DNA of 64,000 nucleotides from Clavelina lepadiformis. Taxonomy: Eukaryota; Chordata; Ascidiacea; Aplousobranchia; Clavelinidae. Positions 1 to 64,000 of the stretch are shown here, piece after piece. Below the pieces are notes generated by a model. The model made no database searches, was not told the origin of the DNA, and worked only from the letters and a program-made list of their open reading frames with translations. The stretch covers positions 23,126,001 to 23,190,000 of the forward strand of contig NC_135242.1 in assembly GCF_947623445.1 (NCBI RefSeq). The letters run 5' to 3'. A program made the position numbers and the translations under genes. Numbering within the stretch: the stretch's first letter is position 1; each line of letters begins with the position of its first letter.

Positions 1-1827
1 GTGGTGTTGAAGTTTACTGCGAAGATGGATGGACGGCGAGTGAAAGACTTTCCACAGTTATAAGTGGAATAGCTTACAAATTATGCTGAATTTGCAGTAG
101 TATTGAAGAGTATAAAAGTATATATATAAGTATATACACTTAGTGTGTAGTATTGAAGCGATAGTTATCAAGTTGTGTGGATTTCAAGGTGGCAATGCGT
201 TGTGTGCTATTCATTTGCATTGTAGCAAGAATGTAAGAAAACACAAGCGACAATGAATTTGTTTTCACACGCATTCGCGCTTTTTTAAAGGTGCTTTTTT
301 CCACTTTTCTGAAACTTAATTTCCAAAACGTTGAATGAGAGTGGTTTGCCAACTTGTGATTGGTTCGAAAACGTTTAAATGGATTGATAATTGTAGAATA
401 CAAGTGTTTATTTGTAATTTTAATGCAACTACATGCAACAATGATTGCTGTGGGAGTGTTAATCGTGTACGATTGTGCAAAGCCGATCATAACCCTACAT
501 TGGATCACATGCTACCATGCATAAAAATTATCCTACGCTAATAATTATTGTGTTGCATGCCAACATTACTGTTGTGTCTAATTCGCTTCGTTTATGCAAC
601 ATGCGGAACAATTGCATTGAACTGTGTAAGTCGCTTGCAGTGAAAACGAGCGAAATTCAACCAGCACCACGTGAACCGGATTTATTTCACCCAAATCACC
701 TGCAGCAAACAGTTTGAAGAGTTTGAACTTTTCTTAACTTGAAATTTTTAGCAAAAATATGAACATGCCACTGGAATAAGAGCTCCAACTTAATGAGATA
801 TATCTAGCGTATTGTAAGCGAAGTGTAAATAGTAACGTGCTTGTTGTATTATGACGTAATAAACTAAAGATGATTTAAACATATAAATTAAACGTATTAC
901 ACTTGTGCTAAAATGTAAAATCAAATTACGAACAGATTTTTCAAAGAAGAATTGACGGAAGTGTTGATTTCGGGCGACGATGGGACGACTACGCGAACGG
1001 TTTTGGCCAGATTGATGGGGAATTTTGGCTTGGTAAGAGGAAGTTAGTTCAACTTAAACGCATTTTGTTTTGATGATTTTGTTCTTATTTTTCGTGCTTC
1101 TTTACTTGCAGGACTCGACAACATCCACAGGATGACGCGTGGAGGGAGATGCAGACTCAAGATAGAGCTGTGGGATTTCGATGGACACCAACGTCACGCC
1201 GATTATAGGTCATAAGACGATTGTTTTGACTTAAATAACGAAGATGATAAGAATCATAAATTTATTAATCAACGTAAAACTTTGTTGAGTAAATTACAAC
1301 TTAGCTGTCTGGATCCGAATCTTTTAAAACAAGTTGTTGTTTTTGTAGCTCGTTTTCGATCGAATCTGCTGAAAATTTATATCGGCTTCGTGTTTCCGGA
1401 TACAGCGGAAATGCAGGGAATAGTTTAACATATCACGAGGATTGGCCATTTTCGACAGAAAATAGCGACAACGATTCCACGTACGTCATCTTATGTTCAG
1501 GAACAAATGTGTCGAACTCAATAAAGATTAAGTGCCATAACCTCAGTAGGATATTCAGTTATATCCTGCCAGTAACATATAAGATAGAATATAAATAGGT
1601 ACAAAAGATAGTACTAATCTTTCATGTTTCAATATATTAGTGCTGAAAACTGCGCAACCCACTTTGGAGGAAGTCAAGGATGGTGGTTTGTAGCCTGCTT
1701 CGAATCAACGCTTAATGGAGTCTGGATGCGTCAATCAAGTGGAGATGGCCATGGAATTACTTGGTTGCGCTGGAAGAAACAGGGTGAACCTCTTAAAGAA
1801 ACTAAAATGAAACTTCGTTGCGACTGA
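1..1827 (+). CDS. Fibrinogen-domain (FReD) protein, 3' portion, cut by the window edge
   Basis: This is a secreted-lectin-type fibrinogen C-terminal domain gene. Four downstream exons chain in phase: 936-1032 ([25 protein letters not shown]), 1112-1208 ([17 protein letters not shown]), 1349-1480 ([12 protein letters not shown]) and 1641-1827 ([18 protein letters not shown], stop at 1825-1827). A further 5' exon ending at 35 ([10 protein letters not shown]) joins in phase to 936 if its donor is GC (gcgagt at 36-41). The paired cysteines and the WW motif near the C-terminus are typical of ficolin, tenascin and FREP folds. The N-terminal part lies outside the window. Such domains usually bind acetylated or other glycans, but the ligand cannot be read here. 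The exon chain is well supported; the first exon is less certain. Confidence 0.85.
36..935 (+). other. Intron of the first fibrinogen-domain gene (possible GC-AG intron)
   Basis: This 900-bp stretch separates the [10 protein letters not shown] exon from the [10 protein letters not shown] exon. The donor would be ACG|GCGAGT and the acceptor AACAG at 931-935. Short open frames inside it (140-717) resemble nothing and are treated as chance. Confidence 0.55.
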
Positions 1828-2310
1828 ATGAAATCCACGAGTTGATTTCAACCAACCAAGTAAACATTGAACTGTATTTAGACCGGCAACGCAGCAAACT
1901 GTAACTATATGTTGCAACCTGTATTACGTCATAATATATAGTCTCTGCTATACTGCGCGTCATAATAACATATACGGTTGTCATATCTAATTTGTTCCGG
2001 GCATTGTGACGTGCATATGTCGCATGTGTCAGGGTAAGTTTTTCATTCAAAAATCTTGGAAATTGCCGTCGTATTCAGGTAAAACTTAAAGATACAAAAT
2101 TAACTTACAAATAACAAAACGAACCTCACAAAATTTGTAGAAAGACAAACTCCGAGTCATGCGACATTTTTACGTCACATTGCCAATGAATGTTATGAAA
2201 TGGGTTTTATTACCAACTTATGTTATGCTAGCCCACAAAGTTGGTATTCAAGCATTAAAATGATTAACAGAGTAACAAATTTCCTTTAATTAATGTATTA
2301 CCAAAACGTT
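1828..2310. other. Intergenic, no recognisable feature
   Basis: AT-rich sequence downstream of the fibrinogen-domain stop codon. I see no convincing exon, RNA gene or repeat. Confidence 0.5.
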
Positions 2311-2349
2311 CAGGGGCGCCGGAAACTTTCGAAAAGGGCGGGGGCAGTG
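2311..2349 (+). repeat. Candidate terminus of a hAT-type transposon
   Basis: The stretch begins CAGGGGCGCCGGAAAC and continues G-rich to about 2395. CAGGG/CAGTG openings are usual at hAT termini, and the degraded hAT transposase lies just downstream in the matching orientation. No partner terminus was found beyond 4940, so the element's other end is lost or undetected. Confidence 0.4.
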
Positions 2350-3049
2350 TTTTATAAAGGGCACTTTTTGGTGCGGGGCGTAGTTCAAAAAGTTATGTAT
2401 CTGCAAAGTGCACTTACGCACTAATTTTTATCGTTACGTATAAATAGGTCAATTGCTAACAAATCAACTCATCTGTTAATCGCGATAGTGTTGTTTAATG
2501 ACGCACCTGCTATGAAAACGATATTTACTAACGTTGCGTTGTCCGACATTGCGATTGTAACAAATCACAACTGTTAACTTTACAACGGTTGAACTCACTA
2601 TAATCTAAGGCAAAGTAACTGTAGTCAAGCAGCCTGCATGCAGGAAATACTGTTGGTGTTGTGAAATCAGTTGTGCAAAAAACTGGAATTTTTTTGTAAT
2701 CAAATTGAGAAAAAAGTGAAATTAGCTAAAAACAATGATATGGGTTAGAACCGTTAGATTATTGTATATCATGTGATAGATTTTAAATTTCCTTTTATAT
2801 TACATCAGAGTAAGCATTATTTGCGAACGTACGATTATCCACGGTGAGAAATAATCATAACATAACATAACATGAAACAAATCGTAATTTGTTTCACACA
2901 CCCTAAAACCTTTATAAAAGAAAGAAACATGATCGAAGAACAATATTTTATTGAGAAATATTTCGTGTTTCTTGCTAATTGCTGAAAAAGATTATTTCCT
3001 CATACTCAACATTTTAGGTATTGTATATAAATTGACACGCCACTCAACT

Positions 3050-4940
3050 TCAAAACTTTCCAAAGTAACTTTGCCTCCTTTCGTTCTTTTCAATAAACTC
3101 ACTTGCCACACACTCACAAGAGATGTTGTCCATTCTTTCCTTGTGGATGACAGCAAACATTCGGTTGTTTAGACTGTTAGCTGTCATTTGTGATCTAGAC
3201 CAGGACTTTACTCGGCGCATTACACTGAAACTGCGCTCCGCGTTTGCGGACACTAGGGCGACAGAATAATAAAGTTTTAACTACCTGTGGATCTCCGGAA
3301 GACATTTCTTGCTACTTTCTCTAGCCATACCGTTATAAATTGTGGACACTTGCGTTACACGTCTAATCGGAAAAGACCCCTCTTTGTTGTATATCTTAAC
3401 GTGTACAGGTAGCTTTAAACACTCTTTGGTTAATGCATCCAAATCCAATAGAGAGGAAAGCGGCGACAACGTTTTCTTAATTTCAGTTGAAAGGCCTTCG
3501 GCATTTGCAGCATTTATCAAGCACTGATGAAGATTTTTAAGCACCCCGAGATCTTCCTAATCATAACGAGCTTTAAGAGAATAACTGGCTGCATCGACTG
3601 CCTCATAGATCTCAACTGCACCGATCTCACCTGCATCCGCTGAGAGCTGTGTTTTCTCGTTTATATTTTAGTTTTCCACAGAAACTATACCTTGAACTAG
3701 ATACTCATTAACGCTACAAGGTACCTTTCTTTTTCTTTTTATATTGTTGGACGTATTGCTACACTCAACAACCCTCTTGACTTTGTGCGAAAGTCAGATG
3801 TTACAGTTTTATCTTCACTGAGCTGCAACAAAACCTGTCGTATTTCAGCGTGTTTTTTGTAAGAACTTCTGCGGCAGAACCTCTTGTTGTCCACCTCGTT
3901 TGAGAAAGGTTTCTCAAACGTAGAATTTCGCCACCTTTGTCCTCCATTTCTTTTTGGATAGTTTCAAATAGCAATACTCTTTTCGGACTTACTCCAACGA
4001 GTGCATAAAGACTTTCGCAAAGATCTTATGAACTTTGTAACAACGGCGACACAGCGGAGGCATCTTTAAAGACAAGTTCATTGCAGTGGGCAAAATAATG
4101 TATGTACAAAACATGTTGGTACATTTGTTTTTTTATCAACTGCGCCAGTCGTTTCATCTGTGAGGCGCCATCAAATGCCATTCCAACCATTTTCTTTTTG
4201 TCTATGTTACATTGAACAAGTATATCTTTTACAGAAGATAACAATGCTTTTGAACACATTCCTTTATCGCATGGCAAAATGCCCACAAAATCTTCTCGAA
4301 TCTCGTAGGTGTCACTGCAGTAACAAACGGAAAACGAAAGCTGCTCTGATTTTGTTATGTCTATGGACTCATCACATACTATGGAGTAAAATCCCGATGC
4401 ATTAATTTCACTAACAAGCTCCCGTCTCGCCTTAAGCACTATTGCTTTCTCTTGTTCAGAAAGAATGTCGTGCGAAAAGCAACGATTTTCATCGATAAGT
4501 CGTTTTAGTGCACGGTGATGAAGTGCTTTATCCTTGTTAAACTGCACGACATTCGACTCTTCGTCTCTGTGGCCCCTTATTGGTATACCTTATCGTAAAA
4601 GAATTTCCATAGGGTGTAGATGGGCAATAAGTCCCTCTCTTCTTTACCTTTAAAGCTGTAGCGCCTGGTCGTTCAGCAAAAACTTTAATTTTTTGTTCTG
4701 TTTCTTTCAGCACGTTTTTCTGCAGCTCTGTGGTGTTCACTTTTCTCGTGTTCATTCATTCGCTCCACACCTTTTTTTTCAATTTCGGAATCCTGGAGCA
4801 GAAAATGAAAATATGAAGGCTGACGTATCTCAGGGTTGTTTATACTGAGGACAGTATGCGCAAAACACGGCACGTTTTTCGCAATGATACTTTATCCAAG
4901 GGTATTTATCAAACCAATCAGCTTGAAAATAACGTCCAGA
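3050..4940 (-). pseudogene. Decayed hAT-family transposase (TTF zinc finger, catalytic region, dimerisation domain)
   Basis: Several minus-strand frames together show the parts of a hAT transposase of the TTF-zinc-finger (ZMYM/KIAA1586-like) group, in the right order. At 4940-4858 is a TTF-type finger core (WFDKYPWIKYHCEKRAVFCAYC reads across a frame break) and at 4873-4685 its end (NEHEKSEHHRAAEKR). The central region lies at 4547-4026 (YSIVCDESIDITKSEQLS, MAFDGASQM, HYFAHCNELVF). A linker lies at 3544-3281, and the C-terminal dimerisation motif at 3253-3050 (SANAERSFSVMRR, NNRMFAVIH). The frames are separated by shifts and stops, so this is a dead copy. Family assignment rests on motif order; host genes can also derive from this family, but the breaks argue against domestication. 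Confidence 0.8.
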
Positions 4941-6946
4941 AGACCAGAATACATACGATTGAGTTATATGAACACAAATATGTAAGCAGAGGTCACTCAA
5001 TGCAGGGACCGGAATATTTCGGTCCTAAACCCGAAGCCACATAATTATAGACCTGGATCGACATAGTTAACCATCAAAGGACCAAGAAACTTGTTTTGGT
5101 CATTTGCGCATAAGCTGCTTGTTTTATGCCAAGTCCCTCAATCAACGCTGACGTCACAAGAAAGTAAAGTGTGATGTAGATTGACGACAAGTCACAAAGC
5201 ATAAAGCAAGCAAAAGACATTCAACACATGTGTAGAAAATACTCAGAACAAACATAAGGATTGACATGTGACGGCGACAAAATTATAAAGATAGCTGCAA
5301 AATACAACCACCCAGTGCCCAGCTATAGAGAGAAAAGATAATGACTGTGTTTCAGGAATCGACGATGTTTATGCCAGGTCTCAGCTTCTCTTGCGGCGAA
5401 CCGTCATACCAAAGTCACTATGCGAGTGATGGTGTATTGAAAAGACAATAAGGCATGATACTTGATTAAATACAAGCGCGAATCCTTGGTTAAGAAAAAA
5501 TAGATGCAAAACTTATGAATCACTGCGGTATCTCATATTTAATACCAGCGACCTAGACAGATTTGGTCAGACAATCTAGCAGAAGAAAAATAGCAGCACC
5601 AAGAAAAATAGCAGCACCAAGAAAAACTGTTACTTTATCAACCCTCCCAATCGAACTGAACTTTTTCACAAATTTCAGGGGAAGGAAACGTGTACAACAA
5701 AAAGAGTGACGTAACCAAGACGGTGGGGAATTTCTACTGTAATCATTGAGTACACAATGCGGCCACAGCAAAACAATTAAACCTACCAAAGCATGTGCTG
5801 CAGGGAATGTTAACTTTTTACCACACAAAAACACACGAAAATAGATAAAATCAAAGCGTGTGACAACAGAATAAACCACAAAACAACAAGCTTATGTACA
5901 AATTCAATATAAAAATGGATGAAATGACTAAAATCAAGGAGTATAACGAGCCTAATAAGTAACAAAATCACGTGCTTATTAGAAATGCGAAAGGAAAATT
6001 GACGATGTAATGCCCAATGTTAGCTCATATTAAACGAAGAGTATCGACAAAAATACCTGGGTCTTTATACAAATTGTCATAAAAAAGATCTGTGATTATA
6101 CTTCACGGCAAAGATCCGTGAGTGTATGACACGGCTTTCACTGTAAGTTGCTATTAATGGTGTAGTAGGGTGCTCTTAATGTGGTCTATAGCGACCATCC
6201 ATGTTATTCTGCTCGGGCGCCTAACTCACTAAAAATTATAATGTGACCTGTCTCAAATTGATTTTTGCATTGATCAGTTATGATGACGTCATATCCGCTC
6301 ATCGCTCAGTTTTTTGAAAACGGCTTTGCCAATAACTCCTTTACGAAAAAATAAAGGAATTTCGTTTACATTTTCGAAATCAATATATTTTTATCATTTT
6401 TTCCGATGTTGGTCGAAAATGACGTCAGTTCTGCTTTAAAATAGAAGGAAAACCATTTTGTGTGACAAAAATCAACCGTAAACTTTGGTAACCTACTAGA
6501 CTGCTGGTGCTTGTGTGATAAAATAACTTTGCATTTACCTTAAGTTATACAATCAATTGTAAACATGAATTGACACAAGAGGCCCACACACAAATATCTT
6601 CAGTTTTAAACTCTTTGCTGCAAAATTAACATGTAATAATAAAAACAATTGTGACGTCACAATCAATTTTATAATCTCTTTGTTCCGACGTAAATATGAC
6701 CTTAAGGTTTTTGAGATAAGCAATTTGCATAGTCAGTTTGCAAACTTAACAGAGCTATATTGAGAATCTAACAGCGTGTTCATTGAAGAAGTATTTATTA
6801 CTATAAGGTGACGTTACACAATTACCAGGTAATGTTTTGTCGGTACATTGCTGATATCTTGCATCTTTTAACTCGAGATTAGAGCTGAATTGTTTTATTT
6901 AAATACTTTAAGGCTCAACCAGAAACGAACTTATCAGGAAGAGAAA
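4941..6946. other. Intergenic with small repeats
   Basis: No exon is recognised. The stretch contains an imperfect 20-bp palindrome (5006-5025), an 18-bp direct tandem repeat (5583-5618) and four TGACGTCA octamers (5149, 6294, 6420, 6652), three of them within the 700 bp before the start of the polycystin-like gene. Promoter sequence of that gene presumably lies in the last few hundred bases, but no core element is clear. Confidence 0.5.
5583..5618 (+). repeat. Tandem direct repeat, two 18-bp units
   Basis: The unit AAGAAAAATAGCAGCACC occurs twice head to tail, followed by a partial third copy. Confidence 0.9.
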
Positions 6947-7007
6947 ATGAAGACCACCCGATTTTTCCAACTTTGCCTGGCTGTTTCATTCACGGTTGGA
7001 TGCGCAG
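6947..7007 (+). CDS. Signal-peptide exon of the polycystin-1-like gene
   Basis: ATG AAG ACC begins a 20-residue hydrophobic leader (RFFQLCLAVSFTVGCA) ending in a GT donor. Phase 1 matches the exon at 12363 if acceptor TGCAG (12358-12362) is used, placing EATLKLNPSE directly after the predicted cleavage region. The 5.3-kb intron is long compared with its neighbours, so the link is probable rather than proven. Confidence 0.55.
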
Positions 7008-10000
7008 GTATGCTTTGTACATATCAGCTTGTGTTGTAAGATAAGAAAATGAGACTTGGTTAACTAAAGTAGCGTCGTCCAACTGCTGGCTCGCTTGCAA
7101 CTTTTGGCCCCTTCAAGCCATTCTGTTTGGAGCGCAAACATCTGCATGATTTGAATTAACACTCAACGTAACGATATAAATGCTTTTATAACAACTTAGT
7201 GTAAAAGATGCCTGACTTCAAAATGTTATTTGACTTTCTGGTACGGTACCGTATGCAAGTTCATAAAATACCGTAATTATGAAACACAGATAAAGCAGCA
7301 AATTGACACTTGAATTCATCAATTGTTAGTTGACACAGAGGCAATGTTTGCTGCCAATTGAATAATTGTGACGTTGAAATTACTTGAATTAGGCTAATTA
7401 CTATACACAATAGACAATTATTGCTTCATATTAGCAAAACATTTGCAATTGTTTCTCTAACCAACACTTTACAAAATTGGGTTTGAAGTTAAAATAGATT
7501 TTAATAGCTGGCTAGATTTATTACTGTAGGTACCGTAACAACTGTGTGGGTCTTACTTGTGTCTAACTATGTGTGTTAACAACGTTTTAACTTATGAAGC
7601 TTATTATTACTGTATGTAACTAAGTGTCTTATTTACTGATTGATATTAATGATTCTGCACTTGTTCGGTCGCTGCATAAAGTTGGCTTCCATGAGTAGGA
7701 AAGCGGTTTAATATTACAGGTACAGGTTTCACAAACCACAATAATGGTCAGCAGTTGTTAATGCCTTGCGAAGCCCAATGATATTGTAATCGTATCGTAA
7801 AAGATAAACGCAAACAGCTGAAGTAAATTTCATTTACCTATTCAACAGCTCTATAGCTACTGTCATTCTTTTGTGTGTTAAGCATTGCATTTTCTGTATG
7901 ATGTGGCTCGTGCCTATGTTGGTTAACCTTGCTTTGCGGCCTGTGTCAAAATAAGCTGGACCACCGGCCAGCCTGAAGTAAAATGTAAAAGTAGGATATG
8001 GTAGGCCAATTAAAACATTTGTCCTTCAGCTCCGTATTGAGGTCATACCATGACCTTCCGTAAGTAATGTTGCCGCCCTCTTGGATGACTTAATGCAACT
8101 TTATCTTGTGTTATAGAAATTAGTCCTTTGCCTTTTTAAATACGTACTTTTCCGTGAAATTAAAGCAACAAAAGTATCCAAAACGCAGAAGTCTTCACGT
8201 TGGTATGTGATAATCTTTATTCTCGGACTTGGCACGACTTTAAACCGGCAATGATTCCCCATTGCTCCTGTTACCAAAAATATTGCTCCGAATTCTCTCC
8301 TTCATTTACCTTTTCGGCAACGGCTAATAAAATCTTCGAGGCCCTTTTGCCCTTGCGCACGGAATCCTGCAAGGGTCTATTGATTGCTTGGTTCAAGCTG
8401 AAGTGATGATTCTGCCCAGATTTTTTCCAGCTATTTAAAAAAAAGATTGTGTAAGTAAATGCAAACAGGTCGACTTACGATTTGAGAGGAATTGACAGAC
8501 TAGGGCGTATGAAGGTCGATAGAAACGTGGATTGACTTTTTGTTTATGTTTACAAATATTAGTTGTAAACGATTTTTGTTTTAGGTTTTCTCTTATGCTG
8601 TTTTTCTTTTGTGCCAAAGGTATATTTGATTTAAGTTTGCCTTTGCCAAATATAGTTAAAGTATAACTTACTGTATATAGCATTGGATGGTGACTAGAAA
8701 TATAGTATAGTATAGGATAGTAAAATATGTTTACCAACAGTTATTATACTTAGGCCTACAATGTTTCAATTCTTAAGCGTGTATCTTAATTTATGGTAGA
8801 CTACATGTTTAGTTTAGCCTTACCCCATTTTGCCCGGGTTGTACCATAGTTTGTTGTGATTTCATTATAACTTGAATCGTATACAGACACTTATTCCACA
8901 GTACTACAGAGTTAAGGCAAAACCCGTGATGAATTTAATAAAACCGATAAGAAATTGTGCCTATACGCAATAGCCATTGAGTTTCAAATACAAACTAAAA
9001 CTTGTGTAAAAAATCTACTGGTCCACAAAAACTCTACTATGATGGTAAAACAAACAACCAATAACTTATTATGTATTCACTGGCATAAAATTTTGAAGAA
9101 ATCTTAGAAGATTTATTATGTACTCGATTGACTCCAGTTTCGTAGAAAATTGAGCGAACACTCGACACTAATCCACTCAATGCGCGAAATCAGATGTAAC
9201 TGATCAAATAGCTCAGTGCACCACGTGGGGTCAGGAATATACTTAGACGTGGCGTTTACGTAGGACTAGTAATTTAGCTGATTTTCTTTAGCCGTTAGCT
9301 GGCAGTTAGGTGCCATAGTCGCTAATTGTTATGTAACATTGTTAATCGCTGACAAAACTATTAATAATTGTAAAGAAATAGGATGAAAAGTTGAGTTACC
9401 AAAAATTTTGCTCCAAATTCTCTCCTTTATTTTCTCCCAAATTCTTTTCTCTGCGGGTACTGTTTAACTGTCAGCGAACAGACATTAGGCGCTTCCGCTC
9501 AACTCTATACAAATGATGGTGGCAAAATTTGTGAGAAATTTTCTGAAGGAAAAATATCGCAGACCATGTTATATCCGACTGTTCTGCCTGCCACATTTCC
9601 AACGGAATCCATTGCGAGCTTTGGATGACAACACGACGTACTACAGACTGTTTGTTACCAAACTTGCGCACCAGAATATTGCACACTTTCTTAGTCTTTA
9701 TCATAAATAGCACCAAGCTAACATCATAAAGATTTATATAACATATTTATGCATTACACAGAAAGTAAACTTTATTATGGATTATCATGATACAAGTTCA
9801 TAGAAACAAAGCGCAAAGCAGTACCATTAAGATTTAGATCCGTCCAACCGAACCAGTAAATATTGTTCCAGCTCATCTGTTGCTTGTATTTAGGGTATGG
9901 CCCATTTAAGTTTGATATTCCACAGCCATGAAACCACCAACCTGACTTGTATTTTCTGGCACAATGACGATTTCTAGTTTCATCGTTGTTTGCATCTGGT

Positions 10001-13000
10001 GTGCTAAACTTGCTTTGATAAATTGGAGCGTTGTTGAAATACTCAGAACCATTTAAGCCAACCACATGTAAATAATATTTTTTTGAATTTGGCCTGTACA
10101 GAAATGTTCTGTATTGTGCAAACTCCTTGAAACCATCCCAGTCTTCAAGATCAATCCCAAGCTTCGGTGCTGTTATAGAGGTCACACCATCTTCAAAAGC
10201 TTTCGCAGTTTGCCTCGATAAACGATAAATATTTTCCAACCCAAGCCAATATTCACTCCGGGGATTCCCAAACCCTCTGACGTAATCGTCCCAACCCCTA
10301 TTAAAGTTAACCTCCCCGTTCATTCTTCTTTGTATTGTTGTCCAGCCCTTCTTGGTTGAAACGAGCTCCATATCACAGTAGACGTAGGTGAACTGGAATC
10401 GTTCCTTGAGCCATATCGGGTAGATACCACTTGTTGTTGAACCACTTGCGTAGATGCTTGTACATTCTGGAATAAAACACTTTTATAAAATATCTTCAAA
10501 ATCTTTTCAAAAATCGTAACCTGGAAACGATATTTCTGCTAAGTGTTAAAGTTATATCTTAACCCGGAATTTGTAATTGTATTATATTTATTGACAATTT
10601 AGATATTTACCTTTTAAGAAACCGGTTAAAATGCCTGAGTTTATGACGTTGTCTGCAAAATCAATGACGTTTGTGTATATATGTTTTTTGTAGTCGCAAT
10701 ATTGAAGATAAGGAATGTTACGGCTTATTACATTGTGCTTTCCCAGACTTTCGCCTACTTTGTGAACTCGACGTAGTAACCTGTTAGCTTGGTTTATTTC
10801 TGCTTGGCAATGCCGCCAATGAAACGTCGACATAAGAAAGAGCAAATCCAGAAACCTCTTTTTGATAAAGCGTGTTTTTTTATACATCTTAGTAGATTTT
10901 ATTAAGGATTGAAATGCTACTGCTACCGCTTGCAACCTTCTGTCTACGTACCTATGCCTATACTTGCAATAATGATTTTTTATTACAGACTGCAGCATAA
11001 TGCTACGGAATGCGAGTGGAAAGATTGATTTCCCAACCGCACAGGAGTGTGATAATAACGTCATGCTGCCTCATACCACGACGTGGGAAATTCCACTGAA
11101 GGAGGGGGAGGTTGCATATTTGCAGTTTGGTGAAGTTTTGTTCAGGTGGGGAGTATCATGCAACTCGAGTTATTCTACAGTTTTACATTAATTTGTTGTG
11201 TCTGCGGTAAGAAAATGTCTGTAAATGTACTTCTAAAGCAGGGTTGTGTCGATTACAACCCGAAATCAAACTTTTGGCAAAAAACGCTACCAATTTTAAA
11301 TGTTCTAACAGACTCCTGCTAGACTCTGGCGTTTACACAAACGTTTGACAATTTTGCAAAAAGAACAAAGAGTATTATTATGCGGTGAAAACTTTTTTCA
11401 ATGGCAAAGAAAAGGTTGATATAGTTGATGGTTGATATATTTTTGAAAACTTTCTTTATCATCACAATGAAAATCGCTTATCGAGGGCATATTTTGGTTA
11501 CTAGTTAGACGGATTAGGTCAATACTTCTGCAACATGCTGGCTATGTTTGAAACTCTTGTATATAACGCTTACATTGTCTGCTGCCAAAAAGACGACAGG
11601 GCCAGGAACAAGGGTTAAACACAGAGCCTAAGCCAGTAATTGATAACAAGCTATCAGCGGGCAATAGATTGCAAGTAACTATGATGTTAGATAACCGAGA
11701 AAAGGTAAAGAGAGAATTTTTTAGATACTGCTCTGCAATGTAAATTATCCATTGGCAAAAAAGTGAAACGATGTTTATTATCAAACCAAATATATAACAA
11801 ATACTTTTAATGCAAACTTCATGTCCGATTATGTGCTACGTACAGTAGTTCTTACTGGTAGCTGTAAACTGTTGCCACGGGCTAGAGGTCATGTGTAGTC
11901 CTCATTATGTCGAGTCACACCGCAATTTTTCGCTCTGTTTTTATTAATAATTATAATAATCTGCAATTTGTACAAACGTAAGTACAAAAAGCTTTGTGTT
12001 CCTGAAAACATTTTACTCGTGATTTATGTCAATAGTTTTTCATTACACCAATTTGAATATACACTAATGCGAATACTATATAGGACGTAAATTTTGAATG
12101 TAGCTTACAGTTTACCGATAAATGCGTTTATACTTGACCATGAATGAAAATTACTTGGTTTGTTTTAATATGACGCAATACGTCTGTGGGCGGATCGAGC
12201 TTTCTTAAACCCAAGCTATTTTTATTCTTAAACAAACTTTATTTTATTTTTATTTCTTTTAACTAAAACAAGTTTTACAACTTCGCAATTTTAAAAACAG
12301 GCATGTCCATAGACATACGTTAGTTATGTTTCATGTTATATTTGTTTCGTACAGTTGTGCAGAAGCAACGCTGAAACTAAACCCAAGTGAAGATAACTAT
12401 CGTATTTGCGGTTCTCTAAAACCTTTAACCTTCCCCTATTACCTGTTTCGTAAAACCGTGGTGGTTTCTGTTCAAAGATTCACAAAGAATTGCAGCGAGG
12501 CAAAAATGTCCTTCGTTTATAATCGAATTGGTGAGTGAATGTTAGCAAAGTACGGTGTATCGACTATACTAGTAGTGACTAACATTTCCAATACATTGGA
12601 GGCTTTCGTATACGCATGGACAATACAATGGAGAACATTCATGTCGGACAAAAAGTTTCGTTCATTGCTGTATTGTCTGGAGCTAACGATCTAAACCTTG
12701 ACTGTGAGGTGCATTACAATTCCACAAAAAGAAGTCACCTTTCAACTGACACCCTTACAACAGAACGTGTTTTTGATTATTCTGGAATATATTCGGTTCA
12801 GGCACAATGCGATCTCGATGGAGGGGTGGATTCTTTTAAAACAAACGTTATCGTTTTTAATGTGGAAGATTCTTTATCAGCTTCAAAATTGAAAATATCT
12901 CATGAACAAAGCACCCACACATATCCAGCCTCAGCTGAGCTGATTTTCCACCACAAATATTACTTTCCCATCTCTTACGCTCTCATGTTGAATGACATCA

Positions 13001-16000
13001 TAATAACCGAGCTTCAGACGTCACAGACGTTTGATGAGAAGAAAGTTTCATCGAACGAAACCGCCAAGTTCGAACTGAACTCAACGATGCAAAGATTGGT
13101 TGGACCGGGAATACATTACGTCACACTTTTGTTGCAAAATCATGTTTCATCGGTGACGTTTCTCACACCAGTTACTTTCAACGAAGAAATCAAAAATCTT
13201 AAAGTGATGACGAAACAATACGTCGGTCTACAACCGAATTCTTTCATCATAAGCGCGACAGTTAGTCAGGGTGCGCCGGTAAATCTTTCAATCGACATCA
13301 AATCGACACAAACCAGTTTCACTGTTTACAAAACTTCCATATTCTGCCCACGTGATTGCCACTCGATGGTGGTAGAGGCAACGTTATCTAGAGCAGGAAT
13401 GTACAAAGTTGAAGCAACCGCTAGAAACAAAATATCTATGACGATGTCAAACACAACTTTTGAAGCGTTACCACAGATTTTTGACGTATATATTACGTCA
13501 CGTGGATTTAATTTCGAAACCCGTAGAGAGGTTTTTGTATTCATAAGAGGTGACGTGGGAAAATACGAAATGAATTTAACCATCGGTGAAAATACGGCGA
13601 AGAATTCGACTTTAACGATTTCAAAGTCGGAATATGAGCACAAAGGCTTGCCAAATCTACCTTTCGACGCAAAACCTTACAAGTTAATCAAAGACGAAAG
13701 TATTTTCAACGAAGCTCGGCAGGTCACAGTTCTGATCAGAAATGACAAACAAACGTTTCGTTTCGTGGGAAATGTCCCGAAAGCTTTGCAGACGTCATGC
13801 TTGGAGAGCGTGAGAATTCGCGACGGGAAAGTTGGCGGCGGACTCGACGAACCTTTGAAAGTGGTTGAAGAGTTGGTCTTAAGCGTGGACCTTAACTTCA
13901 TATGCGTTAGAGAGCTATTCTCTGTTGATTACAAATGGAGAGCGTATCGAGTGACGTCAAAAGTAGACATTCCCAAAACTGGCGATGAAGTTCAACTTAA
14001 CGCGAGCTCAGTTGAACCTGAACTTTTGATTGAAGCCGATGCTTTGTTACCTGGTTTGTACGTCATAAAGGTTTACGCCAACATAACCTCTGACGATTAC
14101 CATATGTCATTAGCAAATGGCGATGACTTCACATTGGTGGAAATTCCCAAAAGGAAATTAAATTTTCTAATCAAGGGAGGAAATGTGGTGGAGGCTGGTG
14201 AGTACAAAATATCAGATTTCTATGTTTAAGGTTTGTGGTTTCCCAATAAGAGAAATATTATCTTGAAATGCTTAATCTCTTTATCCAGGAATAAATACAA
14301 CAGTTTTGAAATTTGAGTCGTCAATTGACTTTACCAAACACGAGGGAAATATCAAACGTGACTGGTTTTGTGCCGTCACACAAGAAGATTTACCAATGAC
14401 AATAGAGATTGGAAAAATACAAAGAAAAGGTTTGAAAAGATTTCCTCAATTCCCAGTTTATTGATCAATATTTAATTTGTGTCATTTACGTCCAAGGTTC
14501 CTGCTTTAATTGGAAAACTCTTTGGGTTTCTGGCAATGACACCTTGGAAATTTCCAGGAACAAACTGATACCAAGCGAACAGTATTACGTCAGGCTGATC
14601 ATATCCGGCGCGCATTACGACGCAACGTTCGCTGATCAAAAAATTATTATTAAATCCAAACCTGCCCCGGTTGTTATTTTAAGGCGAGTTTGGAATAATT
14701 TTTCGCTTGCTAATTTTATAAATTTAAATTTATATTTTAAAAATTGTAGATTATAAATTTAAAACAAATAACGTAAAATTTCTTTAAAAATTTTTCCTTT
14801 GAATTTTAGGTGTTGGTCTAACTGCGAAAAGCTGTTTTCTTCCCTCAAACCAATCATACTTCAACTTGAATGTGACGATTGCATACGTCATACTTGGATG
14901 TTGTCGCTGAAATCAGGACAACAAATGAGTTTGTGTAAGAATCAACGATTCTGCAAACTTAACAAATCAATACTTGACAAAGTTAAGACGTCATCAAACG
15001 TCACAGGAACAGGTGAATCCCGTTATATAAGATTGACTTGATCAGTAAATCTATGGTTGACCAAGATCAAATTAAACTTTGAACTTGACTAGCAGGTTAC
15101 AACAGTGTTGGGGATAAGGCATCGGCGACCTTGATCCTTGCTCCACTACTACCACCTAGTGGGGGCATTTGCAAGGTTCACCCCAGAAGTGGAATTGCTT
15201 ACGTCACAAAATTTAACGTAACCTGTCATGGCTACGCACAAGGTCGAGTGCCTTTGAAGTACAAGTTCTTTACCGCAGAGAAAGGTGAAACTTGATGTAG
15301 TAGCGTGTTAAGAAGTGACATGAATAGAATTTTATGACATTATTATGATTCTACAGCAAGTTATAGTGAAACCATTTAAAATGATATCTTAAAGTTAAAT
15401 CTACAACGTCCCAAGTGTGCCAATAACCAACAAATAAATTAATTGAAAACAAATAAATGCATTAAAGTTACATTTTTGTATTTGAAAATTGCCTAAAATC
15501 ATGTTAAGGCATTACTGTAAGCTGGAGCCACAAAATCGTAGTCCAAGTGCCCTCTGAGACAAACTATAGACCACGCAGCACTGCTGTGGCGTCGTTGCAT
15601 CAGCTCAGTAGATGGAGTGCAGTCAAATATGACGCGGTCGGCGGTTTGTTTCTTCCCGGTATACTCATACATTATAAACCGCACGTTTGCCACTCTCATT
15701 TCGTGGAGAGCTGGGTGGAAAGCCATCCTAGGCAACGGAAGTCGATGGGAGGGAGTCGGCAATAAAATTACGAAGTCTAGCCAGCAGGCTTTCCTGCCGC
15801 CCTGTGTTCAATTTATAATTCACACAATGAGTGAATGATGAATTCTTACATCGATTCTAGCCATGTGGTTTTTGCCGTGGTGCAAATTTGATTGTAGCCT
15901 TGTGCTGTACATTGATCATCTTCTTACTTAAAATGCTTTAACAGTTACAACGAACTGTGGATTTAACGTAAACACTTTGAAAGTCCCCGCCGTGTATATG

Positions 16001-19000
16001 TTGTAACGAGGTTCGACTGGAGTAGAGAAAATAAGTTTCCTTCGCTTGTTACAATGATTGTAGAAAGCCATGTGGTGTTTGTAGAAGTGGTATTTTGAAT
16101 AAATTAAAATCTAATATGGAAATATTTTCAGACCAGAATAATCTTTTGCAACACGGCTGCGATCCGAATCTCAATGACGTCACATTTCCGTCAAAGAGCA
16201 GTTTTTCTGACGTCATGATTTGGGTTGAGATATGTGGTCCTGGTCAAGCTTGCACAGTAAAGAACTTATCTGTGTTATTGACCAAAAATCATCACGACAA
16301 CACTGATGTCATAAGCGATTTGTTTAATGCAATTTCGAGTCAAAACTTGCAGCAGACGGCGCAGCTTATGCTGCCGATGTCTTCAGCGAATATTCTCGAG
16401 CGGTTCCAGGTTGGCTTATGACGTAATAATGAGTTTTTGTCAGTCCGCCGAGCACTTGAAAAATTTTGTTTTTTTCACTTAACAGATAAGCAAAGTGTAC
16501 GAACGAGTTGCGAAATATCCGATAAAAACCTTGATGTCAGTTAAGCAACTTGCTGACGTCGTACGTCATCTGGTAGACGGTTTCGGCGTCATAAATGATT
16601 ATCACGTGGTAAGATCTTGAATAAAAAATTTAATGCGTGAAATTACTAAAATTATTTTAAAATAAGATAACTTCTTTGTTTTTTTGTATTTCCAGCGCCT
16701 AATTGCGAAAATTATGGACCGAATAGAGCACACCGTTCGTAATCCCAGCACTAGCGATGACGATGATGATGTCATAAGATCTATTGCCGCTTCATGCATT
16801 TTCGTTACGTCACATTTGATGCAATTTTCTGACGATATCAGTTTCAAGGTAACAACGTGCATAATTTTAATGACGTAACAAATCGATTCTTATATGACAA
16901 TTATTATCAAAGATCAAAGAAAGTTCGCGAATGACACGGCTGGGCAAGCTGCTTATGGTGTCATTGATACCAGGTGAAGATACGATGACGTTTGGAACAA
17001 AATCAGTCAAAGGAAAATTCCTCAAGTTAAACAACGACGTCATCAGTAAGTGCAAATTTGCAGACATGTCGATCTTGCCATTCACTTTGAACTCAAGTGC
17101 AACCCCCGACGAGTTTTGTTTCATGATCTCACCGAATATTTCGTTCAACTTTTTTCTAAAGTCGCTGGTTACGTCTAGTTTTATCTGGCAACGTCGAAAT
17201 TTAATACCCTATATTTGCGTAAGTGTAACTTTGTGGCTAATTTTCTTTGTTTAAACGCCGACTCATAGTCATAGGGTTAAAACAAAACATGTCTACGCAG
17301 TTGCTAATACAATAATTTGCCACATCGAAATAAAGTGTTACGATGATCCTAAGCAATAAATTATTAGGCTTTTTAAAACAAATTAACAATCTAGAAGCGT
17401 TGAATTTTCTCATTTGTCATGTTTGTCAAAATGTACTGCGTATGTTTTCAGTGTGTAATAACTTTCATGTCGAAAATTATGGACTTGGCAATGGTTGACC
17501 AGTTTGATATCATGATTTGTCGTATATCTTGCTCAGTATAGGGCGTGCTATACAATATTTCTAGCTCTTTGACGCCAACTAGTGCTTTAATTCGACGCAA
17601 ACGGAGATTTATGACGAAATGTTTCTTAGATCCACTCAATGGTAGCTCTTCATTTCGACTTCCAAACATACAGACACTGAACAATGAAGTCATCAATGTC
17701 GAGGTACAAATTCTAATTTGCTTTATTTTGCGCGATTAAGCGTGATAATGAGACGATTTCATGATTTCTAGGTCTTCACCTACGATTCGTCCATCAACTT
17801 TAACACGAGGACCCACAAAGTCGATCAAGTGACGTCCGTCTCCATGACAACGGGATGGCAAAACGAGATCCCGATCAATCGCAATGAGGCCAAAAATCAA
17901 ACAATTGGCTTCCCCTTGCCAGCACAGCCTGGTAAAGCAAACATAACAATGAGGGTTGAGAGTGAATGCGACGTGGCTGGTTGTCACAGCAAAGCCGCAG
18001 GTTGGGCTTTGTTTGATTGGATGCTCTACAAACGAGATGGAAACGATCTCTTTCTTACAATTCATGTCGAAAACATGGATCAGAAAATCAGAAACTGTAC
18101 AATGAGTCTGCAAACTACCGACCAAGGCTCTTTCAAATTAAAGAAAGAGTTTCACGAAAAGGGTTTGTTTACAGAAAATAAGAGTCGCAGGTTTTATGCC
18201 GGTAAACGTCTGCACATTCTTTAAAAATTTTTAACATAATATTGAGTTATTTTCTCAGAACTTTTATACACTTGGTCGATTTCTGAGAGGTCGCTTCCGC
18301 ATAGACAAGTCGAATTGAACTTGACAGTGTTTGTTGATCTCGGTGCGGGTTTCTATCGAATTGGAAGTTTGATTAACGTGACATTGACGTCATTCATACT
18401 GAACTGTTTGCACTGGGAAGATCGAATGCGCGACTGGGGCGAGAGCTCTTGCAAGGTGAGATATTTGATGTCGATGGTTGTATTGTTAGAGAGTTTTGTG
18501 GCAGAGTTTAAGCGAATTCTTAACTCATAGTTTTTGTTCATTTAAAACACTATGAGCGAAGTATCTTATTATCATCAGGTCCATCAAAACGCTGGGATAT
18601 TTAATTGTGAATGTGACGTAGACCAGGTCACAACAAACAGGGTTAAGAGGAGCGGAGAGGAGGAGATTCCTCAGATTATATATGCTTCCCATCTTCTTGT
18701 GTTTCCCAACAAGATCAATTATGACCAAGTATAAATATTTGTGACATAAAAGAAGTGAATACTTCTAATTGATATTTATTGAATCGGTTTTAGCTTTCCT
18801 GGAATCTTTGGGAGCAATTCCAACAAAATCCAGTGATCATCAGCGTTTTACTTGTTTTTTACGTCATCTACGCTCTTCTCCTTATATGGGCTAGATGTAA
18901 AGACAAAGATGCACAAAAAAAAGTATGAAGTTATCTAAATACGTCAACTTCTTGAATTGATTTAATAACTTGAAATCATGAAAATATTGAAGGGACTCTT

Positions 19001-21878
19001 CATTGAAGTTGCGGACAACTCGCCAAACGACCAATACCGGTATTATGTTACAATTTATACCGGTAGTCGTCCAAATGCCGGTACCACCGCGACTGTCAGC
19101 ATGAGACTGTTGGGCAAAAGACAACGAAGCAATGCTCACGTCATACAAGTAAAATGATGACGTCTGCCATAATGTGTGGTATTTTTTCCGACGTCACAAT
19201 GATTGATTGTTTGTTTAGCGAGAAAACGAAAACGTCCTATCTGTGGGTAGCGTGGAATCTTTCCTTATTACTACACCACGTAGTTTGGGCGACATCAAAG
19301 CAGTAAGAATGTGGCGCAATGACGGAGGGAGCAGTCCTAAATGGTATGAATTAGTGACAAGTTAACAGCGGTTGTATGATGTAGATATTTATTGCAAGGT
19401 ATACGTCAGGTACCTCGAACGGATGGTTGTACGGGATCTGGAAACCAACGAATGTTGGTTCTTTCTGTGCGGTACCAGGTTCAGCGACGTGACGGAATAT
19501 ACATTCCGGGCCGCTACGTTGGAGGAACTCCAAGTATCCAACAAATTGTTTCTCTTAAAATGCGAGAATCACTTTAAAGACAGGTACGTTTGTTAAAAAC
19601 TTCACCCTATTGCTCCGGTTTATTATCTCATAATTTTCTTATTTACAGACACGTCTGGTATTCTCTCTATGGTATGAGACCATGGCAGCATGGCGTGATG
19701 ACAAGAGTCGAAAGAGCTGCCACTTGCTCTCTCTTTATATTTATGGTTATGATAACATCAATGATGTTTCATGGCCACAGTCATGCACTGGACGGAAATG
19801 TGTTAACATTTGGGCACTACAGCTTCAAGTGGTCCCACATTGCCGTTGGTAAGTTCAGTCAAAATTCAATAAAAGCCAAGGCGCTCATGTTTTTGCAATA
19901 TTCTGTTTGCTTAAGTCATATTAATTTTCTTTTTCCGTCATAAAGGTATTCAAAGCGCTTTGATTTGCTTTCCCGGGCCCTTTTTCATCAGCCTAATGTT
20001 TCGCCATGCACAACGACGGAAAGGAAACAAAAATCTAATCTCTGGCAACAATCTAGAATCCCCAAAACTCACCAGAGGGCAGCAAAATCCAGCCACGTCA
20101 CTTGTGCAAAACCATGACGCCCAGAAAACTGGAAATACAATCAAACAAAACAATAGAAATAGATCAGAAAGAGAAAACGCAAAAGTTGACCAAAATAAAA
20201 ATAAAATTGGTCAATATATTCCGGAAGATAACGATCGTCCATCGATATCTAGAGAAATCGCAAATATCATCAACAAACAACCGCCAAAATTCCCAGGAAA
20301 ATTTGAAATTGTAAATGAAACGAAAAGACTAGAGAAAACTCGCCGAAACGATTTGTCGATGAAAAAAAAAATCAATTCGTCCCGCGTCGAAGGAGATGTA
20401 ACAACTACGACATCGCCAAAAAGCATGATGTCAACAAAAATGATAAAGTACATCCCGTCGCGCGTTGAACGAAATGCGGCCGCTTTGTCACCGCCAGTAA
20501 GAGACATGACGTCACCAAAGATGACAAAGTATATCCCGTCGCACGTCAATCAAAATATGGCCACTACTACGTCATCGGCGGTTGATATGACGTCGTCAAA
20601 AAAGAAAAAGACAAAGCCTTCGCGCGACGAACAACTTGTGGCAACAACGTCAACGGCGGAAAAAGGTATGACGGCGCCGAAAAGCCGAGAGTTAAAAGCA
20701 ACGCGCGTCGACAAAAATGTGATCACTACGTCATCGGCGGTAAAAGGTATGACGTCCGCAAATAAGAAAAAATCAAAGGCTTCTCGCGTCGAAAAAAAAG
20801 GGGCTACAACGTCATCGGCGGTAAAAGGTGTGACGTCGCAGAAAAAGAAAAAGTTAAAGCCTTCGCCAGTCGGAAAAAATGTGGCTACATCGTCATCGGC
20901 GGTAAAAGGTATGACGTCGCAGAAAAAGAAAAAGCCTTCGCCAGTCGGAAAAAATGTGGTTACATCGTCATCGGCGGTTAAAGGTATGACGTCGCCGAAA
21001 AAGAAAAAGTTAAAGCCTTCGCGCGTCGAAAAAAATGTGATCACTACATCACCGGTGGTAAAAGGAATGAAGTCATCAAAAAAGACAAAATCAAAGACTT
21101 CTCGCGTCGAAAAAAACGGGGCTACAACGTCATCGGCAGAAAAAGCATTGACATCATCAGCAGTCAGACCGTCGGCAAGGTATAATGCCCGGTTGCTTTT
21201 CCTGAAGTCAGTTTGTTCATGAAATAAAACTGTTTATATCCAGGCCGCCATTGTCTGCTGCTGAAGCGCAACAAGAATTCACAATCTTGGAAATTGATCC
21301 TAATACTCTGGATCCTTTAGCTATTGTTCACTTTTCGATATACGTCGCCTGGTTTTATATCGTTGCTGCTATGATCGCGTCGACTGTGATTTGCGTCCTG
21401 TACGGTATGACGTATGGGATAGAAACCTGTAGAGACTGGTGAGCAATTGTTTCCAAATAATAAACAATTAAGACGACGTCACATCTGTAAAACTTGATCA
21501 AATTTCAGGTTGGTTTCGTTCGTGAGTGCTTTCATTCAAACTGTCATAATTCTTGAATCTTTCAAAGTTGTCTTGATTGCATACTTCTCAGTACTAAACA
21601 ATCCGAGGCACGATCTTCGCGATTGGGTTCCTCCTTTGCCACCATCAGGTTCTTATCAAAACTATGATTTAGTGAGCGCTTTGAACGTGTTTAATGACTT
21701 ATATCTTCATGAAGTGAGGCCACGCTCTTACGTTAATCGTGGCGCAATAAGGAGAAAACAGAAGAGAGAACTGACCAATCCGACTTATCGTTCTCCAACT
21801 CGTGAGAGAACCAACCGCAAGAAAAATACACAGGAGAATATAGAAATGCGACTCATCAAACAACGTGTTCCTTCATAA
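6947..21878 (+). CDS. Polycystin-1-like receptor (PKD/REJ, GAIN/GPS, PLAT, five TM), lacking the channel-like half
   Basis: About 23 exons chain in phase to roughly 2,300 aa. They are: 6947-7007 (signal peptide), 12363-12530, 12602-14197 (PKD-like repeats), 14289-14429, 14497-14683, 14810-15012, 15096-15284 (REJ core PPSGGICKVHPRSG), an unresolved gap, 16132-16409, 16486-16608, 16696-16848, 16913-17218, 17542-17703, 17772-18201, 18259-18455 and 18579-18728 (GAIN/GPS), 18794-18922 (TM1, NPVIISVLL..LLIWARCKD), 18993-19148, 19219-19343 and 19410-19583 (PLAT: IYTGSRPNAGTT, WYLERMVVRDLET, CWFFLC), 19649-19848 (TM2), 19946-21179 (TM3 plus a basic repeat-rich loop), 21244-21438 (TM4, YVAWFYIVAAM) and 21509-21878 (TM5, basic tail, stop). 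This order matches polycystin-1 and REJ proteins of the ciliary and sperm surface. The usual last six TMs are absent. Confidence 0.85.
8271..8308 (+). repeat. Short dispersed repeat, copy 1
   Basis: The segment TTACCAAAAATATTGCTCC and what follows recurs at 9396-9433 with a few substitutions. Flanking sequence shows only weak similarity, so the repeat class is unknown. Confidence 0.5.
9396..9433 (+). repeat. Short dispersed repeat, copy 2
   Basis: Diverged second copy of the segment at 8271-8308, about 1.1 kb away in the same orientation. Confidence 0.5.
9771..9776 (-). terminator. Poly(A) signal overlapping the stop codon
   Basis: On the minus strand the gene ends CCA TAA TAA A; AATAAA starts inside the stop codon. 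A cleavage site 10-30 bases on would leave almost no 3' UTR. A variant further downstream could be used instead. Confidence 0.5.
9775..10887 (-). CDS. Secreted fibrinogen-domain (FReD) protein, nested in an intron of the opposite strand
   Basis: Two exons, 10887-10611 and 10466-9775, join in phase (AAA G | AA TGT) to give about 322 aa. The first begins MYKKTRFIKKRFLDLLFLM, a short basic-hydrophobic leader that may be a signal peptide or anchor, followed by a charged region of about 75 aa. The second carries a complete FReD: CTSIYASGSTTSGIYPIW, VYCDMEL, GWTTIQRRMNGEVNF, WLGLENIYRL, LEDWDGF, the Ca-binding-like DANNDETRNRHCARKY, GWWFHGCG and LRFVSMNL. The frame stays open upstream to 11064, so the start is a choice; 10887 gives the best leader. 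AATAAA (9776-9771) overlaps the TAA stop at 9777-9775. The family is ficolin/FREP-like, probably secreted and glycan-binding. Confidence 0.85.
14684..14809 (+). other. GC-AG intron in the polycystin-1-like gene
   Basis: Exon 14497-14683 reads to ATT TTA AG followed by GCGAGT. The next exon starts after TTTTAG at 14809 with G TGT TGG, restoring ILRCWSNC. No GT donor keeps the frame, so a GC donor is the simplest reading. Confidence 0.75.
15285..16131 (+). other. Unresolved REJ segment or intron of the polycystin-1-like gene
   Basis: One or more exons must bridge REJ exon 15096-15284 (ending phase 1) to 16132 (starting with two bases of a codon). Open stretches exist at 15547-15765 (including a GGLFLPG string) and near 15950-16020 (NCGFNVNTLKVPAVYML), but neither splices cleanly. 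The minus strand also has an 87-codon frame at 15762-15499. An insertion in the intron is possible. Confidence 0.4.
20370..21170 (+). repeat. Coding minisatellite, about ten units of 27 codons
   Basis: Inside the large cytoplasmic-loop exon of the polycystin-like gene, a unit of about 81 bp is repeated roughly ten times. It encodes variants of RVEKNVITTSSAVKGMTS followed by a lysine-rich block such as PKKKKLKPS. Units 5-9 are most alike; the first two have diverged (TKMIKYIPS, TKYIPS). One unit lacks two codons, which keeps the frame. Each unit also carries a near-CRE string (TGACGTC). Confidence 0.9.
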
Positions 21879-22009
21879 GGCTGACTTGGAAGTGTTGCCG
21901 AGTCAAAATGCTTTTCACAGTAGACTGTGTAGTTTACTGTTTTTAAATGAAGAACTGTTTATTTAAATGGTATAGTATGGTATGGTACGGTACGGTATCG
22001 TTTCCAATT

Positions 22010-22330
22010 CCAGAAGGTGATTGAAAAGTAACTCCCTATTTTTAAATATTTGTAATTTATTTTAAAAACTACAATTTTTACCAGTACTCGGTAATAAATA
22101 TGATAAAAAGTGTATAGCATGGAATTTTGTCTCAAATTCGATATCGGCGTTAAACAACATCAGCATTCGCCACCAGCTTCTTAAGCCGGCTGGAAACCGC
22201 ATCAAGTGATTTCCTAAGAACTTCTTGTGGTAGGATAACATAACATCTCATATTTACCCTTCCAAGCTCGCAGGATGCAAAATCAGGTCTTCTGGCAATC
22301 ATGCTGACCACGACAAACCACCAATCTCCC
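22010..22330 (-). mobile_element. Possible remnant of a mariner/IS630-type transposase 3' end
   Basis: The minus strand reads LPQEVLRKSLDAVSSRLKKL then a stop, resembling the helix-rich C-terminus of mariner-type transposases (a run of L..+V..RL...). It is followed outward by GGTGATTGAAAAGTAACTCCC, similar in style to mariner termini. No catalytic part is visible, so this is a weak call. Confidence 0.25.
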
Positions 22331-22869
22331 AGGGAAGTGGACGTTTAGCCGTTCACGAACTTGCATAAAAATCCAATCAACACAAGAAGTTATGTTTCCA
22401 CACTACAAGAATTCCTTGTTAAATCAGTTAATGCTGTTTCTAGGCAGCTTACGAAGCTGCTGGTAGCCATTGCTGGTGCCCATATCAAATTTTAAGTTGT
22501 ACACTGTACAATGTGTAATGTACAATGTACTGTACAAGTGTACAATTTGTACACCTTAAGTTGTAGCCTACGCTGTTGAATTGAACATTTCAAGCTGTAC
22601 ACTTTTTCTCATCTTTATTTAACAAATTAAAAGTATTTAAAAATAGAGACTTACGTTTCAATCATCTTGCACATTATATTATACACAAGCTGAGGAAATT
22701 TCCTTCACGACCGAAAATCGGCGAATCTGGCAATCAACGTAAACGCCGATCAAATGGCGTATCTACTTTTACTATAGCATTATTGATCAAAATTAGTTTA
22801 TTATTACTTGCCAATGATATAGTTACATGTATGGTAACTTACTTATATAGACTACTCACTATTTATTTA

Positions 22870-23268
22870 GGGGTGTACAAACCAAAATGCTTTACTATTC
22901 TACAGTGGAATAGTTTATTTCGGATCCAAAAATTCGATTGTTATTCTACTGTAAAACAGTTTGAAATTTACCAAATTGGACGCAATACAGCGCTTCCCTT
23001 TCGCCTTTACAAAAAGTCTCCAAATTTATTAACGTTAAAATTTCGCAAAAAATTTCAAATTGGCATGATGTGGTTTAATCCATGGCGATGCGTGTAGGCT
23101 TGGTATTGCGATGTGAAGTCAAATTGAAAAATATGTCGGCTGCGTGTTTCAATTGATGTGTTTAAGTATGAAGGAAACCCGTTTTTTCACGAATTCCAAA
23201 AAAAAAACTGAATTTCGATGCATTGAGATTTGGTTCTTGGAGCTTCGTTCATCCAACAAGTACACCCC
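22870..23268. mobile_element. MITE-like element with GGGGTGTAC inverted ends
   Basis: GGGGTGTAC at 22870-22878 and its reverse complement GTACACCCC at 23260-23268 bound 399 bp. TA lies on each side, as expected for a Tc1/mariner-type target. The inverted ends are short, so chance is possible. Confidence 0.4.
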
Positions 23269-25852
23269 TAATTTTAAACTACGTATCAACTCCTACTAAT
23301 TGGCTTTCAGTTGAATTCTCAGAAAAGTTATCCACCCTTACTTCAAGAAGTGGACAGCAAGTGAAACCGGTCTGTCTGCGCAGACCCGAATTCTGTATTT
23401 TTGTTGAAAACATGAAGGAAGCAGCAGACTGTGGTTGCAGTTGAATCGGAGACAACATTCCAATCTTCTGATGTTGGATCCCACTCATGAATGCACTCCA
23501 GCCATCTTGTAACAAAGGATCAATTACATGCAAGTAAGTATATTTATATGTCGCCTATATGGCATGGATTATAAGCCTGCCATTTATTTTATTCAATACT
23601 CTCAACAACAATTAGTAACAACGTTATCATATCTGTTTCTAGTACATCATTGTCGATGTACCTGGCAAAGAAGATTCCATCATACAGCGAGCAGTAACTT
23701 CATCACATCTATTCAGAGATCATCATGGTTGTGCAATTGTGCTGTACAAATTTCGGGTCTACACCAACGCCCAACATTATCACAATATATGGCCACAAGA
23801 AACCAGGCTTCCGCCTGGGATGGGGTTTCTTTTACGGTGGGTTTTATTTTCCCATCCACTGATGTACAGCATTGGACCTACAAAGGATCAGCAATCTGTG
23901 GCTTGAACATATCACCTGCTCGTCTGCTGTAATCTGGATAATCTGACTATAAATGTGGAACTTTTACCTGCTTTATTTCTGTGTTTCGTGGCCATGCTAG
24001 TTGTCATCAGCAAGTTGACACCACCAATTTTTCCTGCAAGTTTTCAGCCGTTTTGGCTTTGTCGCTTATTCCCGTACATTATCGCATGTTATTTGCAACT
24101 AGCACTGTTTTTTCGTCCCCACCGCGACAATGACGAAAAATAAAATGACTAAATGAATATTAACTTCTGATGCTAATGTGCAGTATAAATCTGTTTATAA
24201 AAACAACTAAAAATGCAAGTGTTGTTGGACTTACTGGTCTGTATGTTATTAACATTGAAGTTGTAAGCCAGACCGGACTCTTCTGTTCGATTTCTGGCAT
24301 AAGTTTGAAAACAATTCGGACAAAATTTCTACTTAAGCTTCACCACATTTGTAATTACACTTTCTACACACGAGCGTAAATGCGAGCATGGGTTTAAATT
24401 TGAACACAAAACGTTATTTGGGAAAAAGATAACATCAATAGACGATTTAAACTCGGTAAATTTTCGGTTTCGAAAAACTTTAAGCTGATAGGCGATGGCA
24501 CTTGGGCCTCGACTATGAGATCGTTTTCTTTCCAACCGCGTAAACAGAACCGTCAGATACCAAACGTTAGGAACCGTTGTACATTACGACGGGCAGGATG
24601 ACACTCAAGAAAGATTGCGTCATTTTTCTTTCCGGACCGGTCTTATGCAGGTCTGCCTGGCATATTTCACCAAACTTTCTCACCTGGAACTTACTGCTGA
24701 ACTCGGTACAGTGTCTTCGAAGGTTTCTTGGTCATTGTTGATGCATTCCAATGTAGCTATTGATATGCTGCATCTTTCACGTCCAGTATTTTCTAATTTC
24801 AATGACGTAATATTTGTCCACAATATTTGTCCAAGCCACGACGCTAAGTTGGTTCCAGTAAACCACCAACAATATGAAAGATCGTATAATTCCACTGACC
24901 TTGTAAGACTTTTAAGTCAATTAAAAACTTGCCGTCTTCTAAACAGTATATATTAGTCTGCGATCACTTTTGTAAAACTTTGTGGAATTTTATTTGTGAA
25001 TCAGTTCAACCAAAGGTATACCGAAATAAAAGGAATGTCATCACCAGTTGAAAAGAATGAAAATAAGAAGATGACTTGATCCAGAAATCATCTTGAGCAA
25101 AAGGATAGCAAAGAACAGAAAAGGATGGAGAAGGCGATGCAGTGAAAGGAATGTCAAATGATTTCAGAAGTCTGGATCAGACAAGAAACTTACAGAAAAA
25201 AAGAAGCGCATTGGGGGATACACCAAAATTTAGAAGGAAGTGGATTTCCGATTTGAAAACAAAACGGAAAGAACAATCAGAAACAGACTTTTGGAAATTT
25301 GAGGTTTGGCATGGTGTGAGGTGCCAAGGTCTAACAATTGTCAAATATTCAAAATTGCGAATGCAACGTCTCGTTGTCACTTTACAATACAATATTTAAA
25401 ACGATTAATCAAACATAAAGAATAACAAAGACAAATTGGTTGCTGAGGCAGTGCAGTAACTATAGGCTACAGATAAAGTGGACATGTGGAGATATACTTG
25501 GGTACATGGTAAAAAACGGCAACGAACAATTTGCACAAAATTGATTAAGATTAGTTTATTCGGATATTCTAAATTACTCAGTCCCAAGAACCTCATTATA
25601 TCGAGATAACCAACCAATATCGAGTGCGTCCTTGCTCAACTCTGCTGCAAGTATTCTGGTTTATCAAGTAGTAACGTGAAACCTCAATCATGATAATAAA
25701 GCACGACTTATTTATAAATTGTTGATTTCTTATACATATGACATTGGATATAGGTCACTAGTTATATACTATGCAACAGTTTGTAAGTTCTAGCATAATG
25801 GACTAAGTAATTACTGACAACATTTTACCAAACGTCTGGTGACTAACTGACA

Positions 25853-28800
25853 ATGCTTTCACTTCCATTTTATGCTGCGTCAAGTCTAAAGACAAGTTGG
25901 GATAATGACGATCTGATTGGTCGAGGAAGGTTTGCGACCGTTCGCAAGTGCAAGCATGATAAACTCGGAGAAATTGCAGTCAAGTGTTTTTGTGTGCAGG
26001 GGTCACTAGAAAAGCAGAATGAAACATTGAAAGAGTAAGTGGCAGTCAATATAATAAGTTGATTCAATGCATAAATTGGCAAGCTATAAGCAGTTGAAAA
26101 TTTTTTTGAAAGTATTTCTTATTGCTCATACCATGAGTTCCAATATGACCACATTATTTACATGACATGAGTGTTCATTGTGTGAGAATATGTTTAGGAT
26201 TCAACGAGAGATTGACATTCTTTATCGCTTGCATCACAAAAACATCGTACAAATCGTTGGAACTACGAAATGGGCAAACTGCATTGGCATCATCATGGAG
26301 TGTGTGGATAGCGGCAACCTTGAGGATCTGTTGATGTCTAAGCATGTGGCAGAAATACCCTGGGTGCCAAGGATGCGTTTTGTTTATGAAATTGCAGATG
26401 CGTTGTCATATCTGCATTACTACGATGAAACAAAATCATTTGTTCATGGAGACCTGAAGCCTCAAAATATCCTGTTAACATCAGATTTGGTTGTTAAAAT
26501 AGCTGACTTTGGATCGGTCAATGTAGCAATGGTTGCAGGGGTGGGCAACGTATCAGTAGATATTGCAGTAAATACACAACACACCCCTTACTACACTGCT
26601 CCAGAGTTCTTGAAGAATCCCTTACTCAAAAGAACTGCAAAAATGGATGTATACAGGTGATGTCGGTTTGCTTTGATTCCTAACCTACTTACTAGCTCTT
26701 GCTATTTTCAATATTTCCAATAAATATTTTCATAACTGTGTTTCTGTGAAACTAAATCTTGAACTAGAGATTGGCCATATACTAGAGATTGCCTATAATA
26801 GCACCTCAAAGAGAATTGGGAAGAAGTGCTGATATATGCGACTTGTTGTTGTAGATAAATTAATACAGATTAAAGCAAAATGTACTTTTATTGATTGTAA
26901 AACTGGGAGAAAACGAACTGACAAATCAGATGTCAAAATGTGGCAGAAATTGCTACAGAAGTTGCCGATAATTTCAAAATTAAAATAATTCTTTACATGC
27001 TTCACCGGTACTTGCCCAAAAGTTCTTTTTACACAGCACTGCATAAACTAGTGATTCCCAAACTGTGTGCCGCGGCATACTAGTGTGCCGCCACAGATTC
27101 TCAGGTGTGCCGCAAATCTTTTTGTTATTTTGGAAAAGAACTGTATAAATATTTAAAATAAGGCATGCAGACAAGCATATGCAACTTAAAAACGCTCTAA
27201 CTGCTTCAATAGCTGATAAATAAGCACATGTCCATCCAACAAGCACATCCATCGCATTAACACATGAAAACAAATTTTTTTAAAGCAACTTTTCTTCTCT
27301 TGTAAGTGTGCCGCAAGCGTTTTATAATTTTTCTAGTGTGCCACAAGCTGAAAAAGTTTGGGAACCACTGACATAAACTTATGACAAAATGCTTGTGACA
27401 ATCTAGTTTTGACTTAAATTATTTTGGGCCGTACAAACTTGTTTTTCTGTTACACCTGAGGTTTATGTCTGTTGGATACTTTTCTATTAGTGTACGTACT
27501 AGAATATGCCAATTATAAATAAACAGCATAATTCCGGGAAAGAAAATACGATGCAATACCTTTGACTTGCCACCATACAACATGTTGATATATACACAAA
27601 GTTAGATGTTATTTGTGAAATTATAAATCATACGGATTTGTAGCGACTGATGTAGAAATTATGCTAATATAAGTAACTTACAAGTTTCTCTGTGTGAAGA
27701 ACTGTTTTCAGTAATAAACACCTTGGGCCAATCAAAGATTAGTTGCTGCCTGATTTTTAAGCGCCAATATATATATGATGCAGCTTTATTTCCAGTGAAA
27801 CAGGGTAGATAATGTAACTTCATGCACTCATAAATCATAACAAGTCTGTCATAATGAATAATGTAACTGTTAAGTATATGCACATTGTACGACTGTTCAA
27901 TTTGCAAATTTATGTTGTTGTGCAGTCATTGCAACATATATAATGTAACAAATGCATCCATTTTCAGTCTTGGGATGATTGGATATGAAATCATCACCAG
28001 AAATCCAGTATTTCACGGAGTTCCATTTGATTTGATCCTTCAATCGATCAAAGATATAGGACAAAAACCTGAAGAGAGTTATCTTCGAGACATAGAAGCA
28101 TCGTTGGAAAGCAATCCTGAAGATCTGAACATCTTTACAACTCTAAAAAGCATTGTCATTCAATGTTGGGATTTCAACCCCGAAAATCGTCCTGATGTTC
28201 GTCAAGGTGATACTGATAAGTTTTAGCAGATGGAAACTAGCCTGTCTAGTGTGTGTTACACTGGTTGTCATGGTATGTGTTAAAATTACCACCACCTGAT
28301 TTTACTTACTGTTAGTGTCTAAGCATTATCTGGCTTGTCAGTGGAGTATACCTGTGATTTCTCGTCATTAACTTAGCTTGTGCTACTATTTATTTATTTG
28401 CAAACAATATTTGGTGTTTAAGTTCGAAAGCTGGCTATCAGAACACTTAGATCATCTTCAAGATTACAAGATGGTTATTGCATGGACAAGCTTAAACATT
28501 CCACTGACGTGCCACCTAAAACTCAAATTAGTGTCAAAGTAAATCTTGAGGAGTTCTCTGTTCCGTTTGAGAAAGGTCTGAAACCATCGCCATGCTACAT
28601 TCAAGGTAGCAAAATGGAATATTTAAGAAATTTACCAACCAACGACTGCAATTTGTTGTTAGTTCATACTGCAAAGGCATTTCAACACATATTCATACAA
28701 ACAGTATGGTTTTGCTATTGCAGTCGATGAATCAAAAACTGATCCTGTCCCTGATCAAGATAAAACGAAGCAACACATCATGCTGAGTTACAACTGGACC

Positions 28801-31800
28801 GACTCTAAAGCTGTGGCTCACAGGGTTGGTTGTCTTAACTTTTTTTTATTTTGTTATTTGAAAATGGCTTCATGTTTGAAAATGATTAATTAGTTGTACC
28901 ACTGTGTTGATATCAGTTTTGTTACTGGGCCAGCCAAATAACGTTGCTTGATATGTTATAAGTTAGTGAACAGAAGTATGTTTAGTTCTACTATATCTGA
29001 TTCTTCTATTTTTCCCAGATCTATGACAGACTTCATAATTCTGGTTACTCAGTTTGGATTGACAAAGAAAAAATGAAAGGAGATATTTATTCGAAGATGG
29101 CACAAGCAGTGAAAAACGCTTATTTGATTTTGATGTTTGTGTCATCAAATTATGAGAAGAGCGAAAATTGCAGGCGTGAAGGTTCACTTGCTGCTGATCG
29201 GAAAAAGAGAATTATTCCAATTAAGACTCAAAGTGACTTCGAACCTGATGATTGGCTGAGTATGAATTTTATTTTCGAATTAATTTTGTCGAACAGAACC
29301 GGGTCTTGTTTGTTTTGGATGAATTTATGTTGCTTTCATCACAAAGCTGTGTTGAACATTACAGGCTTAATCATCGCCGGTAAACTCTACTACAACTTTG
29401 GTGAAGGTTCATTTGATGAAAAATTTCAAGAACTACTGAAAGATATTGGTAAAAGATTGGATACGCAGTTGTATAGATTCATTTTTGCAATAACAGCTGT
29501 AAAGTAAGAAAGAATTGAAAAGTTAAGTTTCAATAACTTAAAACGATTTCTTTAAAGGCCCTCCCCTGGCTACAACAAAGACTCCGTCATTGCCTCAAGT
29601 GCATTATGACGTCATAAACGATGATGCAGGTAATTGTTCGCAAGCATAATTAATAAGAAGAGTTTAATGCTTCAACACTAATCTTTGTTTACTCCACTAT
29701 TTTGAATTTTGGAAGCGCTCAAAGATTTACAAACTTTTCCAATTAATTTTCTGTGCGAGATTTATCCCATGTCTTTTTGCTTCTTGGCAACTTTTTGTTT
29801 CACCATAGTGAACAGCACGCAAATACATATAACATGGTTTGGTATCACAGCAGGAACATCAACGTCACAAAGCTTGCAGCAGTCCCCAATCAGCAAGAGC
29901 TCAAGCATGCGGAACCTTAGCACGGTTTCAATTGATATGGAGAACTTGCAGAAAGATGATTCAGCCGCTTCTAATCATCTGGAAGTGCAGCACAGAGGTG
30001 GATAGTTTTCCAAGTTTCTTTCAAATACAACTTGCTAAATTTTAGTGACAATTTAAGGTTGATTATGATGCAATAATGAGCTTTATTTGTTGAAGATATA
30101 TCTGCGCCGCTCGATAACCTTTCACTGGGCAGGAACACAATATCGGACAGACTGAAAGTGACGGTTGTTGGCGACGGGACATCAAAGAAGACAGACCTTT
30201 GCCATGCTATTGCTGCCAATGGACACCACGAAGCAATGATACCGACTGTGAGTTGGAACAAGTCCATCTTCATAAAGTAAAACTGCTTTGTGAAGTTGTG
30301 AAGAACTTTCTTAGGCGATGTCGTTCAACCCAAAAAACCTTGAATATGAACAGAATCTAAATCATACTTTCTTGTCAGCTTAGTTTATAAATTATTTTTT
30401 GAAATATTATTAATTTGATTTTTGCCGGGAAATGTTTATCGTTTAAAGCATTGTCTCAACATTTTCCATTACCAGTACCTAATTTGACTGTTGCCTTCGG
30501 TTTAGGTATTTGACAACCATCACGTGAACATCTTACACAATGATGAGATCTACTCTCTTGCAATCTGGGACACAGCAGGTAGGTGTTTATAGCTTGCAAC
30601 TTCAGAATATAATTTGGTCTACATGTCCCACATGATCCATCTCTCCTATGTGCGAGTATCTACAGCACATTAGGTTGAGTGCTTCATAATTAATCTCAAA
30701 TTGTTGGTAAAATGCAATATGGATGTTATGAGTTATATGGCTGTAATAGTTGTGTGATTGTGATAGGACAGGCAGACTATGACCGGCTTCGTCCATTGAG
30801 TTATCCAGAAACAGACGTTTTTCTCATTTGTTTCTCGGTGGTTGAACCCTCTTTACTCCCACAGGTCTCAGGAAAGGTGAAGCAAACATACATTAACTAT
30901 CTAAATACTATGTCTGATTACAATGGAGTTGCACCAAAGATTGAATATTTAATATTGCATCCTAATGAATGGGCCGCTGTTTGTATTGCATACATCCGCA
31001 TTAGGATGTTTCATTTTTTCACCATTTTGGAATTTAAAAAAGCTTGGGGTCTCCCTAGGCCGTATTTTGGGCACAATGAAAGAATCCGAATTTTTTTTTA
31101 ATTTATGACGTCATTTTGAGGTTGCACCCCCTTGTTGAAGTTTCAGTGGGGGTGCATTTTTCTAATTTGGCGATATCTTGGTAACCGATTGAGCTAGAGC
31201 CATAATCAAGGTGTCAAAAGATGCAGAATGGCTGGTTTCCCATAACCACTCAATACATTTTAATTGCATTTTCGCTCTAGAAAAAAAGTTATTTGAGAAA
31301 AACCAAAATTTTGACATATTTTGCCTACCAGTCAACATGTCAGATCAACTGTTTGAGTAAAAGTTACCGTCATAAGCGAAAATATTACCCTGAGCAGTCT
31401 ACTGAAAATTGTTCGTCTTCTAGCTTATCTTCAAAGTATGTTATTGCTGATAAAATAAGAAAAAAGTCTGGAATCGAAAATTTCAACGTCATGTCAGATT
31501 CGGAATCAGATTCAGGAGATCATAAATCAGACCCAGATTTTGAAATCAAGAAAGTAATTGGTGGAAAATTCTATAAAAAAATTCATACGTTTTCAGTAAA
31601 TCAGGAGATGTGCATGCTAGCTGACCGTCGTATGACTTCCATACGCCAGCACTCAGACCAACTGAGATCTTTGGCAGGTGAAAAAATCGCAGCATCTCCA
31701 ACAACTATTTTTCGCAGACGAGAGAAAGTACGAATGAAAGCATTAGAAAGATGCCAATTAGAGATAAAGTCGTGTAGTGCAATGCAACTGTGTTATGATG

Positions 31801-34203
31801 GTAGGGTGATTAACTCACTTGACCGGTATGTTTTTGTTGGTCAGTTGTTGGATGACCAGAATAAAAAATGTGAGAGAATTGTTGGTGTCAAAACCTTTCC
31901 CAAAGGAACATCAGTTACAGGGGAAATACTTTCCTCCACAATTATTGATGAGGTATGCGGTGATACTCTAAAGAAGGTGTACTCAGTCATGGCGGACACT
32001 ACAGCTGTTAACACAGGCTGGGTGTCAGGAGTAAATAAACGCTTAGCAGATTATTTTAGTTTGACCATTGGTCATGGGATTCATACCTTGGAATGTTTAT
32101 TTCATGTCAATGAAATATATCTGTCCCATGTTATTCGTTTCATAGAAGGTGGAAAAAAAGGTCCCAGAGCACTTGAAGATGGTGCATTACTGAATATTAT
32201 AAAAACAATAGAGAAGCCCATTCTAAACGATTTAATTCCATGTGACACTGTAACTATTCCGATTACAAAGATTGCAGCACTGCACATAAAAGAAAAAACG
32301 CAATGGTTTTCTGACAAAAAAAGGAAAAAATGGTAGACAACAGTTTCCGCAGTGAGGAATTGTGCTTGTTAGTGTTAGCTTCTCATTTGCTGATGAATGT
32401 TCCGGAAAATCTAAAAAACCTTTTAACATACAAACAGGAGAGCATAAGTCACTCACGATGGATAACAACTGCCAGCGGCTACCTTCGTCTTCTGCTTTTC
32501 AACATTGGAAGTCAACAAATGTCCACAAATCAAAAAAAAAAATTAGAAAAAATTGTTTCATACATTGTTTCAGTCTATGTACCCTCTTTTGTAATGATAC
32601 ATTTGCATCCAAAAGCTTGTGATGGTCCTTTTCTTACTCTTTTCCAACGCAACATTCTTCTTGCTTATAGAGAAATCCAGCCAGATGTTGCTGATATGGT
32701 AATGAAGTATTACTTGGATCATGCGGGACAATGGCTTGACTCCCAAAATGTGGCTTTAAGTGTTTATTCTGAGGTACCACCTTACCCAATCGAGGCTGTT
32801 AAAGTATCCTCTTCCATGCCGCTATCCATCGGCTGGTTTAAAACAATTTTTCACATTGAACAGCAAACAAGCTCCTTGCATTGCTTCAGATGATGTTGAT
32901 CCAGAATTTTGGAAAGCCATTGAAAACAATAATAGGTGCAATGAAAGGAAAATTGGATGGTTGAAAAATATTCTACAGGAGAAAATTCGTGAAAAGAAAT
33001 CTACTTTGAGGCGTACTGATTTTCGTTTGCAAGCATACCTGTGCAATATGGATAACAATTAGTGAAGACAGCAAATTTTTGGGTTAACATGAACTGTTGT
33101 TTGTTGTTAGTTTAAAGAATAAAAATAAATTTGAATAAAAAATACAATTTTTTATTTGGCTTATGGAACTGTTCTTACACGGTAGAGTAACGCTAAAGTA
33201 GAAATCAAAGTCGCAGTTTAACATGATCGTTTACTCGATCTTTCCAGAACCACCGATGTAGCAGTTATTTACACAAACTGCTGTAATTTTAAGTTTATCT
33301 TAGATATATATATGTTTGTATAGCTTACATATAAAATATTTTGCTTACTTTTCATGGCGAAGGCCAATCTAAAAGTCTACAATCACCACCAAGCAAAATA
33401 AAGGTTCGGTTGGGAACTACATTGTGATTTGCATACAAAATATGTCAAAACTTAGGTTTTTTTTCAAAATTTCGGTTTTTCTCAAATAACTTTTTTTCTA
33501 GAGCAAAAATACAGTTAAAATGTATTGAGTGGTTATGGGAAACCAGCTGTTCTGCATCTTTTGAGACCTTGATCATAGCTCTAGCTCAATCGGTTACGAA
33601 GATATCGCCAATTCACAAAAATGCACCCCCACCGAAACTTCAACAAGGGGGTGCAACCTCAAAATGACGTCATAAATAAAAAAAAAATTCATATTCTTTC
33701 ATTGTGCCCAAAATACGGCCTAGGGAGACCCCAAGCTTTTTTAAATTCCAAAATGGTGAAAAAATGAAACATCCTAATCCGCATATTGTCTTCGACTAGC
33801 AATAAATACGTAAAATATTTCAGTGGGTTCCAGAAATCCAGGAACATTGCCCCAACACTCCATTTATTGTGGTTGGCACAGAAATTGATCTCCGTCATAA
33901 CAAGGATAAGCTCGATGAACTTTCAAAGCAAGACTGGGAACCTCTAGACAGGAATTTATGTCGTACAGTTGCCAATACAGTTGGAGCCTTTGATTACGTC
34001 GAATGCTCTGCTAAGACAAGGGTAAGCAAAACTAAACCTTCGCAAATCAAAGTTTAACCACTTCAGCTTGAACCAGGGCACATTTGACTCGATAAATTGT
34101 TTTCCAGGAAGGTATTGACGACCTGGTTTACAAGATCTTCGCAGCCGCTTATGGCTCATCAGCAAGAAAGACCAGGCGTAAGAAAGCTTGTTCAATCCAG
34201 TGA
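25853..34203 (+). CDS. RIPK-like kinase fused to a TIR domain and a Rho-type GTPase with CaaX box
   Basis: Fourteen exons, all phase-matched, give about 777 aa: 25853-26034, 26198-26656, 27968-28206, 28423-28605, 28724-28824, 29019-29259, 29365-29448, 29558-29629, 29854-29997, 30096-30247, 30506-30578, 30767-30876, 33824-34021, 34108-34203. Residues 1-293 are a kinase: GRGRFATV loop, AVKCF lysine, VHGDLKPQN loop (HGD for HRD), ADFGS, TAPEFL, DVYSLGM. Residues about 368-496 are a TIR domain ([49 protein letters not shown]), with a Glu where catalytic TIRs carry theirs. A Ser-rich linker follows. Residues about 586-777 are Rho-like: [49 protein letters not shown], then [11 protein letters not shown], a polybasic CaaX end. 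Kinase plus TIR suggests immune or cell-death signalling at membranes (inference). A separate Rho gene is unlikely because every junction keeps phase. Confidence 0.85.
27050..27371. mobile_element. hAT-type MITE in intron 2 of the kinase-TIR-Rho gene
   Basis: The left end AGTGATTCCCAAACTGTG and the inverted right end AAAGTTTGGGAACCACTG define a 322-bp element rich in GTGTGCCGC motifs. Both sides carry the 8-bp duplication CATAAACT (27042-27049 and 27372-27379), diagnostic of hAT insertion. There is no coding capacity. Confidence 0.85.
31000..33778 (+). mobile_element. 2.8-kb DNA transposon with about 300-bp inverted repeats, inside an intron
   Basis: The sequence from 31000 (ATTAGGATGTTTCATTTTTT) recurs inverted at 33778. 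The similarity continues for about 300 bp each side (31000-31310 and 33460-33778) with scattered differences. CCGC flanks both ends (30996-30999, 33779-33782), a likely 4-bp target duplication. Between lie frames of a DDE-type transposase on the plus strand. The element occupies the intron between Rho exons 30767-30876 and 33824-34021, so it need not break the host protein. The superfamily is not certain to me. Confidence 0.85.
31293..33061 (+). pseudogene. Frameshifted transposase of the intronic DNA transposon
   Basis: Three overlapping frames, 31293-32336, 32330-32893 and 32760-33062, carry successive parts of one protein: an acidic Ser-rich N-terminal region, a core with [19 protein letters not shown] and [15 protein letters not shown], then [18 protein letters not shown], and a C-terminal [15 protein letters not shown]. 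The pattern matches a transposase-like family I know from cnidarian and arthropod genomes (NTG, HxNE and SHxRW..LRL motifs). The first break lies at an A-rich run near 32320-32335 and the second near the T-rich stretch at 32840-32860. Either this copy is inactive or the runs hold sequencing errors. Confidence 0.75.
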
Positions 34204-36962
34204 CCTCGGCTTTGAATCATGAAGTTTCCTGTTTGAGAGCCCCCCCCCCCCATTCTCATGACCCGCAATCCGGTTCCCGCGGAAATACGCTGGAAATTGC
34301 ACCCATGTGGAATCGACATGCACAATCAGTTGAAAAGTTTTTGTATTTGATAATTTATCATTACCGGCCCTGTAAGATAATTTTTACAACTAAGCTAGTT
34401 ATAAATAGTTACCACACAAGAAATTATGCTCATGGGCGTCATTCCTCGTGGGATGCAATGCCAGACTGCAGAGTATGGCAGTTTTTGCCGAGATCTCGGT
34501 GGCGTGAAAGCAAAATCCCTGTGTACAAGGAAGCAGCCGGTGTGCACCACAACTCAAGGTTCAAGTACGTCTCTGTGTTTAAACAACCTAGGGTTTGTTC
34601 ATGCCATACTCTGCAGTCTGGATGCCGTGGTTGCCCCACAATCCACATTACCACGCTGCCATATTGCATGTGATTTGTTCACTTTTAATGGCCATGTTTT
34701 ATCATTAACATATTTCTTTGACTGATTTCGTTAACTGCTGTTATGCACTTCACAAAATATGTAAAAATCAGTTTTTATTACATTGTTTTATGACCAATCT
34801 TGTCTACAGTTAGAAAATTGCGGAGTTTTACCAATGCATGCAGTCTCATCGTGCCATATGTTGCAGTATAATCAAGTTCCCAGTAGTTTTTGTACGAGAA
34901 ACGATTATTTTTTTGCACCACTACCAATTTTCTTTACTGCTGTAATACTACATAATGCCATGTACAACAACATTCATTCATATATATACAGTATATACGC
35001 TATTCACTCTTCTTAAAGGAATGCAGCACTTTATACTTATATTATTTCTTATTGGTGTTTTATTGTGTGTTATATTTTGTACCCATATAAATATAATCAG
35101 GACAAAAATTCCTGACTTATTCTACTGTAAATATGGGCCACGCTATGTATCACAACTTCATCACAGTCCTGCACGAGAGCAACGTCTCAAGTTTACGAGC
35201 TTAGCAGCTTTAAGTAGAGTGAGTGAGAGAAAATCTATTTTTAATTGTAGAAAGTCATAGACTGAGAATTATATTGACTTTTGGCAAACCAGACGAATGG
35301 AGTTTGTTTGCATCAACGTTGAACTTGATTCGGACCAGATTCACAAAAATGCCATTTTGTAAGACATTGGTTGGAGATAAGCCTAAACTGTTTTTAACTG
35401 CTGTTCAACTTGATGTAATGTCCTTGGGCAAAGCAATAAAGGAGATTGCTTTTGCTTAGTGGTCTTGTTAAGCGGTTTCATTTCTGTCCAAGTCCACAAA
35501 AAAATCGAACATATGTTTTTTTAATGTTAGGGAACATGTCCTCTACATCTTTCAACAGTGTAGCTGTTTCGTTGTTTGTGTTATTTTGGCCTTAAATTCG
35601 TTAATCTTACGAAATATTTTCTAGGTTTGGTGGCTTTATATTATTTATTTACGCATGTTTTAAGCCTTGCCCTTGCCGCTTTTTCCTGCTCGTTAACTGT
35701 TTGTGAGTAGCCTATGTGTTTTTATTGTCCTATAACTACAACGGTTACCATCGTAACTATCGCTCCGCACAGTAAGTGGCGAAAAATAAACAACACAATA
35801 CAAAAATAGGATGCTTCCATTTGGACAAGCACGAAAACAAACTCGGTGACTTCGAGCGATGAAAAAATCATAGTCAAATTTTAGTCGTGTGAAAATTTTA
35901 CTTGTAGGCTATTCCTTACCATAAGAATTACTTAACAAGCAAGAAATGTGAACACGTAACAAATTTGTTTGTATCAAACCTCAAACCTCAAACACAATTT
36001 ATTCTTTTTAATGTCCAACGTGTTAAAATAGACTGCGACAAAAGCAAAATAAGACAAAGGCAATAGTCATTTTTGAAATGCTCTATGCAAAACTATGCAT
36101 TTGTCTTCCATGCATCATTTTGCCAAGGTGATTCAGTTCACAGAAGGGGTTTGTTAAACTGTATAGTACAATTTGTCGCAAATGTCGAAGAGAGAGACGG
36201 ATTTGATCGCGTGAATCACCTGACTTTCTGACGAATCAACAAAGTCTTACCACGTGATTGAATGTTCTCGAACAGTGCATTGTGTTTGTTTGCTAAGTAG
36301 GGAAATAACCGTCATCGAAAGACGGGTTTTTCCATTCTGGAATATACCCGACTATCTGTACTGGGCTAGTCTGTACATTGTCAATTGTACAGTCCTAACA
36401 GGCTGCAGTTGGTAACAAAAGTAATCAATACAGTGTCGCTTTATGCTGGCAATAGCTTATGCTCAGGTTATACTAAATTGAGTCTGTTTTAAGGCAGAAA
36501 ACACGGAGTTTAAAGTTGTTCAAAGAACTTTCCTCAATCTGATAATAAATATTTCGATACTATACGAAATGATACCAGGAACTGTAGAAAATGTCATGTA
36601 TATCGATGCATTTGTATCCATTGCAAAAGTTAGGCAATGTGTTTTTGACATACAGCGTGGTGATTTAAAGCAAATTGCTCATTGTATTGGCCTCTCAGCT
36701 GCGGTGAGCTTATAAGGGCTGAAGGATGATTGTAATTTTGTCTTAAAATCACTTTTTTGAAAAGTATAATATGAACGTTGGGTTGACGTTACTTATAAAC
36801 TTTGTCAGGTATCCAGTGCATTAAGAGAACTATTATTATAGTAACTATTGTTATATGAAAGCTATGTTATATAATGAACGCTGTGATACATACTTATTTC
36901 CTATGCATTAAAAGAAAGACGCATGTAATTTGCAAAATTTGCTTTCCTGAGAATATTTCTCC
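34204..36962. other. Intergenic between the two kinase genes
   Basis: This should hold the 3' UTR of the first kinase gene and the promoter of the second. Visible structure: a run of 12 C's near 34241 and an exact 20-bp inverted repeat (34461-34480 / 34602-34621). An open frame at 35223-35459 (FGKPDEWSLFASTLNLIR) has no recognised match. Confidence 0.5.
34461..34621. repeat. Perfect 20-bp inverted repeat with 121-bp spacer
   Basis: CCAGACTGCAGAGTATGGCA at 34461-34480 is the exact reverse complement of 34602-34621. Flanking bases match only weakly, so this is either a hairpin or the remnant of a small inverted-repeat element. Confidence 0.85.
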
Positions 36963-39900
36963 ATGCTTCCTTCATCCCTTCCAAGTTATGAAGCCAGTTC
37001 ACTGCAGACAAGTGAAAATGAAGATGATTTGATTGGCCACGGGAGTTTTGCTTATGTTCGAAAATGTGAGAATCCAGAACTGGGTGTTGTTGTTGCAAAG
37101 TGTTTCAGCATTGAAGGTTCGTCAGGGAAACACAAAAATGCATTTGAAAAGTAAGGTTCTGAAAATGCGGATGTATTAATACAAGTTGGGGAGAGTTAGA
37201 ATGACTTTACTCTACTAAATTGTTGTTTTTGACGTTTGTGATACAACATTTCTTACTGCATTATCTTTAAAATAAAGTTTAATCTAGAAGAATGATTTAG
37301 AGATTCAGTTATATCTAAAATTTTACTTCTAAAACTTTTTGTAGCATTTGTGAAACTTTTTGTTGGTTTTTCGACATATATAGTATCACTGAGAAAGTAT
37401 TCATAAAATGCCTTGAAACTGTTGAAAAAAACTGCTGTTAAACTGTTGAAACTATTTTAAGGGTCGCTCGAGAGGTCACGATTCTTGCTCATTTAAAACA
37501 CAAAAATATCATTCGCATATTTGGCACCACAAAATGGTCAAAATGCATCGGAATTATTATGGAATATGCCAATAACAGTAACCTCGAAGATATTCTGCTG
37601 GAATACATCGACTTGGATATACCCTGGGCTCTTCGACTTCGATTTACCGATGATGTCGCTAACGGCTTGAAATATTTGCACCATGGTGATTCAAAAAGGG
37701 CATTTGTTCACGGCGATCTTAAACCACAAAATATTTTACTTGATTCCGATCTAGTGGCCAAACTAGCAGATTTTGGTTCCATGAACATTCGAAAAGCTAC
37801 AGGGGCTTTATCCGGTTCAATAAGTGTGACTTCATCCACTCAACATACACCACTTTATTCAGCACCTGAACTTTTAAAGGATCCAACTGACCAAAGACAA
37901 CCAAGCATGGATGTATATAGGTGATATTGAATTGCTATAGAACCTGCGACATGGTCATTCTGAGTAATTCACTTAAGAACATTTGGTGAAGTGTTTGTGA
38001 TGTCATTGTCCACATTCTTTGTAAGTTTATGGCAAACGAAAATATAAGCATTTGTTTTTCACAGCTTAGGAATGGTCATTTATGAGATTGTAACAAGACA
38101 CGGAGCTTATGGTGGTTGTCCAGGTATTATCCAGAATCTGATCAAGGAGTGTGGTCAAAAACCAGATCTGAAACATGTTCAAAAAGTGAAATCTGAATTG
38201 CAAGACAAGCCTCAAGACTTCATGATGTTTCAGTTGCTTGAAACTCTCATGGAGCAATGCTGGAATTTTGAAGCTAACAGTCGTCCAGATATAAACGAAG
38301 GTGACAATATTAGGGGCTAAGATGTTTACTTGTTTAGGTTGTGCAGAAACAAGCTGTCAACGCATGCTCTACACGTAATGCTTCTAATTCTTACGGTTTT
38401 ATTTTTCTTACCATGTTTGCAGTCCATCATAAAACAAACACAAAATGTCAAGAGGTGTTAAAGGAAGTGACAGATTCCTTCGAAAATATTAAAAATGAAC
38501 TCAACAAAAAATTAAAGAACAATGTGAGTGGAAGAAAGACGGCTCTGTGCAACTTCGCACCACCCTTTGACAAAGCCTTCAAAAACGACCAAGCTTGTAA
38601 GAACTTGTTATATTCGAAAAGTGGTTCCCAACTATCTATCACTATCACTATCTTGCCATTTACAGAACTAAAAGATATATTTTCCCACTGTCATTAACAT
38701 GTTGTTTTTTTGCAATTATTGCATATATTTGTAATTTGCATTTAGCTCATTCAGATGCATTTGAATCAATTCAGTCTTGTACAGAAGTTCCGAAAGAAGT
38801 TCGACAACAAACGTCATCACAAGCAAAAGCTGACCAAAGTAAAAAGTAGAACCTGATAAACTTTTTTGCCTTACTTTATGACAAATCATTTACAGTACTA
38901 GCATGAAAAAGTAAAATTCCCAAATATTTTTGTTATGGGCACTGTTGCTCATTATCAGTTCCAAAGTTATTTCGAGTCAATAATTTCACCGGTGCTGACA
39001 TATTCACTGAATAGGTGAGGACGTCAGTGGGTTGAAGAGACACATACTTGAGACTTTGGAACGTTCTTATCCACAAGCAGTTCCTCTAACGATTATATCA
39101 AAGACGTCCCCTTGTAAGAAGAAAGAAGTCAATCATGTAATACTTAATATTTGTTTGAAATATCAGATCTTTATTTTAAGTAATCTTGTAATATTTTTTC
39201 CGAATAAAGCGGATGTGGGTTTCACAACTTAACGTCAGTCACAAGTTCAACCATTTAAATGACTAACTGCTGTTAAGTTTACTTTCTACCGAGTTTAAGT
39301 GTAGGAAGGAATTGTAGATGCCACGTTACTTTTCACCGAATTTAAACTGATTTTGTAGATGCACCATATTACTGTATTACTATTTTATAAAAATATAAAA
39401 TACATTCTTGGCAGAGTATCAAACATTGTTTTCACTCTTGTTTGTACCAGCTTTTGTATGCAATGAAACAAGAAGGATTTGTTGAAAAAACAAAAGCCCA
39501 ACCCCCGGAATGGAAGCTTGTGAAAGACCAAACTCTATCACACCAATATAAGGAAAATACGCATGGGGCAGCATCAAGTGTTGCTGAAGAGATCAAAGAT
39601 CTTTCCGCTGGTGTACAGAGCTTGGCATTTTCCAACCCTCCTCCAAACAACAATCAAAAGATAGGAAATGGTGAAACACTGATGAATACCGTTAAAATTT
39701 TTTATTGTAAATCCTTGGAAAACCTGATTTTTCCCAATGAAAAAACGTTGTTCTTATTTTGCATTTCAGGTGGATCTTTGGAAGAAACTTTGTTATCCAT
39801 CTTGGAATCAAAATACCCTAATGCAGTCCCGCTACTAGATATTGTGAAGCAGAGTGACCAAGAAAGAAAGACGGTCAACAAAGTGAGTAAAATGAAGTTC

Positions 39901-40046
39901 CTACTTCAGTTTATGATTTGGTGAAAACTGTCCAGTGCCATGGAATCCAGTGGAATATCATTTTCTAGGCTCTCTATGGAATGGAAAATCGGGATCTTGT
40001 AAGAAAGACACAAAAATCGCCGCCACATTGGTGTCTGATAAAATGA
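36963..40046 (+). CDS. RIPK-like kinase with two C-terminal Z-alpha (Z-DNA/Z-RNA-binding) domains
   Basis: Nine exons give about 558 aa: 36963-37150, 37462-37920, 38065-38300, 38423-38596, 38747-38838, 39020-39136, 39451-39670, 39770-39882, 39969-40046. Residues 1-294 are a kinase closely related to the upstream gene: GHGSFAYV loop, VVAKCF lysine, [29 protein letters not shown] linker follows (PPFDKAF, as PFEKGL in the neighbour). Z-alpha 1 (about 384-445) has GLKRHILETLE, KKKEVNH, LLYAM and QPPEWKLV. Z-alpha 2 (about 496-558) has EETLLSILESKYP, KTVNK, ALYGM, SPPHWCLIK and ends at the stop. The Asn, Tyr, Pro-Pro and Trp that contact Z-form nucleic acid in ADAR1 and ZBP1 are present in both. 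The frame of exon 38747-38838 is the only doubtful part: two phase solutions exist. The likely role is a Z-nucleic-acid-triggered kinase (inference). Confidence 0.88.
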
Positions 40047-41017
40047 GAAAAATCATTCGACGCAGCAAAAGGTCAGGAACAGCGTAAAGATCACTGCAAA
40101 CTTTTGTCACATAATCTACCTATCATGCTCTTCACGGAATACGTAGCCTGCGAGTTTTGGATGACAGCACGATCTAAACAAAGGTTGCTCATACCCTGAC
40201 ATCTAGTGATCTGGCTGCGACGAAGAAGAAGAAGAAGCCTTTCCGGGTTTATTGAAGTATATTCATTCTCCTATCTTTCTACTGCATTGAAATTTATATT
40301 TTATTAATATACTATCAGCAAATTACAATCACGAAATATTTTATACAATGTTGTAATCAAACAAATTCATTTTGCGCTCATCCAATACTGTGCAATCTGG
40401 TATCATATACGATTGTTACGATGTTGTGCTCACGTCATTATTGTTTTATGATTTCTAATAGCGTTATAATTTTGACTTCCACGTAATACCTACAGTAGTT
40501 GTGAAACAATAATCGCATTATTACGGAAATATTGGTAAAAAGCTGGAAGCTTAGAGTTACACTGAAGTGCAGCCATGACCTCCTTCAATGAATTTATAAA
40601 AATATTTCATTACTTGGAGGAAAAATACAATAGGATACAAATACAGCCCAGGATACAATTGCAGCAACAAGCACGAGGAACAGACGTGAAAAATATTTCA
40701 CTAAAAATATCTCAATTAAAAACCTTCAATCTACACAATAAACAGAAACTAGTTCATTCTAAACCTTACACTATGTGACAGTAATAAAAAATCTTTAACC
40801 ATCCAATCTATAAAAGAGCTGGAACTTTTTGACATGCTTCTTGGAATGAAACGCAAAAACAAAATCTGAAGCAAAATAGCAACACTCGTGTCACAAAAGC
40901 AATTATAGTGAACAAAATTGTTGCCGGGGAAAAGGTTCCGAAAAAAAAACAGATCTCGTCCAAATTACCCTGACATGTCCAAGGCGTAGCTTTGTCCAAT
41001 GAGGGTTTAACTAGGTG
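40047..41017. other. Intergenic between convergent genes
   Basis: This stretch lies between the stop of the Z-alpha kinase (+) and the stop of MAD2L2 (-), so it should hold both 3' UTRs. A GAAGAAGAAGAAG run occurs near 40224. No further gene is seen. Confidence 0.5.
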
Positions 41018-43488
41018 CTATGAGCAGTTGGGCGCCTGTAACACAAAAAGCTGCATCTTCATGAAGGGTGAGTCTGTTAGAGACTTCAGAGGAACGAGTT
41101 TTTCATTTTTTGGTTCGTCCACGTCTTCTTGAACCCACTTCAACTTTGGATTTGATTCGTATATTAAGTCTAACGCTGATCCACCTTGAACGTGAACAAC
41201 TACCTAGAAAAATATCTAATGTGACATTAACTTATAAACTTATTTATCTAGAACAGGGATGTCCAACCTGCGGCCCGCCTGAGATTTTTGTGCGGCCCGC
41301 TAGTCATTTTCACTCCAAAAGTATGTACTTCATGTACCCATTTTTCTTGAAATTTAATAGGTTTTGCGGCCCATTCAATTATTTCAAGTGACAATGCGGC
41401 CCACTATAATAAAAGGTTGGACATCCCTGATCTAGAACAAGTTATTGTACATTTTCCAACCGTTTAGACCAAGCAATTACTACTAAGTACCATGAAATCT
41501 CAACTATAAATATGTGTCACACAAAACTTCAGTCGAAAAACTAAAAACTTATAATAGAGTTATAGTCGAAAAATCATGAACAGTTATGTCATGAATCAAT
41601 ATCAAATGTCGTCAAGCGGTTGCTATTGTCAACAATAGATATCACATGTTAGCTCATAAACATTTTTGTTTGACTAAATGATCACATTTCCATTTGGTTA
41701 AAATTAGTTTGGTAACAATTTTTCATGCAAAAAAGCGCGATACAACATATACATGAATTTTATGACATCACAAATCGATCATATGAACCTCAAATCTGGA
41801 GCTCTTGGAATCGTATTCAAACTTTCCATCATAGGAGGATATCCGAAGAAGTGCATCTCTTAATGATACTTCTATGTTAATCATGTATTCATCTTCACTG
41901 GAAATTGTGCAAGCATATTCCCATAAGTTGAAACAAATAATAATTAATCTTTCATGCTTGCCATGTCTACCACAATTATTGCTTACCTTACGTTGCCTGA
42001 CGCAGTTACGTTATTAAGTTCAAAGACAAATTTTTCAACCGGTGTGTCATCGGTCAGAATATTCAGAACAACCCTTCGGATGACATTCTAAATAATTACC
42101 AAGTGAAAATTTGTGAGCAGAACTCCTGTTTTGCATTGGTGATTTTTGGCAAGAAGCAATCAACTGAAGACAATCATGAGTTCTTATTGGTAAACTTAAG
42201 AAACTTTTACCTCCGCCACGAGTGGTTTGAGAGATTTTACGACATTCTTGATATAATCTCGTAACCCTGGATGCCAAGCAATAAACACAGGTACTTCATA
42301 CTTCTTTCTCTTTGAAAAAACACCTCTTGGGTAAAGTTTTCGGTAATAAAGTATTTGATGGATTGCCACTTCTAGGAAGTCACAAGTGACATGGGAAGAC
42401 ACTGAAAAATCAAACAAACTACCTTAAACATAAAATTTTAAATGCTATTTCATGCTGTGCTTTTGCCAATTATTAAAACGATGTTTTGTTGATTGCGCAA
42501 AACCCACCATGCATAAACATACAAGTCTTTCAAGGAAATACAGTAGAGCATAAACAGGAACAGATAAATAACGAGCATGTTGGCAAATAAATAAACACAT
42601 ACATACATTGGGATCTCGTTAATGCGAACTACTTTATCCCGTGAGAATTGTGTGAGATAGGTACATGTAGATAGGTACACGCCATACATGTAGCTAATAA
42701 GAATCCACTGTATATACATGTATGTATGTATGTAACTGCTGCTATATTGTACATTACTGTCTATGCCAGGGCTTCCCAAACTGGGGGTCGCGACCCCGCA
42801 AGGGGTCGCGTAACGAACTTCAGGGGTCGCAGAGCGTATACCAATTTTACACGAAGTACAAAATACAATCAAAACAAAATATACTTCCAGCCTAATAAAC
42901 ATAGAAACCGCCTTGAGACCAGCATTAACAGATATTGAGCCACGGCTGGACTTGCTTTGTAGCAGAAAGCAGTCGGACCAATCACACTGAATAAATGTGT
43001 GTGCTTTTTTGTTTGCAGTAGCCTACATACGTGTAAAGTAGTAAGTAGGCTTTGAGTACTGGTGGCTTGAATTCAGTCTTTGCATCTCAATAAATGTCAC
43101 TAATGACTAATGTATATTTCGCACTGCTTATCAATTTAAACGTGAAGGGTCGCGGAAAACTTCAGAAGTTTGAAAGGGGTCGCGAGCAAAAAAGTTTGGG
43201 AAGCCCTGGTCTATGCAACTATGTTGTAAGAGAAGCTGCAGCCAAGGATTTTGAGATAAGATGAAATCAAAAAAGCTTACAATCCTTCAAAGACGCCTCC
43301 GTGAGCGTGTTGTCCTCGTTGGTCACCAACTTGAGTGGAGGAGTTGGTGGTGACGACACGATCGGCGAAGATGGTGGAAAGTCGATCGGTGAAACTCGAG
43401 CCAAGGAGGGAGCAGGTTTCAGAGCAGCTTGTTCCTGATTCAGAGGAAAGAATTCCTCGTCGTCGTCTTCATCGATATCCACGTCCAT
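41018..43488 (-). CDS. MAD2L2: MAD2L2 (REV7) HORMA-domain protein
   Basis: Five phase-matched exons, 43488-43281, 42401-42211, 42087-41987, 41897-41789 and 41203-41018, give about 264 aa. REV7 is the HORMA adaptor of DNA polymerase zeta (binding REV3), of shieldin, and an inhibitor of APC/C. Recognisable parts are CDFLEVAIHQILYYRKLYP, FSKRKKYEVPV, HPGLRDYI, VEKFVFEL, LRDALLRISS, VVVHVQGG and the safety-belt end KLVPLKSLTDSPFMKMQLFV. The human protein has 211 aa; the extra length is an acidic, Pro/Ser-rich N-terminal extension in the first exon (DVDIDEDDDEEFF, PPSSPIVSSPPTPP). The last donor (gttcat) is weak. Introns 1 and 4 hold hAT-type MITEs. Confidence 0.9.
41254..41429. mobile_element. 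hAT-type MITE in the last intron of MAD2L2
   Basis: CAGGGATGTCCAACCTGCGG at the left and AAAGGTTGGACATCCCTG at the right are inverted. Both sides carry ATCTAGAA (41246-41253 and 41430-41437). The 176-bp element repeats GCGGCCC motifs and is noncoding. Confidence 0.9.
42767..43208. mobile_element. hAT-type MITE in the first intron of MAD2L2
   Basis: CAGGGCTTCCCAAACTGGGG and AAGTTTGGGAAGCCCTG form the inverted ends of a 442-bp element with GGGGTCGCG motifs. The 8-bp duplication GTCTATGC flanks it exactly (42759-42766 and 43209-43216). Confidence 0.9.
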
Positions 43489-45016
43489 AATTAACAATAT
43501 ACCACTTGAGTTGCATACGGCACGCAGTGATTTAAATATTGTGCATGAAACAAGTCTTTATCTTTTTAGTTGCTAAAACACCATAATTAGTAAAATAGTT
43601 AGTACACTATGACAATGATCATAAGATCTACTTCGCTTGCTTTGTAATTTGCAAGCGATCAAACTCAGATACCAACTTAATTTGAATTGTGCATTGTAAC
43701 ACAAAATTCCAACCATAAAAATTTAAGTGTAAATTTCATGTTTGTAAAACATAGCTATCAGCTTTGTAGTATCAATATTTTTTACAAGTATTCAATCTGT
43801 GACATATTAACAGATATTGATTCTAGCACAATTTTGCACTGAAGGCAACTAAGTATGTTTCTTAGATTTTTCAAGTTATGCAAGGGAAGGGGGAATAAAA
43901 TATATGCAATTCTTAACAATTCTAAACAAGACTCTTGCCGAACTGAGCAAATCAAAACAAGAAGATTTAAAAATTAACGTATTAAACCAAACATACCTAA
44001 ATAAAACAGACAGTGATGATGAAGAAATTTATAAATCAGAAAAAGTTTTGGTTGATTTCATTCCTAGTTTACTGTACGACAAATATAAGGCTTTGATATT
44101 TTTATTGAAAAACTGACTTTTTTGTTGGTTTAAGAACAAACTAGTGCAAATGTTACCGGGTTAAACAAAAGTATAACTGTGTCACTGTGTGGGTCAAACT
44201 TATAAGAAAATTGATCTGTCCTGAATTGATCAATCTGATTGTGTTTTTTAGCCTAATTTTGTGCAAACATGACCAAAATCTAGTAATTCTGCGTGGAATA
44301 GATATAACCTGAACTCAATCAAAAATGCAATCTGGGTTGAATACAATAATTTTCCAGATGTTCAATATTTTATATTTCGATACAGTGATTTTAATTAATT
44401 TCATGTTGCTTAAACTAATTCGATTTTGTTATTATCTAAGCAATCAAATTCATTTATTCATTTCAATTAAAATTGATAAATAAATAATTGTGTCTATATA
44501 ATTGATATTTATGACGCCTACATTTTCCTTTTTAGAAAAATCTAATTAACCAGGCTAGTTTCTTGACTGGAAAATATGACAGTTTTTGACAAAAAGTCGT
44601 GTATGTTGGGATTGTGATGGTGTGCAACATAGCTTCAACTTTGAGTTAATTATCAAAAATTGGTGGTCACAATGATACCGTAATTAAGCTACATCATTAC
44701 AAAAGCTAGTTGAAGTTAATACAAATTTGTCAGGAACTACCAGTATGTACACTAGCTCTTGTGAAATCGCATTACAGTGGTAATTTACAAAAAGTTACAG
44801 AAAGAGTTAAAAAATATAGCTTACAGAAAGTTCAGATTTATATATTTATTATATCAAGCGGAATCTTTTTGTTTTGAAAATTCCAGTTTGTTATTTTCAA
44901 ATTGCAAATACTTCAATTGTGCATTTCTTATTTGCAGTTTTCCAACTAAGAAAATTCTATACTACTGTAAATAACAGCAAAATGGAATAATTTAGCTCAT
45001 CGAATAACAACACATT
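43489..45016. other. Intergenic, AT-rich
   Basis: This lies upstream of MAD2L2 on its own strand and so includes its promoter, but no core element stands out. The open frame at 43904-44116 is low-complexity and unrecognised. Confidence 0.5.
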
Positions 45017-45020
45017 AGCT

Positions 45021-45805
45021 TGTAGAGGTTGGGGTCGTTTTAGGATGTAGAGGTTGATGCCGACAGATGCAGATACAGATGCAGAGTTTATCGGTCTTAG
45101 CTTACGTTACGTTATTGACTTAGTTAACCTACTACATTAGTATCTGACTCTATTGTTGCGTGCGGTTAGAATTCTCTAACCTTTCTGATAGCCGAACGTT
45201 CGTATTATATTATAACAAATACCGTTTGCCAGAAAAGGCTTTTATTGTAGGTGCTGTACACTTTCTCAATATTACAAATAACCGAGAACACAAGTCATGT
45301 GACTGTTTACACGATGTCTACTGATTCAATCACCACAACTACAGTAGTACGGTATTACATATGTCTATAACTTCGCGTCTGTGACTGAGGTTCTGAGGCT
45401 CTGAGGGAGTCTCACACAAAAGTTCAAGCTTATAAAACGTGCTGCGATGTGGCGGAAATATATGACAAAAAAGGCATGAACATTTCAAAGCGTGTGAACG
45501 TGAAAATCGGTGTGTTTGCAATGCAAATTAAATTTGGTTAAGTTGGAAACAGTTACTTGGAAGCGACCTGGTAACGTACTAAATAAGGAGCTTTCACACG
45601 AAGTTATTCGTAGCAAGTTTTCAAATATACCAACGGTAGTTTGCAGTGTTCTGAAAAGGCAAGTTTTAAACTCCATTTACTAGCTGGAAAACTCTTTCAT
45701 AAGAATGATGTGGCGGGACTGAAAGTTTAAAAACTCCAATTGTTCTGGAAAACACATTTCTACGAAAGACGTAAGGATTTTACAAAAGCGAGCCAAGCCG
45801 CCACA
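45021..45805 (-). repeat. 3' LTR of the gypsy-class element
   Basis: 785 bp, matching the right-hand copy. It is next to the polypurine tract at 45806-45817, which identifies it as the 3' LTR for the minus-strand coding direction. Confidence 0.92.
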
Positions 45806-45817
45806 TTCCTCCCCCGC
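45806..45817 (-). other. Polypurine tract
   Basis: The minus strand reads GCGGGGGAGGAA immediately before the 3' LTR, the expected primer for plus-strand DNA synthesis. Confidence 0.75.
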
Positions 45818-45952
45818 TACGGAAGGAAAAAGATGACAATTAACATGTAACGTACTGAAGGTGGCAATGGCGAGCAAGCACAAACAAAAACTGAAGTTAT
45901 ATACAAATGAAGGAACTGTAACATATGCTTAAAATAACTGATGGTAATATAG

Positions 45953-46471
45953 CTACATGTTGGAGGGTATCTCCAAGATTAACCGGGCATGCAAAAATTG
46001 TTTGAACTGTTCGTATTCCAGGGTTTTGTCCGTAACCCCGTTGGATATATACTTCATCAAGGGGGCCATGTGGAAAGCAGGTGTGGCTGCTACCATGGTA
46101 AGGATTTTGCTCATAAACTCAAAATCAGGAACCAGCTGGAACAGTTCATCCAGCTGCTGGAACCAAAGTTGTAGATCCTCAGCCGAAGTGGTTGGCGGCG
46201 CAGGAACCGCAAGGGTCGGCATTGTAACGGTTGTTTTAAACGGCCGAAATAGTCTATGTACTGGTTGTAACACCGTAGCTTGTATCTCTGCTAGATCAGC
46301 GCTCTGGGGCATGGGGGCAGGAGCGCCTTGCTCCCCAGGTCTGACGATCGGCACATACGGAGCGGGAGATGATTGTTGAACCGGTGAATCGGGTGAGTCG
46401 GGAATCATCTCAGTAACTGAAGTGATTTCGTCAATTTGAACGTCAGCGGAGGAATCAGATACCGTCGACAT
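45953..46471 (-). CDS. Extra gag-like ORF between env and the 3' LTR
   Basis: A 172-aa frame with a disordered acidic, Pro-rich N-terminal half (SPDSPVQQSSPAPY) and a C-terminal half that looks like the N-terminal part of a gypsy-type capsid: PTLAVPAPPTTSAEDLQLWF, QLDELFQLV, SKILTMVAATPA, YEQFKQFLHARL. It corresponds to the stretch of the main Gag around LPTFWKFNPEAWISHLEHKF, but is clearly diverged from it and has no zinc knuckle. Its position after env is unusual. It may be a captured second gag fragment acting as an accessory protein, or a decaying relic; the open frame favours the former. Confidence 0.65.
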   Translation of the reverse strand: MSTVSDSSADVQIDEITSVTEMIPDSPDSPVQQSSPAPYVPIVRPGEQGAPAPMPQSADLAEIQATVLQPVHRLFRPFKTTVTMPTLAVPAPPTTSAEDLQLWFQQLDELFQLVPDFEFMSKILTMVAATPAFHMAPLMKYISNGVTDKTLEYEQFKQFLHARLILEIPSNM

Positions 46472-46942
46472 ACTGAAGTGGTTTTGGCAGCAATGGTAGT
46501 GGCAGCAAAGTCTGTGGAGAAACTAAAGGGGTAGAGGGTAAATTTTTTGCAACTGCACCTCCCCCTATTGAGGTGGGTTGAAACAGCTAAACTCATGCAC
46601 AGGAATAGTTAGCATGCAATAAGGCGGGAAAAGTGAAAACGATACTAGCACAAGAATAAGCTACTAAGCATGCAACGAAGCAAAACGGTTACAAAATCGA
46701 AAGCGGCGACAAGGGAAAACGGCAAAATTGTACATGCAAAGGACATTATCGGTATTGAAGCAAGGTGATACACATAGTGAAACTTAAAGTGTGTGGGTGC
46801 TCGCGAAATTATCACGAGAAGATGAAGCGGGCGGTGCGTCATCAGCAGATCCGGACGGAGACGGTTCATCACGAGAACGCCGAGGCAAGGGCAGCGGTTG
46901 TGGTAGTTGTGGTCTTGCAACCGGCGCCTGCTGTTGGTGGCG
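46472..46942 (-). other. Noncoding spacer between env and the gag-like ORF
   Basis: Minus-strand open stretches at 46596-46405 and 46977-46645 are short and unrecognised. A splice acceptor for a subgenomic mRNA of the downstream ORF could lie here but was not identified. Confidence 0.4.
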
Positions 46943-48721
46943 CTAAGCGCGGAAACGGGATACAAGGGATCTGGCATACTGCAAATGGTGCGGAGACGAT
47001 CGGATAAACCCGATGGTATGGAAGAGGGCCCACATCATGGCAAGGAGTTGCAGGATGAATATAAGGGCTGAGAGAAATGGATTCGTAATTTGCGACAGAG
47101 CAAGGAGTAACGTTTGTTTCGCGGCGTGTGCGAATGTGTCTGCGACGTAGGATCCGTTGATCATAGTTTCATCAGTAGTAGTAAGGCTTGTCATGACATG
47201 TCGCATTTGTTCCTTGAGAAGGTTGGCTTCAGACATAGAGCTGAGCAGCGATTGAAGATCAGTAAACGAGTCAGAGTCAGGTAGCTCGTTGAGAATTTTC
47301 TCGTAGTCGGGTGCCTTGTAGTTGACGTGTATAGGCGACAAAGGTAAGTTGAGTTGATGCACCTGCACATGTTCGTGCGATAAAGTATAGTTGTGATAAA
47401 GGACAGTGTGTCCCAGAACTCGGAAGACAAAACTTCTTGCTGGTCGATACGATTCCAGCAGGTGCACTCCCGGTAGGACAATGTTGTCTGAAATGAGTTG
47501 GCCGTATTGACTGTGGCCGTTTTGATCGCGATATTTGATGAGAGGACGTTGGCTGAATGCGTTTCGGTACGCAAGTGACGGTAAGACGGTACCGTTGATA
47601 GAGTGACATGCTGCTCTGGACATAAAATCTCCAAGGCTGGAACCCATGGTTTGATGTCCAAGAGTAGTAGTGAGTATCTCAGTAGGGAAGATCTTCTCAA
47701 TTGCTTTGTAGAGTGTGCCAATTAGCTTCGTGAGTTGGCAATGTAGGAACTTGTTCTCTTCGTTGAAGGTAGTGAGAACTTCTGAAATAAGGTCGTCCTG
47801 TTGTGTGTCGAAGGTTGCAAAAAGTCGCTCGAATTGAGAGTATGGCGTTCGAAAAGGGGCACGCCTTAGCCGGTTAGGACGAAAAAGAGCGAGTCTGTCG
47901 AGCTCTGTACATTGTTGGTAGCGAAAGATAAAGTTGTTGTTGTCGCAGTGAATGTGTTTGCCATAGCAGTTTTTCGCACGAGAGGAGCATTTCCTCCAGT
48001 GATGTACCGAGATCCCGAGATCAGGTAAGGAAACTCTATATAAGGACGTAGAGTTGTAATGGAGGAGCATCTTGTGAGTCCCGAGAGGCTTGGTTGGTGG
48101 GCAGTTGATATGCGAAGGTACTCGCCATATAAACATACGATTGCCCGTTAAGCAGTATCCACGCCCGATTGAGCACGATGCAAGAGATCCAAGAGACGAC
48201 GTCATTGTGTCCGTGACGTAATCGTAGTAAATTGTAGTGTGAAACAAGAAGTCGTTTGTTACTGTTCCAGAAGCTGAAGTCGGCCAGACAAACTTATAAT
48301 GGACTGCATTGCGTGTTGAGTACGCCGCAGGATTAGACAGGATCAGCGGTCCATGTGATGAAACGTTGGTTTTATTCCACGACGAACATTCTGGGTTGTA
48401 CGGTGGGTGTGCGTCAAAGGTGTTGGCCGATTTTTGATAACTCCCAAAAAAGAAGTAAGTAGTGCTCCAGGAAGTAATCTGTGAAGTGCAAACTGTTGCA
48501 GGAATCTTCTGGAGATGCAGATCTGGAGCAAACACGGTAGCAGAGCAGTTGTGTATGGAGAAGGGTGTCTGCGTTTGACAATGTATGTCGTCATCAAAGG
48601 TATATAACCCGAGAGAATGCGAACGCTGACATAACAGAAATTTCTGTGTATCCGGATGAAGATTCGTCTGAGCGGCGGATGTGAACAAAAAGAAACATGT
48701 AAGCAGCAGACAAACGAACAT
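46943..48721 (-). CDS. env: Env-like glycoprotein of the retroelement
   Basis: The 592-aa frame starts 10 bp after the pol stop codon. It has an N-terminal hydrophobic signal (FVCLLLTCFFLFTSA), many Cys and potential N-glycosylation sites, a furin-type RLRR site at residues 284-287 dividing surface and transmembrane halves, and one membrane span near residues 549-571 (LSALIFILQLLAMMWALF) followed by a 21-residue tail. This is the layout of a class of retroviral or captured viral envelope proteins. I cannot assign its viral source by eye. Expression would need a spliced mRNA or reinitiation. The frame is unbroken. Confidence 0.85.
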   Translation of the reverse strand: MFVCLLLTCFFLFTSAAQTNLHPDTQKFLLCQRSHSLGLYTFDDDIHCQTQTPFSIHNCSATVFAPDLHLQKIPATVCTSQITSWSTTYFFFGSYQKSANTFDAHPPYNPECSSWNKTNVSSHGPLILSNPAAYSTRNAVHYKFVWPTSASGTVTNDFLFHTTIYYDYVTDTMTSSLGSLASCSIGRGYCLTGNRMFIWRVPSHINCPPTKPLGTHKMLLHYNSTSLYRVSLPDLGISVHHWRKCSSRAKNCYGKHIHCDNNNFIFRYQQCTELDRLALFRPNRLRRAPFRTPYSQFERLFATFDTQQDDLISEVLTTFNEENKFLHCQLTKLIGTLYKAIEKIFPTEILTTTLGHQTMGSSLGDFMSRAACHSINGTVLPSLAYRNAFSQRPLIKYRDQNGHSQYGQLISDNIVLPGVHLLESYRPARSFVFRVLGHTVLYHNYTLSHEHVQVHQLNLPLSPIHVNYKAPDYEKILNELPDSDSFTDLQSLLSSMSEANLLKEQMRHVMTSLTTTDETMINGSYVADTFAHAAKQTLLLALSQITNPFLSALIFILQLLAMMWALFHTIGFIRSSPHHLQYARSLVSRFRA

Positions 48722-48731
48722 GTTGTGTTGT

Positions 48732-51700
48732 TTAGTCAGAGAACCGTTTCGGTGGAATGATTTTGCGACCAGTCCGAGAAGTCTTTACAACTTCAGGCGG
48801 TTTTATAGAAGCAGGAGCAGTGACAGTAGGTGGTGTCGTTTGCTGTTTCGCTGAAGTAGCGGAGACTGACTGAGGAGCAGGGTGTCGAGTCTGCAAAGAA
48901 AAATTTTGTTGATGCGAGGAGGATGATGGTAAGGGAGCATCAATATCAATTGTATAGCTAGGTTTGAGACGGTCGAGTGAGACGCGATCCGGTTTGCCAT
49001 GACGGGATATTACAAAATATTTTTCGTATCTTTCCAATACTGGAAAAGGACCAACATAAGGGCGTTCTAACGCACGTTTGACATGATCGCATCTAACATA
49101 AACGCGGTCACAATGTTTCAAATCCGGATGCACGTAGGACTGCATGAATTTTGTATGAGCGGTCGTTGGAGTAAACTGAAGGTCGTTGATGAAGTCTCGG
49201 TAGGCACCGAGGTAGCTGGATGTAGGAACTGCAGAGGCAAGCTTGGAATCAGAAAAGAAACCACCTGGGAGCCGTAAGGTGTGTCCAAAAGCTAACTCAG
49301 CAGGTGTACATTTCAAATCCTGGAGATAGCGATTACGCAGAGCCAAGACAATAAAACCCAATTTGTGAAACCAACGCTCAGGTTCGTCTGAACACTTGAT
49401 GGCGCGCTTGATCTCTGCATTTGCGCGTTCTGTAATTCCATTGGAAGTGGGGTGGTAAGCTGTAGTCAGATTGTGTTGAATACCAAGCGAGCGCATAATT
49501 TCTGCCCAAGCGGAACTTATGAAACATGGTCCACGATCACTTGTGAGGATGATTGGAACACCGACCAAGGAACACCAATGATTAACAAAGTAAGCAGCAA
49601 CGGTTTCCGTGGTGGCATCAGGGATTGGTATCGCTTGAACGAAACGCGTATATCGGTCGATACACGTAAGGATGTATTTGTAACCATGGGAGGTTGGTAG
49701 TGGTCCAATCAAGTCAATTGCAACATCAGAAAATCGTCCGTAGGGAATTTTAAATTTCCCCGGTGCGGTTTTAGTGTGGCGGAAAATTTTTCCTTCCTGG
49801 CAGTTTGGGCATTGTTGAACCCAGGTAGCGATTTGTTTACACATCCCTATCCATATAAATCTTTCCTTGATGAGCTTAATTGTGGCTTTTTTTCCAGGAT
49901 GCGATAAATTATGTAAGTGCAGGAATACTTGACGTTGGAAGGAGGAAGGAACTAGAACACGCTCTGTGTCAGTGGACACGTCACAAAGGATGGTAAGGTC
50001 CTTATTGGGCAGCTTGCAGTCCTGGAGTTTGAGTGATGTTGTTGCGGTGCGTAGTCTTTGAATAGCAGGATCATTGGCTTGAGCTTGTGCTATTTTCTCA
50101 TACTCTAAAGGAGGCGGAACGTCCGAAAGAGTATTAATGTTGGGTGCCGAAGGTTGAGACCTTGACAAGAGGTCCGCCACAACATTGGCAGAGCCTTTGA
50201 TGTGCTCAATGGTTGTTGTATATTCTGAAACAAACAACAATTGCCGGAACTGTCTTGGAGAGTAATGTTCGGAGAGCTTACTGAGACTTGAAACCAAAGG
50301 GAGATGGTCTGTACGCAAAGTGAACTGTCGGCCTGTCAAGAAGTAGCGGAAATGACGTATTGACTTGTAAGCGGCCAACAGCTCTCGGTCAAAGCAACTG
50401 TATTTACGTTGAGTAGCGTTCAGCTGTCTTGAAAAGAAGGCCAAAGGAACAAGTTGATTTCCTTGCAATTGCTCTAATGTCGCTCCAATACCGGTCAACG
50501 AAGCGTCAACTGTTAGATAAGTTGGAGCATGGAGTTTCGGAAACGCTAAAGTGCTAGCATTTGCAATAGCTTGTTTGCTGCTGGCGAAGGCGCATTCGGC
50601 TTCGACATTCCATGTTAAAGGGGCCGCGCGTTTGCTGCGACTGTTCGGAACTAGTTTGTAAAGCGGTTGTAAGGTTGTGGAACAATGCTTCAGAAAGCGA
50701 AAATAATAGCAATAAATTCCCAAGTAACGTTTCAGCTGTTTGCAGGTTTGTGGCTGTGGGTAATCAAGAATGGCCTGCACTTTTTCTTGAGTTGGTCGTA
50801 TACCCTCAGAATTTATGTGATGGCCAAGGTAGTCAAGAGACTCGCGGTTGAATTCACTTTTGTCTAAATTGAGCGTTAAGCCAAATTCCTCAAGTCGTTG
50901 AAAAAGCAACTTAAGGTGTTCAAGATGTTCTGATAGGTTACTACTTCCAATGATGATATCATCGAGGTAAGCAAAGATTCCAAGGTGCTGAAGGGGGCGT
51001 ACTACTTCCCCTATTAGTCTGGAAAAGGTCCTTGGGGCCCCCGACAAACCGAATGGGAGTCGTGTGTATTCGAATTGTCCTAGGGGGCAAACAAACGCCG
51101 TTTTATGGACATCTTCTGGAGCCACTTTTATTTGATGAAAGGCGTTTTGGAGGTCGCATTTAGAGAAGACAGTTTTACCATACAAAACCTCGGAAAAACT
51201 ATGTAAGAACGGAAGAGGGTAACAGCTGTCGATTGTTTGTTTGTTGACTAATTTATAATCAACGACAAGACGATATTTATTGCCAGAAGAGCCTTTAGGA
51301 ACGAGCAAGGCCGGACTTCCATAAGGAGAATCACTGTAGCGGATAATTTCTCGCTCCAGCAAGCTGTCAATTTCTTTCTTCAAGATCTGCATTGTTTCTG
51401 GGCTATATCGACGTGGACGTGCACGTACAGGAGAACCTGTGGTATGGATGTGGTGAACGATGGAATGCTTCACTGGTTTAACAGCTGACATGGGTTTTTG
51501 CAAGTCTGGAAATTGATGTAAAAGGTCTGCAACAGGATCTATCTGGCTGAGAATGGATATGCGAACAGGATCACTTTCAACAGGCTCTAACGTATATTGC
51601 TGTTGGTTCGGTACATCTATCAGATGCTTGGCTTTAAGATCCAAAACAAAGTTGTATTCAGTGAGGAAATCCAGCCCCAATATGCAAAAAGGTGTGTCCG

Positions 51701-52019
51701 CAAGCACAAATTCAAAGGGATAAGAAAAACGAGGATGAAGGGAAACATTAAGTTGTGTAGTGCCATACGTAGTAATTGGCGTGCTGTTAGCAGCGAAAAG
51801 CGGTGTTTGCGGTTTGCGGTTTGATACGTCAGCTAAACTAGCGGACAAAAGAGAAGTTGCTGCCGCGCTATCTACATAAAAGTGAATACTATTGGCGTGA
51901 TCATATACAGTTAACAAGGGGCAGCCTCTTTTTATTGATGATGCGATCGACGGGACTGACGGGGTTAATGTTGCGTCGATCGCCACGCGTTTTTTGTTGG
52001 GCGGGATTGGTTCTCCCAC
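48732..52019 (-). CDS. pol: Pol polyprotein (protease, RT, RNase H, integrase)
   Basis: 1,095 codons, open throughout and overlapping gag by 55 bp in the -1 frame. Approximate residue positions: protease with VDSAAATSLL at about 50 (DSA in place of the usual DTG/DSG) and ILGLDF; reverse transcriptase with LPFGLSGAPRTF and YLDDI near 351; RNase H with LTVDASLTGIGATL near 503; integrase zinc region HLHNLSHPGKK..CPNC near 701 and the catalytic Asp, Asp and Glu near DLIGPLP (768), TSDRGPCF (830) and ITERANAEIK (868). The C-terminal tail is Pro/Ser-rich. It is probably made as Gag-Pol by frameshifting, as the A AAA AAC site at 51995-51989 suggests. Confidence 0.95.
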   Translation of the reverse strand: MGEPIPPNKKRVAIDATLTPSVPSIASSIKRGCPLLTVYDHANSIHFYVDSAAATSLLSASLADVSNRKPQTPLFAANSTPITTYGTTQLNVSLHPRFSYPFEFVLADTPFCILGLDFLTEYNFVLDLKAKHLIDVPNQQQYTLEPVESDPVRISILSQIDPVADLLHQFPDLQKPMSAVKPVKHSIVHHIHTTGSPVRARPRRYSPETMQILKKEIDSLLEREIIRYSDSPYGSPALLVPKGSSGNKYRLVVDYKLVNKQTIDSCYPLPFLHSFSEVLYGKTVFSKCDLQNAFHQIKVAPEDVHKTAFVCPLGQFEYTRLPFGLSGAPRTFSRLIGEVVRPLQHLGIFAYLDDIIIGSSNLSEHLEHLKLLFQRLEEFGLTLNLDKSEFNRESLDYLGHHINSEGIRPTQEKVQAILDYPQPQTCKQLKRYLGIYCYYFRFLKHCSTTLQPLYKLVPNSRSKRAAPLTWNVEAECAFASSKQAIANASTLAFPKLHAPTYLTVDASLTGIGATLEQLQGNQLVPLAFFSRQLNATQRKYSCFDRELLAAYKSIRHFRYFLTGRQFTLRTDHLPLVSSLSKLSEHYSPRQFRQLLFVSEYTTTIEHIKGSANVVADLLSRSQPSAPNINTLSDVPPPLEYEKIAQAQANDPAIQRLRTATTSLKLQDCKLPNKDLTILCDVSTDTERVLVPSSFQRQVFLHLHNLSHPGKKATIKLIKERFIWIGMCKQIATWVQQCPNCQEGKIFRHTKTAPGKFKIPYGRFSDVAIDLIGPLPTSHGYKYILTCIDRYTRFVQAIPIPDATTETVAAYFVNHWCSLVGVPIILTSDRGPCFISSAWAEIMRSLGIQHNLTTAYHPTSNGITERANAEIKRAIKCSDEPERWFHKLGFIVLALRNRYLQDLKCTPAELAFGHTLRLPGGFFSDSKLASAVPTSSYLGAYRDFINDLQFTPTTAHTKFMQSYVHPDLKHCDRVYVRCDHVKRALERPYVGPFPVLERYEKYFVISRHGKPDRVSLDRLKPSYTIDIDAPLPSSSSHQQNFSLQTRHPAPQSVSATSAKQQTTPPTVTAPASIKPPEVVKTSRTGRKIIPPKRFSD

Positions 52020-53221
52020 ATGCTACAACTTGGGTGACAGCGGCGCGCATCCCTACCGAAGCGGGCGTGGTAATAACATAAGCCATTAGAAGCATCAGAC
52101 GCGCAAGGGTAATTGCTACGTTGGTAGTCTGGTTTCTGAAATGTGGGGGATGAATGTAAAAAATTATATTTGCGTTGGTTTGCAAAAGAACCATTTTGTC
52201 GGCGATTATCTCGATTAAACCCGTTGTTGCTGTATGATTTGTGAAACTGTCCATTGTTTGTGCGTGGTGATCGTTGTTGCCATGCTGAGTTAAATGAATT
52301 GCGTTGGTTTGGCGTATTTTGATTTGTGAAATTCGTATTTCTTTGCCCGAAACTCTTAGATTCGTTGTTAGCGTTAGATCGTGTATAGCGCGGTGGTTTA
52401 GACAATTGAATTTGCTGTATTTGCGGTTGCATTGGGTAGTCAATGTCATCCGTATCAGTGATGGCAAGGGAAAGGTTGTGCGAAGAACTTTTTGGTTGTT
52501 TAAGCAGCAAGATTTCGTGGGCTCTGCTTGCAAGGTTCTGGAGATCGTGATGTTCCACGCTGGCTAACGCAATTGCGACGTCTGGTGGTAACGCTTTAAG
52601 GAATTTAGCACGAATTAGTTTGACGACTGGCGGAGTAAGATTCTCTTGACCTACTGCGCTCATTAATTCGCGCATTAAATGTTTCGGGGACTGATCGTGC
52701 AGCGTCAGGTCCGCCAACAAAAAATCTAAATGGTCCTCACGTTTATCAAAGTTTCTCAAGATTTCATTGATCAATATGTCGTAGCAGTTCTGTGCTGACG
52801 CCGAAGGTAACCGAAGGAGCGCGAGGTCTTTCGCAGGAATTGCCTCTACCGCCAACAAGTAACGATTAGTTTGAGAAGTGATTTGATAAAGAGAAAATTT
52901 ATGTTCAAGGTGAGAAATCCACGCTTCGGGATTAAATTTCCAAAAGGTAGGAAGTTTAACGTGTGAAAACAAATCGTTTCGTAAAGTATTGTTCTGTGGT
53001 TGCGCGTTTGTTGGTAATTGGTTACTAGTACCCAGACCAGACGGACCAGCAATGCCATTATCGGGAGTATTTGCAGATCCCTCCCCGTTTTCGTTCGACA
53101 TAGTTGTATTATTAATTGACTCGTTGGAACGGTCGGTTGATCGTGTGCTCATGTGGTATTCTGTCTTAGCTTTGCCAGGCACCGAAGTAACTTTTCGTTG
53201 TGTCGGCACAGGTTGTGACAT
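51965..53221 (-). CDS. gag: Gag polyprotein of the retroelement
   Basis: 418 aa. A disordered N-terminal region of about 80 residues precedes a capsid-like helical domain (LPTFWKFNPEAWISHLEHKF, YLLAVEAIP, RAKFLKALPPDVAIAL). A long Asn/Gln/Arg-rich nucleic-acid-binding stretch follows, and near the C-terminus a noncanonical knuckle CYYHARFGRDARRCHPSC, the CxxH..FG..A..C..C pattern seen in many gypsy-group Gags. The frame ends at 51965, 24 bases past the slippery heptamer. Confidence 0.92.
   Translation of the reverse strand: MSQPVPTQRKVTSVPGKAKTEYHMSTRSTDRSNESINNTTMSNENGEGSANTPDNGIAGPSGLGTSNQLPTNAQPQNNTLRNDLFSHVKLPTFWKFNPEAWISHLEHKFSLYQITSQTNRYLLAVEAIPAKDLALLRLPSASAQNCYDILINEILRNFDKREDHLDFLLADLTLHDQSPKHLMRELMSAVGQENLTPPVVKLIRAKFLKALPPDVAIALASVEHHDLQNLASRAHEILLLKQPKSSSHNLSLAITDTDDIDYPMQPQIQQIQLSKPPRYTRSNANNESKSFGQRNTNFTNQNTPNQRNSFNSAWQQRSPRTNNGQFHKSYSNNGFNRDNRRQNGSFANQRKYNFLHSSPTFQKPDYQRSNYPCASDASNGLCYYHARFGRDARRCHPSCSMWENQSRPTKNAWRSTQH
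51989..51995 (-). promoter_or_regulatory. -1 ribosomal frameshift site A AAA AAC
   Basis: In the gag frame the codons read ACA AAA AAC GCG, giving A AAA AAC in the X XXY YYZ register. A -1 shift there enters the pol frame exactly. The downstream stimulatory structure was not worked out. Confidence 0.8.
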
Positions 53222-53507
53222 TTATCAAAACCGATGAAAAATGTTTTAGGCGGCGCACCGCAAAAATTGTTCACAATTGAACCAAAAAATACTTTACAAC
53301 AAGAAACTTTTATTTCAAACTGCAGCACAATGCAGCACAATAAGAATAGCTTAAGCTAATTTAATAAGGTACAAGCCGATGAGCATGCATTTACAAGCTA
53401 TGGTTGCAAGTAGTTGTATAAAAAGTGAAAAATCCACTTACCAGTGAAGAACGGCTGTGCGAATTGCGAGAGTGTGAGAATTGAAACGCGTCGTTTTTGA
53501 CACAAGA

Positions 53508-53624
53508 TCGTCAGTGATCACTAGAACGTCGGTGGTTTATTAGAACGTCGAAGCGTCGGGTTGTCAGTAGAACGTCGGGTTGTCACCAGAAATGTCGGTG
53601 GTCACTAGAACGTCGGGGTCACCA
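53508..53624 (-). repeat. Primer-binding site and array of PBS-like repeats in the leader
   Basis: Four bases inside the 5' LTR the minus strand reads TGGTGACCCCGACGTTCT (53624-53607), which fits the 3' end of tRNA-Trp as used by avian retroviruses. Variants of the unit (TGGTGACAACCCGACGTTCT and similar) recur about four more times, head to tail, out to 53508. Confidence 0.7.
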
Positions 53625-53628
53625 GAAA

Positions 53629-54413
53629 TGTAGAGGTTGGGGTCGTTTTAGGATGTAGAGGTTGATGCCGACAGATGCAGATACAGATGCAGAGTTTATC
53701 GGTCTTAGCTTACGTTACGTTATTGACTTAGTTAACCTACTACATTAGTATCTGACTCTATTGTTGCGTGCGGTTAGAATTCTCTAACCTTTCTGATAGC
53801 CGAACGTTCGTATTATATTATAACAAATACCGTTTGCCAGAAAAGGCTTTTATTGTAGGTGCTGTACACTTTCTCAATATTACAAATAACCGAGAACACA
53901 AGTCATGTGACTGTTTACACGATGTCTACTGATTCAATCACCACAACTACAGTAGTACGGTATTACATATGTCTATAACTTCGCGTCTGTGACTGAGGTT
54001 CTGAGGCTCTGAGGGAGTCTCACACAAAAGTTCAAGCTTATAAAACGTGCTGCGATGTGGCGGAAATATATGACAAAAAAGGCATGAACATTTCAAAGCG
54101 TGTGAACGTGAAAATCGGTGTGTTTGCAATGCAAATTAAATTTGGTTAAGTTGGAAACAGTTACTTGGAAGCGACCTGGTAACGTACTAAATAAGGAGCT
54201 TTCACACGAAGTTATTCGTAGCAAGTTTTCAAATATACCAACGGTAGTTTGCAGTGTTCTGAAAAGGCAAGTTTTAAACTCCATTTACTAGCTGGAAAAC
54301 TCTTTCATAAGAATGATGTGGCGGGACTGAAAGTTTAAAAACTCCAATTGTTCTGGAAAACACATTTCTACGAAAGACGTAAGGATTTTACAAAAGCGAG
54401 CCAAGCCGCCACA
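53629..54413 (-). repeat. 5' LTR of the gypsy-class element
   Basis: 785 bp, next to the PBS-like site, hence the 5' LTR for minus-strand transcription. It should contain the element's promoter. Short frames inside it are the same in both copies and are not taken as genes. Confidence 0.92.
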
Positions 54414-54417
54414 AGCT

Positions 54418-55062
54418 CAGTATTGCCTTTTTCAAGATGGCCGGTTTCAAAACAAATTGTAACACGTGCTGAGATTATTAAAAGGTTATTTCCCCAACAT
54501 GTTACTAGTGGAGATTTTTTTTTTAGAAAATCTTTTCAAAATTTAGATAAAGATTTTCCTTCAACATATATTTGAAAAAGTAAAGTTTCGTAAAGAAATT
54601 AATTTTATTATTTATGAAAAAAATCAAAGCAACATACCATCATTTCACTTTAAATGCACACCGTACAAGCTCTGAGATGTTTTTATTTCCTTGAAATTAT
54701 TTTTTGCGAGGTTCACATGCAATAGGCTTAGCGGATATGAATATGTAGCTATTGAACATTCAACCTAAAGCAGTGGTTTTCAACCTTTTTTATACCCATT
54801 TTGCGACGCAATATAATCAAACGAACCAAAACAAAATATCCAGCTAAACATAGGTAATGCATTTGTGCATTCACAGTAGCAAAATAAAAATAACTAAACG
54901 ATACTGCTGTTAAACAAAGATTCATGTATTAATTTTATACTCATTGAAAGCTGTTGCGACCCCTAGAAAAAAGGCTAATGACCCCCAGGCTGAAAGCCAC
55001 GTCATGAAGTTTTAACTGAAGTCACTATTTTCATTCCACAATCTTTCGTAAACAGTCTGTAC
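54418..55062. other. Intergenic with a degraded hAT-type MITE
   Basis: About 54774-55003 is bounded by CAGTGGTTTTCAACCTTTTT and a degraded inverted counterpart (AAAAAAGGCTAATGACC, GAAAGCCACG). No clean 8-bp duplication was found. The rest shows nothing. Confidence 0.5.
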
Positions 55063-55591
55063 CAGTGGTTCCCAACCGCGGCTCTTAGAGCCGCATGCGG
55101 CTCCAAGGTAGCTTTCTTGCGGCTCTCAATGACCCCTGAAAATCCCACAAAAAAATAAAAAATCTATTTGCAACAATTAGGGCGATTATTTTTTGAGTTG
55201 TCAAAAAAAGTCAAAAATTGGTCAAAATTTATAGCGTTAGGTCAAAATTGTTTACAAATTTTTCATTTTACATCTTACAGTTACACCTTGTAGCCTACTT
55301 CATACTGCTGTGAATGGTCCATTGTCTACTTATTGTGAATCATAAACCGCCTCCTGAATCCTAAACCACAATTGCGCCTCGATTTGACAAAGTTGTTAAA
55401 GCTCAAAGCCAATGTCAAGTTGGACATTAAATTGATCTGTGTTATTTTTCTTGTTAGTGTTGCTATTCGTTGGTACATGATTTCATGCTTTAAAATTTTC
55501 GTTATAATTACTTGAGTCTTTTCATGCGGCTCCATACGTACTATGAAGTTTGAAATTCGGCCCCGACACCAAAAAAGGTTGGGAACCACTG
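55063..55591. mobile_element. hAT-type MITE (529 bp)
   Basis: CAGTGGTTCCCAACCGCGG and AAAGGTTGGGAACCACTG are inverted ends, with GTCTGTAC duplicated exactly outside (55055-55062 and 55592-55599). The interior has GCGGCTC motifs and no coding frame. Confidence 0.9.
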
Positions 55592-55880
55592 GTCTGTACC
55601 AAGTCCTAGAATTACCTGCAATATTCTAACAATCAGAGCGCGTTATACTACCAACAGCGAAATAGGTTTTGAAGTTATAAGTCTTGACCTTTCACCACAG
55701 TCTGCGCGAAATTACGGCTACATTCTGCTCTGAATATTACTGTACAAGATCCTCCGAATTTTTGAAAAAGTTTCAAGATAGGTGTTGGTTTCTTTCGGCC
55801 GCGTGGAACATGCTAATTCATGATCGGCTGTATTTGAGTGTGATTTAATCAAAATACAACAATATAACAATCTGAATGCT

Positions 55881-55886
55881 TTTATT
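55881..55886 (-). terminator. Poly(A) signal overlapping the RPL8 stop codon
   Basis: The minus strand ends AAA GAA TAA A, so AATAAA begins in the last sense codon and covers the stop. Confidence 0.65.
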
Positions 55887-58837
55887 CTTTGTCTTTGATC
55901 GATCTTGAACCGCGCAATCTACCAGTTCTTCGAGCGGCGATGAGACCGACTTTGCGACCGGGCGAAGCGTCACGACGCACAGTTGACGGAGAACCGATAT
56001 GTTGATGGTTACCGCCACCAAACGGATGCTCGACGGGCTATAAAACAAAGAAGATTCTAATCAAAAAATGCATACAATGGACTAAACACGCTGCTAATTT
56101 GAGGTGAATTTTCGGTGAAAATCAGAAACAGCCTCTTGTAAATCATCACAGATTATATCAGGAAGTAGATCATCATGTTCACCGTGGCCTTGTAACTTTT
56201 TTAAATGAGCTATGCTGTCTACAAATGGGTGTTTGCATTCTGTCTTAAGTTACACCCCTACGTCGGCGTGTTGCAATAGCCGTGTGCAGTGCAGTGTGCA
56301 GTAGCACAACAACAATGTTTTAAAGCAAAGTAAATGGAGCAAACATACGTTCATGGCAACACCACGGACTCGTGGCCAACAGTTCCTCTTAGCCTTGTAT
56401 TTGTGATAAGCGGCACCGGCTTTCAAAAGCGGTTTATCGATACGACCGCCACCAGCAACAACACCTGTATAAGACAGATCAACATTAACGTGGATGTAGT
56501 TAGATAAAATACTTCTGCATGCGGCCAGCGTCATTAATCATGTTTTCATCTCCTAGTTTGTGCCTTAGAAAGACAAAGCTAAGGACGACGCTAAGAGAGG
56601 AAATTAATTTACCACAGTATTGAACATCATAGTTATTAAGCAACCATGATGCTGTCTGATAAACATGTGGGTTGTGCTCTAAACATTAGTTGTCTGAAGA
56701 CCTTGGAATGACATTTACATGTGTTCATGATAATCAAGCTTAGACTTACCAACAATTGCACGATTCGTAGATGGAATGAGCTTTTTGGAGCCAGATGGCA
56801 ACTTCACTCGAGTCTTCCTGGTGTCAGGGTTGTGTGCAATGATGGTTGCATAGTTGCCCGATGTCTTGGCGAGTTTACCACGGTCCCCAGTCTTCTCCTC
56901 CAAGGCACAAACGACTGTGCCTTCAGGTAAGGTGCCCACTGGCAACACGTTGCCAATAGTAAGCTGAGCTACAAAAATGAACATTTTGTTTAACCAACTG
57001 TATTTCACAGGAATGTAATTTCTGCTACAATATTATTGATATGTTCTCGCTTATGGTTTCCATAGCAACACATGGTTAAGTTGCTGCGGTCGTAGACGGC
57101 GAGAGTTTTCTTTTCCACATCTATGAACACAGCCACAGTACCAAACAACTAAAGGCTGCTGCCTGATAAAAATGTGGTAACCCTTTTAATCAAAGCATGA
57201 CTAATTAGGCACACTAATTATGTCCACTATAGTCCATCATACATGAAAAAGAAACTCATAGGGTATTACCTTTCTTTCCGCAATAGATAGACTGTCCAGT
57301 GTAGTTGCCTTCGACTGCGATGAATGTTTCCAGTCGGCGGCGGTATTTATAAGGATCTTGAAACTGGACTTTAGCCAGAGGAGCCCCTCGGCCAGGATCG
57401 TGAACAATGTCCTGAACATGAGAAACTTCTAAATAAGTTGACAGCAGCAATTCGCAATTGGTTTAAAAATCAGAAAACATGATGCATACAAATGTCACAC
57501 TACACATGAGGCCAAGGCCAATGTTACACTAAACCGAAATGTGACACATTGGTTAGGTTAATATGTGTTTCTGCTTATTGCTGAAAGAAGTGCATAGTGA
57601 GTAGCACCATATATGCACTTATAAATCCATATAAGCGCATAAACAGCACCGCCAGCTAATACACAACAAACGATAAGTTTAATGCTAACTTGATCCAGTA
57701 CTTTTTATTCATCAGATGTTGCCAGAAAGCAATTTTTTACTTATTTCAAAGAATCGTTTAGGTTGTTGTTTGTTCACATTAACCAAGAAATGATTATTAC
57801 CGATGCAAATGCTGGTAAAACCATTATTATTTCAATTACTTAAGGCACATGTTTCAGACAGCTTCAGCCCCTTTTTTACTTTACCATTGTTATTTTAAGT
57901 CAATTCAATCTCCATTCTTTTGAAGAACTGATGCTGTCCAAATTAAATTCCAATGTTTTTACCAATATTGATACCAAAGATCGGCTTTTCTGTTAATTAT
58001 TCTTCTACTGTAGTTCTAGATTAAAAATATGCAACTTTTGTCAAGGAATTTTGAATCTGCACACTGTTACATGTTTACGATTCTTCGATCTTTTACTTTG
58101 GCACTCCCACATGAAGGCCTAAATGGAAAGGACTTATGAGATAACAGAAAAGATAATACTGTCATAATAATTTCTAAATACTGGATCCCGATATGGGAGT
58201 GCAAAAGACCTCAATTTTTGAAGCACATAACATCTCCATCTAACCACAAAACCAAAAATTTTAAACCTGGTCACAGTATAGAAATATGTAGGCTACCGGT
58301 ACTTTCTAATGAATCCAAATTCGCAAAATTGAAATCTAGAAATGATTTCTGAAGATGACAAGAGCATTCCTAGACTGGAGCACGCTATGCACTTATGAAA
58401 AATTATAACATAAGCTGCATAACGTACCCCAGTATTGAAATGAATTTTCTAGATACAAATTAAAACATTGGATTACTGATTGGGAATCTATATAAGGAGG
58501 AAAAACTGATAACCTCTACTTACGCTAGCAATTGTTATTATTATTCATAATGCTGTAATGAGTCAATGTGCAAAACACAACATGAAGCAAACACAAGCTC
58601 ACTAGAAGTTCAATTTCACATATAGGCTATTTAAACCGCCATTAAATCTGACGTTCTGAATGCACCTCATACAAAAACAAAACTAAGACCAAAACAAACC
58701 TTTATAATCCCTTTAATGTAGCCATGTCGTTCTGCATAATCAACTGAACGGAGTTTTGCTGCGCCTTTGCGATGCTTTGTATGGGCTGTGAAAATAGACC
58801 CAGGCCCCTTACGCTGGGCGCGAATTACACGTCCCAT
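55882..58837 (-). CDS. RPL8: Ribosomal protein L8 (uL2) of the large cytosolic subunit
   Basis: Five coding exons, 58837-58700, 57411-57270, 56968-56750, 56464-56349 and 56037-55882, give 256 aa (human 257). The protein starts [14 protein letters not shown] and includes [69 protein letters not shown], the peptidyl-transferase-centre loop [17 protein letters not shown] and the end [13 protein letters not shown]. An AG acceptor just before the start codon shows a 5' UTR intron; a plausible first exon with a pyrimidine-rich start lies near 59136-59160. AATAAA overlaps the stop codon. Confidence 0.97.
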
Positions 58838-59135
58838 TCTTCGTTCTGGACCTAAGAAGCAAACAAAATAAGAAACATTAGCTGTTGCAACCAACGAACG
58901 AGTTACATCATCCGCATAAACGGTTGGGGTAAAAGCCTAAACTCGAGACGGCATATCTGATGACACATAATAACGAGCTTATTAGAGAAACCTCTTTCGT
59001 AAAAATCCTTGTAGAAAGTTCGCAGTATTATTGAATGATACAGGTAAACAACAAGCCCAAGCTAACTCACTCACAGCGACTAAAATCAGAGATTAGTACC
59101 GATTAAGATCGCTACCAAGTACAACAGCTACCAAC

Positions 59136-59160
59136 CTTCAGGCCTTTACATAGAAAAGGA
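59136..59160 (-). promoter_or_regulatory. Candidate RPL8 first exon with 5' TOP-like start
   Basis: The minus strand reads TTCCTTTTCTATG then AAGGCCTGAAG followed by GTTGGT, a possible donor. A pyrimidine tract at the start site is usual for ribosomal-protein mRNAs. No transcript supports it. Confidence 0.35.
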
Positions 59161-62100
59161 ATAACCCGGATGCGAGGTTTGTGTTGTTCGCGCAATCTCG
59201 ATTCCAAAGCACTTTTTTAATCAACGTGTTTACAACATAGAAACAAAAAGTTGGTTGGAAAATTTTTATTTCCTACTTTCTTTAAGCTATACCGTGATGA
59301 CAGAGGTATGAATGACGTGAAGTTTAATTTAGTTAAAAAAACACGTATGTTGATACTAGAAATTACAATTAATATACAATTTTGGATAAAAGGTCTACTT
59401 CTTTCTTTGGAAATTGCTAGAGTAAGAGCTCGTTACAAATTTAGCTTGAATAACAAAATTTCGAGATAAATTTTTGATTACAAAAATCATTATGCATTGG
59501 TTAATTGAGTTATTTGAATCAATTTAAAAGTATTGATTATATGTGAAATAAATATTACTAGAAATAAATGGCTTTGATGTTCTTTTGGAGAGATGCTCAC
59601 AATCACATTATTTTGGAAAGGATGCAAGTGCGTAATTCCATGTACTTATACGCATACCGTACCGTTATTTTTGAAAAAACGTGTGGCTTGTGACAGCGAG
59701 TAACTTGAATTCTGAGGTCATTGTGCTAGTTTCCATTAATAACTAGCCTTTTCTTCACGTTATATTACAACCAATTGTGTCCAAGAAACAAAAATGCTAT
59801 TGAACAAAGAAAAATGGTTCCTTGACGAATCGTTTGACGCCGTCTGAAAGGAATAAAATAAATAGTTGGTCCTTAACCTATAAAACTGCTTAAATTTCAA
59901 TGATTGGTCATAAAAAAATGATTGAAAATTCTTATTGACACTTTTTTCACGGCATTATATTTACGCACTTGTTTTCAGAAGCACTGCACATTAACACGTT
60001 TTTAGTTCGATGTACTGTATATTCCACGATGTGTTTTTTTTATTTATATTAAGATGCATTTCACCCGTACTGTTGTAGCCATAATGTGTGACTGCGTTTT
60101 TATATAGTATTAGTAATTCATCGATATGTCACTTGTGACTCCTTTTATTGTTAGTAAGTTTTCTACACACGTACACGTTATACGCCTTTACCCAAAACTC
60201 CCCCCGAGGTATGTTACGCTGCCCGCAATTTCCAATATCACACTCTAATGATAATATATTGATTACGCTGTGGTTTGTTGGAGAGGAGTTGAGTCAGACG
60301 ACATTTGGTATTAATACAAGAAAGACGTTTGTTTTTATCAAAGGAATGCTCATACAAGATAGGGGAGCAGAAACCGGCTAATCGACTAGCCGTTTAAACG
60401 GGAGGTTTCCTGGCCAAGGAAAATCTTGGTTAAACTTTTACTTCATGCATTTCATACGTTTTATACGTACAGAGCGCTTGGTCTCGTCCTTCCAGATATC
60501 AACAAATAAACGTTCAAACCTTCTTTCGATATTCTTGTCTAGTCTATAAAAATTCTGTAAAATTTCTACTAAAGAAATAGCTCTACCTGTATTTAAACAA
60601 CAGCAAATTTGACAAGTCGACACTAAAATTACGGAACTGACGTTTTCTTTAAAATATCATATTGTTAAGTGATTTCGATCTTTAAAGTGCGCCATGTTCT
60701 CTGCAAACCTTGAGCTCAGCTCATCATGATTTGTGTTGAATTATGCAGGTTTGAAAACTGTCAGTTACGACTGTCTATTTTAGATTTGGAAATGGTCGGT
60801 ACCTTACAGTCTACTATACAATGACAAAGTGTCCCGAAAACGCCGTCGTATTCAGTAACTAACTTTAACGCTTATTTACAGAATTGTTTTTGCAAACAAC
60901 GTGCACTTTTGATTTACATTTGGCACCTGCCAGTATACCTGTGTGTTTAACCATTACCTAAAAAATTTAGTTGAAAGCAATATGTCATAACAGCACGACC
61001 GCCAGCTTAGAAATGCTTCACGCACAAGTTAAACTTTTAATGGTATCATTTGGTACAAGTAAACAAATGAAACTTTTTGAAAAAAAAGTGAAAACGAACA
61101 GTCAAAAAATCAAAAATAATGCAACAGTAACAAAGTTCTCAACTCTTCACAAAATGTGGTCAAACTTGATAAAAAAAAAGTATACAACCTAGTTCTTAAC
61201 GACAACTGTTCTCATGATTAAGAATTTAGCAATAAACTTACAATCGTTGCTATAAAGTCAACTTTGAACAGCAAAATAGAGGTATTTCCAGAAACACAAA
61301 GGCACACCGATATTGGAACTTTTGTATACAGTAGAACAAAAAGCAGGGAACTGGAAGCAGAACATATATGAAGCACAACCTTTGACAATTCTCTGAATAC
61401 ACTTGGTACCGCAAAATAATAATCATAATTCATAATCCAACAAATATCATATTTTAGCTATTGAGGCAACATACTTTTAAAAAAATGGGCGAAATTTTTG
61501 ATAACACACGCAAATGCACAATAATAAAGTATAAACTCCGAAATTTATTCTAAGTGTGATACCACGAGACTGAGAGGTATGCCCTGTAAAATCAGTGTCG
61601 TAAGCAAAACAAAATCCCAACAGAAACCAACAATGAAAATATCAAAAGTTGCAATGCAAACAAATGTCAGACAAATTATGGCTTCTGACAAAATATTATA
61701 TTCTTATTTTAATAATTTCCCATTAGCACCAAGCTAAAATGCCAGTGTTGCTACATTATATGCAGAGGCAACTATGTAGAGAATTTTATACAAGATCGAG
61801 GTAGGCTATTTCATCTTCCACAACTTTGCGGCTTATTTTGTATCATATTTAACCACCTTGTCCTTGTAAAAACTCATAAAATGAGTGTAGCCTGTGCAAA
61901 AATCTCTATAACACAGGTGAATGAGATATAATAGGCCAGTGAAAACAAAGAAACGAAATATTTCACATTGCACTAAATGTTTTTCAAGAAGTTTGAATCA
62001 AAACTTAAAAAACAATTATTTATGAATTTTTATAAAATAAAATCGAACCTTGAAAAAACCTGGTACCAATAGTACCTCTAGCCTAGTACCAATCATGTAT

Positions 62101-62455
62101 CATATTTAAAAACTTGCATGCAGCGCTAATGACAAGAAATGTCAATTTAATCTTTAAAAAGCTAAAAATGCATTTCAATAGCATCTAGAAATTAGATTGT
62201 CCACTTCGTACATAGGAGAGAATGGTGTAAATCATGATAAAACCAAAGTGCCACAAGATTAAACACAGCCTGGATGATTTCAAAGATTATTGCTGAAACC
62301 ATGAAGAGCAGAACCAGAGCAAGAATTGAAAGAGAGTTGGCAAAAATGATTGTCCACAAACGAACACTTTATCTAGAACTTTGTAGATAAAAATGACCAC
62401 AAAACAAAATAATTCAAAGAGCTCTATAGGTGATGAAAAGTGGACCGATATCGCA
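59161..62455. other. Intergenic, AT-rich
   Basis: Between the RPL8 promoter side and the 3' end of the PI3K gene (whose 3' UTR must occupy part of the right side). Short frames at 59251-59469, 60148-60381 and 60971-61192 are unconvincing. No RNA gene or repeat with clear ends was seen. Confidence 0.5.
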
Positions 62456-64000
62456 TCATTTCCTAACACCATGACGCACAGCATGACAAACCCAGTCCAC
62501 TTTGGTTGTCCATTGTTTATTTTGAGCAGCTGCTAAACAAGTGCGGAAGTATTGCAGTGCTTCATCCCTATTCTTTTCAACAGCGAGCGAAGTGCGAACA
62601 AATTCAATGTCATCAAAACTAGAAAGCTCGGGAAGACCAGCTCCAAGCATCATGGAAAGTAAGTTGATGATCACACTGGCTCGCTTTCGAATCGACATAT
62701 AAGCATTGCAGCAGAGATTTTCAAAATCCTTATACTCAGGAGATTTTGATGGATCAACATTGGCGCCATGACAAATAACCCTTATAAAATCCCCAGGAAG
62801 AACAAACGGCACTCGGTTGCGACATATGCCGTACTTTTTCTTCTTATGATTCAGGAAGTGGCCAAAATCAATGTGAAACATCTGACCATTCTTCTTAATC
62901 ATAATGTTGTCGTTGTGTCGGTCGGCTACACCTAGAATGAGAGTGGCGACACAGTAGCCAGCACAAGAACGAGTGAAATTATCCACAGCTTTCTGATACT
63001 GCTTCTCACCTAAATTGTTATCTTTCAGCCACTGGTGCAGCGTACCGGATTTGAGCTGCAATGAACCAACAACACCACCCTTCTTCTGAATATTCATGAT
63101 TGTCTCTGCATTTTGAACAATCTCAATCATTCCTATGTTGTGCCCCATTGAAATGCAGATGTAAGGATTAATACGCAGGTCAAGGTCGTCATCTTGCCAT
63201 ATCTCATCCATCACTCTTAAAATCTGCAAAGTCAGCATATCCTGACGAAGATCATCTCCATTTTTGAAGAGGATTCCGTGACTTGCGTTAAAGTGATCGG
63301 CAAGAGGATCGTCACTGTGCCAGTGTAAGATGATTGGACGTTTCGCTGACGACTTCACTTCGCAAAGATCTTTGCAAAGGGTTCCGAGCTTGTGAGCGGG
63401 ATTGAGAGGACTTGTATTGTCTGTTAACAGTTCATGGTAATCTGGTTTAGTCAAATGATCACGTAGAGTTTTCTGTGAAACATTATCGTCCTTCTGGAAA
63501 ATGGTGTTCACGTTAACTAGTTTTTCAACTATTTCAGTTTGCCTGACAAGCTGATCTAGGTAGAGGCCACATGTGCGACAGTAAGCCTCTAAAATGAGAC
63601 CGAATCTCAATGCAACTTGATTGTCATGCATTTCGGATTTCAAGTGCCAAAATAAGTAATGTCCGATTCGTTGATTAGTGATCGCCCTTGAGAGTAGGAA
63701 CCTTGCTAAAGCACTATCAAGATACGTTTCAAACCTTAAGGCGGTCACAAGTTGCAGCAAATACTTCAGCAGGTCATCATCAGTTAAACCTCTCTCAAGG
63801 CAAGTGGTTGCAAATTTTCGAACTGTGGGATCCGGATATTTACTATCTAGTAATTCCAAAGCAACTTCGGGGTTAGGAAATTTCCATTTTTTCAACATAG
63901 CATACACTTGCTGCACACATTCACGATGTTCCCATTCCACAGACTGTAATAATTTTGGCAGAGATTCAGGAATACGGATGCAAAAGTCCTTCATCTCCCA
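62456..64000 (-). CDS. PIK3CA: Class I PI3-kinase catalytic subunit, PIK3CA-like, C-terminal 510 residues (continues past the window)
   Basis: One uninterrupted frame from the window edge to the stop at 62456. It contains the end of the C2 region, the helical domain (WEHRECVQQVYAMLKKW, ALELLDSKYPDP, YLLQLVTALRFE) and the whole kinase domain: GILFKNGDDLRQDML, GVADRHNDNIM catalytic loop, FHIDFGHFL, the basic activation segment NHKKKKYG, MLGAGLPELSSFDD and the tail QWTTKVDWVCHAVRHG. The HKKKKYG segment, FVLPGDF and the WTTKxDW tail are closer to p110-alpha than to beta or delta. It makes PIP3 from PIP2 downstream of receptor kinases and Ras. Upstream exons lie outside. Confidence 0.92.
   Translation of the reverse strand, partial: WEMKDFCIRIPESLPKLLQSVEWEHRECVQQVYAMLKKWKFPNPEVALELLDSKYPDPTVRKFATTCLERGLTDDDLLKYLLQLVTALRFETYLDSALARFLLSRAITNQRIGHYLFWHLKSEMHDNQVALRFGLILEAYCRTCGLYLDQLVRQTEIVEKLVNVNTIFQKDDNVSQKTLRDHLTKPDYHELLTDNTSPLNPAHKLGTLCKDLCEVKSSAKRPIILHWHSDDPLADHFNASHGILFKNGDDLRQDMLTLQILRVMDEIWQDDDLDLRINPYICISMGHNIGMIEIVQNAETIMNIQKKGGVVGSLQLKSGTLHQWLKDNNLGEKQYQKAVDNFTRSCAGYCVATLILGVADRHNDNIMIKKNGQMFHIDFGHFLNHKKKKYGICRNRVPFVLPGDFIRVICHGANVDPSKSPEYKDFENLCCNAYMSIRKRASVIINLLSMMLGAGLPELSSFDDIEFVRTSLAVEKNRDEALQYFRTCLAAAQNKQWTTKVDWVCHAVRHGVRK

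Follow-up and report, generated by a model that had tools for sequence, protein, structure and literature searches.

In mammals, Z-form sensing and kinase activity are divided between two separate proteins, ZBP1 and RIPK3. ZBP1 on its own has Z-alpha domains and a RHIM but no kinase, whereas the Clavelina lepadiformis protein described here has Z-alpha domains and a kinase but no RHIM. In fish, PKZ carries N-terminal Z-alpha domains and a PKR-like kinase of the eIF2-alpha type (PMC10523160). The abstract of that 2023 review names only ADAR1, ZBP1 and PKZ as eukaryotic Z-alpha proteins, and its text notes that similar proteins have been found in invertebrates (PMC10523160). According to PMC12119088, ZBP1 is absent from all fish examined, and its origin was inferred to lie only in tetrapod evolution. 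Table 3 of a 2022 paper (PMC9573974) lists amphioxus LOC118428708 (XP_035694742.1, 458 amino acids) as a RIP-kinase homolog with Zalpha at residues 1–63 and kinase at residues 156–415; because of this entry, a Z-alpha domain and a RIPK-like kinase on one chain have a precedent, in the opposite order.

The Clavelina gene encodes a RIPK-like kinase followed by two Z-alpha domains. Like PKZ, it combines a kinase and two Z-alpha domains in one protein; unlike PKZ, it has the Z-alpha domains at residues 384–560, after the kinase, and the kinase is not PKR-like. It shares with the amphioxus protein, as tabulated, a Zalpha and a RIP-kinase homolog on a single chain, and differs from it, by the table entry alone, in that the latter has a single Zalpha placed first. 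The first-pass annotation knew of no description of the arrangement. In the open-licence literature searched, neither a double Z-alpha placed after the kinase nor any tunicate example was found described, but one-chain coupling as such was preceded by the amphioxus entry. The kinase plus double-Z-alpha architecture was not found in a second species. New here are a Z-alpha intron that matches that of ADAR, a kinase module common with a TIR–Rho gene, and an MLKL-like gene in the genome.

Gene structure and single-chain organization

The window analysed is a 64,000-nucleotide stretch of C. lepadiformis genomic DNA. The Z-alpha kinase gene lies at 36963–40046 on the + strand, these coordinates being the exact coding sequence. 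Splicing by hand gave nine exons and eight introns, all GT–AG, with a product of 560 amino acids and a TGA stop codon ending at 40046.

36963–37150, + strand: exon 1, start codon and kinase N-lobe (G-loop G25-x-G27, Lys46); ends in phase 2
37462–37920, + strand: exon 2, kinase, with Glu67, HGD (146–148), DFG (166–168) and APE (197–199)
38065–38300, + strand: exon 3, kinase C-lobe, with Arg289
38423–38596, + strand: exon 4, end of the kinase domain and linker with the LCNFAPPF motif common to paralogs; ends in phase 1
38746–38838, + strand: exon 5, linker, without Met
39015–39136, + strand: exon 6, first half of Z-alpha-1, phase 1 to 0, ending in KKEVNH
39451–39670, + strand: exon 7, second half of Z-alpha-1 (from LLYAM to QPPEW) and linker; ends in phase 1
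39770–39882, + strand: exon 8, first half of Z-alpha-2, phase 1 to 0, ending in RKTVNK
39969–40046, + strand: exon 9, second half of Z-alpha-2 (from ALYGM to SPPHW) and stop codon

The 560-amino acid product is identical to a Clavelina lepadiformis NCBI protein named "RIPK3-like". Its domains are ordered as kinase (residues 21–297), Z-alpha-1 (384–449) and Z-alpha-2 (498–560), placing both Z-alpha domains at the C terminus. Spliced reading frame, NCBI model and domain positions together support the initial proposal of one tunicate polypeptide with the kinase first.

That gene prediction merged a kinase gene with a separate Z-alpha gene is barely credible. In its favour, an in-frame ATG is present at 38413, in intron 3 directly before exon 4, from which a kinase-less isoform is formally possible. 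Against a merger, the reading frame is unbroken across all eight introns, and the last part of the kinase and the family linker motif lie together in exon 4. In addition, no Met occurs from residue 279 to residue 428 of the spliced reading frame, so exons 4–6 offer Z-alpha-1 no separate start codon. A two-gene artefact was rejected on the continuous splicing, the identical NCBI model and the lack of an internal Met before Z-alpha-1; at the level of the predicted gene, the kinase and two Z-alpha domains are confirmed as one gene and one polypeptide.

A tandem paralog lies upstream:

25853–34200, + strand: LOC143449441, RIPK-like kinase module followed by TIR and a Ras/Rho-type GTPase

LOC143449441 and the Z-alpha kinase gene have the same first four exons, with intron phases 2, 2, 1 and 1 in both, and the linker motif LCNFAPPF is likewise present in the paralog. 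The kinase is a four-exon module, and the neighbour differs in its C terminus, which has TIR and a Rho-type GTPase in place of Z-alpha.

Kinase domain

A Pkinase domain was found by Pfam at residues 21–297 (E 5.9e-41), and Lys46, Glu67, Asp148 (of HGD) and Asp166 (of DFG) are all present and invariant across a 19-row alignment, so that the kinase domain is complete, as the first reading of the sequence had it, and its catalytic residues are retained.

For its class, a profile of the tunicate-type family was compared with PDB, whereby RIPK1 (170.5 bits) and RIPK2 (169.9 bits) gave the top scores, followed by the tyrosine kinase 7t6f (154.4 bits; presumably JAK), RIPK4 (151.3), CTR1 (145.6) and IRAK4 (144.0). 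Foldseek placed RIPK1 at all of ranks 1–10 for the kinase model. In a midpoint-rooted tree of 20 rows, which did not include the PKZ kinase, a split with support of 89/84 set the 12 tunicate-type and four RIPK rows apart from PKR, ULK1, IRAK4 and a plant kinase. The kinase thus falls on the RIPK side and not with PKR, which is a long branch of unsure placement. Single-sequence comparisons did not separate RIPK from IRAK4 or the plant kinase: pairwise scores were about level for a plant U-box kinase (83.7 bits), RIPK3 (81.6) and IRAK4 (76.7), and the best PDB match by phmmer was RIPK3 (81.3 bits), ahead of MARK3 (80.9) by a small margin. PKR had the lowest pairwise score among the references, 40.3 bits, the range for RIPK1–4, IRAK4, ULK1 and the plant kinase being 64–84 bits. 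No chain named eIF2-alpha kinase appeared among the 60 PDB matches listed for the kinase, nor among the family-profile matches.

A motif search for the RHIM tetrad ([VILM]Q[VILCM]G) found no match throughout the 560 residues, and GVQSLAFSN at 478–486 in the linker was rejected as a RHIM, lacking the Q-x-G core. A Pfam scan at E ≤ 1 detected no death domain, CARD or ankyrin repeats, and an NCBIfam scan gave only matches below cut-off. The closest kinase domains at profile and fold level are those of vertebrate RIPK1 and RIPK2, from which the Clavelina protein differs in having no death domain, CARD, ankyrin repeats or RHIM. The proposed RIPK-like identity therefore holds by profile and predicted fold, with small-tree support, and does not extend to single-sequence scores; the kinase is assigned to no single RIPK ortholog.

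Z-alpha domains and their origin

Pfam matched z-alpha to two stretches of the 560-residue protein (E 2e-13). Tested alone, Z-alpha-1 scored 33.3 bits and Z-alpha-2 26.6 bits against PF02295, both above its cut-off of 21 bits, which was the profile check proposed at first pass. Z-alpha-1 scored slightly higher with Pfam HTH_69 (37.0 bits); no HTH_69 match was seen in the Z-alpha domains of human ADAR1, human ZBP1 or mouse ZBP1. PDB matches at E ≤ 1 were named ADAR1, ZBP1/DLM-1, PKZ-type kinase or viral Z-alpha proteins in 19 of 21 cases for Z-alpha-1 and again in 19 of 21 for Z-alpha-2; entries named 34L, "eIF-2kinase" and poxvirus "dsRNA-binding protein" among them we take to be Z-alpha proteins. 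The set of Asn, Tyr, Pro-Pro and Trp claimed from the sequence was borne out by alignment, all five residues being found in Z-alpha-1 (N423, Y427, P442, P443, W445) and in Z-alpha-2 (N534, Y538, P553, P554, W556), with human ADAR1 N173, Y177, P192, P193 and W195 as reference (numbering per PMC11298590). From this sequence evidence we infer that the two domains may read Z-form DNA or RNA. For the alpha/beta winged-helix fold of Z-alpha, AlphaFold, run for this region with a kinase-only alignment and with single sequence, did not produce a confident model: it gave helices only and no beta strands, mostly at pLDDT below 50, from an alignment without Z-alpha relatives.

The exon structure of the Z-alpha domains was compared with that of the ADAR gene in the same genome:

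C5, about 6020–6027 kb, − strand: Clavelina ADAR, Z-alpha and A_deamin fragments over cut-off

A phase-0 intron interrupts each Z-alpha domain of the kinase gene at the codon where the ADAR Z-alpha intron also lies, and the first-half exon runs from phase 1 to 0 in all of them. Because intron codon and phase are common to both domains and ADAR, the comparison suggests that the Z-alpha domains reached the kinase gene by exon shuffling. ADAR differs as an RNA-editing enzyme in which the stretch read showed a single Z-alpha and no kinase. Identity alone does not clearly single out its Z-alpha as the nearest: Z-alpha-2 has 21/63 identical residues with Clavelina ADAR and 20/58 with human ZBP1. Searched per exon with the z-alpha profile, the genome yielded only one of the four half-domain exons of the kinase gene, and further Z-alpha genes may therefore have escaped detection. 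A candidate on C9 (20.4 bits, below cut-off) was rejected, as its 499-amino acid reading frame encodes an F-box protein, scoring 27.1 bits for F-box-like (cut-off 24.3) and 16.4 bits for z-alpha (cut-off 21).

An MLKL-like gene in the same genome

Genome profile searching identified an MLKL-like gene on C2 (MLKL_N, 41.3 bits), and its roughly joined exon pieces scored 87.7 bits. A kinase-like region follows MLKL_N, with HKN replacing HRD. PMC11476962 reports that the MLKL N-terminal domain of Ciona kills human cells. In PMC12119088, no tunicate RIPK1 homolog with RHIM and death domain was found, a gap that a different kinase upstream of MLKL could fill. Since an MLKL-like gene is present, a death arm may be available to the Z-alpha kinase, and the kinase might act on the MLKL-like protein.

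Proposed mechanism and alternative readings

The gene would, on our main reading (probability about 0.55), encode a single-chain immune kinase activated by Z-form nucleic acid, with MLKL-like death as candidate output and ADAR as brake. By analogy, the best reading is a one-chain counterpart of ZBP1–RIPK3: in both, Z-alpha domains are coupled to a RIPK-type kinase, and an MLKL-like gene is present in the Clavelina genome. The difference is that Clavelina has one polypeptide with the kinase first, no RHIM and Z-alpha domains of ADAR-type exon structure. The tunicate kinase family would serve as a plug-in platform whose C-terminal module provides the input; in this gene, a pair of Z-alpha exons of ADAR type would have been shuffled onto the kinase via a phase-1 intron, with tandem duplication following. 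Several kinase molecules could be gathered on one ligand when double-stranded RNA (or DNA) from viruses or retroelements flips to the Z form, and would trans-phosphorylate there with no need for a RHIM. The response would be of RIPK type, most attractively phosphorylation of the MLKL-like protein and lytic death of infected cells. ADAR, which combines editing activity with a Z-alpha of matching exon structure, would be the likely brake, and the whole would be functionally equivalent to the ADAR1/ZBP1/RIPK3/MLKL circuit of mammals, but with a fused sensor and kinase.

The point most exposed to an alternative is the output. A Z-form-sensing RIPK-like kinase could instead feed an inflammatory response of the NF-kB/MAPK type, an output of which both RIPK2 and RIPK1 are capable; these two match the family profile equally closely, the chain has no RHIM, and the TIR and Rho-type GTPase of the sister gene suggest signalling and not killing. 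The possible death arm offered by the MLKL-like gene speaks for lysis, and we consider a purely inflammatory output unlikely, if worth keeping in mind. The input could also differ: the C-terminal winged-helix domains may have lost Z-form reading and become general nucleic-acid or protein-interaction modules, in keeping with the HTH_69 score of Z-alpha-1 and with predicted bacterial Z-alpha-like domains that did not bind the Z form, as reported in PMC11298590. Such folds may thus fail, but both copies here retain the five contact residues, their PDB neighbours are predominantly Z-alpha proteins and their exons are arranged as in the ADAR Z-alpha, making this loss improbable. A translation-shutoff kinase, in which the Z-alpha domains activate an eIF2-alpha kinase, would fit the parts list of PKZ, two Z-alpha domains and one kinase. 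The reversed domain order, the low PKR score and the absence of eIF2-alpha kinases among the PDB matches listed leave it very little credence, and a PKZ identity was rejected on that score and on the position of PKR, a long branch, across the tree split.

Beyond the single-chain kinase activated by Z-form nucleic acid, a fuller scenario is put forward tentatively and with some doubt: tunicates may independently have built a ZBP1–RIPK3-like Z-RNA death circuit on one chain, in which the shuffled and duplicated ADAR exon pair drives RHIM-free lysis of the MLKL type, ADAR edits or hides self Z-RNA, and the TIR–Rho gene and other paralogs are sister receptors of a kinase family with exchangeable sensors. 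If functional, a tunicate RIPK-type kinase with ADAR-matching Z-alpha exons would argue that Z-form sensing was coupled to RIPK-type kinases more than once, and would offer a RHIM-free, single-protein system in which the step from Z-RNA sensing to kinase activation could be tested. It would also open the identity of the MLKL activator in invertebrate deuterostomes to direct testing. The N-terminal domain of MLKL can be lethal there (PMC11476962), but no RIPK1 with RHIM and death domain was found in tunicates (PMC12119088).

Other features of the window

Rfam and tRNA scans of the window gave no matches. Downstream of the Z-alpha kinase gene lies part of a convergent gene:

42199–42423, − strand: exon-like open reading frame with a HORMA domain

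Further exons of this gene, without a Pfam match, putatively extend to about 41.0 kb as judged by eye.

Gene structure and domains of the Z-alpha kinase

The window was placed at C3:23126001-23190000, and splicing of it gave, for the Z-alpha kinase at 36963–40046 (+), nine exons with GT–AG borders and a 560-amino acid frame closing at 40046. The start codon is the first ATG in the exon-1 frame, and alignment put the start of P0003, the tandem paralog upstream, at the matching place. A Clavelina lepadiformis database protein was 100% identical to the spliced product and has the same gene model. As Met is absent from the stretch 278–429 of the 560-amino acid translation, apart from its two end residues, Z-alpha-1 has no start of its own inside exons 4–6; an ATG at 38413, in intron 3, is in frame with exon 4. 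With a continuous frame and an identical database model, the predicted chain agrees with the first-pass annotation, which had put kinase and Z-alpha on one polypeptide.

Pfam searches identified a full kinase domain at residues 21–297 (E 5.9e-41) and then two z-alpha stretches (PF02295; E 2e-13 together), Z-alpha-1 (residues 384–449, exons 6–7) scoring 33.3 bits and Z-alpha-2 (residues 498–560, exons 8–9) 26.6 bits singly against a cut-off of 21, and so the domain order first read from the sequence was upheld by profile. Among PDB sequences, the sole matches at E<0.001 were ADAR1 for Z-alpha-1 (five sequences) and ZBP1 for Z-alpha-2 (one sequence). Residues listed for Z-form recognition (N173, Y177, P192, P193 and W195 in human ADAR1 numbering; PMC11298590) have counterparts in both copies, which therefore each carry the Asn, Tyr, Pro-Pro and Trp set reported earlier. 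Counting against a Z-alpha reading, HTH_69 (PF22979) scored 37.0 bits on Z-alpha-1, slightly above its z-alpha score; Pfam gave no HTH_69 match in the Z-alpha of human ADAR1, human ZBP1 or mouse ZBP1, and a genome search with HTH_69 (E<=1) returned one match, exon 6 of the Z-alpha kinase, below cut-off. Two AlphaFold runs drew helices and no strands in the Z-alpha region, at low confidence. A motif search of all 560 residues found no RHIM tetrad.

Classification of the kinase

Among the matches listed, the nearest kinase relatives form a tunicate-type family from Clavelina, Ciona (P0008) and many ENA/JGI proteins, with K46, E67, D148 and D166 unchanged in 19/19 aligned rows. A 19-row profile of this family was run against PDB; RIPK1 (170.5 bits) and RIPK2 (169.9) came out on top, followed lower down by a tyrosine kinase (7t6f, 154.4), RIPK4 (151.3), CTR1 (145.6) and IRAK4 (144.0), and RIPK3 was not among the best 60 matches. 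Foldseek with an AlphaFold model, mostly confident in its kinase part, gave RIPK1 at ranks 1–10 and then IRAK4. In a 20-row tree, midpoint-rooted for drawing only, the 12 tunicate-type rows formed one group (support 100/97), and these with RIPK1–4 split off PKR, ULK1, IRAK4 and a plant kinase at 89/84, below the tool's starred mark of 95/80. Pairwise scores separate the classes less clearly than profile, Foldseek or tree, running from a plant U-box kinase (83.7 bits), RIPK3 (81.6), IRAK4 (76.7) and RIPK2 (73.7) down to RIPK4 (68.0), ULK1 (67.1), RIPK1 (64.4) and PKR (40.3). A PKR/PKZ-like identity is disfavoured, PKR having the lowest pairwise score and lying on the far side of the 89/84 split. 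The earlier RIPK-like call thus gained support from profile, Foldseek and tree; the grouping with RIPK1–4 away from PKR stood, at support under the mark, and the tree does not settle the order of the tunicate-type, RIPK1/3 and RIPK2/4 branches. RIPK-like is a fair class label, given without assignment as a RIPK3 ortholog.

A modular kinase family

Directly upstream lies the paralog:
25853–34200 (+), P0003/LOC143449441, with kinase, TIR and Ras/Rho-type GTPase

This combination in one predicted protein is an unusual architecture in itself. Exons 1–4 and the intron phases (2, 2, 1, 1) are alike in P0003 and the Z-alpha kinase, and in both, L-x-x-F-x-x-P-F directly precedes the point, where exon 4 ends, at which the C-terminal parts are swapped. 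Relaxed to L..[FY]..[PQ]F, a pattern defined after inspection of the alignment, the motif follows the kinase domain in 10 of 48 retrieved relatives (P0001–P0009, P0121); it may serve in docking or autoinhibition. C-terminal kelch, sushi or TPR-like parts occur in other relatives, the TPR-like ones in part scoring below cut-off. Given the four shared exons with their phases and the varied C-termini, the kinase looks like a module taking exchangeable C-terminal parts after a phase-1 intron. In the kelch-type relatives P0012, P0014 and P0028 (ENA), a hydrophobic stretch seen by eye between kinase and kelch repeats suggests that these kinases may be anchored in a membrane, with kinase and kelch repeats on opposite sides of it. 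Another kinase-TIR copy, at L001:4842-8180 (C3), 12–15 kb upstream of the window start, is perhaps dead or a pseudogene; tblastn did not find kinase residues ~109–220 (HGD and DFG motifs) in it.

Origin of the Z-alpha exons

A whole-genome z-alpha search (E<=10) gave three places, all below cut-off:
Exon 7 of the Z-alpha kinase
C9:2944445, within an F-box protein
C5:6026007 (−), the ADAR of Clavelina

The C9 place, being in an F-box protein, was ruled out as a Z-alpha gene. The ADAR Z-alpha reached 38.9 bits once joined at its splice site, and the same gene has deaminase fragments of 56.8 and 37.0 bits (cut-off 27) and a dsRNA-binding-motif fragment of 21.6 bits (slightly below the cut-off of 23). 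An intron falls at the same codon, in phase 0, in all three Z-alphas, between ...KKQINH and VLYGM in ADAR, ...KKEVNH and LLYAM in Z-alpha-1, and ...RKTVNK and ALYGM in Z-alpha-2; a phase-1 intron precedes the first-half exon, again in 3/3. Z-alpha-1 and Z-alpha-2 share 27/63 aligned residues, and each shares 21/63 with the ADAR Z-alpha. Vertebrate identities are of the same order (Z-alpha-1 and human ADAR1, 18/57; Z-alpha-2 and human ZBP1, 20/58), so the case for common origin rests mainly on exon structure; alignment scores favour Clavelina ADAR (94 versus 74 and 91 versus 79), with mouse ZBP1 next best. ADAR Z-alpha has been traced back to porifera (PMC11293857). The exon structure and alignments fit descent of the exon pairs in kinase and ADAR from one source, most simply ADAR itself: an ADAR-type pair would have been joined to the kinase gene, a direction we infer from the Clavelina genes compared, and the second Z-alpha may have arisen when the symmetric 1-1 unit (exons 6–7) was duplicated in tandem.

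Precedent and a candidate effector

Eukaryotic Z-alpha proteins have been counted as three (PMC10523160); new ones are predicted in Anthozoa and other groups in PMC11298590, the available part of which names no tunicate or RIPK case. PF02295 was listed only in P0001, the Z-alpha kinase, among the best 120 of 194 relatives and the best 120 of 378, a few of the longest domain lists being truncated, and the Z-alpha part alone as query found only P0001 itself among 857 candidates in the protein database, a search relying on shared 5-residue words that distant relatives may escape. Pairing of Zalpha with a RIP-type kinase already has a precedent, an amphioxus RIP-kinase homolog tabulated with one sentence of comment (PMC9573974), whose Zalpha is N-terminal whereas the two of Clavelina are C-terminal. 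The first-pass claim of novelty therefore holds for the kinase-first, double-Z-alpha, tunicate form, not described in the open-licence literature searched, and not for the pairing; likewise, neither the match in exon structure with ADAR nor the modular kinase family was described there.

A candidate effector was located elsewhere in the genome:
C2 ~16217860-16220430 (+), MLKL-like gene, MLKL_N four-helix domain and pseudokinase-like region

In the genome profile search, MLKL_N scored 41.3 (over cut-off) and 25.9 bits at two neighbouring places, each match crossing one stop codon at a putative exon border; roughly joined exon pieces scored 87.7 bits, and the kinase-like region downstream reads HKN at the HRD position. 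Human cells are reported to be killed by the N-terminal domain of Ciona MLKL (PMC11476962), and RIPK1 with RHIM and death domain is reported as not found in tunicates (PMC12119088). Together with the MLKL-like gene, these make it an economical hypothesis that the Z-alpha kinase would act on MLKL. Past the gene and domain anatomy of this kinase, we infer the steps of the mechanism.

Other features in the window

Remaining features were as follows.
9775–10482 (−), ORF with fibrinogen C-terminal domain (Pfam)
12583–14229 (+), ORF with PKD domain (Pfam)
42199–42423 (−), HORMA-domain exon (Pfam 25.5 bits, cut-off 24), its gene convergent with the Z-alpha kinase
46943–48784 (−), envelope-position ORF (Pfam herpesvirus glycoprotein B, 38.0 bits, below the cut-off of 43)
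48732–52022 (−), pol-like ORF by eye, candidate Ty3/gypsy-like element
51965–53221 (−), gag-like ORF, same candidate element

Long open ORFs at 46943–53221 (−) make up, by eye, a candidate Ty3/gypsy-like LTR element. The longest P0003 intron (30877–33823) holds long ORFs at 31281–32893, transposon-like by eye; the ORF at 31281–32333 had no Pfam match. The HORMA exon has what we take to be a possible resemblance to MAD2L2/REV7.
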